Source: Aliarcobacter cryaerophilus ATCC 43158 (lineage in GTDB: Bacteria > Campylobacterota > Campylobacteria > Campylobacterales > Arcobacteraceae). Taken from it: a stretch of DNA of 64,000 nucleotides. The stretch is from contig NZ_CP032823.1 in the NCBI RefSeq assembly GCF_003660105.1, forward strand, positions 930,001 to 994,000. Reading direction: 5' to 3'. A program made the position numbers and the translations under genes. Below are positions 1-64,000 of the stretch, piece after piece; within the stretch, counting starts at the first letter, position 1, and each line of letters begins with the position of its first letter. Below the pieces are notes generated by a model that made no database searches, was not told the origin of the DNA, and saw only the letters and a list, made by a program, of their open reading frames with translations.

Positions 1-140
1 TCATAGGCATTAAGCAATCTTTGTGGATGAAAATCACCACCAATTGCAACTAAATCACCACCCATTTGTTCTAATTTTGGAAAATTGAAATTTTCATCAT
101 CTAAAAGCCAGATTTTTTCTTTTTTATCAAGTAATTTCAT
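1..140 (-). CDS. aat: Leucyl/phenylalanyl-tRNA--protein transferase, N-terminal part (cut by window edge)
   Basis: Only the first 46 codons are present; the gene runs off the left edge. The translation begins MKLLDKKEKIWLLDDENF and then shows the family's N-terminal signature, FP followed by GGDLVAIGGDFHPQRLLNAY. Aat transfers Leu or Phe from charged tRNA to N-terminal Arg/Lys of proteins, marking them for ClpS/ClpAP degradation in the cytoplasm. It is divergent from rsuA, with 52 bp between the two starts. The identification rests on this short motif alone. Confidence 0.8.
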   Translation of the reverse strand, partial: MKLLDKKEKIWLLDDENFNFPKLEQMGGDLVAIGGDFHPQRLLNAY

Positions 141-192
141 TTTGGCATTTTATTTAAAATTATGTTAATATCCAATTTTTAAGAGGTTTAAT

Positions 193-873
193 ATGAAAAG
201 AGTAGATGCTTATTTATCAAGTTTGGGATATTGTACTAGAAGTGAAGCTAGAAAATTTTTAAAAATGAATAGTGTTTTTATAAATGAAAATAGGGTATTT
301 AATCCAAGTTTAAAAGCAAAACATAATGAAATTAGTGTAAATGATGAAAAGCTTGATAGTGAAAAAATAACAATATTGATGAATAAACCTTCTAATGTTA
401 TTTGTTCTCACAATGACTCTGGAAAGCTTATTTATTCACTTTTACCACAAAGATATCAAAATAGAAATCCAAAAATTTCAACTATTGGAAGGCTAGATAT
501 TGATACAACAGGAGCTATTTTATTAACAGATGATGGAGAGTTAAATCACAAGCTCACAAGTCCAAAAAAAGATGTAAAAAAGATATATGAAGTAACTTTA
601 CAAAATTCACTAAAAGGTGATGAGAAAGAGATTTTTGAAAGTGGAATAGTAGTTTTAAATGGTGAAGACAAGCCATTAAAACCAGCAAAATTAAAAGTTA
701 TAAATGATAATTTAGTTCATTTAGAGATTGTTGAAGGGAAATATCATCAAGTTAAAAGAATGTTTGCATATACAAAAAACAGAGTAATAAAGCTTCATAG
801 ATTGGAATTTGCTGGTTTTAGAGTTGATGATTTGAAAGAGGGCGAGTTTAGAGTGATTGAATATAAATCATAA
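193..873 (+). CDS. rsuA: RsuA-family 16S rRNA/23S rRNA pseudouridine synthase
   Basis: A 226-residue protein with an S4-like N-terminal RNA-binding segment (about residues 1-50, including the conserved SEARKFL region) and a pseudouridine synthase domain. The family motif GRLDIDTTGAILLT places the catalytic Asp at residue 102, and EGKYHQVKRMF near residue 185 is the usual second motif. Length and domain order match RsuA/RluB/RluE-type enzymes, which isomerise a specific uridine in rRNA. The ATG at 193 follows an AGAGGTTT ribosome binding site. Which rRNA position is modified cannot be read from the sequence. It converges on the HAD phosphatase gene, with 15 bp between the stops. Confidence 0.85.
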   Translation: MKRVDAYLSSLGYCTRSEARKFLKMNSVFINENRVFNPSLKAKHNEISVNDEKLDSEKITILMNKPSNVICSHNDSGKLIYSLLPQRYQNRNPKISTIGRLDIDTTGAILLTDDGELNHKLTSPKKDVKKIYEVTLQNSLKGDEKEIFESGIVVLNGEDKPLKPAKLKVINDNLVHLEIVEGKYHQVKRMFAYTKNRVIKLHRLEFAGFRVDDLKEGEFRVIEYKS

Positions 874-888
874 CTCTAACTCTAAATT

Positions 889-1518
889 TTAAGCTTTTAA
901 AAACTCATTTTCAATTTTTTTTCTTAATTCACAAACAGTTTTTAGTGCATCTTCTTTGTGGTCTGAAAACCCCCAATTTACTAAGATACCTTCAATTCCA
1001 GCACCTATAGCTGCCGCAATATCTTTATTTGAGTCACCAATAAGTTTTGTTTTCTCTTTTTTTGTACTATATTTATTAAGTAAAACATTTACCATATCTG
1101 GATTTGGTTTTGGTTTAGCAACATCGTTGTATCCTAAAATTGTAGAAAAATATCTCTCTATTTCAAGGTGAGATAACATTTTTTTAGCAGCATTTGAATT
1201 TGCATTTGTTGCTATACAAAATTTGAAATCATTTTTAAAATCATCAAGAATATTTTTAATTCCATCATAAATTACTAAATCATTCAAACAATTTTTATTG
1301 TAATACTCTTCAAAAAGATTTGTTACCAAAGGCGTAAACTCTTTTTGATTATAAAAAAATTCTGCACTATTTATGTTTATATCATTTACATGTTCTAATA
1401 TAAAATTATGTTCAAATTTTTCAAGACCTAAATTTTCTCTTACATAATTTACTGTATTTGCTATTGCATGTCCACTATTTATTAGCGTTCCATCCATATC
1501 AAAAATAATCATTCTCAT
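889..1518 (-). CDS. HAD-superfamily phosphatase, phosphoglycolate phosphatase-like
   Basis: A 209-residue HAD hydrolase. Motif I is IFDMDGTLINS at residues 5-15 (nucleophile Asp and DxD), motif II is CIATNANS, and motif III/IV is the conserved Lys of AKPKPNPD followed by GDSNKDIAAAIGAG. The cap lies between motifs I and II, as in the Gph/PGP subgroup that dephosphorylates 2-phosphoglycolate, but specificity in this subgroup cannot be predicted reliably. An AAGGGG ribosome binding site lies upstream of the ATG at 1518. It appears to be a single-gene transcript, convergent with rsuA. Confidence 0.8.
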   Translation of the reverse strand: MRMIIFDMDGTLINSGHAIANTVNYVRENLGLEKFEHNFILEHVNDININSAEFFYNQKEFTPLVTNLFEEYYNKNCLNDLVIYDGIKNILDDFKNDFKFCIATNANSNAAKKMLSHLEIERYFSTILGYNDVAKPKPNPDMVNVLLNKYSTKKEKTKLIGDSNKDIAAAIGAGIEGILVNWGFSDHKEDALKTVCELRKKIENEFLKA

Positions 1519-1629
1519 AAAAACCCCTTAAAATGGCTTCAACATTATATAGTTTTTAAATTAGTAAAAAGTTAAAAACATTTTTTACTAAATAAGATAA
1601 ATTTTATCTTATTTTAATATTTCTTCTAT

Positions 1630-1635
1630 TATAAT
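1630..1635 (+). promoter_or_regulatory. -10 box of a candidate small RNA
   Basis: TATAAT in a T-rich context, which is the usual sigma70 promoter style of Campylobacterota (strong -10, no clear -35). A start about seven bases downstream (near 1642) coincides with the first base of a helix in the predicted RNA. Confidence 0.55.
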
Positions 1636-1641
1636 TCTTTT

Positions 1642-1767
1642 ATAGGATATTTGTATTGAATCCTCCTACAATTAAATACAATTTTTTTATAGTATCCTAT
1701 ACTTTTTTTGAAATGAATTTATATTATATAAGCTTTGCAGTTTTTCCCTCTGCAAAGCTTTTTTTTA
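1642..1767 (+). ncRNA. Candidate structured small RNA (about 126 nt)
   Basis: No credible ORF explains this stretch between the divergent HAD gene and the NosL-like gene, but it has the architecture of an sRNA. A -10 box precedes it. The first eight bases ATAGGATA (1642-1649) pair perfectly with TATCCTAT (1693-1700). An inner helix pairs TTGTATT (1651-1657) with AATACAA (1675-1681) and exposes a 17-nt loop containing TCCTCCT. The RNA would end at an intrinsic terminator at 1730-1767. The CU-rich loop is complementary to Shine-Dalgarno sequences, including AGGAGGA at 3047-3053. The alternative is a 5' leader with attenuation for the gene at 1816. I know no named family for it. Confidence 0.5.
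1730..1767 (+). terminator. Strong Rho-independent terminator
   Basis: An 11-bp perfect stem, AAGCTTTGCAG (1730-1740) with CTGCAAAGCTT (1750-1760), around a 9-nt loop TTTTTCCCT and followed by a run of T. The T tract lies on the plus-strand side only. No plus-strand gene ends upstream, so it must terminate a short transcript such as the candidate sRNA or an attenuated leader of the gene at 1816. Confidence 0.8.
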
Positions 1768-1815
1768 TGCCAAAAAAGATACAATTTACCTTAATTTATT
1801 ATATTTTGGAGACAT

Positions 1816-2313
1816 ATGAAGAAAATTTTACCAATATTAACAGTTGTTTTAATAATTGCAATAATTGTAATAATATTTATATCTATGGCGAAAGAGCAAA
1901 AAATGGTAGTAATAAAAGATGGTAATATTTCTCAAACTCCACTTGAAATAGTTTTAGGAAAATATCAAGATAGTGATTGTGGAATGATTATTCAAGATTT
2001 AACTTTTGCTTCTCAAGTAATTTCAAAAGATGGAAAAACTTGGTTTTTTCATGACCATGGTGGAATGGCAAATTGGTTAAATAGTAAAGATTTTAAAAAT
2101 AGTGTTAAAATTTTTGTTAAGAGTAAAGACACAAATAGGTACATAGATGGAAAAGCTGCTTTTTACAGTACAAATGAAATAACTCCAATGAGATATGGTT
2201 TTGGAGCTTATGAAAATAATCAAGATGGTTTTATAGATTTTGAAGAGATGAGTTTGAGAGTTTTAAGAAAACAGACTTTGGCAAATCCGCAACATAAAGA
2301 ACATAAACATTAA
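1816..2313 (+). CDS. NosL-domain membrane-anchored copper-binding protein
   Basis: A 165-residue protein with one N-terminal membrane segment (about residues 4-24) and a periplasmic domain. The domain contains CGMIIQDLTFASQ, DGKTWFFHDHGGM and TPMRYGFGAYE, which together match the NosL pattern (Cys-Gly-Met metal site; the TPM-YGF block near the end). The C-terminus is His-rich (PQHKEHKH). NosL proteins bind Cu(I) and assist copper-site assembly in nitrous oxide reductase, but no nos gene is visible here. The stop overlaps the start of the next gene by one base, so the pair is probably co-translated and may deliver copper to another enzyme. TGGAG precedes the ATG. Confidence 0.7.
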   Translation: MKKILPILTVVLIIAIIVIIFISMAKEQKMVVIKDGNISQTPLEIVLGKYQDSDCGMIIQDLTFASQVISKDGKTWFFHDHGGMANWLNSKDFKNSVKIFVKSKDTNRYIDGKAAFYSTNEITPMRYGFGAYENNQDGFIDFEEMSLRVLRKQTLANPQHKEHKH

Positions 2314-3023
2314 TGGAGACTTTTAGCCTTATTTCAATTATATCAATAGCTCTTTTAGGTTCTTTTGGACACTGCATTGGAATGTGTGGAGGAATAGTTG
2401 TAGCATATTCTAGTACAAAAATAAAAAGTGAATATTCAAAAACTATTCAAAGTTTTGCTCATCTTTTATACTCTTTTGGAAGAGTTACTACTTATACAAT
2501 TTTGGGGGCTATTTTTGGTTTTATTGGTGGTGTTGTAACTTTTTCAAATACTACAAGTGGAATTTTTTTATTAATAACTGGTTTTTTAATGACTATTGTA
2601 GGATTTTCACTTCTAGGAAAAATAAAATTTTTAACTATTTTGGAGCATAGTTGTTCAAAATCACCACTTTATCAAAAAACATTCAAAAATCTTTTAACAT
2701 CTAACTCTTTGTTTAGTTTCTATCTTCTAGGAATGTTAAATGGGCTTTTACCTTGTGGTTTTGTATATGCTTTTGCAATTACAGCTGCAAGTACAGGAAG
2801 TGCTTTTTGGGGTGCAGTTGTTATGTTTATTTTTGGTCTTAGTACTATTCCAGCACTATTTTTCTTAGGATTTTTTGTTGGATTTTTTAAACAATCAAAT
2901 TTAAGAGATATTTTTATAAAAATAGCCTCTATTTTAGTAATTATTTTTGGAATATATATAGCGTACAAAGGTTATGAATATATTATTGATCCTACAAAAT
3001 CAATACTAAATTGTCATATCTAA
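2313..3023 (+). CDS. DsbD_2/TauE-like six-helix membrane protein (putative metal or cytochrome assembly transporter)
   Basis: A 236-residue integral membrane protein with about six hydrophobic helices. Two internal repeats each carry a Cys motif: GHCIGMCGG near residue 20 and NGLLPCGFVYAF near residue 145. This is the DsbD_2 / urease accessory UreH-like pattern, commonly annotated as a sulfite exporter TauE/SafE family protein. In this lineage such proteins are often linked to copper handling or cytochrome oxidase maturation. Its one-base overlap with the NosL-like gene supports a joint metal-related role. Substrate and direction of transport are unknown. Confidence 0.65.
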   Translation: METFSLISIISIALLGSFGHCIGMCGGIVVAYSSTKIKSEYSKTIQSFAHLLYSFGRVTTYTILGAIFGFIGGVVTFSNTTSGIFLLITGFLMTIVGFSLLGKIKFLTILEHSCSKSPLYQKTFKNLLTSNSLFSFYLLGMLNGLLPCGFVYAFAITAASTGSAFWGAVVMFIFGLSTIPALFFLGFFVGFFKQSNLRDIFIKIASILVIIFGIYIAYKGYEYIIDPTKSILNCHI

Positions 3024-3057
3024 AATTTAGAAAAAAAATTTAAAAAGGAGGAAAAAA

Positions 3058-3228
3058 ATGAAAAGATATTTTAGCTTTTTTGGTATTTTAATGGCAACAT
3101 CAAATGCAAAACTTAATATGTTTTATGCAAAATTTGATAACTATTTAGAAAAACTACCAGACATAAAAAATAGTTTAATAAAAACTGAACTAAAACCAAT
3201 CAAACAATATTCAACAAATAATTTATAA
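3058..3228 (+). CDS. Small ORF, 56 aa, possible exported peptide
   Basis: Not similar to anything I recognise. The ATG follows a near-perfect Shine-Dalgarno AAGGAGG (3046-3052) at 5-nt spacing, the strongest site I noticed in the window. The product starts MKRYFSFFGILMATSNA, which looks like a short signal peptide (KR, hydrophobic stretch, SNA), leaving a mature peptide of about 39 residues rich in Lys, Asn and Leu. It lies 34 bp after the DsbD_2-like gene and 18 bp before the TonB-dependent receptor, so it is probably in the same transcript. Alternatively the ORF could act as a translated leader controlling the receptor. Confidence 0.55.
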   Translation: MKRYFSFFGILMATSNAKLNMFYAKFDNYLEKLPDIKNSLIKTELKPIKQYSTNNL

Positions 3229-3246
3229 ATAAATATAGGAAAAAAA

Positions 3247-5106
3247 ATGCAAAAAATAAATATAAGCTTAGTTGCAAGCTTTTTAATAGCAACAAATTTA
3301 TACTCACAACAAACAAACTCTTTGGATGAAATTACTATTTCAAGTGCTACAAAATCAGAAGAAAAATTAAAAAATGTTACAGCCAATGTCGATGTTATAA
3401 CAGCAGAAGATATTGAGTCAAGAAAGTTTAAAACAGTTATCGAGGCTTTAAATAGTTTATCAGGTGTTAGTATTTCAAGCAATGGTGGAATTGGAACTTT
3501 AAGTCAAGTTTACTTAAGAGGAATGAAAAGTGAAAATACTTTAGTTTTAATCGATGGAATAAGATATAACAATCCTTATAATGGTTCAGTTGATTTTGCA
3601 CATTTAATGATAAATGATATTGAAAGAATAGAAGTTCTAAAAGGTGCTCAAAGTAGTGTTTGGGGTGCAGATGCTAGTGCTGGAGTTATAAATATTATTA
3701 CAAAATCAGCAAAAGATGGAACTTTTGGAAATGCAAGCGCTGAATATGGAAGATATGACTCAAAAATATCAAAGGCTACAATTTCTCATAAAAATAAAAA
3801 TTTTGATGCAAAACTTAGTGCAACTAGAGTTGATACAGATGGATTTTCAGCCATTTCACCAAAAAGTAATGAAGCAAAAAAATATGAAGATGATGGATAT
3901 AAAAATACAACAGTAGATTTAAAATTAGGATACAACTTTGATGATAATAATAGATTAAGTGCTAGTTATGGAATAGTTGATGCAAAAACAAAGTTTGATG
4001 ATATGCTTTCAGATGCTAGTTATAACCCTGATATCATAGCTTCTGCAAACTCAAAAGCTGAAACAAAAACTAGAAATAGTATAGCAAGTTTAAATTATGA
4101 AAATAAAAATATTTTTGCAACTACAAATATTTATACAAACTATTCAAGATTTAAAAATGAAACTAAAACTGAGGTTGGATTTAATGATTCTAAAAATAAA
4201 ACAGATATAAAAGAATATGGTATTAAATCAACTATTCCATACTTAGAAGACTCTTCGTCACTTACAGTTGGAGCAGAGTATAAAGACTTTGAAGATAAAG
4301 AAGATATCAATAGAAAATATAATAGTAAAGCTATTTATTTTACAAATACAAATAAGTTTTTTAGCGATAAAACAATACTTTCACAGGCTTTAAGATATGA
4401 CAAATACAGTGATTTTGATAATAAAACAACAGGAAAAATAGGAATTAAACAATATATTATAGATGAGTTAAATATTAGTTCAAACTATGGTACAGGATAT
4501 AATACGCCTTCTTTTATACAATTATATAAAACATCTTGGGGTGGAAATCCAGACTTAAATCCTGAAAAAACAAAATCTTATGATGTTGGGTTTGAATACA
4601 AAGGTTTTTCTGTAACGTACTTTAATACAAAAGTTAATAATTTAATGGTATCAAATGCAAGTACATCTTGGAAATATAAAAATATCGAAGGAGATAGTAA
4701 ATTTAAGGGAACTGAAATTGCTTATAAAAACTCTATAATTGAAGATGTTTTTATAAATTTAAACTATACAAATCTTAGCGCAAAAGATTCAAAAGATAAA
4801 AAACTTCAAAATAGACCTAGCAATAAGTTTAATTTTGGAGTTGATTATTATGGTTTAAAAGATTTTCACTTTAATATAAATGGTGAATATATAGGAACAA
4901 GACAGAGTGTTAATTTTGATTATAATAAACCAGATGTAAAAACTGGAAACTATACAGTTTGGAATGCTGTTGTTGATTATGATATTAGCAAAAACTTCTC
5001 TACTTATTTAAAGCTTGATAATATTTTAAATAAAGATTATCAAATAGTTGATGGCTATGCAACAAGCCAAAGAGCAGCATTTGTTGGATTGAAGGCTAGT
5101 TTCTAA
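3247..5106 (+). CDS. TonB-dependent outer membrane receptor, BtuB-like
   Basis: A 619-residue protein with a signal peptide (about residues 1-20), a TonB-box-like segment LDEITISSAT (about 26-35), and a plug domain (about 45-150) with the typical blocks YLRGMKSENTLVLIDGIR and IERIEVLKGAQSSVWGADAS then AGVINIITK. A beta-barrel follows and ends in a terminal Phe (VGLKASF). Length and plug resemble the cobalamin receptor BtuB (about 614 residues). The next three genes encode a BtuF/BtuD/BtuC-like ABC importer, which supports corrinoid uptake. Haem or siderophore transport is the main alternative. No TonB/ExbBD genes lie in the window, so energy must come from elsewhere in the genome. Confidence 0.75.
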   Translation: MQKINISLVASFLIATNLYSQQTNSLDEITISSATKSEEKLKNVTANVDVITAEDIESRKFKTVIEALNSLSGVSISSNGGIGTLSQVYLRGMKSENTLVLIDGIRYNNPYNGSVDFAHLMINDIERIEVLKGAQSSVWGADASAGVINIITKSAKDGTFGNASAEYGRYDSKISKATISHKNKNFDAKLSATRVDTDGFSAISPKSNEAKKYEDDGYKNTTVDLKLGYNFDDNNRLSASYGIVDAKTKFDDMLSDASYNPDIIASANSKAETKTRNSIASLNYENKNIFATTNIYTNYSRFKNETKTEVGFNDSKNKTDIKEYGIKSTIPYLEDSSSLTVGAEYKDFEDKEDINRKYNSKAIYFTNTNKFFSDKTILSQALRYDKYSDFDNKTTGKIGIKQYIIDELNISSNYGTGYNTPSFIQLYKTSWGGNPDLNPEKTKSYDVGFEYKGFSVTYFNTKVNNLMVSNASTSWKYKNIEGDSKFKGTEIAYKNSIIEDVFINLNYTNLSAKDSKDKKLQNRPSNKFNFGVDYYGLKDFHFNINGEYIGTRQSVNFDYNKPDVKTGNYTVWNAVVDYDISKNFSTYLKLDNILNKDYQIVDGYATSQRAAFVGLKASF

Positions 5107-5107
5107 G

Positions 5108-5941
5108 ATGAAAAAAGTACTATATTTTCTACTTTGTTTAAATATTTTAGATGCAAATGAGAGAATTATCACTTTAAGTCCAGCAATAAATGAGATAGCT
5201 TTCGCCTTAGGTTTAGGCAATAAAATTATTGCAAATACAGAGTTTTGTGATTTTCCTATTGAGTCAAAAAATATTCAAAAAGTTGGAGGATATGGAAGTG
5301 TTAGTTTAGAAAAGGTTGTGAACTTAAATCCAACTATTATATTAAATCAAGATTATGATAAAAAATTAAACCAAAGTTTAAAAGATTTAAATTTTAAAAC
5401 TTTGGTTTATAAAACAAATAGTTTAGAAGATATTAAGTTTACAATAAAAGATTTAGGTGAAGTTTTTAATAAAAAGGAAGAAGCAAAAAATCTAAATAAT
5501 CAGATAGAAAATAGTTTAGAATCTTTGAAAAATATTATAGAAAATAAAAAAATTCTTATAGTAATAAGTCCACAAAACACGCTATCTAATCAGATTTTTG
5601 TAGCAGGAAATTTTATATATTTTGAAGATATTATAAAATCTAGTAATAATGTTAATGCTTATCAATCTAGTTTAAAATCACAACCTTCAATAAATAGTGA
5701 AAAATTAATCACTTTAAATCCAGATATTATTATTTTATTGGCTCCATTTTTAGAAAATGATGAAAAATCTAAAGAAAAATATATAAAAATGTGGGAAAAA
5801 CTACCAATAAATGCAAGTAAAAAGAAAAATGTCTATATAATAGATAAATTATATTCAGGTATTCCAAGTCATAGAATAAAATATTTTATAGATGATTTTA
5901 AAGGTATTTTAGAAGATGTTAGAACTAAAAAATTACAGTAA
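5108..5941 (+). CDS. Periplasmic corrinoid/metal-chelate binding protein, BtuF-like
   Basis: A 277-residue periplasmic binding protein. A short signal-like N-terminus (about 16 residues) leads straight into RIITLSPAINEIAFALGLG, typical of BtuF and related cluster A-II binding proteins. The bilobal fold is linked by a long helix around residues 115-150, and NPDIIIL lies in the second lobe. No lipobox Cys is seen. It starts 1 bp after the receptor stop and overlaps the ATPase gene by 26 bp. BtuF delivers vitamin B12 to BtuCD; the family also includes ferri-siderophore and haem binders, so the ligand is an inference from context. Confidence 0.7.
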   Translation: MKKVLYFLLCLNILDANERIITLSPAINEIAFALGLGNKIIANTEFCDFPIESKNIQKVGGYGSVSLEKVVNLNPTIILNQDYDKKLNQSLKDLNFKTLVYKTNSLEDIKFTIKDLGEVFNKKEEAKNLNNQIENSLESLKNIIENKKILIVISPQNTLSNQIFVAGNFIYFEDIIKSSNNVNAYQSSLKSQPSINSEKLITLNPDIIILLAPFLENDEKSKEKYIKMWEKLPINASKKKNVYIIDKLYSGIPSHRIKYFIDDFKGILEDVRTKKLQ

Positions 5942-6617
5942 TTTTATTTTAAAAGATATTTCTTTTATTTTAGAAAATAGTCAAAATCTACTTATTTTAG
6001 GGGAAAATGGAGCAGGTAAATCTACTTTGGCAAAAGTTTTATCTAATCTTTTACCATCTTCTAATCTTTTTTTTGAAAATAAAAATACAAGAGATTTAAG
6101 TTCATATCAAAGAGCAAAATCTATAAATTATATTCCTAGTCGTTTTGAGATATTTGATGAATATTTGACTGTTTTTGAGTATTTAAAATTGTCAATTATA
6201 GAAGAAAAAAAAATAGAAGATATAGAAAAAATTATATCTTTACTAAAACTTGAGAATCTAAAATTTAACTCTTGTGTAAATTTAAGTTCAGGAGAGCAGC
6301 AACTTTTGCTTCTTGCTGGTGCTTTACTACACAATGCAAATATTACAATTTTTGATGAATTAACTGCAAATTTAGATTTAAATAGAGTAAAAGATGTTTT
6401 TGATATTTTAAATTCAAGCTTACTATCTCAAAAAATAGTAATTACACATAACCTTGATTTTGCTTATGCTTTAAAAGATTTCAAAGTACTATTTTTGAAA
6501 AAAGGTTCTTTGAAATTTTTTGGTTCTCATAGTGAATTTTTTATACAAGAGAATTTAAATAGATTTTATGGTGAAAATTTAAAACTTTTAGATTCGCATT
6601 TGGTACTTGATTTATGA
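5916..6617 (+). CDS. ABC transporter ATPase, BtuD/FecE-like
   Basis: A 233-residue nucleotide-binding subunit. Walker A is GENGAGKST near residue 30, the signature is LSSGEQQ near 123, Walker B is ITIFDEL near 146, the D-loop is ANLD, and the H-loop is VITHN near 180. All catalytic elements are intact. The start overlaps the binding-protein gene by 26 bp and the end overlaps the permease by 4 bp, so the three are translationally coupled. It powers import of the ligand captured by the BtuF-like protein. The N-terminus is slightly short for the family, because the first beta strand is minimal. Confidence 0.8.
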   Translation: MLELKNYSNFILKDISFILENSQNLLILGENGAGKSTLAKVLSNLLPSSNLFFENKNTRDLSSYQRAKSINYIPSRFEIFDEYLTVFEYLKLSIIEEKKIEDIEKIISLLKLENLKFNSCVNLSSGEQQLLLLAGALLHNANITIFDELTANLDLNRVKDVFDILNSSLLSQKIVITHNLDFAYALKDFKVLFLKKGSLKFFGSHSEFFIQENLNRFYGENLKLLDSHLVLDL

Positions 6618-7561
6618 AAAAAATATTATATATTTTTGCTATTTTGATTATATTTATATCTCCTTTTTTAGGAGAAATTACTATAAATATTAAAGATATT
6701 TTCTATTTGAATGATAGTTTATCTACTGTTTTCTGGGATTTAAGAGTTCCTAGAGTTATTTTGGCATTTTTTGTAGGTTCAATTTTGGCTTTGGGTGGTT
6801 TAATTTTTCAAATAGTTTTTAAAAATGAGTTAATAACTCCATATACTTTAGGAATTGCAAGTGGAACAACACTGTTTTCAGCTATTTCTATAGTTTTTTT
6901 TCCATTGATACCACTATTTTTCTCTAGTATTTTTGGATCACTTGTTACTATTTTAATTCTATTTATAATTTCTAAAAAAATAAACTCAAAAAGGCTTATA
7001 AGCTCTACAAATTCAATGCTTTTAATAGGAATTGCACTATCGTATTTTTATAGTTCAGCACTTATGCTTATATTTTTTATTAGTAATCTTCAAGAAAACT
7101 ACTCAATAGTAAGATTTACTTTGGGAAGTCTTGATACAGTTGGATTTCTTGCTCCTTTTGTTGTATCTTTTGTGGCATTTTGTCTTCTGCTTTTTATTTA
7201 TAAAATGAAAAATAGTATAAATTTACTTCTTATTTCAAATGATATGGCTTTTTTAAAAGGTTTAAATGTAAACAAAATTATTTTGACTTTACTTTTGTTT
7301 ATTACTATTTGTGTTGGAATTTGTATTAGTTTTACAGGACCTATTGGTTTTGTAGGGCTTGTAATTCCTCATATTGTAAAACTAATCTATAAGCAAAGCG
7401 CAACTAAGCTATTTTTTCCAACACTATTTTTTGGTGGAACTTTTTTAGTTTTTTGTGATTTGATTTCAAGAGTTTTACCAACCGCTTCAAGCTTACCAAT
7501 AGGTGTTGTAACTGCTTTTATTGGAGCTCCGTTTTTTGTATATCTTTTAATACGTAAATAA
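6614..7561 (+). CDS. FecCD/BtuC-family ABC permease
   Basis: A 315-residue membrane protein with about nine hydrophobic helices. Family blocks are WDLRVPRVILAFFVGSILALGG, LTPYTLGIASGT (here LITPYTLGIASGT) and the coupling-region block FTGPIGFVGLVIPHIVK, which are standard for the FecCD family (BtuC, FhuB, FepD). The closing block is LPTASSLPIGVVTAFIGAPFFVYLL. It forms the inner membrane channel with the upstream ATPase. It is the last gene of the uptake operon and converges on sixA with 10 bp between the genes. Confidence 0.8.
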   Translation: MKKILYIFAILIIFISPFLGEITINIKDIFYLNDSLSTVFWDLRVPRVILAFFVGSILALGGLIFQIVFKNELITPYTLGIASGTTLFSAISIVFFPLIPLFFSSIFGSLVTILILFIISKKINSKRLISSTNSMLLIGIALSYFYSSALMLIFFISNLQENYSIVRFTLGSLDTVGFLAPFVVSFVAFCLLLFIYKMKNSINLLLISNDMAFLKGLNVNKIILTLLLFITICVGICISFTGPIGFVGLVIPHIVKLIYKQSATKLFFPTLFFGGTFLVFCDLISRVLPTASSLPIGVVTAFIGAPFFVYLLIRK

Positions 7562-7571
7562 AACTTTTTAA

Positions 7572-8069
7572 TTAAGATTTATTAAACATTTTTGGATATA
7601 TAAAAAACTCTAAAATTCCAATTTTTTCTTTAATGTTTTCCCACTTTTTTATATCAAAATTTATTTTTAATACACCACTTGTAGGAATATTCTCTTCAAA
7701 GCTTCCAAGTAAAAAAGCTACTAAATCATTAAGTCCAGGATTATGTCCAAATAAAAAAATAGTTTTATATCTATCATCTATATTTTTTATAACTTTTAAA
7801 AGATTTTCAAATGGTGCTTCATAAATCGACTCTTCAAAGATAATTTCATTTTTAAAATCAAACTCTTTTAGAAAAAAATCCAAAGTCTGTTTTGTTCTTT
7901 TTGAAGGTGAAGAGATTATTAAATCAGGAGTTAATCCTTTTTGTTTTAGGATTTTTGCGATAAAAGGTGCATTTTTTTCACCTCTTTTATTTAAAGGTCT
8001 ATCAAAATCTTCTAAAAATGGATTATCCCAACTAGATTTTGAATGTCTTATTAAAATCAACTCTTTCAT
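7572..8069 (-). CDS. sixA: SixA-like phosphohistidine phosphatase (histidine phosphatase family)
   Basis: A 165-residue protein of the branch 1 histidine phosphatase superfamily, in the compact form typical of SixA. The catalytic motif is RHS at residues 8-10 (LILIRHSKSSW), a second active-site Arg lies in SSPSKRT (R58), and the second catalytic His is H109 in FGHNPGLND. SixA removes phosphate from phosphohistidine in phosphorelay or PTS proteins; the target here is unknown. Its start is 83 bp from the start of lapG, divergently. Confidence 0.8.
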   Translation of the reverse strand: MKELILIRHSKSSWDNPFLEDFDRPLNKRGEKNAPFIAKILKQKGLTPDLIISSPSKRTKQTLDFFLKEFDFKNEIIFEESIYEAPFENLLKVIKNIDDRYKTIFLFGHNPGLNDLVAFLLGSFEENIPTSGVLKINFDIKKWENIKEKIGILEFFIYPKMFNKS

Positions 8070-8138
8070 ATAAAATCCTTCAATTTTTTTCTGATTTTAG
8101 CATATATTTTAGAAAAGAAAAAAATATATTATTTTTTT

Positions 8139-8146
8139 GATATAAT
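8139..8146 (+). promoter_or_regulatory. Extended -10 promoter of lapG, predicting a leaderless mRNA
   Basis: TGATATAAT ends at 8146, and the ATG begins at 8153, exactly where transcription would start (seventh base after the -10). There is no Shine-Dalgarno sequence before the ATG, consistent with a leaderless or near-leaderless mRNA. Confidence 0.55.
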
Positions 8147-8152
8147 AAATAC

Positions 8153-8752
8153 ATGAAAATTTTAATTAGTCTATTTTTTCTACTGTTTTTTACTCTAAAT
8201 GCTGATTTTGTTGATACTTCTTTGATTGTAAAAGTTGAAGAAAAGTATGGAAAATTTGCAAAAAATAGATTTATTGCATTAAATACTATGTTGGAAAAAA
8301 GCAAAAGCTCTGATTTAAGAACAAAGCTAGAAAAGGTAAATGATTTTTTCAATGGTATAAAATATGCGAGCGATCAAACTGTTTATGGCAATAGTGATTA
8401 TTGGGCAAATCCTTATGAATTTTTAGCAAAAGACAAAGGAGACTGTGAAGATTATGCAATTGCAAAATATCTCGCACTTGAGTATTTAGGAGTTCCAACT
8501 TCTAAAATGTTTTTATCTTATGTTAGAGTTAAATCTTCAAATGAAGCACATATGGTTTTGACATATTTTGAAACACCAAGTTCTGAGCCATTAGTTTTAG
8601 ATAATATAAGAAAAACTATACAACCAGCTTCAAAACGAGATGATTTAATACCAGTTTTCAACTTTAATCCAAATATTTTAAAAGGTGAAAAAACAGCTGC
8701 TCACAGAAAGTGGGATACATTAATTAAAGATTATAAAGGAAAAAAAATATGA
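8153..8752 (+). CDS. lapG: LapG-type periplasmic cysteine protease (transglutaminase-like, BTLCP family)
   Basis: A 199-residue protein with a signal peptide (about residues 1-17, ending TLNA). The bacterial transglutaminase-like cysteine proteinase fold is clear: NDFFNGIKYASD, then the nucleophile in KGDCEDYAIAKY (C98), then H133 in EAHMVLTY and D150 in LVLDNI, giving the expected Cys-His-Asp triad. In known systems LapG cleaves the N-terminal region of a giant surface adhesin after a di-alanine, releasing cells from surfaces unless LapD sequesters it. It overlaps lapD by 4 bp (ATGA). No adhesin substrate is encoded in this window. Confidence 0.88.
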   Translation: MKILISLFFLLFFTLNADFVDTSLIVKVEEKYGKFAKNRFIALNTMLEKSKSSDLRTKLEKVNDFFNGIKYASDQTVYGNSDYWANPYEFLAKDKGDCEDYAIAKYLALEYLGVPTSKMFLSYVRVKSSNEAHMVLTYFETPSSEPLVLDNIRKTIQPASKRDDLIPVFNFNPNILKGEKTAAHRKWDTLIKDYKGKKI

Positions 8753-10623
8753 GTTTATTAAAGCAAGTTTCTATCGTTCTTGGTTTTATCTTTTTGATAC
8801 TTTTTGTATCTATTATTGGTCTATCTTTTAATATTATAAAAGATTCATCTGCAAAATCTTTGTATGAAAATGTACAAAATAGTGTTACAAGTACTAGTTT
8901 ATCAATAACAAATGCAGGAGTTGATGAAGGAACTATAAAAACAGTTATGAATGCAGCTTTTGATAATGGAAATTATGAAAAAATTGTGTTTAAAAATATT
9001 AATGATGAGATAGTTTATGAATTAAAAAAAGATTTAATAATAAGTGATGAGATACCGCATTGGTTTATCAATATTGTAGATACTGGTGAAATTTCAGCAC
9101 TAGCAAGTATTTCAGAAGGATGGAATGTTTTAGGAGTTTTAGAAATTTATGCCGATAGAGCTATTTACTATAATCAAACATATAGTATGTTTATAAAACT
9201 TTTACAATCTTTGGCGTTTAGTTTTGTTGTTTTGATGATTATTTTATCTATATTTTTTAATTTTATTTTAAAGCCATTAAGAACAATAAATAATCAAGCA
9301 AAAGCCGTAATGAATAATGAGTTTATACTTTCAACTGAAAAACCTTTTACAGATGAGTTTAAAACTCTAACAACTAGTATAAATAGCATGATTTCTAAAT
9401 TTGAGAAAATGTTTCAAAATACAAATGAAGTATTAAAGACAAATAAAGAGCTTCTTTATTTTGATGAAACAACAAAAATAAATAATAGAAAGTATTTTAT
9501 ATTAAAAGCGAATGAGTATTTAGATAAAGATAGCTCAAATAACAAAGGTTTTATAGTATCTATTGCAATAAAGCTTGATGTAATAAACAAAACTTATGGA
9601 TTTATAAAAACAAATGAGATTTTATTTAAATTAGCTTCAAAGATAAAAAATAGTTTTGATGGAGATCATGATATTGTTGTTAGAATGAATGGCTCAGAGT
9701 TTTTAGCACTTGTTCCAAATGCTAAAGAAGATGATATAAAAAACTCTTTAGAAAAACTAATAATTGATTTAAAAGCTATAGTAGAGCTTGAAGATAATAT
9801 TTTTATAGGTCTTTGTAAATATGAAAATGAAGAGAGTTTAAGAACTCTATTTACTAAGATAGATTATACACTTTCTCAAGCAAAAGTAAATAGTGATAAA
9901 GATTATTTTTATGTAACTCATATGGAAAATATTAAAACAAAAGAAGAGTGGATAAATATATTAAATGTCTCTTTAAAAGAGGAGTTTTTTAGACTTATTC
10001 ATAGAGATATTGTTGATATTAATTCAAAAGAAGAGTATTTGAAAACTATTAGTTTTGAGCTTGATTTTAAAGGAGAGACTATTAGATATGGTGAATTTAT
10101 AGCTTCTGTTTTAGAACAAAATAGATTAGATGAAGTATATTTGCATATAATTGAAAAAGTTTTCAAACAAAATAAAGCAAATGAGTTTTTATCAATACAA
10201 CTTCCTACTTTATTTATAGAAAAATTAAGTAGTTATGCAAATCTAAAAGAGTTATTAAATAAATATAAACATATCTCAAAAAATATTATTTTTGAAATTG
10301 AAGAAGAAGCATTTAATAAAAATTTCAATAGTACTTTGATGTATATTTCACTATTTAAAGAGTTTGGTTTTAACTTTGCTATATTTAATTTTATTGCAAA
10401 TAGTGATGATTATAACTATTTAAAAGAGTTAAGACCACTTTATATTAAAGCTTCTAAATTCTTCTTGCTTGAATCAAGACAGAGCTTAAATATGTTAAAA
10501 ATACTTACTCAGTCTTTAGATATTAAAATTGTTGCTACAAGTGTTGATGAAATTGAAGAGATAAAAACTTTAGAAGAGATAGGAATAAATGCAATTTCTG
10601 GTGCTGTTATGTCAAAATTATAG
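8749..10623 (+). CDS. lapD: LapD-type c-di-GMP receptor with degenerate GGDEF and EAL domains
   Basis: A 624-residue inner membrane protein: TM1 (about 9-30), a periplasmic LapD/MoxY N-terminal domain (about 31-145) with PHWF and GWNVLGVLEIY, TM2 (about 150-172), HAMP (about 173-225), GGDEF-like (about 235-390) and EAL-like (about 400-620). The GGDEF signature is replaced by NGSEF and no RxxD I-site is seen. The EAL motif reads FEL (SFELDFKGE). Both enzymes are therefore predicted to be dead, as in known LapD proteins, which bind c-di-GMP through the EAL domain and hold LapG in the periplasm. The 4-bp overlap with lapG supports the pairing. Confidence 0.88.
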   Translation: MSLLKQVSIVLGFIFLILFVSIIGLSFNIIKDSSAKSLYENVQNSVTSTSLSITNAGVDEGTIKTVMNAAFDNGNYEKIVFKNINDEIVYELKKDLIISDEIPHWFINIVDTGEISALASISEGWNVLGVLEIYADRAIYYNQTYSMFIKLLQSLAFSFVVLMIILSIFFNFILKPLRTINNQAKAVMNNEFILSTEKPFTDEFKTLTTSINSMISKFEKMFQNTNEVLKTNKELLYFDETTKINNRKYFILKANEYLDKDSSNNKGFIVSIAIKLDVINKTYGFIKTNEILFKLASKIKNSFDGDHDIVVRMNGSEFLALVPNAKEDDIKNSLEKLIIDLKAIVELEDNIFIGLCKYENEESLRTLFTKIDYTLSQAKVNSDKDYFYVTHMENIKTKEEWINILNVSLKEEFFRLIHRDIVDINSKEEYLKTISFELDFKGETIRYGEFIASVLEQNRLDEVYLHIIEKVFKQNKANEFLSIQLPTLFIEKLSSYANLKELLNKYKHISKNIIFEIEEEAFNKNFNSTLMYISLFKEFGFNFAIFNFIANSDDYNYLKELRPLYIKASKFFLLESRQSLNMLKILTQSLDIKIVATSVDEIEEIKTLEEIGINAISGAVMSKL

Positions 10624-10636
10624 AAACTACTATTTG

Positions 10637-10669
10637 ACCAAAAAAAGGCTTTTTTTAGCTTTTTTTGGT
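10637..10669 (+). terminator. Probable hairpin terminator after lapD
   Basis: An inverted repeat 14 bp after the lapD stop: ACCAAAAAAAGGC (10637-10649) pairs with GCTTTTTTTGGT (10658-10669). The stem is mostly A-U with a few G-C pairs and there is no good U tract after it, so termination efficiency is uncertain. Confidence 0.5.
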
Positions 10670-10708
10670 TAATATCTATTTCTACTTATATCAAATGAAA
10701 GATAAATT

Positions 10709-11743
10709 ATGATTGTAAAAATAGACTTAACAAATGATAATTCATACGAAATTTATATCGAAAAATTAAAAGCTTTGAGCTTTGATAGAAAAGTTGTTGT
10801 TGTTACCAATCCTACGGTTGCTGGTTTTCATTTAGAGTATTTAAAATCGAAATTAACAGCAAAAGAGCTATTTGTTTGCACAATCAAAGATGGTGAAGAG
10901 TATAAAAATATGCAAACTTTAGAAGATATTTTAAGTTCATGCTTTGAAGCAAAACTTGATAGAAAATCTCTTCTTATTGCCTTTGGTGGCGGTGTAATTG
11001 GAGATATGACTGGTTTTGCTGCATCAATTTATCAAAGAGGAATTGATTTTATTCAAATTCCAACTACACTTTTATCACAAGTAGATGCAAGTGTTGGTGG
11101 AAAAACAGGAATAAATAACAAATATGGAAAAAACCTAGTAGGAACTTTTCATCAGCCAAAAGCTGTTTATATTGATTCATACTTTTTAAAAACTCTTCCA
11201 AAAAGAGAGTTAGGAGCTGGAATTTCTGAAATTATAAAAATGGCTGTTTGTTTCAATAAAGATTTTTTTAGTTGGCTTGAAAATAATGATTTAAGAGATG
11301 AAAAAAATATTGATGTAGCTATACAAAAATCAGTACAAACAAAAGCTTATGTGGTAAGTGTTGATGAGAAAGAGCAAGGATTAAGAGCTGCATTAAATTA
11401 TGGGCACACTTTTGGACATGTTATAGAAAATATTACAAATTATAAAACATATCTTCATGGTGAAGCTGTTGGAATTGGAATGTGTATGGCAAATTCTCTA
11501 GCTGTTAAACTTGGTTTTATGAGTAAGGAAGATGAAAAAAGAGTAGAAAATTTACTTAAAAAATATGATATTCCAACAACTTTTAAAATAAGTGATGTTG
11601 AAGATTTTTATGAGCATTTTTTCTTGGACAAAAAGTCTAGTAATAGTAAGATTAAATTTATTTTACCTCTTGGAATTGGTGATTGTAAAATTACAGATGA
11701 GATAAAAAAAGATGATGTTATTGAAATTTTAAAAGGATTTTAA
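10709..11743 (+). CDS. aroB: 3-dehydroquinate synthase
   Basis: A 344-residue enzyme of the shikimate pathway that converts DAHP to 3-dehydroquinate using NAD and a divalent metal in the cytoplasm. Conserved blocks are [20 protein letters not shown], the [20 protein letters not shown] block, [12 protein letters not shown] (metal-binding Glu), [12 protein letters not shown] and HGEAVGIGM (metal-binding His residues). Length is standard. It begins a run of same-strand genes; mscS starts at the very next base after the stop, so the two are likely co-transcribed. The order aroB-mscS-mtaB-ftsH-like is, from memory, shared with Helicobacter pylori. Confidence 0.95.
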
Positions 11744-13426
11744 TTGTTTAAAAAGATATTTATTTTAATACTTTTTCTAGTTGGTACTACAGTTTTAAAT
11801 GCAAATCAAGAGAACACAAATGATACAAAAATAGAAAAAGTAGATCAAAAAAAAGGTTCTTCAAAAAATAGTCAAAAAAAAGATGAAAATATTTTAGATA
11901 TTGAAAATATGGTTGAAGCAAATATCTTATTGGAGAAAATAAATAAGATAGAGTCTGGATTTAAAGATAATATTCTTTTGAAAAGATACTCAAATTATCT
12001 ATCGTATAGTAAAATATCAGCTGATTTAGAGCAACTAAAAGATAGTTTAAAGAGAAAAAACCATTTAAGTGATGAGCTTGAGTATCAACTTTTAAATAAA
12101 ATTAGAGTAAAAGAGAATGAACTAGAGTTGATAAGTGAATATAAAGGTTCACCAATAGGAAGTTTGATAAATCCACCAGAAATTGAAATAGTTGAAAAAA
12201 TTACAAATCCTTTTGGAATAATTAATGCTTTATCAAGTATAAAAAAGATGGAAGATAGTAAACAACAATTTACTAGTTTAGAAGCACAATTAGAAGTTTT
12301 ATCAAAAAATATTCAAGAAGAGCTTGATAGCTATAGAAATCTATATGTTTTAGAGCCAAAAGATGAGTATAAAGAAAAAATAGTATTTTTAGATAAACAA
12401 AAAAGAGATTTTGAGATTGTTTTAGACATTGTAAGTACAACGCAAGAGGTTTATGGAAGAAAGATTGAGCAGGTTATTTTAGAGATAAAAAATCAAATAT
12501 CTCAACAAGTACAAAAAATACTTTTGATATTTGCCATTATTGTAATTATGCTTATAGTTTCATTTTTAGTTAAATTAACACTAAAAAGATATTTTTCTCA
12601 GAATGAAAATTATTATATGGTAAATAAAATTATAAATTTCACATTGGCTTTTTTAGTTTTAATGCTTCTCCTTTTCTCTTATATTGATAATGTTTCATAT
12701 CTTGTAACAATCTTAGGATTTGCATCTGCTGGTATTGCTATTGCTTTAAAAGATTGGTTTATGTCTATTTTTGGTTGGTTGGTTATTGTAACTTCTGGTT
12801 TTATTCAAGTTGGAGATAGAATTCGTGTTACAAAAGGAGATGTAGAAACTGTTGGAGATGTTTTAGATATTTCTTTATTTAAAATTACTATAAAAGAAGA
12901 TGTTACACTGGTTTCATATATGAAAAATAGAAGAGCTGGAAGAATTTTCTTTGTACCAAATAACTATATTTTTTCTGAACTTATTGCAAATTATAGCCAT
13001 AGTGAATTAAAAACAGTTTGGGATGGAATTGACATAACTTTAACTTTTGATTCAAATTTTAAAAAAGCTCAAAAGATTATTAGAGACATCTTAAAACACT
13101 ATTCAAAAGGTTATAGTGATATTACAAGAAAACAGCTTTCAAAAATGAGAAATAAATATCAACTTAGAGCAACTGGAGTTGAACCACGAGTATTTACTCT
13201 AATAGAACCATATGGAATGGTTATTTCTGGTTGGTATCTTACAAACTCTTTTGCAGCTCTTGTTTTAAGAAGTACTATTTGTGCTGAAATACTTGAAGCT
13301 TTAATGAAAGAGGATGATATACATATAGCTTATCCAACTCAACAAATAAATATAAATAAAACTTCAAATCCTTATGGTCCAGCATCAAAAATGCCAAAAG
13401 AAGAGTTTGAAGTACATGATAATTAG
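11744..13426 (+). CDS. MscS-family mechanosensitive ion channel
   Basis: A 560-residue protein with a signal peptide (about residues 1-21, ending LNANQ), a long charged coiled-coil-like periplasmic region (about 25-255), then membrane helices (about 258-280, 294-312 and 318-350). The pore helix is the Ala/Gly-rich TILGFASAGIAIALKDW, followed by a cytoplasmic beta domain with IQVGDRIRV and VPNNYIFSE, both typical of MscS. Such channels release osmolytes during hypo-osmotic shock. The start is TTG, directly abutting the aroB stop, and this start gives a well-formed signal peptide. The extended periplasmic N-terminus makes it closer to MscK/YbdG-type variants than to minimal MscS. Confidence 0.85.
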   Translation: MFKKIFILILFLVGTTVLNANQENTNDTKIEKVDQKKGSSKNSQKKDENILDIENMVEANILLEKINKIESGFKDNILLKRYSNYLSYSKISADLEQLKDSLKRKNHLSDELEYQLLNKIRVKENELELISEYKGSPIGSLINPPEIEIVEKITNPFGIINALSSIKKMEDSKQQFTSLEAQLEVLSKNIQEELDSYRNLYVLEPKDEYKEKIVFLDKQKRDFEIVLDIVSTTQEVYGRKIEQVILEIKNQISQQVQKILLIFAIIVIMLIVSFLVKLTLKRYFSQNENYYMVNKIINFTLAFLVLMLLLFSYIDNVSYLVTILGFASAGIAIALKDWFMSIFGWLVIVTSGFIQVGDRIRVTKGDVETVGDVLDISLFKITIKEDVTLVSYMKNRRAGRIFFVPNNYIFSELIANYSHSELKTVWDGIDITLTFDSNFKKAQKIIRDILKHYSKGYSDITRKQLSKMRNKYQLRATGVEPRVFTLIEPYGMVISGWYLTNSFAALVLRSTICAEILEALMKEDDIHIAYPTQQININKTSNPYGPASKMPKEEFEVHDN

Positions 13427-13438
13427 GATAAATATTTT

Positions 13439-14716
13439 ATGAATTTTAGTGAACATAGACCAAAGGTTTTTTTTAAGACTTTTGGTTGTAGAACAAATAT
13501 TTTTGATACACAAGTAATGATTAGTAACCTAAAAGATTTTGATATAACAAATAACGAAAAAGAAGCAAATGTTGTTATAATAAACTCTTGTACAGTTACA
13601 AATAGTGCAGATACAACAGCTAGAAGCTATATAAATGGTTTAAAAAAACTTGAAAACTCTCCAAAAGTAATATTTACAGGTTGTGGAACAAGAACAAAAG
13701 GTGAGAAACTTTTTGGAGAAAATAAAATTGATGGACTTTTTGGTTCAAGTGAAAAAGAGAATATTAATGAACTTTTAAAATTAGATGATAAATTCTATAA
13801 ACTTGGTGATTTAAATAGTCTTGATACAACTGTTGTTGAAGAGTTTGTTGGAAAAAGTAGGGCTTTTATAAAAATACAAGAAGGGTGTGATTTTAGATGT
13901 TCATATTGTATTATCCCTCATGTAAGAGGTGACGCTAGAAGTTATGAAGAGAGTGTTATTTTAAATCAAGTGCAAACTTTAGCAAATAATGGTTTTAGTG
14001 AGTTTATTTTAACAGGTACAAATGTAGGAAGCTATGGTAAAAAAATGCATACTTCATTAGCAAAACTTCTAAAAAAAATGGCACTTATAAAAGGTGTTAA
14101 GCGAATAAGAATGGGAAGTATAGAGCCTATTCAAATTGATGATGAGTTTAAAGAGCTTATAAATGAGCCATTTATGGCAAAACATCTTCATATAGCACTT
14201 CAACACACTTCAAAAGATATGTTAAAAATTATGAATAGACGAAATAAAGTTTTAAGTGATTTAGAACTTTTTGAATTTTTAAGTTCAAATGGATATGCTT
14301 TGGGAACTGATTTTATAGTTGGTCATCCAGGAGAAACGAAAGAACTTTGGAGTGAGGCTATGAAAAATTTAAATAATTTTCCACTAACTCATATTCATGC
14401 TTTTACATATTCAAAAAGAGATGGAACACCAAGTGCTTCTATGAAAAATATTGTAAAAGGCGATATCGCAAAAGATAGATATATTGAACTTGTAGAGATA
14501 ATTAAGCAAAAGAATTATGAGTTTAGACAAAATATAAAGAAAAATAAAGTTAAACTAGAAGTTTTAGTTGAGCAAGAAAAAAATGGTAAGTATTTAGGAT
14601 TTGATCAGTTTTTTAATCAAGTTGAGATAATTTCAAATGAAGATTTGGTATCAGATTGGTTAAATTTAGAAGATTACAAAGTGGAGTTTAATAAAAATGA
14701 AGCAAGATTTAAATAA
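13439..14716 (+). CDS. mtaB: tRNA t6A37 methylthiotransferase MtaB
   Basis: A 425-residue radical-SAM methylthiotransferase. The N-terminal UPF0004 domain has the three Cys of the auxiliary cluster (FGCRTN, NSCTVTN, FTGCGTR). The radical SAM core has GCDFRCSYCIIPHVRG (CxxxCxxC), followed by a C-terminal TRAM-like segment. FGCRTN and HVRG favour the MtaB branch over MiaB or RimO. MtaB converts N6-threonylcarbamoyladenosine at position 37 of ANN-decoding tRNAs to ms2t6A. It overlaps the following AAA+ gene by 20 bp. Confidence 0.88.
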   Translation: MNFSEHRPKVFFKTFGCRTNIFDTQVMISNLKDFDITNNEKEANVVIINSCTVTNSADTTARSYINGLKKLENSPKVIFTGCGTRTKGEKLFGENKIDGLFGSSEKENINELLKLDDKFYKLGDLNSLDTTVVEEFVGKSRAFIKIQEGCDFRCSYCIIPHVRGDARSYEESVILNQVQTLANNGFSEFILTGTNVGSYGKKMHTSLAKLLKKMALIKGVKRIRMGSIEPIQIDDEFKELINEPFMAKHLHIALQHTSKDMLKIMNRRNKVLSDLELFEFLSSNGYALGTDFIVGHPGETKELWSEAMKNLNNFPLTHIHAFTYSKRDGTPSASMKNIVKGDIAKDRYIELVEIIKQKNYEFRQNIKKNKVKLEVLVEQEKNGKYLGFDQFFNQVEIISNEDLVSDWLNLEDYKVEFNKNEARFK

Positions 14717-16181
14717 TAAAAATATAGATAAAAACTTTAAGTTAATGGTTTTATCAGCCATAGTTTTGGTTGTTTTATTTTCATATACAATCTATAAAAG
14801 CAGTACAAATATTCAAGGAATAAGTTATTATATTGGAGTTGGTTTTTTATTTATCTTACTTATTTTATCATTTGTATTAAGAGCTAAACAAGATAAAATA
14901 AGAGATTATTTCCTTAAAAAAAGAGGCTTAAAGCAAGAAAACTCTGCTTTTGAAAAAGAACTTCAAGAAAAAAGCTTAGCTTCTAGTGATTCTAAAAATA
15001 TTGATTTTACAATAAAACCTGTTAGTTCAAATATTACTTTTAAAGATATTGCTGGAATTAAAGAGATAAAAGAGGAGCTTGAAGAGATTGTTGATTTTTT
15101 AAATAATCCTAAAAAGTATCAAAAATTTGGTGTAAAACTTCCAAAAGGTGTTTTACTGGTTGGTCCTCCTGGTGTTGGAAAAACTCTTATCGCAAGAGCA
15201 GTTGCAGGAGAGGCTCAAGTTCCTTTTTTTTATCAAAGTGGAGCTAGTTTTGTTCATATTTATGTTGGAATGGGTGCAAAAAAAGTACGAGAACTTTTCT
15301 CAAGTGCAAAAATAAATGCGCCATCAATTGTATTTATAGATGAAATAGACGCAGTTGGAAAGATGAGAAGTGGAAAATCAAATGATGAGAGAGAATCTAC
15401 TTTAAATGAACTTTTAACTCAAATGGATGGATTTGATGGAGAAAGTGGTGTAATAGTAATTGCTGCAACAAATAAGATAGAAGTTTTAGATGATGCACTT
15501 TTAAGAGCAGGTAGATTTGATAGAAGATTGTATGTTGGATTACCTAATATGGAAGATAGAAGAAATATTTTAGATCTTTATTTAAAAGATGTTAAATATG
15601 AGATAAATATTCTTAAGCTTTCAAATGAAACATCAGGTTTTAGTTCAGCTGCATTAGCAACATTAGTAAATGAAGCTCTTTTAAATATGATAAAAAATAA
15701 TAATAAAGTATTAAGTGAAAATGATATTGAAATCGCAAAAAATAAGCTAGAGTTTGGTAAAAAACAGCTTAAGATTCTTGATAGTGAGCAAAAAGAGATT
15801 CTAGCAATTTATCAAACTTGTAAGGCGTATATTACAAAATCAAAAGTAAATTTACTAGAAGAGGGCGTAAAAAAAATAAACAAAGTATTTTTATCTTTTG
15901 AAGAGTTGCAAGAGAATATAAAAAGAGAATTATCAGGAAGTGTTGGACTTGAGCTAATAAAAAATAAAAAATTTGCAATAGGTGAAGATGATATAAAAAG
16001 AGCAGAAGATATTGCAGTGTTGATGGTAGAAAAATATAAAATGGCAAAAGATAGCAAAGATATAATTTTTAATGCAAAAGAGAGTCTAAAGCTTGAATTT
16101 TCGCAAAACATTGATAAAATAAACAACTTAAAAGATATTATGCTTAAAAATGAGGTAATAACTCTTGATGATTTGCAATAA
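14697..16181 (+). CDS. FtsH-like membrane AAA+ ATPase lacking the zinc-protease motif
   Basis: A 494-residue protein with two N-terminal membrane segments (about 15-31 and 43-61) and a complete FtsH-type AAA+ module: Walker A GPPGVGKT (156-163), pore loop IYVGMG (about 188-193), Walker B IVFIDEID (211-218), and the second region of homology with arginine fingers RAGRFDRR (270-277). The C-terminal part aligns with the FtsH peptidase domain, but the HEAGH zinc motif reads YQTCK (372-376), losing both His and the catalytic Glu. It is also shorter than active FtsH (about 610-650). It is predicted to be an ATP-driven unfoldase or pseudoprotease. It overlaps mtaB and bioV. Confidence 0.85.
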   Translation: MKQDLNNKNIDKNFKLMVLSAIVLVVLFSYTIYKSSTNIQGISYYIGVGFLFILLILSFVLRAKQDKIRDYFLKKRGLKQENSAFEKELQEKSLASSDSKNIDFTIKPVSSNITFKDIAGIKEIKEELEEIVDFLNNPKKYQKFGVKLPKGVLLVGPPGVGKTLIARAVAGEAQVPFFYQSGASFVHIYVGMGAKKVRELFSSAKINAPSIVFIDEIDAVGKMRSGKSNDERESTLNELLTQMDGFDGESGVIVIAATNKIEVLDDALLRAGRFDRRLYVGLPNMEDRRNILDLYLKDVKYEINILKLSNETSGFSSAALATLVNEALLNMIKNNNKVLSENDIEIAKNKLEFGKKQLKILDSEQKEILAIYQTCKAYITKSKVNLLEEGVKKINKVFLSFEELQENIKRELSGSVGLELIKNKKFAIGEDDIKRAEDIAVLMVEKYKMAKDSKDIIFNAKESLKLEFSQNIDKINNLKDIMLKNEVITLDDLQ

Positions 16182-16683
16182 CTTTCATAGTGGATTTTGT
16201 TTTAAAAATGAGTGTAAACTTTTCAAAGATTATTTGGAAATAGGGGATTTTATAATCTCTGGATTTTCATATGGAGCTATCAAAGCTTTTAAACAGGCTT
16301 TAGAAAGTAAAACAAGATTGGATAAACTTCAACTCTTTTCACCATCTTTTTTTCAAAATAAAGATGAAAAATTTAAAAAAATGCAAAAATTATTTTTCAA
16401 AAAAGATAAAGATACTTATATAAATAATTTCTTAGAAAATGTAAAATATCCGCAAAACAAGGATATAAAAGAGTATTTAAACATAGGAAAATATGAAGAG
16501 TTAGATGAACTATTAGAGTTTATTTGGAAAAAAGAAGATTTTGAAGAGTTAAAGTCTAAGGGTTTGAAAATAGAAGTTTTTTTAGGCGAAAATGACAAAA
16601 TAATTGATAGTTCTGTTGCAAAAGATTTTTTTAAAGATTTTGCAACAGTTTATTATTTTAAAGATAAAGGACATTTACTATGA
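16168..16683 (+). CDS. bioV: BioV-like pimeloyl-ACP methyl ester esterase
   Basis: A 171-residue small alpha/beta-hydrolase. The nucleophile elbow is GFSYGA (S34), the Asp is D143 in GENDKIID, and the catalytic His is H169 in the terminal KGHLL, a complete triad. FHSGFCFKNE near the N-terminus is characteristic of BioV, described in Helicobacter and widely annotated in this phylum. BioV hydrolyses pimeloyl-ACP methyl ester, ending the modified fatty-acid cycle that makes the biotin side chain. The ATG at 16168 is preferred over a TTG one codon upstream. The gene overlaps the preceding stop by 14 bp and mog by 4 bp. No other bio gene is in the window. Confidence 0.75.
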   Translation: MICNNFHSGFCFKNECKLFKDYLEIGDFIISGFSYGAIKAFKQALESKTRLDKLQLFSPSFFQNKDEKFKKMQKLFFKKDKDTYINNFLENVKYPQNKDIKEYLNIGKYEELDELLEFIWKKEDFEELKSKGLKIEVFLGENDKIIDSSVAKDFFKDFATVYYFKDKGHLL

Positions 16684-17225
16684 GTGAAGAGATAAAAAAA
16701 ATAGCAAAAATTGGAATAGTTACTACAAGTGATAGAGCAAGTGCTGGAATATATGAAGATTTATCAGGAAAAGCTATTATTGATACTTTAAATGATTATT
16801 TAAAATCTCCTTGGCAAGAAGTTTATAGATGTATAAGTGATGATAAGGCAACTATTGAAGAGACTTTAAAAGAGTTAGTTGATATTGAACATTGTTGTTT
16901 AGTCGTAACAACAGGAGGAACAGGACCTTCACTTAGAGATGTAACTCCAGAAGCAACTGAAGCTGTATGTGATAGAATGATGCCAGGTTTTGGTGAGCTT
17001 ATGAGAAGCGTAAGCTTACAATATGTTCCAACAGCTATTCTTTCAAGACAAACAGCAGGTTTAAGAGGAAGTTCTTTGATTGTAAATCTTCCAGGAAAAC
17101 CAAAATCAATTAAAGAGTGTCTTGATGCAGTTTTTCCAGCTATTCCATACTGTATAGATTTGATGGAAGGTCCATATTTGGAGACAAAAGAAGATGTTAT
17201 AAAAGCTTTTAGACCTAAAAAATAG
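16680..17225 (+). CDS. mog: Molybdopterin adenylyltransferase
   Basis: A 181-residue MogA/MoaB-fold protein. Signature blocks are IGIVTTSDRASAG at residues 12-24, VTTGGTGPSLRDVTPEAT (about 80-97) and SSLIVNLPGKPKS (about 135-147). Mog adenylates molybdopterin before molybdate insertion, supplying cofactor for enzymes such as nitrate reductase or formate dehydrogenase. It overlaps bioV by 4 bp (ATGA) and ends the long plus-strand run that starts at aroB. It converges on lolE with 7 bp between the genes. Confidence 0.92.
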   Translation: MSEEIKKIAKIGIVTTSDRASAGIYEDLSGKAIIDTLNDYLKSPWQEVYRCISDDKATIEETLKELVDIEHCCLVVTTGGTGPSLRDVTPEATEAVCDRMMPGFGELMRSVSLQYVPTAILSRQTAGLRGSSLIVNLPGKPKSIKECLDAVFPAIPYCIDLMEGPYLETKEDVIKAFRPKK

Positions 17226-17232
17226 TTTTTAT

Positions 17233-18438
17233 TTATTCATTTCTTAAAACATCAATAACATCTATTTTTGTAGCCCTACTAGCTGGATAAAAAGATGATA
17301 ATAATACAATAACAATAGACCCAACAACAATATATATAAAATCTGTAACAGCTAAATCTAGTGGTAATTTAGCACTCCCATAAACATCAGCAGGTAAGCT
17401 TACTATATCAAAAGTATCAAGTAAAAAATATCCAATAAACCCTAAAATAATACCTAAAATAATACCACCAAAACCAATAGCCATACCAACTTTAAGAAAA
17501 ATAGATTTTATCTCTTTTGCACTAGTACCCATTGATAAAAGAAGTGCTATCTCTTTTCTTCTACTCATTACAGTCATTAGTAAAGATGAAATTATATTTA
17601 ATGAAGCAACTAAAATAATTAACATTAAAACTATAAAAAGAGCTGTTTTTTCCATCTTCATAGCAGCAAAAAAGTTTCCATTTTGTTGCCACCAACCAAC
17701 AACACCAACTCTTTTATCTTGTAAAAAAGTTCTTAGTTTTTCAATATCAACAAAAGCATCATCTGAGTGTACATGAATACCATCGTAAGAGCCAATATCT
17801 TTTTGAAGAAGAGTTTGTAAAGCTTCAATAGTTGTGTACATATATGCCTTATCGTACGCACTAAGACCAGAGTTAAATGATGAGATATAGTCAAACCTTT
17901 TCATTTTTGGCATAAGTGAAAAACCAGCTGGATTTAACTCTGTAAAATATAGAGTTAATTTACTATTTTGCGTAAGAAGAAGTTTGTCGCTTATTCCAAC
18001 ACCTGTTATTATGTCAAATTTACTAAAATTAAAATCTCTTAAAGCCTCTTTGAAAATAGGGTTAATTTTTGCCTCTTTTTCTGGGATTACTCCAAAAATC
18101 ATTCCACCACTCATATTGTTTGCGTTTTGAACAATAGCTTGAGTTGATATAAATGGAGAAAATTTAAGATCTTTGAAATTCGCTTCAAGATCTAAGAGTA
18201 AATCTTCATTTACACTATTTGCACTTTTTGAGTAGATAGTTAGTGGATAGTTCATAGTAAAAAGTTTTCTTTCAAACTCTTTTGCTGTCCCATTCATAAT
18301 TGCCATTGATAATATTAGTACCATAACTCCAATAGCAACTCCAATAAAAGCTAAAATAGCACTAATAGAGATAAATGGATTCTTTTTATCAAACTTTAGA
18401 TACTTTTTAACTATAAAATTTATTAATTCTTTATTCAA
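17233..18438 (-). CDS. LolC/LolE-family lipoprotein-releasing ABC permease
   Basis: A 401-residue inner membrane protein with four membrane helices: one near the N-terminus (about 22-48) and three in the C-terminal FtsX-like domain (about 270-300, 315-345 and 365-390). A large periplasmic domain lies between. The start FIVKKYLKFDKKNPFISISAILAFIGVAIGVMVLI has the family look, and SRRKEIALLLSMGTS is the coupling motif. LolC/E with LolD extracts lipoproteins from the inner membrane and passes them to LolA. It starts 1 bp after secA in the same operon, with lolA divergent on the other side of secA. Confidence 0.85.
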   Translation of the reverse strand: MNKELINFIVKKYLKFDKKNPFISISAILAFIGVAIGVMVLILSMAIMNGTAKEFERKLFTMNYPLTIYSKSANSVNEDLLLDLEANFKDLKFSPFISTQAIVQNANNMSGGMIFGVIPEKEAKINPIFKEALRDFNFSKFDIITGVGISDKLLLTQNSKLTLYFTELNPAGFSLMPKMKRFDYISSFNSGLSAYDKAYMYTTIEALQTLLQKDIGSYDGIHVHSDDAFVDIEKLRTFLQDKRVGVVGWWQQNGNFFAAMKMEKTALFIVLMLIILVASLNIISSLLMTVMSRRKEIALLLSMGTSAKEIKSIFLKVGMAIGFGGIILGIILGFIGYFLLDTFDIVSLPADVYGSAKLPLDLAVTDFIYIVVGSIVIVLLSSFYPASRATKIDVIDVLRNE

Positions 18439-18439
18439 A

Positions 18440-21046
18440 TTAAATTCCTGCTACCAAGCCTCTTTTAGGACCACTTTTCCCACAACACTGTTTGTATTTC
18501 AATCCACTTCCACAAGGACAAACTTCATTTCGAGATATCTTTTTTTCACTACTTTTTACAGCTTCTTGCGCAAGATTTGTAGTTATATGCTCATTTGACT
18601 TTTCCATAGTAGCTTTTATTTTTTCTAGTGCTTCTTGCTCTTCTTTACTTTGAAGTTGGATTGTAAAAAGAATTTTTATAATTTCTAGTTTAATATTTGC
18701 AACCAAATCTATAAACATATTATAAGACTCTTTTTTATACTCAACTAGTGGATCTTTTTGGTTATATCCTCTAAGTCCAATTCCAGTTTTAAGAGTGTCC
18801 ATAGAGTAAAGATGCTCTCTATAAGCATTGTCTAAAATTTGAAGATATAAGATTCTTTCAATTTCAGCTTTTTGTTTCTCTCCTGCTTGGCTCATTTTTT
18901 GTTCATAAACATCTTTTAAAATTTGAACTAATCTATTTTCTAAATCTTCATAATCTTCACTTTTTATATCTTCAACTTTTACTATAAAATGAAGTTCCTC
19001 TTTAAGTCTTGCTATTAGTTGTTCATAATCAAACTCATCTTCATTTAATACTTGAGTAATATTTAATTCAGACAAAAGATTTTGAACATATTCAACTCTA
19101 TTTTCATCTATTTTAGAAGTTATGTCATAATCCTCTTTTAGAAGATCATTTCTAAATGCATAAATTACTTTTCTTTGCTCATTTGCAACATCATCATACT
19201 CTAAAAGATGTTTTCTACTTTCAAAGTGCATAGCTTCAACTTTCTTTTGAGAGTTTTCAACAGCTCTTGTAACCATTTTTGATTCAATAAACTCTCCTTC
19301 TTTTATTCCTAATCTTTCCATAATAGATTTTATTCTATCACTTCCAAATATTCTTAAAAGATTATCTTCTAAACTCAAATAAAATTGAGACTCTCCAACA
19401 TCACCTTGTCTTCCACTTCTTCCTCGAAGTTGGTTATCAATTCTTCTACTTTCATGTCTTTCTGTTCCAATAATTGCTAATCCACCAAGTTCTAATATTT
19501 CAGGTGTTAACTTAATATCAACTCCTCTTCCAGCCATATTTGTAGCAATAGTAACAGCACCTTTTTGACCAGCATCAGCAATTATTTTTCCCTCTTTTTC
19601 GTGTTGTTTTGCATTTAAAACAGTATGAGGAATTTTTTTATCTGATAAAATTTTATGAAGTTTTTCACTCTTTTCAATACTTGCAGTTCCCACAAGTACA
19701 GGTTGTCCTTTTTCGTGATAATATTTTATTTTTTCACAAACTGCCTCAAACTTTTCTCTTTCACTTTTATAGATTAAATCACTTTTATCAACTCTTTTAA
19801 CAGCTACATTTGTAGGAATTGATACAACATCAAGATTGTAAATTTGTGCAAATTCTGTTGCCTCTGTTTGGGCTGTTCCTGTCATTCCTGAAAGTTTTTT
19901 ATACATTCTAAAGTAGTTTTGATATGTTGTATCTGCTAAAGTTTGACTTTCATCTTGAATAGCAACATTTTCTTTTGCTTCAAGTGCTTGGTGAAGTCCT
20001 TCACTAAATCTTCTTCCTTCACTAAGTCTTCCTGTAAATTCATCTACAATAATAATTTGATCATCTTTTACAACATAATCAACATCTTTTTGGAAAATAT
20101 AGTTTGCTTTAAGTGCTTGATCAAGAGAGTGTGATAGCATAGCATTTTCAATAGAGTAAAGATTTTCAACACCAAAAAGCTCTTCTGCTTTTATATGACC
20201 ATCTTCTGTTAAACTTACAGCTCTATTTTTTTCATCTACAATAAAATGTCCAGTTGTAGTTGGTTTTTCACTAGCATTTTTTGGTTCTATTAATTCTCCA
20301 CGAACTAATTTTAATGCTATCTCATTTGCTTTTATATAGTTTGAATTTTTGTGATTTGTTGGACCACTAATAATCAAAGGAGTTCTAGCTTCATCTATTA
20401 AAATAGAGTCAACTTCATCTACAATTACAAAGTGATGACCTCTTTGAACTTTGTCTTTTAAATCATAAACCATATTATCTCTTAAAAAATCAAAACCATA
20501 AGAGCTATTTGTTCCATAAGTAATATCACAATAATATTGTTCTCTTCGTGTATCATCATCTCTTACTGCATCACTCAAAGCACCAACACTGTATCCTAAA
20601 AACTCATATAGAGGTTTTAGCTCATTTGCATCTCTAGAGGCTAGATAATCATTTACAGTTACAACATGCACACCTTTTCCGCTTAATGCATTTAAACAAA
20701 CAGCAATAGCACCAACAAGAGTTTTTCCTTCTCCTGTTTTCATCTCTGCTATATTTCCATCATTTAAAACCATAGCACCAATTAACTGTACATCATAAGG
20801 TCTAAGACCTAAACTTCTAACACTAGCCTCTCTTGTTATTGCAAAAACATCTTTTAAAACACTATCCAATGATTTTTCATCGTTTTGTACTTCTTTTTTA
20901 AACTCATTAAATTTGGCTTTAAGCTCATCATCGCTTAGCTTTGAGTATATCACTTCCAAATTTGTTATTTCGTTTGCTATATTTTTATATTTTTTTACAA
21001 CTCTATCATTTCTTGTACCAAAAACTTTTGAAAAAACATTTAACAT
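18440..21046 (-). CDS. secA: Preprotein translocase ATPase SecA
   Basis: An 868-residue motor ATPase of the Sec pathway. Walker A is MKTGEGKT (102-109), the DEAD-like motif is [20 protein letters not shown] (about 208-227), VNDYLA lies near 133, and helicase motifs such as GRAGRG-type blocks ([13 protein letters not shown] and RGRSGRQGD) lie in NBD2. The C-terminus has the zinc-binding SEC-C motif [13 protein letters not shown] that binds SecB and phospholipid. All elements are intact. It drives translocation of unfolded preproteins through SecYEG. It is divergent from lolA with 59 bp between the starts. Confidence 0.97.
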
Positions 21047-21105
21047 AAAATTAGTTCCTTTTCGTTATAATGAAGCAATTATTATATATAAAAAAAGGTT
21101 AAAAA

Positions 21106-21633
21106 ATGTTTTATAAGCTTATCTTTACTCTGTTTATTTTTTCAAGCTTCAGTTTTTCTTCAAGTGATATTCAAAATCTGAAAAGTTTTCAATCAAAATT
21201 TACTCAAACTATTACATCAAGTTCAAGTGATATCATAACTTATCAAGGTGAAGTTTTTATAAAAAGTAGTGGACAAATTTTGTGGAAATATAAAACTCCA
21301 GTCGTTAAAAATGTTTATATTGACAATAATATGGCAATAGTTGATGAACCAGAGTTAGAACAAGCTATTTTTACAACACTTGAAAATGAGATAAACATAT
21401 TAAAGCTTTTAAAAGAGGCTAAAAAGATTGATAACAATAACTATGTTTCAACAATAGATGGTACAAAATATCAAATCTCTATGAGTAGTAATAAAATAAA
21501 AAAAATAATTTATAAAGATACTCTTGACAATAATGTTGAAATAATTTTCTCAAATTCAATTCAAGATGAACCAATTGATGATAATATTTTTGTATTTGTA
21601 GCTCCTAGTAATTATGATTTAATAAGAAAATAG
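21106..21633 (+). CDS. lolA: Periplasmic outer-membrane lipoprotein carrier LolA
   Basis: A 175-residue periplasmic protein with a signal peptide (about residues 1-19). LolA hallmarks are FQSKFTQTI early in the mature part, YQGEVFIKSSGQILWKYKTP, and a beta-rich body. LolA carries lipoproteins from LolCDE across the periplasm. An AAGG site and a TATAAT (21066-21071) precede the ATG. Its position opposite secA-lolE puts three envelope-export functions at one locus. No LolB is seen, which is usual in this phylum. Confidence 0.85.
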   Translation: MFYKLIFTLFIFSSFSFSSSDIQNLKSFQSKFTQTITSSSSDIITYQGEVFIKSSGQILWKYKTPVVKNVYIDNNMAIVDEPELEQAIFTTLENEINILKLLKEAKKIDNNNYVSTIDGTKYQISMSSNKIKKIIYKDTLDNNVEIIFSNSIQDEPIDDNIFVFVAPSNYDLIRK

Positions 21634-21634
21634 G

Positions 21635-21640
21635 TACAAT
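21635..21640 (+). promoter_or_regulatory. -10 box for rnpB
   Basis: TACAAT two bases after the lolA stop. The predicted start is near 21647, immediately before the P1 helix of RNase P RNA. Confidence 0.5.
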
Positions 21641-21647
21641 TTCGACC

Positions 21648-21964
21648 AAAGGTAGATAGACAATAGCTTGATTTCAAGAGGAAAGTCCGTGCTGCAGTGA
21701 AGCAAGGTTCCATCTAACGGATGGCTAGAGTAATCTAAGGGATAGTGCAACAGAAAGTATACAGCCAATTTTTTGGTGATGGTGAAACGGTAGAGTAAGA
21801 GCCTACCAGTGTTTTGAGTAATCTTAACAGCTTTGTAAACCCAACTTGTAGTAAGAAGACATGGTATTTAGCTTCACATTTTTCGTCTTCGCAGGAGTAT
21901 TAAAGTGATTTAATACCTAGATAAATTATTGTCAAATACAAAACACGGCTTATAATCTACCTTT
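21648..21964 (+). ncRNA. rnpB: RNase P RNA (class A)
   Basis: About 317 nt of non-coding sequence with the conserved RNase P blocks in order: GAGGAAAGTCCGTGC near 21679, AGGGATAGTGCAACAGAAAG near 21739, GGTGATGGTGAAACGGTAGA then GTAAGAGCCTACCAG near 21775-21811, TAAACCC near 21837, and a 3' ACACGGCTTATA near 21943. The ends pair to form helix P1: AAAGGTAGAT (21648-21657) with ATCTACCTTT (21955-21964). It is the catalytic subunit that matures tRNA 5' ends. It lies between lolA and a chemoreceptor gene with its own -10 box. Confidence 0.95.
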
Positions 21965-22054
21965 TTAAAATCTAATAAAAATCTATATAAAATTACAAAC
22001 AAACTTATAATTCTTTTGGTAAAATGATTTTCAATAAACACAAAAGGGTTTTTT

Positions 22055-24505
22055 ATGAAAAATTTATCAATACGAGTTAAGTTACTAAGCATTGTAATAA
22101 TTACTATTATATTAGTTTCTACTATAATAGCTACAAAGTCTATTTATGAGGTTAATAATCTTACAAATCAAACTATTGAAGAATATAAGCAAAGTGCTTT
22201 TAATTCAAGTATAGAAGAGTTAAAAAACTATACAGCATTTGCTCAAAATATTGCAAAAAGTGCCTATGAAGAAGCAAAAATTGAAAATATAAAAGCAAGA
22301 AAAGGTGCATATCTAAAATCACAAACTGATTTTTTGTTTGCAATGATATTAAAAATTTATGATGAACAAAAAAATAAAATGCCAGAAGCAGAACTAAAAA
22401 AAATCCTTTTAGAAGCTATTGGTTCTGTTAGATATGGAGAAGAAAATGATTACTTCTTTGTATATGATAAAAACTCTACAATACTAAAATTACCTTTAAC
22501 TCCAGAGAGAGAAGGTAGTAAAAACAATGGAAAACATATTTTAGAATTTATAAAAACTGCTTTTGAAAAAGGTGAAGGTTTTGTACCTTATGAACAAGTA
22601 ATTCCAGGTAAAGAACCTAGAGCAAAATTATCTAATATAAGGTTGTTTGAACCTTATGGTTGGGTTGTTGGAACAGGAGTTTATATAGACAATGAAGAAA
22701 AAGAGTTAAAAGCAAAAGCTTTAAATGAAATTTCAAAAATTAGATTTGGTCAAGATGGATATTTTTTTGTTTATGACTATGATGGTACAAATATAATGCA
22801 TCCAATAAATCCATCACTAATTGGAAAAAATCTAATTGAAAATAAAAGCCAAAAAGGTATTTATTATATAAAAGATTTAATAGAAGTTGCAAAAAAAGGT
22901 GGAGGAACAGTAATTTTTGATTTTCCAAAAAGTAAAGATGATCCGACTTTATATGACAAAATAGGGTATGCAGATGGGCTTCAAGAGTGGAAATGGATGA
23001 TTGGAACTGGAGTTTATGTTGATAATATTGAAAAAAATATTGAAATTATGCACAAAAACTCAAAAGAAAAAATTGCTTCTATTATTTTAGGAATAGTTAT
23101 TATTGCTATCGTTGTTTCGGTTATTTTAATTTTCCTTATCTCATTTTTTATTACAAAAGAGATTATATATCCTTTAGAAAGATTTGAAAGTGGACTTTTA
23201 TCATTTTTTAAATATCTAAATAAAGAGAGTTCAGATGTTTATAAAATAGAGATAAAATCTGAAGATGAAATAGGAATAATGACAAAAGTAGTAAATAAAA
23301 ATATTGAAAGAACAAACAATCTACTAAAACAAGATGAAGCCTTAATTAATAATGTAAAAGAGGTTGTTTCACAAATAAATAAAGGAAATTTAAGAGAAAG
23401 AATTGTTGCAAAGACAGATAATGATAGCCTAGAAGAGTTAAAAAATATTTTAAATGATATGCTAGAAATAATATCTAAAAAAGTAAACAATGATTTAGTT
23501 TCAATAGATCAAGTTTTATCTAATTATAAAGATATGGACTTTACAGCAAGAATAGATAACTCAACAGGTGATGTAGCAAAAGAGATAAATATTTTAGCAG
23601 ATACTATAAATCATCTTTTATTAGAAAATAAAATCAATGGACTTACATTAGAAGATAGTTCAAAAATTTTATTAGAAAATGTAAATAAATTAAATATTAG
23701 CTCTAATGAAGCAGCAGCAAGTCTTGAAGAGACAGCAGCTGCTTTAGAGCAAATTACTTCAAATATTAGAAACAATACTGAAAGTATTGCTAAAATGGCA
23801 AAATTATCAGATGGTGTTATTCGCTCTTCAAAAGATGGAGAAAATCTAGCAAATCAGACAACAAATGCTATGGATGAAATAAATAAAAAAGTAAATATGG
23901 TAAATGAAGCAATAAGTGTAATTGATCAAATAGCATTCCAAACAAATATTCTAAGTCTAAATGCAGCAGTTGAAGCTGCAACTGCAGGAGAAGCAGGAAA
24001 AGGATTTGCTGTAGTTGCTCAAGAGGTGCGAAATCTTGCGAGTAGAAGTGCAGAAGCTGCAAAAGATATAAAACATATTGTTGAAGAAGCTACTATAAAA
24101 GCAAATGAAGGAAAACAAATAGCTTCAAGTATGATATATGGGTACAAAGATTTAAGTGAAAATATTACTCAAACAATGAATTTGATATCTGATATTGAAA
24201 ATGCTTCTAAAGAGCAATTAATGGGAATAGAACAGATAAATGATGCAGTAAGCGAACTTGATCGTCAAACTCAACAAAATGCAATGGTATCATCTCAAAC
24301 TCATGATATAGCTTTGGTTACAGATGAAATAGCAAAAGGGATTGTAAAAGAGGCAAATTCAAAAGAGTTTATAGGAAAAGATAGTGCAAAAGCTAGAAAT
24401 TTTCATAAATCTACTATAGCTACAACTTCAAATAAAACACAAACTATAGAAAAAATTGAAAAAAAAGAGTCATCAAAACATATTGATGAATGGGAAAATT
24501 TCTAA
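22055..24505 (+). CDS. Methyl-accepting chemotaxis protein with tandem Cache sensor domains
   Basis: An 816-residue chemoreceptor: TM1 (about 9-28), two periplasmic single-Cache modules (about 60-210 and 215-335), TM2 (about 343-370), HAMP (about 370-430), a linker, and a signalling hairpin with the conserved tip [20 protein letters not shown]. The Cache modules each contain a YFFVYD block followed by a W-GTGVY block ([11 protein letters not shown] and [11 protein letters not shown]), so they look like an internal duplication. The last five residues, EWENF, match the CheR/CheB tethering pentapeptide of enteric receptors (NWETF). Cache_2-type domains often bind small carboxylates, but the ligand here is unknown. 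A TATAAT lies at 22006-22011. Confidence 0.9.
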
Positions 24506-24518
24506 AACTCTTAAAAAA

Positions 24519-24547
24519 TAAAAGTTGAGAATTAATCTCAACTTTTA
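24519..24547. terminator. Bidirectional terminator between the chemoreceptor and pepD
   Basis: A perfect 12-bp stem TAAAAGTTGAGA (24519-24530) with TCTCAACTTTTA (24536-24547) and a 5-nt loop. It sits between converging genes, with A/T runs on both sides. Confidence 0.75.
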
Positions 24548-24551
24548 AAGA

Positions 24552-25838
24552 CTATATACTATTTGCAATTTTTTTAACTATTTCAAAAACATTTTCAACA
24601 GATTTCTTATATACAAACTCTTTTTTTGAGTGAGGAAATTTTATAGTTGGACCAATAGAGGCTATTTTTAAATCTGGAAATTTATCTTTGAAAATAGCAC
24701 ACTCCAATCCAGCATGAATAGCTTCTAAAGATGCATTTGTATTAAAAGTTTTGTAAATATTGAAAACTTTTGATGTGAAATCATTTATATCAGGACTCCA
24801 AGCTGGATATTTTCCATAAGTTTCTACACTAAAATTGTTATTTATTAACTCTTTTTTTGTTTTCTCTTTTAACTCTTTTAGGTTCTCATTGTTCATAGAT
24901 CTAGCACTAAATTCAATAACAATTTCATCTATATTTGTCTTAATTAATGCTAGATTTATAGAGTCTTGAACTACATTTAACTCTTTATTAAAATCTCTTA
25001 CACCATTTTCAAAGTTGTATAAAAAATTAATAATTTCATCATCATAAATATTTAAATGTTCAGATTTTGTATTGATTCTCTCTATTTTCATATTATCATG
25101 AGTTTTTTGTGGAGTCTTTTTTGAAGCAATTATAGCTTTTACATTTGCAGGAATTGAGTTTATTCTCTCACCTCCATTTATATCCAATAGTTTTCCTTCA
25201 CACTCTTTTATAGCTTTTACAATTAGTTTTATAGCATTTGGAATGTTTTTATCTATATCAACACCACTATGTCCACCAGCTAGATTTGATATAGAAATCT
25301 CATATAAATCTAAATTTTCAATATTTGGTACTATTTTTTTATTTGAGTTTTTTGCAATAATATCAACTCCACCTGCACAACCAATACAAATTTTACCTTC
25401 TTCTTCACTATCAAGATTTAGCATATATTTAGAATTTATAGGAAGATTTAAAGTATTTGCACCTATAAGTCCTATCTCTTCATCACTTGTAAATAAAAAT
25501 TCACCATCAAAATTTTCATACATTAAAGCTATCATATATGAGCAACCAATTCCATTATCGGCTCCCAAAGTTGAATCTATTGCTTTTAAAGTTGTATCAT
25601 CTTCAATAATTTTAGGAATACAAAAATCATTTAAACAAACAATATCATAGTGAGATTGAAAAACTATATTTGCGTTTGAGTTCTCTTTTTTACATAAAAT
25701 ATTATTTGTTTCATCAACTAGACAAAGATATTCTAGTTTTTTAGATATTTCTTTCATATATTCTATAAATGCTTTATGATTTCCACTACATCTTTGAATT
25801 TTTGTAATCTCTTTAAATATTTCTAAAATTTTTGGCAT
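24552..25838 (-). CDS. pepD: Aminoacyl-histidine dipeptidase (M20 family, PepD-like)
   Basis: An M20-family zinc dipeptidase of about 428 residues. Motifs are FQSHYDIVCLND (metal His and Asp), LGADNGIG (bridging Asp), SDEEIGLIGA (catalytic Glu and metal Glu) and a late AIHAGLECAIF block with the final metal His region. The ATG at 25838 (MPKILEIFKEI) is preferred because the 12 codons upstream to 25874 add no family sequence. PepD hydrolyses Xaa-His and related dipeptides in the cytoplasm. It stands alone, between a terminator and ccsBA. Confidence 0.85.
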   Translation of the reverse strand: MPKILEIFKEITKIQRCSGNHKAFIEYMKEISKKLEYLCLVDETNNILCKKENSNANIVFQSHYDIVCLNDFCIPKIIEDDTTLKAIDSTLGADNGIGCSYMIALMYENFDGEFLFTSDEEIGLIGANTLNLPINSKYMLNLDSEEEGKICIGCAGGVDIIAKNSNKKIVPNIENLDLYEISISNLAGGHSGVDIDKNIPNAIKLIVKAIKECEGKLLDINGGERINSIPANVKAIIASKKTPQKTHDNMKIERINTKSEHLNIYDDEIINFLYNFENGVRDFNKELNVVQDSINLALIKTNIDEIVIEFSARSMNNENLKELKEKTKKELINNNFSVETYGKYPAWSPDINDFTSKVFNIYKTFNTNASLEAIHAGLECAIFKDKFPDLKIASIGPTIKFPHSKKEFVYKKSVENVFEIVKKIANSI

Positions 25839-25923
25839 ATTTATCTCTCTTTTATAAAACTTGAAAAAAAGCAATTTACATAAAAAGTATGTTTGCTTTT
25901 TTACAAAATTATGTCTTAAATAA

Positions 25924-25946
25924 AAAAAGGGCTTGAAGCCCTTTTT
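25924..25946 (-). terminator. Rho-independent terminator after ccsBA
   Basis: AAAAAGGGC (25924-25932) and GCCCTTTTT (25938-25946) form a 9-bp stem with a 5-nt loop. On the minus strand it follows the ccsBA stop by 2 bp and is followed by a T run. Confidence 0.85.
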
Positions 25947-25948
25947 AT

Positions 25949-28702
25949 CTACTCTATATTTTTTAAATCTCTATTTTTGTAAGCTAAAATAATTGCAGCA
26001 AAAGCAGTTGCAACAGTTAAGTAAGCCCACATTGGTATAGGTACAGGATCACCTGTTGCATAAGAGTGCATTCCAGATAAGTAAAAGTTTACTCCTAGAT
26101 AAGTCATCATAATAGAGCTAAATGCTAGTAATGAAGCAGTTGCTAAAACATATGGTGTATTTAAAGATTTTACAAATCTAAGATGTAGAACTAAAGCATA
26201 AACAACTATTGAAACATATGCCCAAGTCTCTTTTGGATCCCAACCCCAGTATCTACCCCAAGACTCATTTGCCCAAACTCCACCAAGGAAATTTCCAATA
26301 GTAATACATGCTAAACCAATAATTAGAGAAATCTCATTTATTGCACTTACATGTCTAACAACATCATCCAAATGTGGTCTATTTTTTCTAAAAATAAACA
26401 TAATTAAAGTTAAAAATCCTAATATCGCACTAAGTCCAAAGAATCCGTATGAAGCAGTCAAAATAGATACATGGATTGTAAGCCAATAAGATTTTAAAAC
26501 AGGTACTAAACTTGTAATTTGAGGATCAACATCTGTTAAGTGAGCTGTAAACATAAAAATTCCAGCAATAATTGTAGCTGCACCCAAAGCTAATAAAGAG
26601 TTTCTAAAAAATATAACTCCAGCAAATATAGCAGACCAAGATATATAAATTAAAGTTTCATAAATATCACTCCAAGGAGCATGCCCTGATAAATACCATC
26701 TATAACCCATACCAAAAGTTTGTATAGCAAAAAGTATAGATAAAATAGCAAGTATAATTTTTGTTGTTTTTGCTGGTTTAAACTCTGGTTTGAAAATAAC
26801 AATAAAAGCTAAAACAACCATTACAAAACCTAAAAGAACATAAGCTAAAGTTAGATTGAAGAAAATATCTAGTTTATTGAAAACTATTTCAGCATTTACT
26901 TTTGAAGCAGTAGGTTTTATATCTGTTCCTACTTTGTCTTGATATAAAGCTATCATATCAATATAATTATTTGCACTGTTCCAATCAAAATCCATCGTTG
27001 AGTTGAATAATCCTCTTACAACAGATCCAATAGCAGCTTGATTTTGTCCTGAAAATTCTTGCATTGCTTCAAGAGGAGAGTACCATTTGAAGTTATCATC
27101 TGCACTTTGTTCATCATAAACTTTTGGGAAAATATTTAATAATGCACCATTAAATACACTGTAAATAATATTTAATTTCTCATCTACTTTTATAATATCT
27201 TTTTCGTAAGTTCCTCTTTCAATTGGCTTTGTTAGAAGAGCTTTTTCTGACTCTTTTGTAAGTAAATAATCATTTTTTTCACCAAATGCTTCTGAAAAAG
27301 AGATATATTTTTCACTTTCAGGTACTCCTAGAAATTTTTTAAGTTTTGGAGTATTTATTTTTATTATCTTTACATCTTTCCAAATATCAGGTCTTGTAAT
27401 CATCCCTAAAACAATCTGATTTGCATCCATTCCCATAAATGATGATTTTCCACTTAATTTTTGAACTATTTCTCTATTTAGAGTTGCAAGTGGTTTCATT
27501 CTTCCACCACTACTTTGAACTACTAGATGTCCAAATTTATCTGCAGTTACTTTTGATTCATCTTTTAATTTATTTAAGTAATCAATTCTCATAGTTATAT
27601 CATCAACTATTTTAGTTGATGCATTATCACTCTCATTAGCTTTTAAATTTTGAGTTGAAAGAAGAGCTAAAGTTAAAACAAACATAGCTAAGTTTTTGTT
27701 TGCAACAAATTTTGTTAGTTTTCTAAATCTTGACTTTTTATCAAAAAAGTTTAAAAATAGTCCAAGAGTTAGCAAAAAATATCCAAGATATGTAGGCCAT
27801 TTTCCAGGGTCATTATTTACTGATAGTACGGTTCCACTCTCATCTGGGAAATATGAGCTTTGGAAAAATAAGAAATTTCCTTCATTTAAAGTTCTATTCA
27901 TAAATATTCTATAATCATAAGTTTTATCATCTTTTATAACCGTCACTTCACTAGCATAAGATGATGGAGCCATACTTCCTGGGTATCTTTCTAATTGAAA
28001 TTCATTTAATCTAATAGAAAAAGGAAGAGCAATAAATTTAGAACCATACTCCAAAGTAACTGTGTATTTATCAAAAACAAGATCTCTAGGAACTCCTAAT
28101 TGACCACTTAAACCTGGCAATCTAATAGTCTCTTTTTTATCGTTTAAAGTTACGTCAACAGTAAGTAAGCCCATTTTTGCTTGTTCTTTTTTTTCAAACT
28201 GAAATCTTTTATAATCTATGCTTAAATTGTTGTTGTCAAAATCAACTTTGTAAGAAAAATTGTTTAATTCTGGAAGCAAAGATGTAAACTCTTTTTGCCA
28301 CTCTTTATATGCAACAACTTTTTCACCTTCTTTTACTGTAACTTGTAAGTAAGGTTCTAGCGAAATCATCTGATTTGTTGTAGTACCTTGTGGTATTTGC
28401 ATAATTCCTTCATATCCAATATATCTAGTAATAATTGCTCCTAAAAGTATCACAACAAAAGAGAAGTGAAACAAAAACCTAGGAAGATTATTCCACATTT
28501 TAAATTTATAGATTATTCCAGATAGGTTTATTGTAGTTAAAACTAAAACTATCTCATACCAAGTGTTGTTGTAGACTAAAACTCTAGCCGATGATGTTCC
28601 AAAATCATTTTCAATAAAAGTAGCAACTCCAGCACCAATTGCCAAAATAGCTAACAAAAGCAAGGTTGCTTTAAAAGAGAACAGAAAGTTTAAAAGCTTC
28701 AA
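25949..28702 (-). CDS. ccsBA: Fused System II cytochrome c synthase CcsBA
   Basis: A 917-residue polytopic membrane protein fusing a ResB/CcsB-like N-terminal half and a CcsA-like C-terminal half. The haem-handling WWD motif is visible as WANESWGRYWGWDPKETWA (about residues 805-823), and conserved His residues lie in flanking helices (for example TAHLTD and WLTIHVSI). It exports haem and attaches it to CxxCH motifs of periplasmic apocytochromes c. The fused form is typical of Campylobacterota and Bacteroidota. The start is TTG at 28702 with an AAAGGATATT site just upstream; no better ATG lies before the first membrane helix. Confidence 0.93.
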   Translation of the reverse strand: MKLLNFLFSFKATLLLLAILAIGAGVATFIENDFGTSSARVLVYNNTWYEIVLVLTTINLSGIIYKFKMWNNLPRFLFHFSFVVILLGAIITRYIGYEGIMQIPQGTTTNQMISLEPYLQVTVKEGEKVVAYKEWQKEFTSLLPELNNFSYKVDFDNNNLSIDYKRFQFEKKEQAKMGLLTVDVTLNDKKETIRLPGLSGQLGVPRDLVFDKYTVTLEYGSKFIALPFSIRLNEFQLERYPGSMAPSSYASEVTVIKDDKTYDYRIFMNRTLNEGNFLFFQSSYFPDESGTVLSVNNDPGKWPTYLGYFLLTLGLFLNFFDKKSRFRKLTKFVANKNLAMFVLTLALLSTQNLKANESDNASTKIVDDITMRIDYLNKLKDESKVTADKFGHLVVQSSGGRMKPLATLNREIVQKLSGKSSFMGMDANQIVLGMITRPDIWKDVKIIKINTPKLKKFLGVPESEKYISFSEAFGEKNDYLLTKESEKALLTKPIERGTYEKDIIKVDEKLNIIYSVFNGALLNIFPKVYDEQSADDNFKWYSPLEAMQEFSGQNQAAIGSVVRGLFNSTMDFDWNSANNYIDMIALYQDKVGTDIKPTASKVNAEIVFNKLDIFFNLTLAYVLLGFVMVVLAFIVIFKPEFKPAKTTKIILAILSILFAIQTFGMGYRWYLSGHAPWSDIYETLIYISWSAIFAGVIFFRNSLLALGAATIIAGIFMFTAHLTDVDPQITSLVPVLKSYWLTIHVSILTASYGFFGLSAILGFLTLIMFIFRKNRPHLDDVVRHVSAINEISLIIGLACITIGNFLGGVWANESWGRYWGWDPKETWAYVSIVVYALVLHLRFVKSLNTPYVLATASLLAFSSIMMTYLGVNFYLSGMHSYATGDPVPIPMWAYLTVATAFAAIILAYKNRDLKNIE

Positions 28703-28991
28703 AAATATCCTTTTTTTGTATTCATTTTTGAGAAATTGTATTATTATAAAATTAACATTTAGTTAATTAAGAATATTCTTTAAAATAAAATTATCATACA
28801 AAAAAATTTATATTTTTAAAAGTTATTTTTTGGTATCATTTTACTCTATAAAAAAGCTTATGCTAAAAGCTTTAAAAAATCAAAAGTATTCTTAGCCATA
28901 TTAATATTAAAATAATTAGGTTAAATAGGTATTTTAATTATGCTTTTGAAACTATTAATTTATAGATTAAAATATTTAAAATTGGGGTATT

Positions 28992-30761
28992 ATGCAAAAA
29001 AATAATAATTTTATGAAAAAAGTATTAAATAAGGAAAAATCACTAAAAGCTACGGTACTTTCTCTTTTTATATCTATTATGATTTTACTTTTGATTATTT
29101 TTGGTGTTCAGTTAATATATATTGACAACAGTCAATCTAAAAGAGATATAAGTGAAAAATTAAAAAATCTTTCACATAATTTAAATGAATTAATCAAAAA
29201 TAGCAATAATCAAAACTTTAGAATGATTGAGATGTTAAGTATTATGAATCATAAAGATAAAGTAGATCAAGATAAAAATTTTGAAGCATATGTACAAGTT
29301 TTAAATATCCAAAAGAATTTTTATGCTGTTTATACAGGTTATGAAGATGGAAGTTTCTATGAGCTTATAAATTTAAATATTAATAAAAAATTGAAAGAAG
29401 TATATAAAGCAAGTGAACTTGATAGATGGGTTTTAATTAAAATAGATGGGAATAGTATAAATAAAAAAGAGATAACACTTTATGATGAAAATTTAAATCA
29501 AACTGCAAAAAGAGTTGAAGAAAATAGTTATAATCCTACAAAAAGACCATGGTATGAGATGGCAATATCTAGTGGAAATAGGGCTATAAAAACAGCTCCA
29601 TATAAATTTTCACATATTGACTCTTTTGGACTTACTTTTTCAAAAGAGTTAAATGGTAGCAAAAATGTTGTATCTGTTGATTTTTTGATTGAAGATTTCA
29701 AAAATACATTTAAAGATAATATAAATCAAGATACTATGGATATGTTTTTATTTAAAAAAGGTGGAACTATAATTTCTTCTATTACAAAAGATGAGGATTT
29801 ATTAGCTAAATTTTTTGAGGAAAATAAAGATTTAGAGAAATTTGAAAATGCAAATATTGTAAATGTAAAAGATACAAAATATATTGTACAAATTGAAAAA
29901 CTGAAGAATTCAGAAAATGATGATTATATTATTCTTTTTGCAGATTATAAAAAGACTGTTGCGCCTTATTTTTCTCAAACGTTTAATTTAATATTGAGTT
30001 TATTTATTGTTTGTCTTATTATGATACCTTTGATAATATATTTTTCAAAAATTATTGTAGCTCCTATTTTTAAACTTGTTCAAGAGAGTAAAAAAATAAA
30101 AAATAGAAAATATGATTCTATTTCAAAAGTGGATAGCTCTATTTTAGAAGTTTCAATTTTATCAAATTCATTTTTGGATATGTCAAAATCTATTTATGAG
30201 TATCAACAATCATTAGAAGAAAAAGTAGAACAAAGAACAAAAGAGTTAAATATTAAAAATGAAGAGCTTTTTAAGCTATCAATTACAGATAAATTAACAG
30301 GACTTTACAACAGAGTTAAACTAGACAATGTATTACAAGAGAATATGAGCCTATCTTTGAGATATGGGAATGTTTTTTCTGTGATTATTATAGATATAGA
30401 TTTCTTTAAAAAGATAAATGATAATTTTGGACATCAAGTTGGAGATGATGTTTTAAAAGAGTGTTCAAATATTTTAAGTCAAAATATAAGAAATGTCGAT
30501 ACTTTAGGAAGATGGGGTGGGGAGGAGTTTTTAGTAGTTTGTCCAGAAACTTTAAAAGATGGTGCAAAAGATTTAGCAATAAAACTAAATAAGGCAATTA
30601 AGCTTCATAAATTTAGTACTTATCCAAATAGTGTAACTATTAGTGTGGGTGTTGCTTCATGTAGTTTAAAGGACTTAAACTATGATGATATAATCTCAAA
30701 TGCAGACAAAGCTTTATATGAAGCTAAAAATAATGGAAGAGATAGAGTTGAAGTTTTTTAA
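28992..30761 (+). CDS. Membrane diguanylate cyclase with periplasmic Cache domain
   Basis: A 589-residue protein: TM1 (about 20-42), an extracytoplasmic dCache-type sensor (about 45-325) with the typical RPWYEMA block, TM2 (about 330-352), a HAMP-like linker and coiled coil, then GGDEF (about 425-589). The active-site signature is intact (GGEEF in GRWGGEEFLVV), and an inhibitory I-site RxxD (RNVD) lies five residues before it. It should therefore make c-di-GMP with product inhibition in response to an external ligand. It is the only GGDEF protein in the window with an intact active site. A GGGGTATT site precedes the ATG. The 289-bp gap upstream, shared with ccsBA, shows no ORF and no clear RNA. 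Confidence 0.9.
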   Translation: MQKNNNFMKKVLNKEKSLKATVLSLFISIMILLLIIFGVQLIYIDNSQSKRDISEKLKNLSHNLNELIKNSNNQNFRMIEMLSIMNHKDKVDQDKNFEAYVQVLNIQKNFYAVYTGYEDGSFYELINLNINKKLKEVYKASELDRWVLIKIDGNSINKKEITLYDENLNQTAKRVEENSYNPTKRPWYEMAISSGNRAIKTAPYKFSHIDSFGLTFSKELNGSKNVVSVDFLIEDFKNTFKDNINQDTMDMFLFKKGGTIISSITKDEDLLAKFFEENKDLEKFENANIVNVKDTKYIVQIEKLKNSENDDYIILFADYKKTVAPYFSQTFNLILSLFIVCLIMIPLIIYFSKIIVAPIFKLVQESKKIKNRKYDSISKVDSSILEVSILSNSFLDMSKSIYEYQQSLEEKVEQRTKELNIKNEELFKLSITDKLTGLYNRVKLDNVLQENMSLSLRYGNVFSVIIIDIDFFKKINDNFGHQVGDDVLKECSNILSQNIRNVDTLGRWGGEEFLVVCPETLKDGAKDLAIKLNKAIKLHKFSTYPNSVTISVGVASCSLKDLNYDDIISNADKALYEAKNNGRDRVEVF

Positions 30762-30790
30762 ATATGATTTAAAGTTTAAGTTTAAATATC

Positions 30791-30796
30791 TATAAT
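30791..30796 (+). promoter_or_regulatory. -10 box of cmoB, predicting a leaderless or near-leaderless mRNA
   Basis: TATAAT with the cmoB ATG only seven bases further on (30804). Transcription would begin at or one base before the start codon, and no Shine-Dalgarno is present. Confidence 0.45.
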
Positions 30797-30803
30797 TTCA
30801 CCT

Positions 30804-31718
30804 ATGAATATTGAAAAACTAAAAAACAAAAAAAATGAGTGCAGAACTTGGAAAAATGTAGAGCCTTGGTATAGGGAACTTCAAAATGCACAAAAAATAG
30901 AAAAAACAGATTTAAAAGTTGATTTTGGAGATTGGTTTACTATTGGTTCTCGAGATGATTTAAGCAATGAAGATTATGAAACTATCGTTAAAACAGCAAA
31001 AGCTTTGATACCTTGGAGAAAAGGACCTTTTAAGATTTTTGACCTTGAAATTGATAGTGAGTGGCAAAGTAATCTAAAATATAATCTAATAAGACCACAC
31101 TTTAATCTAAAAGATAAAATTGTTGCAGATATTGGCTGTAACAATGGATACTATATGTTTAGAATGCTTGAAGATAAACCAAAAAGATTGGTAGGTTTTG
31201 ATCCATCACCTCTAACTTTACATCAGTTTGAGTTTGTAAATTCTTTTGTAAAGTCTGATATTGTTTATGAGATGTTAGGTGTTGAGCATTTGGAATTTTA
31301 TAATCATAAGTTTGATTTTATTTTTATGTTGGGAGTTTTATATCATAGAGCTGATCCAGTTGGAACTTTAAAGGCATTAAATAAAGGATTAAATAGTAAA
31401 GGTGAAATTATAATAGATACATTTATGATAGATGGAGATGATGAAATGTGTTTAACTCCAAATCAAAGATACTCTAAAATTCCAAATATCTATTTTATTC
31501 CTACAATTCCTGCTTTAAAAAATTGGTTAATAAGAGCTGGATTTGAAAATATTGAAGTATTATCAACAGTTGTTACAACAAAAGATGAACAAAGAGCTAC
31601 TCCTTGGAGTTTTGATGAGAGTTTAGAAGATTTTTTAGATCCAAATGATAGTAGTAAAACAGTTGAAGGTTATCCTGCTCCAAAAAGAGTATATATAAAA
31701 GCTAAAAAAGTTTTATAA
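30804..31718 (+). CDS. cmoB: tRNA U34 carboxymethyltransferase CmoB
   Basis: A 304-residue SAM-binding enzyme. The N-terminal region has WRKGPFKIFDLEIDSEWQSNLK, typical of CmoB, and the Rossmann motif I is VADIGCNNGYYMF (about 108-120). MLGVLYHRADPVGTL and the late ATPWSF block also match the family. CmoB transfers a carboxymethyl group from carboxy-SAM to 5-hydroxyuridine 34, giving cmo5U at the tRNA wobble position. The partner CmoA is not in this window. Confidence 0.92.
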   Translation: MNIEKLKNKKNECRTWKNVEPWYRELQNAQKIEKTDLKVDFGDWFTIGSRDDLSNEDYETIVKTAKALIPWRKGPFKIFDLEIDSEWQSNLKYNLIRPHFNLKDKIVADIGCNNGYYMFRMLEDKPKRLVGFDPSPLTLHQFEFVNSFVKSDIVYEMLGVEHLEFYNHKFDFIFMLGVLYHRADPVGTLKALNKGLNSKGEIIIDTFMIDGDDEMCLTPNQRYSKIPNIYFIPTIPALKNWLIRAGFENIEVLSTVVTTKDEQRATPWSFDESLEDFLDPNDSSKTVEGYPAPKRVYIKAKKVL

Positions 31719-31733
31719 AATTAAAAAATATAA

Positions 31734-32708
31734 TTAAAAAAGCTTGAAATTATCAATACTATTTATTTTTGAAAATTTCAAGAACTCTCCTCTTCCTTTA
31801 TTTTTTGCTTCAACTAGTGCAATATCAGCATTTTTTATAGCATCGTCAAGTGACATATTTGAGTTTAAGACAAATTTTTCAAAACCAATACTAACTGTTT
31901 TTTGTAGAGTTTGTCTAGTTCCTTCATCTACAATTACTCTAGCTTTTGAGAAATCACTAATAATTTTTTTTGCAACTTCACAAGCTTGATTTTCATCATC
32001 ATTACTTAAAATAGATACTAAAAAAGTATCTGTCTCAAGTCTTCCTACAATATCAAACTCATTTATATTTGAGTGAATAACTCTTGCTAATTCTATTAAA
32101 ACTTTATCTGCAATTTCATAATTAAACTCATCAACTACGGCTTTAAATCTATCTATTCCTATCATAAGTAAAAAAATCTCATTTTGTTTGTTATTTGACA
32201 ACTTAAGGTATGAAGATAGATTTTCAATAAAATAGTGACTTGAGAATACATTTGTAACAGAATCAAGAGAAGAAGAGTCAATAAAGTTTTTCTTTAAAAT
32301 AGCATTTTGAACAATTGTTGAAATAATAAAAAATGTTGCTTCAATTGAGTTATATTTATTTTCTAAAAATAAAGAGTGTTCTTCTGATGATGCACAAAAA
32401 GATATAGTTGCATTTAAATTTGTATGTGTGTTTATTATAAAAAATTGTGATAAATCATCATCTAAATAAAATTTATCACCTTTTGCTAAAATATCAGTTT
32501 TATTATTTTTGTTTATATCAAATAATGAAAATACCATATTTTTTATAGCAAACTCTTCTTCTAGCCATAAAAAAATATCACTTGCAAGTTGGTTTAAATT
32601 TGAAGAGTATTGAAGCTGTTCATATAGCTTAAAAATACTATCCAATGTTTCAAATACTACCTTGTCAAATGCAGATTGTTTAATTAACTCTATAATACTA
32701 TTTCTCAT
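31734..32708 (-). CDS. GGDEF-domain protein with degenerate active site (paralogue 1)
   Basis: A 324-residue soluble protein. An N-terminal region of about 150 residues (GAF-like in size, no clear motif) is followed by a GGDEF-type domain recognised from GIDRFKAVVDEFNYEIADKVL and the C-terminal ADIALVEAKNKGR. The GGDEF signature is replaced by LETDTF (after IVGR), and the I-site position reads NEFD rather than RxxD. Cyclase activity is not expected. It is closely related to the next gene upstream and separated from it by 9 bp, suggesting tandem duplication. Confidence 0.75.
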   Translation of the reverse strand: MRNSIIELIKQSAFDKVVFETLDSIFKLYEQLQYSSNLNQLASDIFLWLEEEFAIKNMVFSLFDINKNNKTDILAKGDKFYLDDDLSQFFIINTHTNLNATISFCASSEEHSLFLENKYNSIEATFFIISTIVQNAILKKNFIDSSSLDSVTNVFSSHYFIENLSSYLKLSNNKQNEIFLLMIGIDRFKAVVDEFNYEIADKVLIELARVIHSNINEFDIVGRLETDTFLVSILSNDDENQACEVAKKIISDFSKARVIVDEGTRQTLQKTVSIGFEKFVLNSNMSLDDAIKNADIALVEAKNKGRGEFLKFSKINSIDNFKLF

Positions 32709-32717
32709 AAATCTTAC

Positions 32718-33620
32718 CTAAAAAAGTTCAATCTTAGCTGTTTCATCTTCACTAAATACAAACGCAATACCTCTACTTTTATTTTTAGCTTCTCTAATTG
32801 CAATATCTGACTTTTTTATTATTGTATCTAAATCTTCTCCATCTTTTGGGTAAAATGAGATTCCAACACAGATTGTTTTCATCAAAATTTGATTATTATC
32901 AGGGTTTATAACTATCTTCTCTTTTTTAAAAGCATCTATTAGCTTATTTGCAACAAAAACAGCATTTTCTTCCTCTTGTATATTTTGAAGTAAAACCAAA
33001 AAAGCATCATTTGATACTCTTATTACTAAATCAGAATCTCTAGTTCCAGCTTGTAAAACTTGTGCTAATTGTTTTATTACTCTATCACCAATTTCATAGT
33101 TAAATTCATCTAAAACAGCTTTAAAGTGATCAACACCAACTTTTAAAAATGCTATTTTTTTTCCTTCTCTCAAAGCCAAACTAAAAATTGATCTTATATA
33201 GTGATTTAAATAGGTTCTATTGTAGCACCCTGTTAGTAAATCTATAATCAAAATATCTGAGATAGTATTTTCTAAATGTTTTGTATAGATATTCATAGAT
33301 AAGATATCTAGTGAAATATTAATATTTGTAGTGTCTTTTTTTAATTCATCAAGCTTATTTTTATTTTTAAAAATAATTCCAAAAGTAAGCTCAAGACTAT
33401 TTGTAAGTTTTGTTTTATATGTATAGAAAAATGTTGAATTTTCTTCATTTGAATTATCAAATACACTACTTGAAATACCATTTTTTTTAAGATAAATTTT
33501 TAATGAGTCTATATCAAAATTAAACTGTAGAAATTCAAAAATATCATCAAAAATCTCTTGTTTTTCACTTATTGATAGCTTATGAGATAATTGCGTGATA
33601 GTTTCATAGAAATTTCTCAT
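32718..33620 (-). CDS. GGDEF-domain protein with degenerate active site but retained I-site (paralogue 2)
   Basis: A 300-residue soluble protein related to its downstream neighbour. The GGDEF-type domain (about 135-300) contains GVDHFKAVLDEFNYEIGDRV and SDIAIREAKNKSR. The active-site signature reads SNDAF instead of GGDEF, but RDSD lies five residues before it, the spacing of a canonical RxxD inhibitory site. It could thus be a c-di-GMP receptor rather than an enzyme. I place the start at the ATG at 33620, whose ATGA overlaps the stop of the hydrolase gene; an upstream ATG at 33638 would add six residues. Confidence 0.75.
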   Translation of the reverse strand: MRNFYETITQLSHKLSISEKQEIFDDIFEFLQFNFDIDSLKIYLKKNGISSSVFDNSNEENSTFFYTYKTKLTNSLELTFGIIFKNKNKLDELKKDTTNINISLDILSMNIYTKHLENTISDILIIDLLTGCYNRTYLNHYIRSIFSLALREGKKIAFLKVGVDHFKAVLDEFNYEIGDRVIKQLAQVLQAGTRDSDLVIRVSNDAFLVLLQNIQEEENAVFVANKLIDAFKKEKIVINPDNNQILMKTICVGISFYPKDGEDLDTIIKKSDIAIREAKNKSRGIAFVFSEDETAKIELF

Positions 33621-34213
33621 TTTATATGTTTTTCCCATAGAGTAATATTATCAATTTCATTAAAAAGAGTAGTTTTATCACCATGACCTGGGTAAATATT
33701 GTAATTATTTTTCCATTTTAAAATTTTATTTAAACTTTTTTTCATCTGAGTTGCACTTGAATTTGGAAAATCAAATCTTCCAATAGTTCCTTTAAAAATA
33801 AAATCTCCACTAAAAAATGTTTTATTTATTTCAATCATACTACATCCTGGAGTATGTCCAGGAAAATGGTGAAATTTAATTTTTACACCTTCAATTTCAA
33901 GTTCTTCATCTGGGTTTACTAGAATATCTGCTTTTGAGTGAGGCATGCCTAAATTGTATGGGTTTAAAGTTAGCATAAATTCATCATCTTTTGGAGTATA
34001 AAGCTTTATATTAAAAAGCTCTTTTACCTCTTGATTTGACCAAATATGATCAAAATGTCCATGTGTATTTAAAACAGCAACAGGATTTTTGATATTTTGT
34101 TTAATCCAAGCAGTAGCATTTACACCGGGGTCAATTATAAAATCTTTATTATCGATAGTAACAATATAACAATTCGTGGCATAATCACCCATAGGATGAA
34201 CTTTAATTTCCAT
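33617..34213 (-). CDS. Metallo-beta-lactamase-fold hydrolase, glyoxalase II-like
   Basis: A 198-residue MBL-fold protein with the metal motif THGHFDH, a second His in FPGHTPGC, the Asp in FFSGDFIF, and a final His in YPGHGD, all in the expected order. Small stand-alone proteins of this type are hydroxyacylglutathione hydrolase-like thioesterases; the substrate cannot be assigned. It is the first gene of a three-gene minus-strand operon with the two degenerate GGDEF genes and is coupled to the second by an ATGA overlap. Confidence 0.85.
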   Translation of the reverse strand: MEIKVHPMGDYATNCYIVTIDNKDFIIDPGVNATAWIKQNIKNPVAVLNTHGHFDHIWSNQEVKELFNIKLYTPKDDEFMLTLNPYNLGMPHSKADILVNPDEELEIEGVKIKFHHFPGHTPGCSMIEINKTFFSGDFIFKGTIGRFDFPNSSATQMKKSLNKILKWKNNYNIYPGHGDKTTLFNEIDNITLWEKHIK

Positions 34214-34269
34214 TTTAAACCTTAATTTGCTAAAATTGTCTGATTATATCTAAAAAAAGGTTAATTTAC

Positions 34270-35088
34270 ATGGATTATTTCATAATTTTAGAGGATATTT
34301 TACTCACAAAATTACCAAAAGAAAAGTTTATAAAGTTTGATAAATTTTATAAACTTTTTTTAGAAAATAAGCTTATTTTTAATCATAATTATATAGCTTT
34401 AGAGATAAAAAATCCATCTTATGCTGATTTTTTATCTATAGTAAAACCAACAGAACTTCCTCCAATAAAAAACTTTAAAACGAAAGAGGGAAAAAAATAT
34501 TTAGTACACACTATTTTACACATTGAATATAGTGCTGTTGATTTAGCTTTAGATGCAGCTTTAAGATACCAAAATATGCCTTTTGAATTCTATAAAGATT
34601 GGTTAGAAGTTGCTAGTGATGAGATTAGACATTTTTTGATTTTAGAAAAATTATTAGAAGAGTTAAATGGTTTTTATGGAGAGTTTGAAGTACATAAAAA
34701 TTTGTTTGAAGCTATGCAACAAACTCCTGATTTTTTAAGCCGTATGGCATGTGTCCCTAGGTATTTAGAAGCGAATGGTCTTGATCAAAATCCAAAAATT
34801 ATGGAAAAACTAAACTCAAATAAAGATGAATTTAATATTAAGCTAATAGGTGCTTTAAAAATAATTTTAGAAGAAGAGATAAGCCATGTAAAAAAAGGTG
34901 ATTTTTGGTTTAAATATGAGTGTGAAAAAGTAGGGTGCAATCCAGAAATTACCTATTTTAAAGCTATAGAAAAGGTTTTTCCAGGTAGTACTAAAAGAAA
35001 AATGGATTTGAATTTTAGTGCTAGAAAAGAGGCTGGATTTTCTTGTGAAGAGCTTAAGTTTTTATCAAAAAAAGATGATTGTATTTAG
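34270..35088 (+). CDS. DUF455 family ferritin-like protein
   Basis: A 272-residue protein with the DUF455 ferritin-like four-helix signature. Metal-ligand-like Glu/His motifs are HIEYSAVDLALDAALR, ASDEIRHFLILEKLL and EEEISHVKKGDFWF, which fit the ExnH pairs of a di-iron or related centre. VPRYLEANGLDQNP is another recognisable family block. The function of DUF455 is not established to my knowledge. An AAAAAAGG site lies upstream, and the gene is divergent from the MBL hydrolase. Confidence 0.75.
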   Translation: MDYFIILEDILLTKLPKEKFIKFDKFYKLFLENKLIFNHNYIALEIKNPSYADFLSIVKPTELPPIKNFKTKEGKKYLVHTILHIEYSAVDLALDAALRYQNMPFEFYKDWLEVASDEIRHFLILEKLLEELNGFYGEFEVHKNLFEAMQQTPDFLSRMACVPRYLEANGLDQNPKIMEKLNSNKDEFNIKLIGALKIILEEEISHVKKGDFWFKYECEKVGCNPEITYFKAIEKVFPGSTKRKMDLNFSARKEAGFSCEELKFLSKKDDCI

Positions 35089-35134
35089 CTTGATATAAAT
35101 TAATGGATTTTATTTTTATTTTTGTTATATTTTG

Positions 35135-35154
35135 TATAATATTTCAATAAAGGA
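35135..35154 (+). promoter_or_regulatory. Promoter -10 and ribosome binding site for the small membrane gene
   Basis: TATAAT at 35135-35140 and AAAGGA at 35149-35154, nine bases before the ATG at 35164. They support real expression of the short gene. Confidence 0.45.
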
Positions 35155-35163
35155 TATTTTTTT

Positions 35164-35352
35164 ATGATAGATGTTGTTATATACTCTGTTTTTATTTTGG
35201 CATTGATTGCATTTTCACTCTCTCCTGCTATTTATGTAACAAATAAATTATCAAGTAAGTTTATTTTTATAAATAATAACTCTACAAAAATATCAATATT
35301 TTTTGCAATTTTGATTTCAAGTATTGCAACATTTTTTATATTTTGGTTTTAA
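35164..35352 (+). CDS. Small two-helix membrane protein of unknown function
   Basis: A 62-residue protein made almost entirely of two hydrophobic segments (about residues 3-25 and 40-61), joined by a short loop containing NKLSSKF. I do not recognise a family. A -10 box and a ribosome binding site support the start. It ends 3 bp before the interrupted gene that follows, so the two are probably one transcript. Confidence 0.5.
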   Translation: MIDVVIYSVFILALIAFSLSPAIYVTNKLSSKFIFINNNSTKISIFFAILISSIATFFIFWF

Positions 35353-35355
35353 TAA

Positions 35356-36012
35356 ATGATAAGCTCAAACTACGATGTTTTAATATTGAAAACAAATGCA
35401 AACAATATTTTAGAAAAAAATATAGACAATATATTTTCAAATAGTGTTGAAAATATATTAAATAAAGATAAAAAAAGAGATGACTCATTAACTTTTTCAA
35501 ATATAAATGGAATTACACTAAAAGAGATTGATGAGCTTTTTGAAGATGTTGAGAAAAAAAATTTAGCAAAAAACCTTCGATTAACTACACTTTTTACAAA
35601 TGATTAAAAATTAGCAAATATTTTATTTGATACAGTTTTAGGAAAGACTTTTGATATTGGATTTGAGTATTTAAGTAATAAATATAGTGATAAAAATAAC
35701 TATTTAAAATCAAAAAATAGCTTTGGTTCTAGCTCTTTATTTGATTTACTTCATAAATCAATTGAATATAGATTAAATAGTTCAAACCAATCAAGTATAA
35801 AAAAAGAAGATTTAGATGATATTTTACTTGAATTAAACTCTTTTGATTTTATAAGTGTTTTATATTCAAATTCAAAAAAAGGCTCAAATAAGTATAAAAA
35901 TGAGGAAAAATACTCTTTTTTATATAAAAATTATGAATTAGAATATAAAAATATAATGGAAAAATATCAAGATTTAGATAAAAAAAATCTTGATATTATA
36001 AAACAGTTTTAA
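35356..36012 (+). pseudogene. Gene of unknown function interrupted by one in-frame TAA
   Basis: The first 83 codons (MISSNYDVLILKT...) end at TAA 35605-35607, but the same frame stays open for another 134 codons to a TAA at 36010-36012, with no ATG until 35976. The downstream part reads like real protein (ILFDTVLGKTFDIGFEYLS, then a Lys/Asp/Glu-rich tail). A single change, for example CAA to TAA, would explain this; the intact product would be about 218 residues. No family is recognised; it lacks a signal peptide or membrane segment. Alternatives are stop readthrough or a base error. The end overlaps the convergent gene at 36009 by 4 bp. Confidence 0.65.
35963..35997. terminator. Hairpin terminator embedded in the 3' end of the interrupted gene
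   Basis: A perfect 12-bp stem AATATCAAGATT (35963-35974) with AATCTTGATATT (35986-35997). On the minus strand it lies just past the gene ending at 36009 and is followed by TTT, so it can end the dnaJ-side transcript. Confidence 0.55.
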
Positions 36013-36605
36013 GATAAAGATGTAGTAAATTTAAGCTCTAGTTTTGTATCAAAATATACAGCTTTTATATTACTAGATATTTTTTCAGAACTCAAAACAC
36101 CTTGAAGTGTATTTAAAACATGCCAAAACTTATTATGGTATGGAATGTCTAGCTCTTTAATTCTTTTTTCTTTTATTACTTCCGCAATAGTTGCTATTGC
36201 AAAATAATAGAATATTTTATTTTTTGCTCTATTTACTCTATAGTTTTTCATTAAATCAAGATTTGAAAGAAATATATTTTTTTCTATATCACTTAAGTGT
36301 GGTCTTGAAATTATATTTTCTCTCTCTTCTTCTAAATGCTCTTTATATTTTTTTAGCTTATCTTCTATAGATTTTTCAATATTTGGAAAATATATTTCAA
36401 CAACTTTATATAGTTTGTCAATATTTGAATTATCAAGATTTATACTATTTGAATATTTATTTTTATTTGTTGTATATTCGTGATTTAATGCATTTAATAT
36501 TTCATAAACATAAGGTAAATAAATAAATTTATCATCTTTTCCTTGCTTAAAAGTAATTCCATGGTGGCTAATAACAGGTCTATATCCAACATATTCAAAT
36601 TTCAT
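36009..36605 (-). CDS. Uncharacterised protein downstream of dnaJ
   Basis: A 198-residue protein that I cannot assign to a named family. It has no signal peptide or membrane segment. It begins MKFEYVGYRPVISHHGITF, contains a charged, probably helical middle (about 75-110) and a compact conserved-looking C-terminal half (IFYYFAIATIAEVIKEKRIKEL then FWHVLNTLQGVL). It is 28 bp downstream of dnaJ on the same strand and may be co-transcribed, which hints at, but does not prove, a link to protein folding. Confidence 0.6.
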   Translation of the reverse strand: MKFEYVGYRPVISHHGITFKQGKDDKFIYLPYVYEILNALNHEYTTNKNKYSNSINLDNSNIDKLYKVVEIYFPNIEKSIEDKLKKYKEHLEEERENIISRPHLSDIEKNIFLSNLDLMKNYRVNRAKNKIFYYFAIATIAEVIKEKRIKELDIPYHNKFWHVLNTLQGVLSSEKISSNIKAVYFDTKLELKFTTSLS

Positions 36606-36633
36606 TTTTTGCTCCTTGTGTATATTTTACAAT

Positions 36634-37746
36634 TTATGAAAACCACTTCTTAACTTTATCAAACATTCCTTCAAATTTTATTTCAGAAGGAGTACTTTCT
36701 ACTCCAAAACTATCTTGAAGTTTTTCTAAAAGCTCTTTTTGTTCATTTGTTAAAGATTTTGGATACTCTATTTTTATTTGAACAATTAAATCTCCTTTTC
36801 CATATCCTTGAACACTTTTCACACCCTCATTTTTAAAAGTAAATTGTTGTTTATCTTTTACATTTTTCGGTATTTCAAGCTCTAATTCACCTTTTAGGCT
36901 AGGAATTTTTATTTTTGCTCCTAAAGCTACTTGAGTAAAGAAAATAGGGGCTTCAAAATATATATCATCATCATGTCTTACAAAGTGACTATCTTCTTTT
37001 ACTTTTGTTTGAAGATACAAATCTCCTCTTTGTCCATTTGGTGCTATATTTCCCTTATTTGAAACTCTTATTCTCATTCCATCATTTACACCTTCTGGAA
37101 TATCAACAGTGAAATTTCCTTTAATCTCTTCAAAACCATTTCCATTACAAGATTTACAAGAGTTTGCTTTTGATTGTCCACTACCACTACAAGTTGGACA
37201 TGTTTGTGCATATGTCATAAAACCTTGTCTTGTGTGAACTTGTCCAACTCCACCACAAGTTTTACAGTTTTCAATCTTACTATCTTTTGCACCAGTACCA
37301 TTACAAGGCTTACAAGCTGTTTTATATTTATAGTTTATCTCTTTTTTGCAACCAAATACTGCTTCATTAAACTCTAATTTAACTTCAACGGCAGTATCAA
37401 GATTATAGTTATAAGTTTTTCTCTCTTTTTTGCTATGATTTCTTGAAAAACCGAACATCTCTTCAAAAATAGAACCTAAATCATCAAAACCACCAAAACC
37501 AGAACTTCGTCCACCATGACCTTCTAAACCAGACTTTCCGTATCTATCATATAAAGATCTTTTATCATCATCGCTTAAGACTTGATAAGCTTCATTTATA
37601 GATTTAAATTTCTCTTCAGCTTCTTTGTCATTTGGGTTTTTATCAGGGTGATACTGCATAGCTAATTTTCTGTATGCTTTTTTTATTGTTGCTTTATCAG
37701 ATGTTTTTTCAATCTCTAAAAGCTCATAATAGTCAATTTCAATCAA
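36634..37746 (-). CDS. dnaJ: Chaperone DnaJ (Hsp40)
   Basis: A 370-residue type I J-protein. The J-domain (1-70) contains the HPD motif (MQYHPDKNPND). A Gly/Phe-rich region (about 72-95) and four zinc-binding repeats follow: CKPCNGTG, CKTCGGVG, CPTCSGSG and CKSCNGNG. The C-terminal substrate-binding domains have VDIPEGVNDGMRIRVSNKG. It stimulates DnaK ATPase and delivers unfolded clients. Neither dnaK nor grpE lies nearby, so this copy is separate from a main heat-shock operon. No heat-shock operator is evident in the 75 bp upstream. Confidence 0.95.
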   Translation of the reverse strand: MIEIDYYELLEIEKTSDKATIKKAYRKLAMQYHPDKNPNDKEAEEKFKSINEAYQVLSDDDKRSLYDRYGKSGLEGHGGRSSGFGGFDDLGSIFEEMFGFSRNHSKKERKTYNYNLDTAVEVKLEFNEAVFGCKKEINYKYKTACKPCNGTGAKDSKIENCKTCGGVGQVHTRQGFMTYAQTCPTCSGSGQSKANSCKSCNGNGFEEIKGNFTVDIPEGVNDGMRIRVSNKGNIAPNGQRGDLYLQTKVKEDSHFVRHDDDIYFEAPIFFTQVALGAKIKIPSLKGELELEIPKNVKDKQQFTFKNEGVKSVQGYGKGDLIVQIKIEYPKSLTNEQKELLEKLQDSFGVESTPSEIKFEGMFDKVKKWFS

Positions 37747-37821
37747 TTTTAATCTCCAAAAATATGTTAATTTTATAATAAAGTTATTATTTTATCCAAT
37801 TATTGATAAAACAATATTAAG

Positions 37822-38874
37822 TTAAAAAATATCTGTAGTCTTTCTTAGTCTTTCTTTATCAAAGTGAGTATAAATCCTGCTTGTATTTATATCTGCATGA
37901 CCTAAAGCTTCTTGAACAAGTATTAAATCATGGTGTTTTGAGTAAAGTAAAGTTGCAAAGCTATGACGTAGCATATGTGCTCCATTTTTCTCTTTTCTAA
38001 TACCAACACTTGTTAAAATACTTTCAACAATACGACTAATATAAGCTTGAGTTAATCGTTCACCTTTTTGATTACAAACCAAAATATCACTGTTGCAAAC
38101 TCTTTGAGTTAGCCAGTTTTGTAGTTCATGTTCAATAATATACTTTTTAATCATAACAACTCTTGGTTTATTTCCTTTTCCACGAATTTGAAGCATATAA
38201 ACATCTTTTTCATTAAAAATATCTTTTAATTTGAGATTTAACATCTCACTAACTCTAATTCCAGTATATATTATTATTTTTATTATAAGTCGATTTCTAT
38301 AAGCTGTATTATCAGAAAATTCAAAATTATTAATAGCAGATAAAAATCTATCAATCTCCTCTTTATTCATAAAAGAGGGGAGTTTTGAACCACTTTTTCC
38401 ACTTAATCCACCCCAATTTTTTAACTCTATTTTAAATAAATATGAGCTTCCATCTTGATTTTCATTTTGTTTATCTATGTACGAAAATAAAGATAGTAGG
38501 GCGATACGATGGTTTTTTTTAGAAGCATCTGATAGTGAACTAGTTTGGCTAGCTAAAAAATCACTTAACAACTCTTCATCAATCTCTTTAAGAGAAGCTA
38601 AACCTAAATTATTTGTATAGTTATATAGTTTTAAAAGAGGATTAAAATATGTATTTATTCCATTTAAGCCAATATTTCTAGCTTCTTTTACTAAAATATC
38701 AAGCTCTTCAATTGATTTTGTACCTTTTACTAAACTTTGAATAATAAAAGCTAGTTTATCTTTATTTGATACTTGTCGATTTGATAGACTTGTTAATTTA
38801 TATCTTATAAATCTCTCTATCCAAAAAAGCATACTATCTTTAAAACTGTTCTTAAAATCTAATTCATATCTCAT
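37822..38874 (-). CDS. xerH: XerH tyrosine recombinase for chromosome dimer resolution
   Basis: A 350-residue tyrosine recombinase. The N-terminal SAM-like core-binding domain spans about 85-160, and the catalytic domain about 170-345 with TGIRVSEML (Arg), HMLRHSFATLLY (HxLRH), ALGHADINTS (His) and RIYTHF (nucleophile Tyr). Length and the roughly 80-residue N-terminal extension match XerH of Helicobacter/Campylobacter rather than 300-residue XerC/D. It acts alone on a dif site at the terminus under FtsK control. A dif-like palindrome lies 61 bp upstream of its start, the arrangement known in this phylum. Confidence 0.88.
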   Translation of the reverse strand: MRYELDFKNSFKDSMLFWIERFIRYKLTSLSNRQVSNKDKLAFIIQSLVKGTKSIEELDILVKEARNIGLNGINTYFNPLLKLYNYTNNLGLASLKEIDEELLSDFLASQTSSLSDASKKNHRIALLSLFSYIDKQNENQDGSSYLFKIELKNWGGLSGKSGSKLPSFMNKEEIDRFLSAINNFEFSDNTAYRNRLIIKIIIYTGIRVSEMLNLKLKDIFNEKDVYMLQIRGKGNKPRVVMIKKYIIEHELQNWLTQRVCNSDILVCNQKGERLTQAYISRIVESILTSVGIRKEKNGAHMLRHSFATLLYSKHHDLILVQEALGHADINTSRIYTHFDKERLRKTTDIF

Positions 38875-38934
38875 ATAGAACCTTCTAAATATTAGGATTA
38901 ATTTATATGAGAGTATAGCAAAAGTGATATTAAT

Positions 38935-38967
38935 ATTAGTTTGAAAATTATAGTTTTCAATACTAAT
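38935..38967. other. dif: dif (difH-like) chromosome dimer resolution site
   Basis: A 33-bp imperfect palindrome just upstream of xerH. The left arm is ATTAGTTTGAAAA (38935-38947), the centre is TTATAG, and the right arm is TTTTCAATACTAAT (38954-38967). The reverse complement of the right arm is ATTAGTATTGAAAA, nearly identical to the left. Arm length, 6-bp centre and location fit a XerH target. Genes to the right are almost all minus and those to the left mostly plus, as expected where replication forks meet. Confidence 0.8.
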
Positions 38968-38987
38968 ATATTTTTGATTTACTCAAA

Positions 38988-39017
38988 ATAGAACATCTCT
39001 TAAAGTTAATGTTCTAT
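38988..39017 (-). terminator. Possible terminator of the che operon
   Basis: ATAGAACAT (38988-38996) pairs with ATGTTCTAT (39009-39017) around a 12-nt loop, 11 bp after the cheB stop. On the minus strand it is followed by TTTT. The hairpin is weak. Confidence 0.4.
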
Positions 39018-39027
39018 ATTAAATAAT

Positions 39028-40101
39028 TTATCTAACTTTACCTTTTGAAAAAGCTATTATATAATCAGCAATTTCATCTAAAGGAACTATATCTTTTACA
39101 GCTCCTGCTTGTATTGCTTTCATAGGCATTCCAAAAACAACACAAGTAGCTTCATTTTGTGCAACAGTATATGCTCCATTATCAAAAAGCTCTTTCATAG
39201 CAATTGTTCCATCATCTCCCATTCCTGTCATCATAACAGCCATAGCACTTCCCCCTACACTATTGTTTACAGATCTAAATAATACATCAACACTTGGTTT
39301 GTGCTGACTTACTTTCTTTGTATCAAGAAGTTTTGTTCTTAACTCATTTCCTACTTTTTCAATAGTTAAATGCATATTTCCAGGTGCCAAATAAGCATGT
39401 CCAAATTCTAGAATTTGACCATCTTTCGCTTCACAAACTTCAACAGCTGAATGATCATTTAATCTTAAAGCAAAAGAGTTTGAAAATCCATATGGAATAT
39501 GCTGTGTCATAACAATTGGTGGTAAATCAGATGGTAGCCTACTAAATACTTTCAATAAACTCTCAACCCCACCTGTTGATGAACCAATAGCTATTAGTTT
39601 TTGTCCTCCAAATTTTGCAGCTCTTAAAGGAATAACTTCATCTGGATGAACTTTATAATCGGGTGTTGGTGTTGGCTTATAATCTTTTTTTAAAGGAGCT
39701 GGTTTTTTTAGTGTATATCTTTTTAGTAAAAAAGTAAGGCTTAAAAGAGTATCTTTTATTCTTGATTCAAAAGATGCCATACTCTCTCCAGAGTTTGGTT
39801 TAGGAATAAATCCAACAGCACCATCATCAAAAATATCGCTTCCCCTTACGCTTTCTCCCGAAATTACAACTGCTGGCATAGAGTGAAGTCTCATTAAATT
39901 TCGTAAAAATGTAACTCCATCCATTTTTGGCATATTTATATCAATAGTAACTAAATCAGGTTCATACTCTTTGATTTTTTCTCTAGCTTCGTAAGCGTCA
40001 TTTGCAACTGCAACTACTTCAAATTCATCAATAGAGTTTATCATATCTTTTAAAATTCGTCTCATAGAGGCAGAATCATCAATTACTAATACCGTGTACA
40101 T
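39028..40101 (-). CDS. cheB: Chemotaxis protein-glutamate methylesterase CheB
   Basis: A 357-residue protein with an N-terminal receiver domain (1-120; DDSAS near residue 8 and the phospho-Asp in LVTIDINMPKMDG) and a C-terminal methylesterase domain (about 165-350). The catalytic Ser is in IGSSTGGVESL, the His in TQHIPYGFS and the Asp in TGMGDDG. It removes methyl groups from, and deamidates, chemoreceptors. Unlike the receiver-less CheB I recall from Campylobacter jejuni, this one can be phosphorylated by CheA. It is the last gene of the che operon. Confidence 0.93.
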   Translation of the reverse strand: MYTVLVIDDSASMRRILKDMINSIDEFEVVAVANDAYEAREKIKEYEPDLVTIDINMPKMDGVTFLRNLMRLHSMPAVVISGESVRGSDIFDDGAVGFIPKPNSGESMASFESRIKDTLLSLTFLLKRYTLKKPAPLKKDYKPTPTPDYKVHPDEVIPLRAAKFGGQKLIAIGSSTGGVESLLKVFSRLPSDLPPIVMTQHIPYGFSNSFALRLNDHSAVEVCEAKDGQILEFGHAYLAPGNMHLTIEKVGNELRTKLLDTKKVSQHKPSVDVLFRSVNNSVGGSAMAVMMTGMGDDGTIAMKELFDNGAYTVAQNEATCVVFGMPMKAIQAGAVKDIVPLDEIADYIIAFSKGKVR

Positions 40102-40121
40102 TTTTTATCCTAAAATATTTT

Positions 40122-40796
40122 TTAAAAAAGTTCAATTTCCATAGTTTGTTCAATTTTCTTATTATTTGTACCAAATAGCTCAACTGCACCTGTGTACTCT
40201 TTGATAACTGGAGCTTTAGAGATTTCAATTTGTAATGATTTCTCATTTGATAGAATTTTACTATCTGTTTCAGTTTTTTGAGTAACTTTAATAAAAGTTT
40301 CAAAGTTATCAGCAAGAAGTATCAATCTTCCATGCTCTCCTCTTACATGCTCAGATATTACCCTAAAACCTTCTTTATGACAAAACTCTTTTGCAAATTC
40401 AACATTTCTTGATCCTATTGAATTTTTTAGATTTAAATTCATAATATCAGCACCACCTGATATTTTAGCAACAATATCAGATTTTGAGCAACCTAACTTA
40501 TACATCTCATTTAACATAGCTTCAACTGAATATAGTCCATACTTCATATCATTTGAATTATCATTTGTATCAGGTAGTAAAAAGTGATTCATTGCTTTTA
40601 TCTTCTTTTTTCTATCATAAAACATTAAGGCAACACAAGAACCAAGAAGAGTTTTTAAGGCAATATCATCACTATCTGGAGTTACAGCAAACTCACCACC
40701 AATAACTGTATGAGTAGGAAAACCTTTTGTTTTTTGAGTTATTTTTGATAAAGATAGTTTTTCTATGTTCCCATCTTTTCTACCAATAGTAATCAT
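40122..40796 (-). CDS. cheD: Chemoreceptor glutamine deamidase CheD
   Basis: A 224-residue CheD. Motifs are LLGSCVALMFYD (catalytic Cys), AMNHFLLPD (catalytic His) and KISGGADIMN, followed by SIGSRNVEFAKEF. CheD deamidates Gln residues in receptor methylation helices and in some species is modulated by CheC. No CheC gene is seen here. A C-terminal tail of about 60 residues beyond the core is Lys/Glu-rich. It overlaps cheR by 4 bp and is 20 bp from cheB. Confidence 0.9.
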   Translation of the reverse strand: MITIGRKDGNIEKLSLSKITQKTKGFPTHTVIGGEFAVTPDSDDIALKTLLGSCVALMFYDRKKKIKAMNHFLLPDTNDNSNDMKYGLYSVEAMLNEMYKLGCSKSDIVAKISGGADIMNLNLKNSIGSRNVEFAKEFCHKEGFRVISEHVRGEHGRLILLADNFETFIKVTQKTETDSKILSNEKSLQIEISKAPVIKEYTGAVELFGTNNKKIEQTMEIELF

Positions 40797-41638
40797 ATTA
40801 AATCTTTCTCTTTAACAAAAATATTTTGCCCTACTCTTTTTACATAATGTATTAAATCTTGAGGATTTTCAGAGTGTCCTAGATATAAAGTTCCACCAAT
40901 TTTGAGGTGTTTAAATAGTTTTCTTAAAATATTATTTTGATCTTCTACTGAAAAATATATTAAAACATTTCTACAAAAAATTACATCAAATTGATGATTT
41001 GAAAAGGGATAACTATCATTGTTTAGATTCATTATATGAAAAGTTATCATTCTTTTTAACTCATCATTTACTTTTATTAAAACTTCTTCTCCTGATAAAT
41101 TTTTCTGTACTCTTCTTTTAAAATAGTTTTGAGGTTTAATCCAAGAGGGGAACTCTTTTGATGATTTCGAGTATCTATAAATTCCATCAGCTCCATATTG
41201 TAAAACACTAGTATCGATATCTGTTGCTATTATATTTGCTTTAATATTTGAAGATAGTGCCTTATTTGCTTCTGAGACAGTCATAGCAATAGAATAAGGC
41301 TCTTCTCCTGTTGAAGATGCTGAACACCAGATAGATATATTCTCTTTATTTTTTGAAAAAGTAGGAAGAACTCTATCTCTTAAATCTTCAAAATGAAACT
41401 CTTCTCTAAAAAAATGAGTTTTATTTGTAGTAAAAGTATTGATAAACTCTGTAACATTTATTCCTTTTTCAACAGATTCTAAAAGTTCCATAATATCACC
41501 ATAATTATTACAATTTCTTTTTAGTTTATCTATTCTATTTGAAATCATAATATCTTTATTCTCTGTAAGAGTAATTCCTGTTAGAGAATAAAGAAGTTTT
41601 TTTATTTTTTCATGTACATCTTGTGTTGTATATGCCAT
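40793..41638 (-). CDS. cheR: Chemotaxis protein methyltransferase CheR
   Basis: A 281-residue SAM-dependent methyltransferase. The N-terminal helical domain ends in TNKTHFFREEFHFEDL, the SAM-binding region has WCSASSTGEEPYSIAM, and ATDIDTSVL and FCRNVLIYF are family blocks. A beta-subdomain insert (about 180-205) is present, the part that binds receptor pentapeptides in enteric CheR, which agrees with the EWENF tail of the receptor at 22055. It methylates receptor Glu residues. The stop overlaps the cheD start. Confidence 0.93.
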   Translation of the reverse strand: MAYTTQDVHEKIKKLLYSLTGITLTENKDIMISNRIDKLKRNCNNYGDIMELLESVEKGINVTEFINTFTTNKTHFFREEFHFEDLRDRVLPTFSKNKENISIWCSASSTGEEPYSIAMTVSEANKALSSNIKANIIATDIDTSVLQYGADGIYRYSKSSKEFPSWIKPQNYFKRRVQKNLSGEEVLIKVNDELKRMITFHIMNLNNDSYPFSNHQFDVIFCRNVLIYFSVEDQNNILRKLFKHLKIGGTLYLGHSENPQDLIHYVKRVGQNIFVKEKDLI

Positions 41639-41647
41639 AATTATTTC

Positions 41648-43726
41648 TTAAGAGGCTCTTTTTGTTGCATTCATATCTTTTTCTATTTTAATTTGAGCAT
41701 CTATTATTCCTAAAACATCAAGAATAAGCCCAATACTTCCATCTCCTCTAACTGTTGCCGCACCAATTCCCTGAACACTTCTAAAGTTTTTATCAAGAGG
41801 TTTAACAACAACTTGGTGTTGATTTAAAAACTCATCAATAGATAGAGCAACTTTAGTATTTCCTGATTTTACAACTATTAACATACCATCTTCAAGTTTT
41901 TCAAAACTTTTTTTAAGCCCAAATAGTTGATGAAGTTTAACTACAGGAATAAACTCTTCTCTCAACATTAACAAATCTTGAGTTCCATCACCAATTTTTT
42001 TAATCATATTAGCTGTTGGTTGAAGTGATTCAACAATAGAACTAAGAGGTAAGATATATTTTTGATCCCCAACTCTTATATCAAGACCATCAAGAATTGC
42101 AAGAGTTAAAGGAAGCATAATTGTAATAACTGTACCTTTTCCTAATTCTGTATCAAGTTTAATTATTCCACCTAATTTATGAATATTTGTTTTTACAACA
42201 TCCATTCCAACACCACGACCTGAAATATCAGTTATTTGATCAGCTGTTGAAAGCCCTGCTCCAAAAATCAAAAGAGCTTTATCATTGTGAGACATACTAG
42301 CAAATTGATTTTCATCAATTTGACCTTTTTCTAGTGCTTTTTGAGCAACTTTTTCACTATCAACACCTTTTCCATCATCTTCAATTGTAATTATCATTTG
42401 ACCATTTGCTTGTTCTGCTGAAATACTAATAGTTCCTGTATCACTTTTGCCAGATTTTACTCTATCTTCAGGCATTTCAATACCATGGTCTAAAGAGTTT
42501 CTAATAATATGCATTAAAGGATCTGTTAATCCTTCAATCATAGCTTTATCTATTTCAACATTATCACCATAATGTTTAAATTCGACTTTTTTACCAAGTT
42601 TTTTAGATATATCACGTACTACTTTTGGGAATTTTGAGTAAATAGAATCCATAGGAACCATTCTAATACTCATAATACTATCTTGCATATCTCTAATATG
42701 TCTTTCAAGAAGTTCTAGTCTTTCTAAAACAGAACCTCTAGTTTTAGTCTCTTCGATAGTTGATGAAAATTGTGTAAGCATAGCATTTGTAATAACTAAG
42801 TCCCCAACATTATTCATTAATAAATCAATTTTATCAAGATTTACTCGGATACTATTATTATTATTTGATATAGATTTTTTCTCACCATCATCACTATTTT
42901 CTTTAACTCTTCTAGCAGTTGGTGCAGATGCTACTTCTTTTCTATTTTGAGTATCTATTTTATTATCATTAGAAATTTCAGATTCAATATCATTTGTTTC
43001 CATAACAGAATTTGGAGAAATTTTTTCCATACCATCAAAGAAACCAAAATTTTCTTTATTCTCATCAATTTTGAATTTATTATCATCTGTATTATTTGAT
43101 ATATTTTCAAGTTCTTCATCATAAAAGCCAATATTTTTATCATCAATATCATCATCTTCAAAAATACCAAAAGGCATATCTTTCATATCTCTTTGATTAT
43201 TTAAATCATCATTAAAGAAACCAAAGTGTTCTTTTTGATCAGAAATTTGATTATTTGTTTTTTCTAATACTGTAACATTTTGAGGAGCTGGTTCTTGTTT
43301 TAATTCAACTGTTTTAGTAGTAATGCTAGCATTTGAATATGCCCTAAGCTCTTCTAGTAAAGAAGTTGTTAGATCTTGAAATTTTTCTCTATTGATCTGG
43401 TTTGATACTTCTAATTCTAAAATTTCCTTCATTACATCAAGTCCATCTATTAAAGTTTCAGCCATCTCTGGTTTATATTCAATTTTATGACTTCTTAATT
43501 TGTCCATTAAGTTTTCAACATCATGTGTAAATTCAGCAAAAAAAGCTAATTCAACAGAAGCACCACTACCTTTTAATGTATGAACATCACGAAAAAGTTG
43601 TCCCATTTCATCATCTGTTAAACTTCCATTGTTTTCAGCAGCTAACAAAACATTATCAGCTGACTCAAAAAGCTCTGCTGCTTCCTCTAAAAACATTTCT
43701 CTATATTTTGAAATATCAAATGACAT
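41648..43726 (-). CDS. cheA: Chemotaxis histidine kinase CheA
   Basis: A 692-residue kinase: Hpt/P1 (about 1-105, phosphorylated His 49 in FRDVHTLKGSG), a long acidic linker (about 135-290) in place of a recognisable P2, dimerisation P3 (about 295-360), the HATPase P4 (LMHIIRNSLDHGIE, EDDGKGVD and ISGRGVGMDVV), and CheW-like P5 (about 545-680). There is no C-terminal receiver, unlike the CheAY of Campylobacter/Helicobacter. The linker holds four copies of an FGFF-like motif (residues 168, 186, 199 and 228). It phosphorylates CheY and CheB in response to receptors. Confidence 0.93.
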   Translation of the reverse strand: MSFDISKYREMFLEEAAELFESADNVLLAAENNGSLTDDEMGQLFRDVHTLKGSGASVELAFFAEFTHDVENLMDKLRSHKIEYKPEMAETLIDGLDVMKEILELEVSNQINREKFQDLTTSLLEELRAYSNASITTKTVELKQEPAPQNVTVLEKTNNQISDQKEHFGFFNDDLNNQRDMKDMPFGIFEDDDIDDKNIGFYDEELENISNNTDDNKFKIDENKENFGFFDGMEKISPNSVMETNDIESEISNDNKIDTQNRKEVASAPTARRVKENSDDGEKKSISNNNNSIRVNLDKIDLLMNNVGDLVITNAMLTQFSSTIEETKTRGSVLERLELLERHIRDMQDSIMSIRMVPMDSIYSKFPKVVRDISKKLGKKVEFKHYGDNVEIDKAMIEGLTDPLMHIIRNSLDHGIEMPEDRVKSGKSDTGTISISAEQANGQMIITIEDDGKGVDSEKVAQKALEKGQIDENQFASMSHNDKALLIFGAGLSTADQITDISGRGVGMDVVKTNIHKLGGIIKLDTELGKGTVITIMLPLTLAILDGLDIRVGDQKYILPLSSIVESLQPTANMIKKIGDGTQDLLMLREEFIPVVKLHQLFGLKKSFEKLEDGMLIVVKSGNTKVALSIDEFLNQHQVVVKPLDKNFRSVQGIGAATVRGDGSIGLILDVLGIIDAQIKIEKDMNATKRAS

Positions 43727-43749
43727 AATTTAAGTCTCCCCTTTTTGAT

Positions 43750-44118
43750 TTATCTACTTAGCACTATATTTACAGCTTTTAAAAGCTGATCTGGAACAAA
43801 AGGTTTAACAATCCAACCAGTAGCTCCTGCAAATTTACCTTTAGCTTTCATCTCATCACTTCTTTCAGTTGTTAAAACTAAAATTGGTGTTTTTAAATAT
43901 TGAGGAATTTTTCTAAGTTCACCAATTAAGGTTAAACCATCCATATTTGGCATATTAACATCTGTAATAATTAAATCAAAATTTGTATTTTTTGCCTTAG
44001 CTAGACCATCTACTCCATCAACTGCTTCAACCACATCTGTGTAACCACCCTCATTTAAAGCATAGTTTAACATGTCTCTGAGCATTGTAGAATCATCTAC
44101 TATTAAAAGTTTAGCCAT
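43750..44118 (-). CDS. cheY: Chemotaxis response regulator CheY
   Basis: A 122-residue stand-alone receiver. The acidic pair is DDS (residues 8-10), the phospho-Asp lies in LIITDVNMPNMDG, the switch Thr is in LVLTTE, and the conserved Lys is in GWIVKPF. It is first in the operon and 23 bp before cheA, so it is most likely the motor-binding CheY. An AAGGGGCT site precedes the start. The upstream hairpin near 44170-44189 is purely A-T and overlaps the pnp stop. Confidence 0.9.
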   Translation of the reverse strand: MAKLLIVDDSTMLRDMLNYALNEGGYTDVVEAVDGVDGLAKAKNTNFDLIITDVNMPNMDGLTLIGELRKIPQYLKTPILVLTTERSDEMKAKGKFAGATGWIVKPFVPDQLLKAVNIVLSR

Positions 44119-44182
44119 ATATGAGCCCCTTGATTTTATTCATTTTAAAATTTTTCCCATCGTAACACAAAATTAATTAATA

Positions 44183-46327
44183 TTAATTTAAACCTAGTTC
44201 TATTTTATCTTTTTGGATTTTTAGAACTTTTACATCTATTTCTTGTCCAACACATAGAATATCAGTTACTTTTTCTACTCTTTGTTTTGAAATTTTAGAT
44301 ATATGTAAAAGCCCTTCTCCGCCTTTTGCAAGAAGAATAAATGCACCAAAATCAACTATTCTTTCAACTTTTCCAGAAACAATTTCATCTACACTATAAA
44401 GTTTTTCAAAATCGATTTTTGCTGGTGATTTATATGAGCTTGCATTGTTAACCAACTCTTTTATAAAATTACTTGCTTCTGTTATTTTAGAAGAATTTTC
44501 TCCACTTACCTTTACAATCCCATTGTCTCTATCTAAATCTATATTTACAGAGTATTTTTCAATAATCTCTTTAATTGTAGCTCCACCTTTTCCAATAATA
44601 ACCATCATTTTAGAACTATCAACTTCAAACTCTTCAATTTTTGGTAAAGCAGGACTTGAAACTATATTTGTACTAGCTTCTTCCATAATATTCAAAATAT
44701 GTAATCTACCTTCTTGAGCTTGTAAAAGAGCTTCTTTGAGAACATTTAACTCAATTCCACCAAGTTTTATATCCATTTGTAAAGCTGTAATACCTTTTGA
44801 AGTTCCAGCAACTTTAAAATCCATATCTCCATCGTGATCTTCAAGTCCCATAATATCAGTTAAAACAGAGTATTTATCACCTTCAACAACCATTCCCATA
44901 GCAACACCTGCTACAAGATCTGAAATTGGAATATTCGCAGCTTTAAGTGCTAATGAACCACCACAAACAGTTGCCATAGAAGAAGAACCATTTGATTCTA
45001 AAATTTCTGAAACTATTCTAAAAGTATCTTTAAAGTTTTTATTTATTGTAGATTCTAGTGCTTTTTTTGCTAGATTTCCATGACCTAATTCTCTTCTTCC
45101 TACATTAAAAATTGGTTTTGCTTCACCAACACTAAATCCAGGGAAATTATAATGTACCATAAGATTTTCCATAGAAGTTGATTTATCTGTTAAAACTTCA
45201 TACATTTGTCCATCTTTTGCTCCAGCAATAGTTCCTACAACCAATGCTTGCGTTTCACCTCTAGTAAAAAGACAAGAAGAGTGTGCTGATGGTAAAATAT
45301 TTGTTTCAATACTTATTGGTCTTACATCTTTAAGACCTCTTCCATCTGCTCTAATTTTTTCATTTACTATCATAGCTCGAACTAATTCTCTTTTTACAAT
45401 ATTAACAGCTTCAAAAATTATTTTAAATTCAAATTCATTTGTAGTGCAATAATCATTTTTTGATATACTTTTTGCTAATTCTTTTAACTCAACTGCTCTT
45501 TCACTTTTTGCTAGTTTTTTGATAGCATCTTGTATATCATTTGAGAAATTATTTCTTACATAATCAATTACTTCTTTTTCAATTTTAAACTCAACTAATT
45601 CTACATTAGCTTTTATTTTACAAGCTTTCTCAAAATTTGTCTCATAAGCTATATTTGCTTTTTTTAAGGCTTCTTGAGCAAAAGCTATTGCTTCTATTAA
45701 AGTTTCTTCTTCCATCTCATTAGTAGAGTGAATTGAATCATTTAAAGATGAAATAGTTTTCATCTCAATCATAAGCAATTCATCTTTTGAACCAGCTATA
45801 TATAAATCTAAAGTAGAATTTTCTAAGTCATCTTTTGTTGGATTTATTACAAGTTTATTATCAATTTTTCCAACTCTTACACCGCAAACAGATTTTTTAA
45901 TAGGTAAATTTGAAGTATAAAGTGCTGCATTTGCTGCATTTAGTGCCAATGTTTGTAAATCTACATTTTTATCAGCGCTTACAACCATTACAGTTATTGT
46001 TGTTGGATATACAAAACCTTTTGGAAAAAGTGGTCTTAAACTTCTATCTATTACTCTTGAAGTTAATGTTTCAAAATCGCTAGGTTTTCCCTCTCTTTTG
46101 ATAAATCCACCAGGAAGTTTTGCTGAAGCATATGTTTTTTCAATATATTGCACAGTAAGCGGAGTAAAATCTTCACTTACTGGATTATCAAACTCACTAG
46201 CAACCGCAGCTATTACAACTGCATTACCCATCTTTGCCAATACTGCACCATTTGCTTGTTTAGCAATTTTATTAAACTCAAAAATCTCTTTTTGTTGATT
46301 TAGCTCTAATTCACATTTTATTATCAT
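44183..46327 (-). CDS. pnp: Polynucleotide phosphorylase
   Basis: A 714-residue exoribonuclease with two RNase PH-like domains (about 1-215 and 310-545), a helical linker, a KH domain (about 555-610, with VIGKGGATIKEI) and an S1 domain (about 630-714, ending GEGLLHISKISKQRV...). Catalytic-region blocks such as FTRGETQALV and DHDGDMDFKVAGT are intact. It degrades mRNA 3' to 5' using phosphate. The start overlaps the preceding phosphoribosyltransferase by 4 bp. Confidence 0.96.
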   Translation of the reverse strand: MIIKCELELNQQKEIFEFNKIAKQANGAVLAKMGNAVVIAAVASEFDNPVSEDFTPLTVQYIEKTYASAKLPGGFIKREGKPSDFETLTSRVIDRSLRPLFPKGFVYPTTITVMVVSADKNVDLQTLALNAANAALYTSNLPIKKSVCGVRVGKIDNKLVINPTKDDLENSTLDLYIAGSKDELLMIEMKTISSLNDSIHSTNEMEEETLIEAIAFAQEALKKANIAYETNFEKACKIKANVELVEFKIEKEVIDYVRNNFSNDIQDAIKKLAKSERAVELKELAKSISKNDYCTTNEFEFKIIFEAVNIVKRELVRAMIVNEKIRADGRGLKDVRPISIETNILPSAHSSCLFTRGETQALVVGTIAGAKDGQMYEVLTDKSTSMENLMVHYNFPGFSVGEAKPIFNVGRRELGHGNLAKKALESTINKNFKDTFRIVSEILESNGSSSMATVCGGSLALKAANIPISDLVAGVAMGMVVEGDKYSVLTDIMGLEDHDGDMDFKVAGTSKGITALQMDIKLGGIELNVLKEALLQAQEGRLHILNIMEEASTNIVSSPALPKIEEFEVDSSKMMVIIGKGGATIKEIIEKYSVNIDLDRDNGIVKVSGENSSKITEASNFIKELVNNASSYKSPAKIDFEKLYSVDEIVSGKVERIVDFGAFILLAKGGEGLLHISKISKQRVEKVTDILCVGQEIDVKVLKIQKDKIELGLN

Positions 46328-46989
46328 TCTTTTTCTTTTCCTTCATTTTTAATTCTATTTATATCTTCATACGTTATCTCTTCAAAAGTATCATAATAAT
46401 ACTCTGCCTCAATAAAATGATCAAGACTTTTTATATAGTATAAATCATCTGTAATACTATCGATTGCTTTTATACTAGCAGTTGATAGTATTGGAGTTGC
46501 TACACTTATAGATTTTACTTTTTGAGTTATAATAGTTTTTATACAAGCCATCATAACTAAACCAACATTTATATCTTCATCTACAATTAAAACATTTTTT
46601 CCAGCTAGATTTTGAAATTTCTCACCATTTCTAAATCTATATGCTATTGGTTTTATATTATTTTTATATATCTCTTTTGACATAGTATATATTGAATCAA
46701 GATTTATATTAAAAGCTTTAACTAACTCTTCATGTATTAAAACTTCTTCTAGTTCTGTTACAACTGCTATTTCACAATCATCATTTTGTGGTGCATAAAT
46801 TTTTTCATTAAACATAATATCAAATTCTGCATCCAAACTATCTGCTAATATTTTTGCAATTTCATAACCACCATATGAGCAAGCAATTACTGTCCACTCT
46901 TCAAGCTTCATACTATCTATTGGTAATATTTCCAGTAGTTTATAAGCTGCTTCTTCTCTATTTTTAAAATATATATTATCTTTACTCAT
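46324..46989 (-). CDS. Phosphoribosyltransferase-like protein
   Basis: A 221-residue protein with a type I phosphoribosyltransferase layout. The PRPP-binding segment is NVLIVDEDINVGLVMMACIKTI (the usual hhhhDD-GT pattern, here DEDINVG), and an early CSYGGYEIAKIL block follows. The loop departs from the canonical DDxxxTG, so substrate and activity are uncertain. It lies between lptD (2 bp upstream) and pnp (4-bp overlap). Confidence 0.65.
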   Translation of the reverse strand: MSKDNIYFKNREEAAYKLLEILPIDSMKLEEWTVIACSYGGYEIAKILADSLDAEFDIMFNEKIYAPQNDDCEIAVVTELEEVLIHEELVKAFNINLDSIYTMSKEIYKNNIKPIAYRFRNGEKFQNLAGKNVLIVDEDINVGLVMMACIKTIITQKVKSISVATPILSTASIKAIDSITDDLYYIKSLDHFIEAEYYYDTFEEITYEDINRIKNEGKEKE

Positions 46990-46991
46990 TA

Positions 46992-49145
46992 TTACTTATC
47001 GCTATCTTTAACTATAGATTTTTGTCTTATTCCACCAATTGGTTTTAGCATTAAAACTGCATATACAATAGTTTGTTCATGACTATCATAACTTCTTGTA
47101 CTTTCAACATATCTACTTCTAGGAGTTATCTCTTTTTCAAGTAGTAAATCTAAATTCCAACAACTATCATCTATATTCAACCCTATTCCTTGTCTATTTC
47201 TTGTTTTTTCTTGTAAATCATAGTTTTCATAATATTTTATAGAGTAATCTTTCGCTAATTTATAAGAAGTTGATAATCTATATGATTCTAAATCATCTCT
47301 TGTGTTAAACTCATTATCTGTTTTTTTAGTATAATAATAACCAGCACTAAAAGTTAAATCTTCGTAACTTAATGAGTTATCAAAACTTCCTTCAACAACT
47401 TTGTTATCATTCATATTATAAACAACTTTTCCAGATATTGAACCATAATCATGATTTATCTTTACATAGTTATCTAAATCTTGAAATTTTGGTTCATCAA
47501 AACTGTTATATAAAATAGATTGCGACATTTTATGATTTATAAACTGTTTTAAATTATCCTTATCATAAATTGACTGATTTAAAGATAATTTTATTGTTTT
47601 TTGACTTTGTAGAGTTGGAAAAACACTTAATTCATCATATTTTAGTGGCTGATTTTCTTTTACTGTTATATTGTACAAGTCTCCATCTTTTCTTATATTT
47701 TCAGGTACATCATAACTAGCATTTAAGTTTAAAGTATGAATATAGTCATTATATGGCTTTATTAAGTCTGTCCCAACAATAAAAGAGGTTGTATTTTGGA
47801 TTAAAGTTCCATTCTCATATCTTAAATTATTATACAAAGAGTTACTATAATCATACTGAGTTAAGATAGTTTTATTTTCAACGCCTAAATACATATAATC
47901 ATCTAAAATATTTTTTGTATAACTAATAGGAACAGTTATATCATAGATTTTTGCATTTAAGCCCTCTTTTCTTGTGAAATTTTGTGCTTTTGTATCTATA
48001 GAGTATATAAGGTTTTCTAAAAACAACTCTTTGTTATATGAGTGAAGCTGAATTTGTGGCAACTCTTGCAAAGTATTATCATTTGTTTTTCTTGAAGCAT
48101 CTACATAGTATTTCCCATAAACTCCACCATAATATTCAGGTGTATTATAAAAATAGTTTATTTTAGACTCTACTTTTTTATCAGTCCCTAAATTATCCTC
48201 TTGTTCTTTTAATGTTATATATTCAATATCATTTAAGTATCTAATTGAAGTAAAAACTCCATCTTGATGCTCTTTTTTTGTTGCGAAAATATTTTTTCTC
48301 TCATAATCAATATCTAAACCATAATGTTCGCTATTTTCAAGTTTTTCTTCTTTTCTATAGTTATCAAACTCTTTAAAATATCCTGTTTTTACATTAAGCA
48401 TACTATCAGGACTATCGGCATATCTAAAATTTGCGTAGCTTCCGTATCCTCTTTGTGTTCTTATTTGAGGAATTAACTCAATATCATAATCATCAGCAGG
48501 AGCTATAAATATTGGTTGTGAATATAAAAAACCTTCACTACTTGAATATCCCATAGTTGGAAGTAAAAGCCCTGTTCGTCTAGTTGTATCTGTTGGAAAA
48601 CCAAAATATGGAAGATAAAAAACAGGGACATTTTTTACATAAAGTCTAGGGTTATAAGTATTCATCCACATAGCTTCAGTATCATAATCACTACTTGATG
48701 ACCTAATGCTCCAAATTGGATCAATACAATCACAAGAAGATAAAATAGAGTTTTCAAGAGTTATTACATCTTTATCCTTATTTGCCTCTTTTGAGTTTGA
48801 CCAAATATTTGAAGTATTATCCATTAAAAATACTGGGTCTTGATTTATAATATCATTTTTCATATCTACATAAGCGTAGTTACTTTGAGTTTGAATTTTA
48901 TTATCTTTGATAATTAATACATTATCAAAAAGTTCTAAAATCTCTTTTTCTTTATCATAAACCATCTTATCAGAACTTAAATAATATGTTGCAGAGTATG
49001 CAACAACATCACCAATTGCAGTTATAATGTTATTTTTTGTATCAACATCTTTTGCAACAAGTTGTAATTTTTCCATATTTAATTCTTGTGCATTTACTTG
49101 AATTAAAAATGAAGCTAAAGCTAATGAAATAACTATTTTATGCAT
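46992..49145 (-). CDS. lptD: LPS-assembly outer membrane protein LptD
   Basis: A 717-residue outer membrane protein with a signal peptide (about residues 1-19), an N-terminal LptA-like beta-jellyroll (about 25-125, with AIGDVVAYSATYYLSSDKMVYD) and a large barrel. SSCDCIDPIWSI gives the Cys pair after the jellyroll, and NVPVFYLPYFGFPTD with RRTGLLLPTMGYSSSEGF is the hallmark LptD block. It inserts lipopolysaccharide or lipooligosaccharide into the outer leaflet with LptE. It overlaps the RDD gene by 8 bp. Confidence 0.9.
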   Translation of the reverse strand: MHKIVISLALASFLIQVNAQELNMEKLQLVAKDVDTKNNIITAIGDVVAYSATYYLSSDKMVYDKEKEILELFDNVLIIKDNKIQTQSNYAYVDMKNDIINQDPVFLMDNTSNIWSNSKEANKDKDVITLENSILSSCDCIDPIWSIRSSSSDYDTEAMWMNTYNPRLYVKNVPVFYLPYFGFPTDTTRRTGLLLPTMGYSSSEGFLYSQPIFIAPADDYDIELIPQIRTQRGYGSYANFRYADSPDSMLNVKTGYFKEFDNYRKEEKLENSEHYGLDIDYERKNIFATKKEHQDGVFTSIRYLNDIEYITLKEQEDNLGTDKKVESKINYFYNTPEYYGGVYGKYYVDASRKTNDNTLQELPQIQLHSYNKELFLENLIYSIDTKAQNFTRKEGLNAKIYDITVPISYTKNILDDYMYLGVENKTILTQYDYSNSLYNNLRYENGTLIQNTTSFIVGTDLIKPYNDYIHTLNLNASYDVPENIRKDGDLYNITVKENQPLKYDELSVFPTLQSQKTIKLSLNQSIYDKDNLKQFINHKMSQSILYNSFDEPKFQDLDNYVKINHDYGSISGKVVYNMNDNKVVEGSFDNSLSYEDLTFSAGYYYTKKTDNEFNTRDDLESYRLSTSYKLAKDYSIKYYENYDLQEKTRNRQGIGLNIDDSCWNLDLLLEKEITPRSRYVESTRSYDSHEQTIVYAVLMLKPIGGIRQKSIVKDSDK

Positions 49146-49581
49146 TTACTACCAACGTTTTACCAGTAAAATCATGAAAAGTTCTTCTACCTTCAGTAAA
49201 AAATCCTATTAAAAATCCTATGTAAAAAAACATTTCAGACACAACTCTTCCTAAACTTCTTAAAAAAGATGAAAAAAAGCTAACTCTTTCCCAAGAATTA
49301 GCATCTATTACTCTAATTTTTAATATTTTTTTACCTAAAGTTTGCCCATAATACCAAATAAAAAAAGTATGATATATAAGCTTTAATAGTATTAAAGGCA
49401 CTACAAAAGTTGTTTGCATTAGATTTATTAAAGCCTCTTGACTGTCACTTACAGCAACTATGCTATTCCAATAAATAAGACAAATTAGTAAAGTTACAAT
49501 CAAATCATCTATAATAAAAGCCAATGCCCTACTTCTAAGAGTTGCTAACTGTAAGTTTGAGGTATTATTTTGCTCTTGCAT
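49138..49581 (-). CDS. RDD-family membrane protein
   Basis: A 147-residue protein with three hydrophobic segments. The RDD pattern is visible as SRALAFIIDDLIVTLLI (Arg, then the two Asp of the motif) and later GQTLGKKILKIRVID. RDD proteins are of poorly defined function; some act as Na+/H+ antiporters. It sits between purD (1 bp upstream) and lptD (8-bp overlap). Confidence 0.8.
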   Translation of the reverse strand: MQEQNNTSNLQLATLRSRALAFIIDDLIVTLLICLIYWNSIVAVSDSQEALINLMQTTFVVPLILLKLIYHTFFIWYYGQTLGKKILKIRVIDANSWERVSFFSSFLRSLGRVVSEMFFYIGFLIGFFTEGRRTFHDFTGKTLVVNA

Positions 49582-49582
49582 T

Positions 49583-50854
49583 TTAGTTCTTTAAAGCTTG
49601 ATATGCAATATCACTTCTAAATTTTTTTCCATCAAAATGAACTTCCGAAGATAATAAATAAGCTCTATCTCTTGCTTCTTTTATACTCTTTCCAACTCCA
49701 ACACAAACCAAAACTCTTCCTCCTGTTGCCAAAAGTTTTCCATCTTTTTCTTCAACCCCAGCAAATGAGATATGTGAGTTATCAAGTAAATCTCTATCCA
49801 CAATATTATCAATAGTTATAATAGAGTGAGCACTAGCACTATATGGATAGTTTTCGCTAGCCATTACAACTCCAACCGCAAATTCATTTTTTATTATAAT
49901 ATCAAGTTTATCGAGTTGTTTTGTTGCTCCATAATAGAATAAATCAGAAACTTTTGACTCAATAAGAGGCATTAAAATTTCACACTCAGGATCTCCAAAT
50001 CTAACATTATATTCAAGAACTATTGGCTCACCATTTACAACCATAACTCCAACAAACAAAACTCCCTCAAAAGGAGCATTTTCTTCTTGCATTCCTTTTA
50101 GCGTAGGTTTAATTACTCTATCTTCAAGTTTTTTATAAATCTCATCATTTATAAGTGGAGTTGGAGCATAAGCACCCATTCCACCAGTATTTGGTCCTGT
50201 ATCACCATCTCCTACTCTTTTGTGATCTTGCGCAGCTGGAAGTATTTTGTAATTTTCACCATCACAAATTGCAAATACTGAAAGTTCATAACCATCTAAA
50301 AACTCTTCAACAATAACTTTTTCACCAGCTTCTCCAAAACTACTTCCGCTTAACATATCATCAACTGTTTTTTTAGCTTCTTCTTTACTTTGAGCTATTA
50401 TTACACCTTTTCCACCGCAAAGACCATCTGCTTTTACAACTATTGGAAGATTTTTCATATTATCAATAAAATCATAAGCATCTTGTTTATTTGATGTTTC
50501 TATAAATGCTGCTGTTGGTATATTGTATTTTTTTAATATATTTTTCATATAAGCTTTTGAACCCTCAAGCTGAGCTGCTTCTTTTGAAGGTCCAAATATA
50601 GTTAATTCGTATTTCTTAAATATATCAACAACACCATCTACAAGTGGACCTTCTGGTCCAACAATTGTTAAATCTATACTATTTTCTTTTGAAAAAATTG
50701 CTAGTTTTTCATAATCAGTAATATTAATATTTTTTCCTAAATTAGAAGTTGCACCATTTCCTGGCATAAAGTATAAATTGTGAGATTTTTCATTTTTTAG
50801 TGCAAGTCCAATAGAGTACTCTCTACCACCACTTCCAAGTATTAATATATTCAT
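49583..50854 (-). CDS. purD: Phosphoribosylamine--glycine ligase
   Basis: A 423-residue ATP-grasp enzyme that makes GAR in de novo purine synthesis. It has the N-terminal LILGSGGREYSIGLAL, VVKADGLCGGKGVIIA (ATP-grasp lid), NTGGMGAYAPTP and LEYNVRFGDPECEILMPL. Length is standard. It lies immediately downstream of the 6S/purD-motif RNA, with an AAAGGGAAG ribosome binding site. Confidence 0.95.
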   Translation of the reverse strand: MNILILGSGGREYSIGLALKNEKSHNLYFMPGNGATSNLGKNINITDYEKLAIFSKENSIDLTIVGPEGPLVDGVVDIFKKYELTIFGPSKEAAQLEGSKAYMKNILKKYNIPTAAFIETSNKQDAYDFIDNMKNLPIVVKADGLCGGKGVIIAQSKEEAKKTVDDMLSGSSFGEAGEKVIVEEFLDGYELSVFAICDGENYKILPAAQDHKRVGDGDTGPNTGGMGAYAPTPLINDEIYKKLEDRVIKPTLKGMQEENAPFEGVLFVGVMVVNGEPIVLEYNVRFGDPECEILMPLIESKVSDLFYYGATKQLDKLDIIIKNEFAVGVVMASENYPYSASAHSIITIDNIVDRDLLDNSHISFAGVEEKDGKLLATGGRVLVCVGVGKSIKEARDRAYLLSSEVHFDGKKFRSDIAYQALKN

Positions 50855-50877
50855 TATTCTTCCCTTTAATTTTTAAA

Positions 50878-51050
50878 ATCCAAGTAGCCGATAACCATAA
50901 AGGTGGCCCTAAAAGCCAAGTATATATACAAGAGAAATACTTTAGGAGCAAAAACCAAAGGAGATGCTGCACACAGTATAAACTACAAATTTGTATAAAA
51001 TAAAATATTATCGGACCCGCAAGTAATGGAAATCCCGTACTACTTAGAAT
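50878..51050 (-). ncRNA. ssrS: 6S RNA (epsilonproteobacterial 'purD motif' RNA)
   Basis: A structured non-coding segment of about 170 nt between hemD and purD on the purD strand. The closing helix pairs UCUAAGUAG at the 5' end (51048-51040) with CUACUUGGA at the 3' end (50887-50879). An inner helix pairs CCGAUAA (51014-51008) with UUAUCGG (50894-50888), leaving an asymmetric internal loop with GCGGGU, reminiscent of the GCGGG...CCGAUAUUU segment of E. coli 6S. A TAAAAT -10 (51061-51056) lies just upstream. From memory, a conserved RNA before purD in this group was later recognised as 6S RNA, which sequesters RNA polymerase. Confidence 0.7.
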
Positions 51051-51055
51051 TGATT

Positions 51056-51061
51056 ATTTTA
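51056..51061 (-). promoter_or_regulatory. -10 box of the RNA upstream of purD
   Basis: TAAAAT on the minus strand, with a start predicted close to 51049, the outer end of the closing helix. Confidence 0.4.
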
Positions 51062-51089
51062 TCTAAAAAAATTTAAAATTGTGATTAAA

Positions 51090-51719
51090 CTAATCTTTAA
51101 GAGCTAGTTTAACACACTCCTCAACACTAGTGATAGAACTTATTTCACACTTTATATTTTTTGGAAGATATAAAGCTGTTGTTTTACCTATTGCTATTGC
51201 TTTAAAGCTATCTTCCCAGCTATATTTTTGAAAAAAACACTCAACACTAGATGGTGAAGTGAAAATAATTGTAGAGTTTTTATCTAAAGCTTTTCTTTCT
51301 TTTTTATTACAAGATGTTTTGTATGCTATTATTTCATCTATATTTATACAGTTTTCTTTTAAAATATTTGTAAGATTTGATACAGTTTTTAATGCTCTTA
51401 CATATAGAGTTTTTTTATTTTTTAAATATGGTATTAATTCATTTGCAAAATCATTTCCATGACCACTAAACCCAATAAAAGCTATATTTGCACCAAATTT
51501 TTTTGCAATATCTGCTGTTTTTGGAGCTATTACATAAGATGGAATACTTTTCCAATTTATACCATTTTCTTCTAGTGAAAAAATAGCATTTTTTGATGTA
51601 AAAACTAAGGCATCATATTTTTTTAAATCTAAATCAAATTTTAAATACTCTATCTCAAAAACTTCAAGATTCTCTACTCCATCAAATTTTTGCTCATTTA
51701 GTAGATATATTTTGCTCAT
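51090..51719 (-). CDS. hemD: Uroporphyrinogen-III synthase
   Basis: A 209-residue protein with the low-conservation HemD fold: YDALVFTSKNAIFSLEENG early, IAPKTADIAKKFGAN, then IIFTSPSSVECFFQKY and AIGKTTALYL in the second lobe. HemD closes hydroxymethylbilane to uroporphyrinogen III in haem synthesis. The start overlaps the end of the SulP gene by 26 bp, so the two are translationally coupled. No other hem gene is in the window. Confidence 0.85.
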   Translation of the reverse strand: MSKIYLLNEQKFDGVENLEVFEIEYLKFDLDLKKYDALVFTSKNAIFSLEENGINWKSIPSYVIAPKTADIAKKFGANIAFIGFSGHGNDFANELIPYLKNKKTLYVRALKTVSNLTNILKENCINIDEIIAYKTSCNKKERKALDKNSTIIFTSPSSVECFFQKYSWEDSFKAIAIGKTTALYLPKNIKCEISSITSVEECVKLALKD

Positions 51720-53256
51720 TTTTTAACTCTTCTTTTATATGTATTTTTGCATGTTCTAGTATTCTGTATATCTTTATGTTATTAAAAATTTTACCTATTT
51801 TCAACAATCTTCTTTTATGAGTATACTTTATAACCAAAATAATCTCAATATTTTTTTCTTGATATTTTTCTATAATATCTTCAAGTTTGAATATAGCAGA
51901 CATATCTAAATAACTAACTTCTGTGCAATCAATGACCATTTTTTCGCTTTTAGCTTTGTTTAGAACTCTCTCAAGAAGTATTGCTGTCGCAAAAAATAAA
52001 GCTCCTTTTACTTTTATAATATCTATATTTTTCTCATCTATAAAAACTTTATAGTGTTTAATTTTGATATTTTTTGATATTTGATAAACAGCGATAAATG
52101 ATGAGATGAAAACTCCAGCAGCAACTGCTATGATTAAATCTACAAAAACTGTTAATAAAAATACAGTTATCATAATAATTAAATCATCTTTTGATACTTT
52201 TTGTATGATTTGTAAAAATCTATAATCTAAAATATCAAACCCAACTTTTATAAGAATCCCAGCAAGAAGTGCCAAAGGAATTTTTGAAGCAACTGGAGCT
52301 AAAAATAGAGCTATTATAAGTAATACAATAGCATGAGTAACTCCAGAAATTCTAGTTGTTGCTCCATTTTTCATATTAACAACTGTTCTCATAGTTGCAC
52401 CTGCTCCTGGAATTGCACCAAAAAATGAGCACATAGTATTTCCAATACCTTGAGCAATTAATTCTCTTTTTGAATTATGATTTGTTTTTAGTTTTGAATC
52501 AACCAAAACAGATGTTAATTGAGTATCAACAGAACCTAAAAGTGCTAATGTAATAGCAAAAGTAAGAACACTACTTAATTCTAAAATATTAAAAGATGGG
52601 AAAATAAAATCTGGTAATTTAGATGGGATTTCACTTATTGTTGCAATATTTAAGTTTAATATCGTAGATAAAATAGTTACAAAAAATAGAGCTATTAAAG
52701 CTGCTGGAACTATTTTTGTAATACTTTTTGGAGTTAAAAACATTATTAAAATTGTAATAAGACCAACAAAAAGTGCTTCATAATTTATATTTTCAAATGT
52801 TTCAAAAAGATGAGTAACTATATAAACAATTGAACTATTTGTATTGGCTCCAAAAAGTGGATTTATCTGTAAAATTATTATAATAACACCTATTCCACAC
52901 ATAAAGCCAGAAATAATTGGATATGGAATAAATTTTATCCATTTTCCTAAATCAACAATTCCAAAAGATATTTGAATAATTCCAGTAAAAAATACAATTG
53001 CCATAACAGTTGAAAAATCATTTGGAAAAGTAGCAATTGCAGCTGCTGTTACTACAGTCATTGGACCAGTTGGTCCTGAAACTTGAACAGAAACTCCACC
53101 AAAAAGAGAAGCAATAAAACCTAATATAATAGCTCCATAAAGTCCTGCAATAGCTCCTGCTCCACTTACAACTCCAAAAGCTAAAGCTAAAGGAAGCGCG
53201 ACTATAGCAACAGTAATTCCAGCTAGAATATCATTTTTTACAGTTTTAATTGTCAA
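51694..53256 (-). CDS. SulP-family anion transporter with STAS domain
   Basis: A 520-residue transporter with about 10-12 membrane helices and a C-terminal STAS domain (about 400-510, including VIDCTEVSYLDMSAIFKLED). SulP signatures are AGITVAIVALPLALAFGV, VSGPTGPMTVVTAA and GAIPGAGATMRTVVN. Members carry sulfate, bicarbonate or other anions, and the motif set does not decide between them. Its neighbour hemD is functionally unrelated. Confidence 0.85.
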   Translation of the reverse strand: MTIKTVKNDILAGITVAIVALPLALAFGVVSGAGAIAGLYGAIILGFIASLFGGVSVQVSGPTGPMTVVTAAAIATFPNDFSTVMAIVFFTGIIQISFGIVDLGKWIKFIPYPIISGFMCGIGVIIIILQINPLFGANTNSSIVYIVTHLFETFENINYEALFVGLITILIMFLTPKSITKIVPAALIALFFVTILSTILNLNIATISEIPSKLPDFIFPSFNILELSSVLTFAITLALLGSVDTQLTSVLVDSKLKTNHNSKRELIAQGIGNTMCSFFGAIPGAGATMRTVVNMKNGATTRISGVTHAIVLLIIALFLAPVASKIPLALLAGILIKVGFDILDYRFLQIIQKVSKDDLIIMITVFLLTVFVDLIIAVAAGVFISSFIAVYQISKNIKIKHYKVFIDEKNIDIIKVKGALFFATAILLERVLNKAKSEKMVIDCTEVSYLDMSAIFKLEDIIEKYQEKNIEIILVIKYTHKRRLLKIGKIFNNIKIYRILEHAKIHIKEELKNEQNISTK

Positions 53257-53264
53257 AAAATTTC

Positions 53265-54728
53265 CTATCTTTCTAAATACTCTTCATCACCCATTTTATC
53301 ATTTTTTCCACGAGCAATAACATGAATAGGTGTTCCTTCAAAATTAAACTTTTCTCTTAAAAAGTTAATTAAATATCTTTTATATGAGTAGTGTAAAAGT
53401 TGTGGTTTATTCATAACTAAAGCAATTCTTGGTGGTCTTGAGCTAAATTGTGTAGAGTAATAAATTCTTAAATATGCTCCATTTGGACTTGGAAGAGAGT
53501 GTCTAATTACTGCTTCTTCTATTACTTTGTTTAATTGTGAAGTTGGAATTCTTTGTGTATAGTTTTCAAAAATCTCTATAATTTTATCTTTTAATCTATC
53601 TATACTTCTTCCTGTTTTTGCTGAAACTGCTATGATTGGAGCATAAGATAAAAATCTAAATCTTCTTCTTACTTCTTCTTCCATTTTTTGAAATGTATCC
53701 ATATTTTCATCCCATTTATTTAAAACAATAATTGTTCCAAGACCATATTCATCAACTAATCCAGCAATTTTTTCATCTAAATCTGTAAGTTCTCTTGAAG
53801 CATCAAGAATAACTAAAGCAACATTTGCTTTTTCTAACATCTCTTTTGTTCGCATTAAGGCAAATTTTTCTATGCCTTCAATACTTCCTCTTCTTCTAAG
53901 TCCTGCTGTATCAACAAAAGTTATCTCTTTATCTTTGTAAGAGAAAGTCTCATCAACAGGATCTATCGTTGTTCCTGCAATACTTGAAACAACTGATCTT
54001 TCCATTCCAACAAGAGAGTTTAAGATAGATGATTTTCCAACATTAACTCTTCCGATAATAGCAACATTTATTGAAGTATCATCAACAATAAATTCTTCTT
54101 CTATTTTTTCTAATCCCTCAGCCGAAAAATCTTCGTTATTATCAAAATCTTGTTCAAAGAACTCATCTTCTAGCTCTTTTCTTCTTCTTTCTTCTTCCAT
54201 TCTTGCAACTGTTTCAGGATTCTCAGGAAGATGTTTATAAATCCACTCATAAAGTGTTTTTGTGCCACGATTATGAGAAACTGATATTCCAAATAGATTC
54301 TCTTCTCCTATTCCAAATTCAAAAAATTCCCAAAGCCTTTCTAGCTCTTTATCATTGTCAATTTTATTTACAATCAAAGCAAGCTCTTTACCTAATCTTT
54401 GAAGCTCATAAAATAGTTCTTTATCTTTATCATCTGGGATATTTTTTCCATCTACAATAAAAAGTATTATATCAGCCTCTTTTGCAGTTTTTACAGCCTT
54501 CTTTTTTACATTTGAAAAAATTTCATCATTTGTATCATCTATACCACCTGTATCAAGAATCAATGCACTTCTATCAATAATCTCTATCTCATGTCTTCTT
54601 ACATCTCTTGTTGTTCCAGAAACATCTGATACAATAGCTATTCTTTTATTTGCTATTCTATTAAAAAGTGATGATTTTCCAACATTTGGTTGCCCAATTA
54701 GTGCAATTTTTTTTAAGTTTTTTTCCAT
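53265..54728 (-). CDS. der: Ribosome-assembly GTPase Der (EngA)
   Basis: A 487-residue protein with two tandem GTPase domains and a KH-like C-terminus. G1 motifs are GQPNVGKSSL (about residue 12) and GRVNVGKSSIL (about 228). G3 motifs are DTGGIDD and DTAGLRRRG, and G4 motifs are NKID and NKWD. A long acidic insert (about 180-215, EFFEQDFDNNEDFSAEGLEKIEEE) separates the domains. Der is needed for 50S subunit maturation. Confidence 0.95.
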   Translation of the reverse strand: MEKNLKKIALIGQPNVGKSSLFNRIANKRIAIVSDVSGTTRDVRRHEIEIIDRSALILDTGGIDDTNDEIFSNVKKKAVKTAKEADIILFIVDGKNIPDDKDKELFYELQRLGKELALIVNKIDNDKELERLWEFFEFGIGEENLFGISVSHNRGTKTLYEWIYKHLPENPETVARMEEERRRKELEDEFFEQDFDNNEDFSAEGLEKIEEEFIVDDTSINVAIIGRVNVGKSSILNSLVGMERSVVSSIAGTTIDPVDETFSYKDKEITFVDTAGLRRRGSIEGIEKFALMRTKEMLEKANVALVILDASRELTDLDEKIAGLVDEYGLGTIIVLNKWDENMDTFQKMEEEVRRRFRFLSYAPIIAVSAKTGRSIDRLKDKIIEIFENYTQRIPTSQLNKVIEEAVIRHSLPSPNGAYLRIYYSTQFSSRPPRIALVMNKPQLLHYSYKRYLINFLREKFNFEGTPIHVIARGKNDKMGDEEYLER

Positions 54729-54757
54729 AAATTTTATCTAATCCTATTTTTATAAAT

Positions 54758-54791
54758 TAAAAAAGGTACTAGCAAAAGCTAATACCTTTTT
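54758..54791 (-). terminator. Terminator downstream of hpf
   Basis: A long hairpin, AAAAAGGTACTAGC and GCTAATACCTTTTT around AAAA, with one mismatch. On the minus strand it follows the hpf stop by about 18 bp and is followed by T residues. Confidence 0.75.
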
Positions 54792-54808
54792 GCATACTTT
54801 TTTCTATA

Positions 54809-55339
54809 TTAATAAAGTCCAAATTTTCCAGCAGCATTTGCCTTGTAAAGAACTCTCATATTGTCATCTTTGTCATAAAAAACTTTAAACAAAGCAGTTG
54901 AATTTTTCAACTCTTCTAAAGCTTCTTCAATATCTATTGGCTTATAAGAAGTTAATCTTTGAGGTATAATCTCATCTTCAAATTTTTCAAGCTCTTTTGC
55001 TATACCATCTTCTACTTCAACAGCTTCACTAAATTTTGTAGCTTTGTGAGCAGTTATTTTGTCATTGTGTCTTCTTAAAACTTTTGATACTCTATCTGTT
55101 GCTATATCAATTGCAGTATATAAATCTTTATCTTTTTGCTTGATAACAACTGTATCTATATTTGCAATATTTAAAGAGAATTCAAAAGTAAAACCTTTTG
55201 CTTTTTCATCTCCAACAATCGTAGAAGTAACTGAAATAATATCCAAGTTATATTTTTTAAATGTATCTATTGAACTATTTATATAATCTTTTATTGCATC
55301 CGTAAGTTTTATATGTCTTCCTACTATACTTGTATTCAT
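54809..55339 (-). CDS. hpf: Ribosome hibernation promoting factor, long form
   Basis: A 176-residue protein. The N-terminal HPF/YfiA domain (about 1-100) starts MNTSIVGRHIKLTDAIKDYI and includes DLYTAIDIATDRVSKVLRRHNDK. The C-terminal dimerisation domain (about 120-176) ends RVLYKANAAGKFGLY. The two-domain long form forms 100S ribosome dimers in stationary phase. The ATG at 55339 has a clear AAGGAG site, and a terminator follows the gene. Confidence 0.9.
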   Translation of the reverse strand: MNTSIVGRHIKLTDAIKDYINSSIDTFKKYNLDIISVTSTIVGDEKAKGFTFEFSLNIANIDTVVIKQKDKDLYTAIDIATDRVSKVLRRHNDKITAHKATKFSEAVEVEDGIAKELEKFEDEIIPQRLTSYKPIDIEEALEELKNSTALFKVFYDKDDNMRVLYKANAAGKFGLY

Positions 55340-55440
55340 AATTACTCCTTGAAATAAAATATCTTTATTCTAGCATAATTTCCTTTTATTGTATGAGAAT
55401 TTCTGATAAAATTTAATTAAAACTTAGAAAAGGTCTATTT

Positions 55441-55593
55441 GTGGAAGTATTATTGTTTATTTCATACTTTATATTTTTTTTAATTGCTTTTATTCTTACT
55501 TTTGTAAGCTTAAAATATTTTATTACAATGTGGAAATTTAAAAATAGAAAAAAAGATGGAAGTGAAGATGATAATTTTAAAAGATTTGATTAA
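55441..55593 (+). CDS. Small single-helix membrane protein, 50 aa, GTG start
   Basis: A short ORF on the strand opposite its neighbours. The GTG at 55441 follows AAAAGG (55428-55433), and a TAAAAT -10 lies near 55406-55411. The product has one hydrophobic segment (about residues 2-28, MEVLLFISYFIFFLIAF...) and a charged tail (KNRKKDGSEDDNFKRFD). The layout is typical of small membrane proteins, but no family is recognised. It occupies the otherwise empty gap between hpf and the SDR gene. Confidence 0.45.
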   Translation: MEVLLFISYFIFFLIAFILTFVSLKYFITMWKFKNRKKDGSEDDNFKRFD

Positions 55594-55627
55594 ATAAAAT
55601 TAAAAATTAACCTTATTTAAGTATTTA

Positions 55628-56332
55628 TTAAGAGTCTAAAAACTCTTTTTCCAAATTTTCTTTGTCATCTTTTAGTCTTCTTTTTATCATTTTAGAAAAA
55701 TCATCAGGATAAATTTCAAATTCATTATTTTTTATTCCATTTATAATATTTGAAACTATATAAGAAGTTGAACTTTTTGGCATATCTTGCCCTTTTGTCA
55801 TATTTGTATCGATTGGTCCTGGTAAAACTTCATACACTTTTATATTTTCTTTTTGTAACTCTGCTCTAAAAGCTTGTGTTAAAGAGTGCAAGGCACTTTT
55901 TGAAGCACAATAAAGTCCCATGATAGGAAGATTTATTAAAGCTAAAATTGAAGTAATATTCACAATAGAGCCATTTTCATTTAACTTTTTTGATAATATT
56001 TGACAACTGTTTAGTGTTCCAAAAAGATTTACTTCAAAATCAATTTTAGTATCATCGAAAACTTTTTTTAAGCTATTTACACCAGCATTATTTATTAAAT
56101 AATCAATATTTTCTATTTTAGAAGCTATTTCTTCTAAGTCATCTTTTTTTGTAATATCTAAAGAAAAAGTCTCTATTTTTAATGATAATTTTTTTAATTC
56201 TTCTAATTTTTCTAAATCTCTTGCTGTACAATATATTTTTTTTACATTCTCTTTTAATAAAGCTTCAATAAAAGATTTAGCTAAACCACCATTTGCACCT
56301 GTAATAAATACTACTTTATTTTCAAAACACAT
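55628..56332 (-). CDS. Short-chain dehydrogenase/reductase
   Basis: A 234-residue classical SDR. The nucleotide motif is TGANGGLAKSF (residues 10-20), NNAG lies in YLINNAGVNSL, the catalytic Ser is in NITSILALI, and YxxxK is in GLYCASKSAL. PGPIDTNMTKG is the usual post-catalytic block. NAD(P) dependence is expected; the substrate is not predictable. It starts 18 bp after the ftsK stop on the same strand. Confidence 0.85.
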   Translation of the reverse strand: MCFENKVVFITGANGGLAKSFIEALLKENVKKIYCTARDLEKLEELKKLSLKIETFSLDITKKDDLEEIASKIENIDYLINNAGVNSLKKVFDDTKIDFEVNLFGTLNSCQILSKKLNENGSIVNITSILALINLPIMGLYCASKSALHSLTQAFRAELQKENIKVYEVLPGPIDTNMTKGQDMPKSSTSYIVSNIINGIKNNEFEIYPDDFSKMIKRRLKDDKENLEKEFLDS

Positions 56333-56350
56333 ATCAACTCCTTTATTTAA

Positions 56351-58603
56351 TTATTGAACTAAAATTTCTCTATTTCCTCGAGCATCAACTTCGCTTAGAA
56401 CACCTGTTTTCTCAAGTTGTTCTATAATCGTTGCAGCTCTGTTATACCCTATTTTTAATCTTCTTTGAAGATATGAGATAGATGTTTTTTTATCTGTTAT
56501 TATCACATCTTTTGCATCTTCATACAAATCATCCAAAACTATATCTTCATCACTAATATTTCTAGCACCTTTTGAACCACTAGAACTTGAACCTAGATTT
56601 TTATCTTTTATAAAATTCATATCATATTCAACTTCTCTTTGATCTTTTAAAAACTCTACAACTTTTTCGATTTCAGTTTCAGTACTCCAAGGAGCATGAA
56701 TTCGTACAAGTCCAGGCATTCCTGGAGGAGTAAATAACATATCTCCTCTTCCTAATAAAGATTCAGCACCCATAGAATCAAGTATAATTTTAGAATCTAT
56801 TTTTTGCCCTACTTTATAAGATAATCTGCTTGGCAAATTTGCTTTAATAAGTCCCGTTACGACATCAACGCTTGGTCTTTGAGTTGCTACTATTAGGTGA
56901 ATCCCACTAGCTCTTGCCATTTGAGCAAGTCTTGCGATTGAGTATTCAACATCTTTACCGCTTGTCATCATTAAATCGGCTAACTCATCAATTACTACAA
57001 CAATATAAGGCATTGTAGGAAGCCCTTCTTTTTGTGCTTTTTCGTTAAAATTTTCAATATTTTTTGTTTTTGTTTTTGCCATTAATGTATAACGTCTTTC
57101 CATCTCACCAACCATATTTGCTAGTGCATTAATTGCATCAACAGCTTTCGTAATAACAGGAGTTAAAAGATGTGGAATATCATTGTACATAGAAAACTCA
57201 AGCATTTTTGGATCAATCATTACTAATCTCAAATTATCTGGTGAATTTTTATATAGTAAAGATAGAATCATTGAGTTAATTCCAACTGATTTTCCACTTC
57301 CAGTTGTTCCAGCAATTAGTAAATGTGGAAGTTTTTTAAGATCTGTTACAAAAGGTTTTCCAACAATATCTTTTCCTAAAATCATAGTTAATGGAGACTT
57401 TGAATTTTGAAAAATCTCACTATCTAGCATCTCTTTTAGATAAATTGTTTGTGTATCTTCATTTGGAACTTCAATTCCAACTACATCTTTCCCTGGAATT
57501 GGCGCTTGAATTCTTATTGTTTGGGCTTTTAAAGCCATTGCTAAGTCATCTTGTAAGCTTAAGATTTTTGAAACTTTTACATTTGGAGCTGGTTTAAACT
57601 CAAAAGTTGTAACAACTGGTCCTGTGTAAGTTCTTACAACATCTCCATCAATTTTAAACATAGCAAGTTTATCAAGTAAATCTGCTATTTTTTTATCTAT
57701 AAATGCTTCGTTTACTTTTGTTTTATTCTCTTTTGGTGCTTCTTGAAAGAAGTTTGTAGGTGGAAGCATAAAATCTTTTGGTTTTTCAGTCTTTCCAAAC
57801 TCTAACTCACTTAGAAGTTTTGCATTTTCTTCAAGTTCATCAACAATTAAATTATTATTGCTTTGATTGTTATTTGTAAGTTCACTAAAAATATCTTCCT
57901 CTTCTTCTTCTTTGTAGATTAGTTCTTCTTCTGAAATTTTTTGATTTTCAAAAATTACTTTTTCTTCTTTTGGTTTTGGAACAGATTTTGGTTTTTCTTG
58001 ATATGTTTTTTGTTCAACTCTTTGTTCAATTTTGTAATTATTTACTTTTTGCTCATTTATTTTTTTTAGGCTGTTTTGTTTTAATTTTATTCTACCTTTT
58101 AGCTTTTTTAAATCATCGATTGTTATATTTAAAGTTTCAAAAAGAATTAAAATACAGATACTAAAACCTATCAAAACAAAAATATAAAGTCCCGCTTGTC
58201 CAATAAAAGGTGTAAATGCATCTACTAAAATATTACCTATTTCTCCTCTTTCATAAGGATTTTCAAGCAAAAGAGTTTGAAAAATCAAAGATATAAATAA
58301 AAATAGAAATACTACCGATATATTTAGGATTAAATCTCTATAATCAAGTCCTTTTTTAAAATTTATAAGATACAAAGGGTAGATTAGTAAAAGCAAATAA
58401 ATATAAGATAAATATGAAAAATACTTAAATGAGAAGTTAGCAAAACTAGCTCCAACATTTCCTACAACATCCTTTGTACTAATTAAAGTTGTAAATTGAA
58501 AATATAAAATAATAAATAAAATAATTAATGAAACGACTTTCTTAGCTATAATAAATCCTTTTATTTTAGTAATTTTGATATTTTTCCCTGAAGCTTGAGC
58601 CAA
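56351..58603 (-). CDS. ftsK: DNA translocase FtsK
   Basis: Up to 750 residues: four membrane helices in the first 180 residues, a charged Lys/Glu/Gln-rich linker (about 185-320), the alpha/beta motor (about 330-665; Walker A AGTTGSGKSVG, Walker B IVVVIDELADLM) and a C-terminal winged-helix gamma domain (about 685-750) that reads polar sequences and activates Xer. It segregates termini and resolves dimers with XerH at dif. The start is uncertain. TTG at 58603 lies inside lpxD without a ribosome binding site, while AAAAGGA near 58557 points to a start near 58547-58552, where only ATT or ATA is available. Confidence 0.92.
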   Translation of the reverse strand: MAQASGKNIKITKIKGFIIAKKVVSLIILFIILYFQFTTLISTKDVVGNVGASFANFSFKYFSYLSYIYLLLLIYPLYLINFKKGLDYRDLILNISVVFLFLFISLIFQTLLLENPYERGEIGNILVDAFTPFIGQAGLYIFVLIGFSICILILFETLNITIDDLKKLKGRIKLKQNSLKKINEQKVNNYKIEQRVEQKTYQEKPKSVPKPKEEKVIFENQKISEEELIYKEEEEEDIFSELTNNNQSNNNLIVDELEENAKLLSELEFGKTEKPKDFMLPPTNFFQEAPKENKTKVNEAFIDKKIADLLDKLAMFKIDGDVVRTYTGPVVTTFEFKPAPNVKVSKILSLQDDLAMALKAQTIRIQAPIPGKDVVGIEVPNEDTQTIYLKEMLDSEIFQNSKSPLTMILGKDIVGKPFVTDLKKLPHLLIAGTTGSGKSVGINSMILSLLYKNSPDNLRLVMIDPKMLEFSMYNDIPHLLTPVITKAVDAINALANMVGEMERRYTLMAKTKTKNIENFNEKAQKEGLPTMPYIVVVIDELADLMMTSGKDVEYSIARLAQMARASGIHLIVATQRPSVDVVTGLIKANLPSRLSYKVGQKIDSKIILDSMGAESLLGRGDMLFTPPGMPGLVRIHAPWSTETEIEKVVEFLKDQREVEYDMNFIKDKNLGSSSSGSKGARNISDEDIVLDDLYEDAKDVIITDKKTSISYLQRRLKIGYNRAATIIEQLEKTGVLSEVDARGNREILVQ

Positions 58604-59508
58604 TCTCTATGCTCAATCAAAGGAAAACCAGCCCAAGTTTTTTTAGGCTCTTTTATAGATTTTGTAACTCCACCTCGAGCTGCAATAGTAGAAAATGCAG
58701 CAATTTCTAGATGTCCAGAAGTAGCACTTTGTCCACCCATAATCACATATGGCTGTAAAGTTGTAGAACCGCTAAGTCCAACTTGAGTAACCAAAATAGA
58801 ACCTCTACCAATTTTACAGTTATGTGCTATGTGAACTAGATTATCAATTCTTACACCATCTTCAATAATAGTAGATGAGAAAACAGCTCTATCTATTGTG
58901 CAATTTGCTCCAATTTCTACATCATTTCCTATTATTACATTTCCATTTTGATATATTTTGATATATTTTCCATCTTTTGTGTGAGCAAAACCAAAACCAT
59001 CACTTCCAATAACTGTTCCAGAGTGAATAATACAATCATCTCCAATATTACAATCTCTATAAATTGTAATATTTGGATAAATTATTGTGTTATTTCCAAT
59101 AGTTACACAATCTGCTATAAAACTTCCAGACATAATAGTACAATTTTTACCAATAACTACATTTTTTCCTAAATGTACATTTGGCATAATTGTTGTATTT
59201 TCTCCAATTATTGGCTCATTTCCATCATTTTCAATAAGTTTTGGTGCAAAAAGTTTACTAGCTTTTGCTAAATTTATATAGGGTTCATCACAAACTATTG
59301 CGATAGTTCCAGCTGGAACCTCTTGTTCAAACTCTTTATTTACAAAAACAGCTGCAGCTTTTGTATCTTTTAAGATACTTACATATTTTGAGCTCTCTAA
59401 AAAACTAAGCTCACTATTTTTTGCATCTTTTAGACCATTTAAACCACTAATCTCAATATTGCACTCGCAAGGAAGATTTAAATAATCCAATATCACTTGT
59501 AATTTCAT
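58561..59508 (-). CDS. lpxD: UDP-3-O-acylglucosamine N-acyltransferase
   Basis: A 315-residue left-handed beta-helix enzyme of lipid A synthesis. The N-terminal uridine-binding domain (about 1-95) has LSFLESSKY. Hexapeptide repeats run from about 105 to 270 (for example IGKNCTIMSG and IGNNTIIYP). The catalytic His lies in VHIAHNCKIGRGS. It adds the second hydroxyacyl chain to UDP-acyl-glucosamine. It lies 3 bp after ilvH and may overlap ftsK. The order ilvB-ilvH-lpxD is, from memory, shared with Campylobacter. Confidence 0.93.
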   Translation of the reverse strand: MKLQVILDYLNLPCECNIEISGLNGLKDAKNSELSFLESSKYVSILKDTKAAAVFVNKEFEQEVPAGTIAIVCDEPYINLAKASKLFAPKLIENDGNEPIIGENTTIMPNVHLGKNVVIGKNCTIMSGSFIADCVTIGNNTIIYPNITIYRDCNIGDDCIIHSGTVIGSDGFGFAHTKDGKYIKIYQNGNVIIGNDVEIGANCTIDRAVFSSTIIEDGVRIDNLVHIAHNCKIGRGSILVTQVGLSGSTTLQPYVIMGGQSATSGHLEIAAFSTIAARGGVTKSIKEPKKTWAGFPLIEHRDWLKLQGKISKLLK

Positions 59509-59511
59509 AAA

Positions 59512-60009
59512 TTATCTCTCCATAGCAACTATACCACTTCTTACAACTTCAAGTGGGTTAAATTTTTCCATAACTTTTATAAAATTTATAATTCTATCAC
59601 TTGAATCTGTTGCAGATACTATGATTGAATCATGAGTTACATTTTGAATACTTCCATGATATGCTCTTGCTATAACATCTATATCTGCAAGGTTATTATC
59701 TATTGAAAACTTTATTAAAACTGTATCTTTTTCTATAACATTTTTATGTTCATTTACTTTTAAAACAGGAATTAATTTATTTAACTGCTTTACAATTTGA
59801 TCTATCACTCTTTTATCACCAGTTGTTACTATTGTCATTCTTGAGTATGGACTATCTTCCATTGGTGCAACTGTCAAAGAATCTATATTGTAACCACGTG
59901 CTGAAAAAAGTCCAACAATTCTTGATAAAACATTGTGTTCATTTAAAACAACTACAGAGATAACTTGTCTTATTGTTTCACTATTGTAATAGTTATTAAA
60001 ATTACTCAT
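59512..60009 (-). CDS. ilvH: Acetolactate synthase, small regulatory subunit
   Basis: A 165-residue regulatory subunit with an N-terminal ACT domain (about 14-90; VVLNEHNVLSRIVGLFSARGYNIDSLTVAP) and a C-terminal ACT-like half. It confers valine feedback on the catalytic subunit. The start overlaps the ilvB stop by one base, so expression is coupled. Confidence 0.93.
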   Translation of the reverse strand: MSNFNNYYNSETIRQVISVVVLNEHNVLSRIVGLFSARGYNIDSLTVAPMEDSPYSRMTIVTTGDKRVIDQIVKQLNKLIPVLKVNEHKNVIEKDTVLIKFSIDNNLADIDVIARAYHGSIQNVTHDSIIVSATDSSDRIINFIKVMEKFNPLEVVRSGIVAMER

Positions 60010-61706
60010 TATCTATCTCCTTTTAGTAAAGTCATCTCATTTAATGAATGTCCGTTTGGAACCATTGGTAATACCTCTTCATTTCTTGCAACAATTACTT
60101 CAATCATTGCTGGTTTTCTTTTCTCAACAGCATCTTTAAAAGCTTCATCAAACTCTTTTTTAGTTGAAACTGTATAACCTAAGCAGTTAAAAGCTTCTGC
60201 TAACATCTTAAACTTTGGTTGAGCAGTTAAATCAGTTTGTGCTAATCTATTTTCATAAAACATAGTTTGCCATTGTCTAACCATTCCCAAATAGTTGTTA
60301 TTTAAGACAATATTTATTACAGGTAATTCATATTCACTACAAGTCATAAGCTCTTGAATATTCATTAAAATAGATCCATCTCCTGTAAAGTTAACAACTA
60401 CTCTATTTGTACCTTTAAATGCTCTAGCAGCTCCTAAAGCAGCTGGTAATCCAAACCCCATAGTTCCTAAACCTCCACTAGTTATCCATTGTCGTGGATG
60501 TGAAAATGGAAAAAATTGAGCAGTCCACATTTGATGTTGCCCAACATCTGTTGAAATAATTGCATTATCTCCTAATATTTTTCCAACTCTTTGAATTGGC
60601 CATTGAGGTTTTATTAAATCATCTGTATCAATATATCTTAAAGGCTCTTTTTCTCTATAGTCCTTGAGTAATTCAACCCAATTTGAAAAATCATTTATAT
60701 CATAATTTTCAGCATCTTCAATCATAGCTTCAACTGTAAGTTTTAAATCACCAACAATTGGATAATCAGCAACAACAAGCTTTGCAATACTTGTAGGATC
60801 AATATCTATATGAATAACTTTTGCCTTAGACGCAAATTCGTCAAGTCTTCCCGTAACTCTATCATCAAATCTAGCACCTAAAGAGATAAGTAAATCAGTC
60901 TCATGAGCTGCCATATTTGCAGCATATTCACCATGCATTCCTAACATTCCAAAGAAAAGTGGATTTTCATCTCCCATAACTCCTCTTGCCATCAAAGTTT
61001 CAACAGCTGGAATATTTAGTTTTTTTGCTAAATCTCTAATTTCATACCCACAATTTGATAAAATAGCACCACCACCAACATACAAAAGAGGTTTTTTAGC
61101 ATTTGAAATAGCTTCCATAGCTCTTTTTAATTGCTTTTTATTATAGTTCAATGTAGGTTTATATGTTGGCATACTTACTTCACTAGGATATATAAATTCT
61201 CCTATTTGTGCTGTTATGTCTTTTGGAATATCAACATGAACAGGTCCTGGTCTACCTGTACTTGCTAGATGAAATGCCTCTTTTATTATTCTTGGTAAAT
61301 CTTCTATTTTATTTACCAAATAGTTATGTTTTGTACATGGTCTTGAAATTCCAACTGCATCTATTTCTTGGAAACCATCAGTTCCAATAATTGTTGTTGG
61401 AACTTGTCCTGAAATTATTACTACTGGAATTGAATCCATATAAGCATCTGCAATACCAGTTATTGCATTTGTAAATCCCGGACCTGAAGTTACTATTGCA
61501 ACTCCAGTTTTTCCAGTACTTCTAGCATAGCCTTCGGCTGCTATAACACAAGCTTGTTCATGTCTGTTTAAAATATGTTCAAAATAATTTTGCTTGTAGA
61601 TTTCATCATAGACGTTCATAATGGCACCACCTGGGTATCCAAATACAACTTCTACCCCTTCTTGATGTAATGATTCAATTACCATTTTTGCGCCACTCAT
61701 TTTCAT
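60009..61706 (-). CDS. ilvB: Acetolactate synthase, large catalytic subunit
   Basis: A ThDP-dependent enzyme of about 565 residues for the first common step of valine/leucine/isoleucine synthesis. GGAIMNVYDEIY and HEQACVIAAEGYAR carry the cofactor-activating Glu. The ThDP/Mg motif runs from NFTGDGSILMNIQEL to NIVLNNNYLGMVRQWQ, and the N-terminal VVFGYPGG is typical. The ATG at 61706 is chosen because GGAG sits six bases before it; a TTG at 61718 is itself part of that ribosome binding site. Confidence 0.95.
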   Translation of the reverse strand: MKMSGAKMVIESLHQEGVEVVFGYPGGAIMNVYDEIYKQNYFEHILNRHEQACVIAAEGYARSTGKTGVAIVTSGPGFTNAITGIADAYMDSIPVVIISGQVPTTIIGTDGFQEIDAVGISRPCTKHNYLVNKIEDLPRIIKEAFHLASTGRPGPVHVDIPKDITAQIGEFIYPSEVSMPTYKPTLNYNKKQLKRAMEAISNAKKPLLYVGGGAILSNCGYEIRDLAKKLNIPAVETLMARGVMGDENPLFFGMLGMHGEYAANMAAHETDLLISLGARFDDRVTGRLDEFASKAKVIHIDIDPTSIAKLVVADYPIVGDLKLTVEAMIEDAENYDINDFSNWVELLKDYREKEPLRYIDTDDLIKPQWPIQRVGKILGDNAIISTDVGQHQMWTAQFFPFSHPRQWITSGGLGTMGFGLPAALGAARAFKGTNRVVVNFTGDGSILMNIQELMTCSEYELPVINIVLNNNYLGMVRQWQTMFYENRLAQTDLTAQPKFKMLAEAFNCLGYTVSTKKEFDEAFKDAVEKRKPAMIEVIVARNEEVLPMVPNGHSLNEMTLLKGDR

Positions 61707-61840
61707 GCGATTCTCCAATATTTAAAAATAAGTTTAGATTTTACTCAATTTTTGATTAAATTATCGTTTTTAAAAGCTATGAAAGAGTTAATTTATCTAT
61801 ATTTTTTGATTGAGCCTAAAATATTTTATTATTTTTCTGA

Positions 61841-61871
61841 TATAATAATTTACAAAATCTTTTTAAGGAGA
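61841..61871 (+). promoter_or_regulatory. Promoter -10 and ribosome binding site for the flagellin-like gene
   Basis: TATAAT at 61841-61846 and AAGGAG at 61866-61871, six bases before the ATG at 61878. They fix the start. No flagellar sigma28 or sigma54 promoter pattern is evident. Confidence 0.55.
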
Positions 61872-61877
61872 TTATAT

Positions 61878-62669
61878 ATGGATATAGGTTCAATAAATAG
61901 TACAAGCAGTATTCAAAATTTAAATAATTTAAACAACAATTCAGGTGTTGCTTTAAACAAAACTCAATTAAAATATAGTATTGATGATTTCAAAAGTAAT
62001 TCATCTGAAGCCTTGACTGTAAGTAGAAGTTCTATTTTAAAAAGTGAATTTTCCCAAGATATTCAGTCAATAAATGATGGTATTGCAAAATCTCAAATCT
62101 CACAAGCTTCAATGGATAAGCTTCAAGATTTTATGAAAAATATCCAAAATAAACTTGAAAATAGTCAAAATTTTGAAAATAAAAATGATTTAAAACAAGA
62201 GATAAATCAAGAGTTAAGAAACTTCAACCAACAGGCTTTTGATACAAAGTATAAAGAAGAAAACCTTATTGCAAGTAGATATAATGATCAAAAAGAGAGT
62301 ATCCAAATAAGCTCTAGTAATAATCTATTTTCAATTGATAAACCAAATGTTGCAAATTTTACAAACGATATTTTTGATGTTGTAAATAACAATGACTTAA
62401 ATAACCCTCAAAATATTGAAAGTGCTCTAAATAAAGTTGCAAATACTTCAAAACAACTTCAAGAGTTATCTGGTCAATTTGTAGATTTCTCAAAACAGTT
62501 ACAAGCTGATGCCAAAAATAAAATTATAGAACAAAACTACAATCAAACTATTGATTTTGGAAGAGAATCAAGTAACTTTTCAAAAGCAAATATAAATATA
62601 AATGCTGGATATTTAGCTGCTTCTCAGGCTAATGTAATTCAAGAACAAAGTGTAAGACTCCTTTCTTAA
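61878..62669 (+). CDS. Protein with a flagellin-like C-terminal segment
   Basis: A 263-residue protein rich in Ser, Asn and Gln, with no signal peptide. The last 40 residues (FGRESSNFSKANININAGY then LAASQANVIQEQSVRLLS) follow the heptad pattern of the flagellin D0 C-terminal helix (E-S-F-K-NI-A-LAQAN...LL). The middle (about 75-160) is probably coiled-coil. The N-terminus lacks the matching flagellin D0 block, so it is not a filament flagellin. It may be a flagellar-export substrate or accessory protein. It is monocistronic and converges on ppx with 7 bp between the genes. Confidence 0.55.
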   Translation: MDIGSINSTSSIQNLNNLNNNSGVALNKTQLKYSIDDFKSNSSEALTVSRSSILKSEFSQDIQSINDGIAKSQISQASMDKLQDFMKNIQNKLENSQNFENKNDLKQEINQELRNFNQQAFDTKYKEENLIASRYNDQKESIQISSSNNLFSIDKPNVANFTNDIFDVVNNNDLNNPQNIESALNKVANTSKQLQELSGQFVDFSKQLQADAKNKIIEQNYNQTIDFGRESSNFSKANININAGYLAASQANVIQEQSVRLLS

Positions 62670-62676
62670 TGGAGCT

Positions 62677-63591
62677 TCACTTTAAATTTAAAGCATAATT
62701 TATAGCAACACCTTCTCTTAATCCATCATCAAATACAATAGACTTATTTTTTTCTAAAGCATCAAAAAACAATCTATAAATATATGTTCCAATTTCCAAA
62801 TATTCAATTCTACCTTTTCCTACCATATCAATTAACTCTTCGATTGTTTTTTGCTTTAAAAGTTTTAAACTATATTCTAAATCTTCAATATCCAAAATAG
62901 TTCCATTTACTATATTTTTATCATAATTAAAATAACTAAATCCTAATTTTATTGCAGCAATAGTCGTTGGAGTTCCAGCTGTTGCAATAAATGGAAAATC
63001 TTTAATTGAGAAATCAAGTGTAGATAAAAACTTTTTTATTTCTATTTTCTGATTTTCTAAATCTTCAAAAAGTTTTCCATCATTTAAAGATTTCTGTGTC
63101 ATTGTAACTATTCCAAAATCAAAACTTTTTATATAAAAATTATCTTCAAAGTTAACTATAAGTTCTGTTGAACCACCGCCAATATCAAGTAATATAAAGT
63201 TTGGTGTATCTATTTTTTCTCTTTTTAAGGCATATTTTATAGCAAGTAAAGTAAGTCTTGCTTCCTCATTTGCATCTATTATCTTAAATTTTGCACCACT
63301 ATTTTTTTCAATAAAATCTAAAGCTTCTTGTGAATTTTTTGCTTTTCTCATAGCAGCTGTTGTTACACAAACTGCATCTTTTAAATCAAAATTTAGCTTC
63401 TTTTTTGCAATTTCTAATGCTTCAATTACTCTATTTAAAGCTTCAAAACTTATTAATCCACTATTTATTAAACCATCAGCTAAGCCAGTTACTTGATGAT
63501 ATTCATCAACTATTTTAAAATTTAAATAATCATATTTTAATACTCTAAAAGAATTTGAACCTAAATCAATCGTTATTACTTCATTTTTCAT
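62677..63591 (-). CDS. Ppx/GppA-family phosphatase
   Basis: A 304-residue protein of the ASKHA fold: ITIDLGSNSFRVLKY (phosphate 1), CVTTAAMRKAKN, LLDIGGGSTELIV (phosphate 2) and IATAGTPTTIAAI. It corresponds to the two-domain core only, without the C-terminal HD-like domain of E. coli Ppx/GppA, a common short form. It hydrolyses polyphosphate or pppGpp, and the choice cannot be made here. The start overlaps the pssA stop by 4 bp. Confidence 0.85.
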   Translation of the reverse strand: MKNEVITIDLGSNSFRVLKYDYLNFKIVDEYHQVTGLADGLINSGLISFEALNRVIEALEIAKKKLNFDLKDAVCVTTAAMRKAKNSQEALDFIEKNSGAKFKIIDANEEARLTLLAIKYALKREKIDTPNFILLDIGGGSTELIVNFEDNFYIKSFDFGIVTMTQKSLNDGKLFEDLENQKIEIKKFLSTLDFSIKDFPFIATAGTPTTIAAIKLGFSYFNYDKNIVNGTILDIEDLEYSLKLLKQKTIEELIDMVGKGRIEYLEIGTYIYRLFFDALEKNKSIVFDDGLREGVAINYALNLK

Positions 63592-64000
63592 AGATGCTTT
63601 ATCTTTATTTTTGAATTTAATAAATATCCAATAATTAATATAGAGCCTAATACAAAATACTCATTTATATAACCTGTTAGATAAATTAAATATATAACCC
63701 AAAGAAGAATAGCCCCTAAAGGTGTTGGAATACCAGTAAAATATTTCTCAACTTCACCTTCATTTGCATTTATATTAAATTGAATAAGTCTTCTAAGACC
63801 AGAAATAACATAGTAAATAAAAACAAATGCTATTAAAGCCATATTATAAAATGACTCTTTTCCATCAAAAATAGCAAAATATATAAACATAGCAGGAACA
63901 ATTACAAAAGATAGAAAATCTGCATAAGAATCAAGTTGAATTCCAAACTCTGTCGAAAGATTGTATTTTCTTGCTATTTTACCATCAAAAATATCAAAAG
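63588..64000 (-). CDS. pssA: CDP-diacylglycerol--serine O-phosphatidyltransferase (N-terminus beyond window)
   Basis: The last 137 codons are present; the gene runs off the right edge. The incoming sequence holds the CDP-alcohol phosphatidyltransferase signature: DGKIARKY, then EFGIQLDSYAD, matching DGxxAR...G...D...D. Several hydrophobic helices follow. SGLRRLIQFN and FTGIPTPLGA are blocks typical of PssA rather than PgsA. It makes phosphatidylserine, the precursor of phosphatidylethanolamine. An internal ATG at 63890 is not the true start. Confidence 0.85.
   Translation of the reverse strand, partial: FDIFDGKIARKYNLSTEFGIQLDSYADFLSFVIVPAMFIYFAIFDGKESFYNMALIAFVFIYYVISGLRRLIQFNINANEGEVEKYFTGIPTPLGAILLWVIYLIYLTGYINEYFVLGSILIIGYLLNSKIKIKHL

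What the first reader, a model, noticed from the sequence alone, without database searches (positions are those of the whole stretch)
38935..38967. Candidate dif site next to xerH marks the replication terminus
Seen: a 33-bp palindrome with 13- and 14-bp near-identical arms around TTATAG, 61 bp upstream of a XerH-type recombinase. Known: in Campylobacterota one recombinase (XerH) acts at a difH site that lies close to its gene. Seen: from 39.0 to 61.7 kb all genes but one tiny ORF are on the minus strand, while the left half is mostly plus, as expected where the replichores meet. ftsK is 17 kb away. This gives a concrete candidate for an unlabelled functional site.
Basis: partly seen in the sequence, partly recalled or inferred. 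Interest (0 to 1): 0.75.

Follow-up and report, generated by a model that had tools for sequence, protein, structure and literature searches.

The report
Chromosome dimer-resolution site beside its recombinase
The palindrome is a standard difH site, the spot opposite the replication origin where the XerH enzyme separates fused chromosomes in this group of bacteria; it was predicted in close relatives in 2009, so it is real but expected.

Summary
The observation and its reading hold. The 33-bp quasi-palindrome is at 38935-38967, 61 bp from the start of xerH. On the minus strand its core, TTAGTATTGAAAACTATAATTTTCAAA, equals the published Arcobacter butzleri difH. The neighbouring ORF is XerH (best solved match H. 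pylori XerH, 2e-107; all six catalytic residues present). The core is unique in this genome, and 79 of 104 genomes of the family carry it (reversed-pattern controls 0). In 30 closed, dnaA-referenced chromosomes it lies at 0.475-0.563 of the circle; here 0.483. GC skew is weak but consistent: its peak is 3-22 kb away. The palindrome itself is near chance; the conserved sequence carries the identification.

Verdict: ordinary difH, a new member of a known kind. Around it are less ordinary things: (1) an extended -10 element of xerH sits at a fixed distance from difH in Arcobacteraceae and Helicobacter, so difH overlaps the xerH promoter; (2) a second arm class (TTGGAAA/TTTCCAA) goes with His74 in XerH and predicted the site type in held-out genomes; (3) Zot/secretin filamentous prophages and other small phage-like elements lie at difH in relatives, as CTXphi does at dif. 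No recombination was tested; these are sequence inferences.

The parts
38935..38967 (-). difH region: 33-bp quasi-palindrome, ATTAGTATTGAAAACTATAATTTTCAAACTAAT on the minus strand
   Evidence: identical core to A. butzleri RM4018 and A. nitrofigilis difH (PMC2731167, PMC3325230)
38954..38964 (-). left arm of difH, AGTATTGAAAA (11 bp, XerH half-site by analogy with H. pylori)
   Evidence: arm lengths from PMC5241119; sequence
38948..38953 (-). central region CTATAA (strand-exchange region by analogy)
   Evidence: the variable positions of difH are here, at the outer edges and at arm position 5/18
38938..38947 (-). right arm of difH, TTTTCAAACT (10 bp)
37822..38874 (-). xerH, single-type Xer tyrosine recombinase, 350 aa; R207 K233 H300 R303 H326 Y335
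   Evidence: Pfam Phage_int_SAM_6 + Phage_integrase; H. pylori XerH 5jjv/5jk0 E 2e-107; catalytic residues
38912..38920 (-). extended -10 element of the predicted xerH promoter, TGCTATACT; hexamer TATACT 38912-38917, 21 nt from the 23-mer difH core
   Evidence: spacing conserved in relatives; promoter itself inferred
56351..58603 (-). ftsK with alpha, motor and gamma domains (activator of XerH recombination in H. pylori)
   Evidence: Pfam; FtsK requirement in H. pylori from PMC3325230
39028..40101 (-). cheB, neighbour on the other side of difH
   Evidence: Pfam

Best explanation
The site is difH, the chromosomal target of the single recombinase XerH. When homologous recombination fuses the two sister chromosomes into a dimer, each copy of difH in the terminus binds two XerH monomers, one per arm. 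FtsK at the septum brings the two sites together and activates XerH, which exchanges strands across the 6-bp centre and returns two monomers. The site sits next to xerH as one module and, inferred here, overlaps the xerH promoter. Shown here by computation: sequence identity, uniqueness, conservation, terminus position, the intact recombinase and FtsK. Inferred from H. pylori: binding, cleavage, FtsK dependence.
For: Core identical to the published A. butzleri difH, which lies 66 bp from its xerH. Unique exact match in the genome; the only other place within 3 mismatches is 0.7 Mb away and looks like chance. 79/104 family genomes have it, almost always once, controls 0. 30/30 closed chromosomes place it at 0.475-0.563 from dnaA, mean 0.513. 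Sampled GC skew peaks in the same region. XerH is a clear homologue of the solved H. pylori enzyme with all catalytic residues. Arms, centre spacing and the symmetric A/T-to-G/C change in both arms fit one protein binding both arms. The core stays intact where it is separated from xerH by 33-35 kb, so its main role is not local to that gene. Small phage-like elements lie between or beside difH-like sites in relatives, as expected of an active recombination site.
Against: No recombination, binding or dimer assay exists for this organism. GC skew here is noisy and follows gene orientation. 25 of 104 family genomes lack a match at this stringency; for some a more divergent or displaced site was then found, for others not. 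Palindromicity alone is near chance.
Confidence: 0.96

Rival explanations
1. The palindrome is only an operator (for XerH or another regulator) of the xerH promoter and not a recombination site.
For: An extended -10 element toward xerH lies 22-23 nt from the proximal arm in most of 43 of 96 relatives (21-25 nt in all 43), against 3 on the distal side and about 1 in shuffles.
Against: The core stays intact in genomes where it lies 33-35 kb from xerH; its close homologue has been shown to recombine in H. pylori; it keeps a terminus position.
Confidence: 0.02
2. difH doubles as an operator: XerH bound at difH blocks or adjusts xerH transcription, so recombinase level is tied to site occupancy. 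This is an addition to the best explanation, not an alternative to it.
For: Near-fixed spacing to the -10 whatever the orientation of difH and whatever the leader length, in Arcobacteraceae and in Helicobacter. The 23-mer core would cover about -33 to -56 of the promoter, overlapping the RNA polymerase footprint.
Against: No transcription data. Many type-B modules have 20-28 nt between arm and start codon and no such -10. Genomes with displaced difH keep xerH.
Confidence: 0.45
3. The palindrome is a terminator or a chance AT-rich inverted repeat between cheB and xerH.
For: Shuffles give about one equally good palindrome per window.
Against: No terminator-like structure in this stretch; most of the 23 core positions are invariant or nearly so across 98 distinct loci (those loci were chosen for a match within 2 mismatches); single copy opposite dnaA.
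Confidence: 0.005
4. The site is an attachment scar of a mobile element rather than the host's dif.
For: Elements do use difH in relatives.
Against: No element here: cheB and xerH flank it directly; no second copy in chromosome or second replicon; no phage record matches the region.
Confidence: 0.01

Closest known systems
XerH/difH of Helicobacter pylori and Campylobacter (single-recombinase Xer system)
   Same: XerH homologue over the full length, 11 + 6 + 10 bp site layout, TGAAAAC...TTTTCAAA arms, terminus location, FtsK with gamma domain
   Different: outer left arm AGTATTG instead of AGTTATG of H. pylori; centre CTATAA; no experimental test here
difH of Arcobacter butzleri RM4018 and A. 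nitrofigilis (predicted 2009 and 2012)
   Same: identical core, 66 bp from xerH in A. butzleri
   Different: orientation relative to xerH is the reverse of A. butzleri
XerS/difSL of Streptococcus and Lactococcus
   Same: single recombinase linked to its site, similar palindromic site
   Different: XerS and XerH are not close phylogenetically according to PMC2731167
XerCD/dif of most bacteria and the CTXphi-type elements that exploit it
   Same: role and terminus location; elements integrate at the site
   Different: two recombinases and unlike arms; in this genome the other XerH-like hits are distant (25-32% identity) and not at the site

Membership tests
difH/XerH system | arms matching consensus TGAAAAC---A-TTTTCAAA | tested here: met
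difH/XerH system | single copy in the chromosome | tested here: met
difH/XerH system | near the terminus by GC skew or opposite the origin | tested here: met
   0.483 of the circle from dnaA; skew peak 3-22 kb away
difH/XerH system | intergenic, low G+C | tested here: met
   between cheB and xerH
difH/XerH system | XerH-type recombinase of about 350-363 aa with catalytic R K H R H Y | tested here: met
difH/XerH system | no dedicated XerC/XerD pair | tested here: inconclusive
   other tyrosine recombinases exist, at 25-32% identity; not classified further
difH/XerH system | XerH binds and recombines the site, FtsK dependent | not testable with these tools
   shown for H. pylori (PMC3325230, PMC5241119)
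difSL/XerS system | XerS-type recombinase | tested here: inconclusive
   best solved relative is XerH; no XerS among the solved structures hit, but no direct comparison with an XerS sequence was made

The most novel reading that the evidence does not exclude
difH has two jobs in Arcobacteraceae and Helicobacter: recombination site and, placed at the -35 position of the xerH promoter, an autoregulatory operator. In addition, the xerH-difH pair behaves as an exchangeable module with at least two specificities, set by XerH residues 74/75 (Asn-Thr for TTGAAAA arms, His-Val/Leu for TTGGAAA arms).
Probability: 0.4. Interest if true: 0.55.

Novelty: new member of a known kind. Interest (0 to 1): 0.35.

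Why it matters
It gives an unannotated functional site a firm address and places the terminus region of this chromosome. The comparative work makes three things directly testable: whether XerH regulates itself through difH, whether one or two residues (74/75) set the arm specificity of a single Xer recombinase, and whether filamentous phages use XerH as CTXphi uses XerCD. In the papers I could search I found no report of these.

Tried and rejected
Ungapped palindrome statistics understate the site because of its one-base bulge; redone with a bulge. A conserved orientation of difH relative to xerH or to dnaA was considered and rejected: both orientations occur, with at least 2-3 changes within the genus. 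A viral-contig search with the capsid candidate of the G033 element found nothing. The consensus promoter scan does not report the extended -10 because the promoter has no -35 match. tRNA and Rfam scans of the window gave nothing at the site. No structure prediction was run, since XerH has a solved homologue.

Full report
OBSERVATION. The strand pattern and FtsK at 56351-58603 are right, except that the run of minus-strand genes begins at about 36.0 kb. As a bare palindrome it is not remarkable in DNA of about 73% A+T: with one bulge allowed it ties for the best in the window, but Markov-shuffled windows give about one as good (13 or more paired) each, and without a bulge there are 13-23 equals.

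IDENTITY. On the minus strand it reads ATTAGTATTGAAAACTATAATTTTCAAACTAAT. Carnoy and Roten (PMC2731167) list TTAATTAGTATTGAAAACTATAATTTTCAAATAAAATATA as difH of A. butzleri RM4018, 66 bp from xerH, and Debowski et al. (PMC3325230) add A. nitrofigilis with the same core. The ORF is XerH: Pfam Phage_int_SAM_6 and Phage_integrase, H. pylori XerH 5jjv at 2e-107, catalytic R207, K233, H300, R303, H326, Y335, corresponding to R213, K239, H309, R312, H335, Y344 of the solved enzyme (PMC5241119).

POSITION AND UNIQUENESS. The window is C1:930001-994000 of a 2,006,909-bp chromosome with dnaA at base 304. The 23-mer core is unique in the genome; the next best place has 3 mismatches. The site is at 968.94 kb, 0.483 of the circle. 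Across the family 79 of 104 genomes have the site with at most one mismatch, nearly always once, against 0 for the reversed pattern. In 30 closed chromosomes, each referenced to its own dnaA, the site lies at 0.475-0.563, mean 0.513. GC skew is noisy: sampled cumulative skew peaks at 950 kb, the dense local curve at 947.2 kb with a shoulder at 966 kb.

CONSERVATION AND ORIENTATION. The site lies upstream of xerH in most relatives, median 78 bp. Its orientation relative to xerH is not conserved: the window and most of its genus have one, A. butzleri and others the reverse, with at least 2-3 changes on the XerH tree; in L018, L019 and L143 the flip is seen with the same neighbouring gene end upstream. 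Orientation relative to dnaA is mixed too. This suits a site at the meeting point of two mirror-image replichores, where orientation need not matter (inference).

PROMOTER OVERLAP. Upstream of xerH an extended -10 (TGnTAnnnT) lies 21-25 nt, mostly 22-23 nt, from the end of the proximal arm in 43 of 96 distinct loci, against 3 on the distal side and about 1 expected from shuffles. It recurs in Aliarcobacter, other Arcobacteraceae and Helicobacter, with differing leader lengths and for both orientations of difH. In the window it is TGCTATACT at 38912-38920. XerH on difH would cover roughly -33 to -56 and so compete with, or contact, RNA polymerase. Autoregulation is therefore plausible but unproven. 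Relatedness among loci means 43 is not 43 independent cases. In genomes where difH is displaced from xerH by 33-35 kb the core is intact, so recombination is the primary role.

TWO SPECIFICITIES. Of 98 distinct loci, 66 have A..T at positions 5 and 18 of the 23-mer and 31 have G..C; one, beside an element, is mixed. Both arms change together, as expected if one protein binds both. The G..C class follows one XerH clade (the single exception, L189, carries both modules side by side). Only four XerH positions separate the classes under a strict cut: 70, 74, 75 and 146; 70-75 lie in the N-terminal helical bundle that makes base contacts in H. pylori XerH (aa 12-88, PMC5241119). His74 occurs in every G..C-class protein and in no A..T-class protein of that alignment (L084, L189, L167 and L024 were left out of it). 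For genomes not used to find this, where no site lay next to xerH, residue 74 matched the class of the site found elsewhere in the genome in each case where a clear site was found (L022, L023, L031, L061, L071, L074, L082, L087 as A..T; L073 as G..C). The clade arose once, so the correlation is one evolutionary event plus consistency, not proof. The G..C module occurs in several genera that also hold the A..T module, and both xerH classes together in G002 and G090, which suggests exchange of the gene-site pair as a unit.

ELEMENTS AT difH. In relatives, small elements lie at difH. G029 (L203): two direct difH-like sites 10.07 kb apart enclose Zot, secretin and a rolling-circle Rep, a filamentous-phage gene set. 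L209: Rep, secretin and Zot genes beside difH and xerH. L211, a metagenomic viral contig, carries a difH site with Zot and secretin. G033 (L167): a 9.3-kb element between an intact and a half-degenerate site, with a packaging-ATPase-like gene. G011 (L202) is similar, with inverted sites. The parallel with CTXphi at dif is close; the 2017 review lists such elements for Vibrio, Neisseria and Enterobacter, all XerCD hosts (PMC5357621), and a search for XerH with filamentous phage gave five papers, none with such a report in its title or abstract. None of these elements is in the window.

VERDICT. difH, a new member of a known kind, confidence 0.96. Interest is moderate because the site itself was predictable from the 2009 paper; the side findings are worth following.

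Noticed in passing
L203 (G029) 3843-13932; L209 813-11630; L211: Filamentous-phage gene sets (Zot, secretin, in two of them rolling-circle Rep) sit at or between difH sites, suggesting inoviruses that use host XerH/difH as CTXphi uses XerCD/dif.
   Followed up: partly
L167 (G033) 1876-11193: A 9.3-kb element between an intact difH and a hybrid site 21 bp before xerH; packaging-ATPase-like gene (phrog_2666) and a 315-aa phrog_28223 protein, possibly a tailless phage.
   Followed up: partly
L202 (G011) 330-12356; L212: An element between inverted difH-like sites; L212 shows the same gene sizes head to head on both sides of a central difH.
   Followed up: no
L201 (G002); L189 (G090): Genomes with two xerH genes of different specificity class; in L189 the two modules are interleaved, with difH_B between divergent xerH genes and difH_A beyond.
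   Followed up: partly
XerH residues 70, 74, 75 (window 37822-38874): His74 (with Val/Leu75) marks XerH proteins whose difH arms read TTGGAAA instead of TTGAAAA; it matched the site class in held-out genomes.
   Followed up: partly
window 21648-21968 (+) and 50878-50986 (-): RNase P RNA (class A) and a purD RNA motif, by Rfam.
   Followed up: no
window 38979-39026: An 18-nt inverted repeat (AGAACAT...ATGTTCT) just after cheB, possibly its terminator; no T run.
   Followed up: no
G006 and other relatives: Several genomes have many DnaA-like ATPase hits of equal score scattered over the chromosome (eight in G006), probably IstB-type insertion sequence helpers.
   Followed up: no
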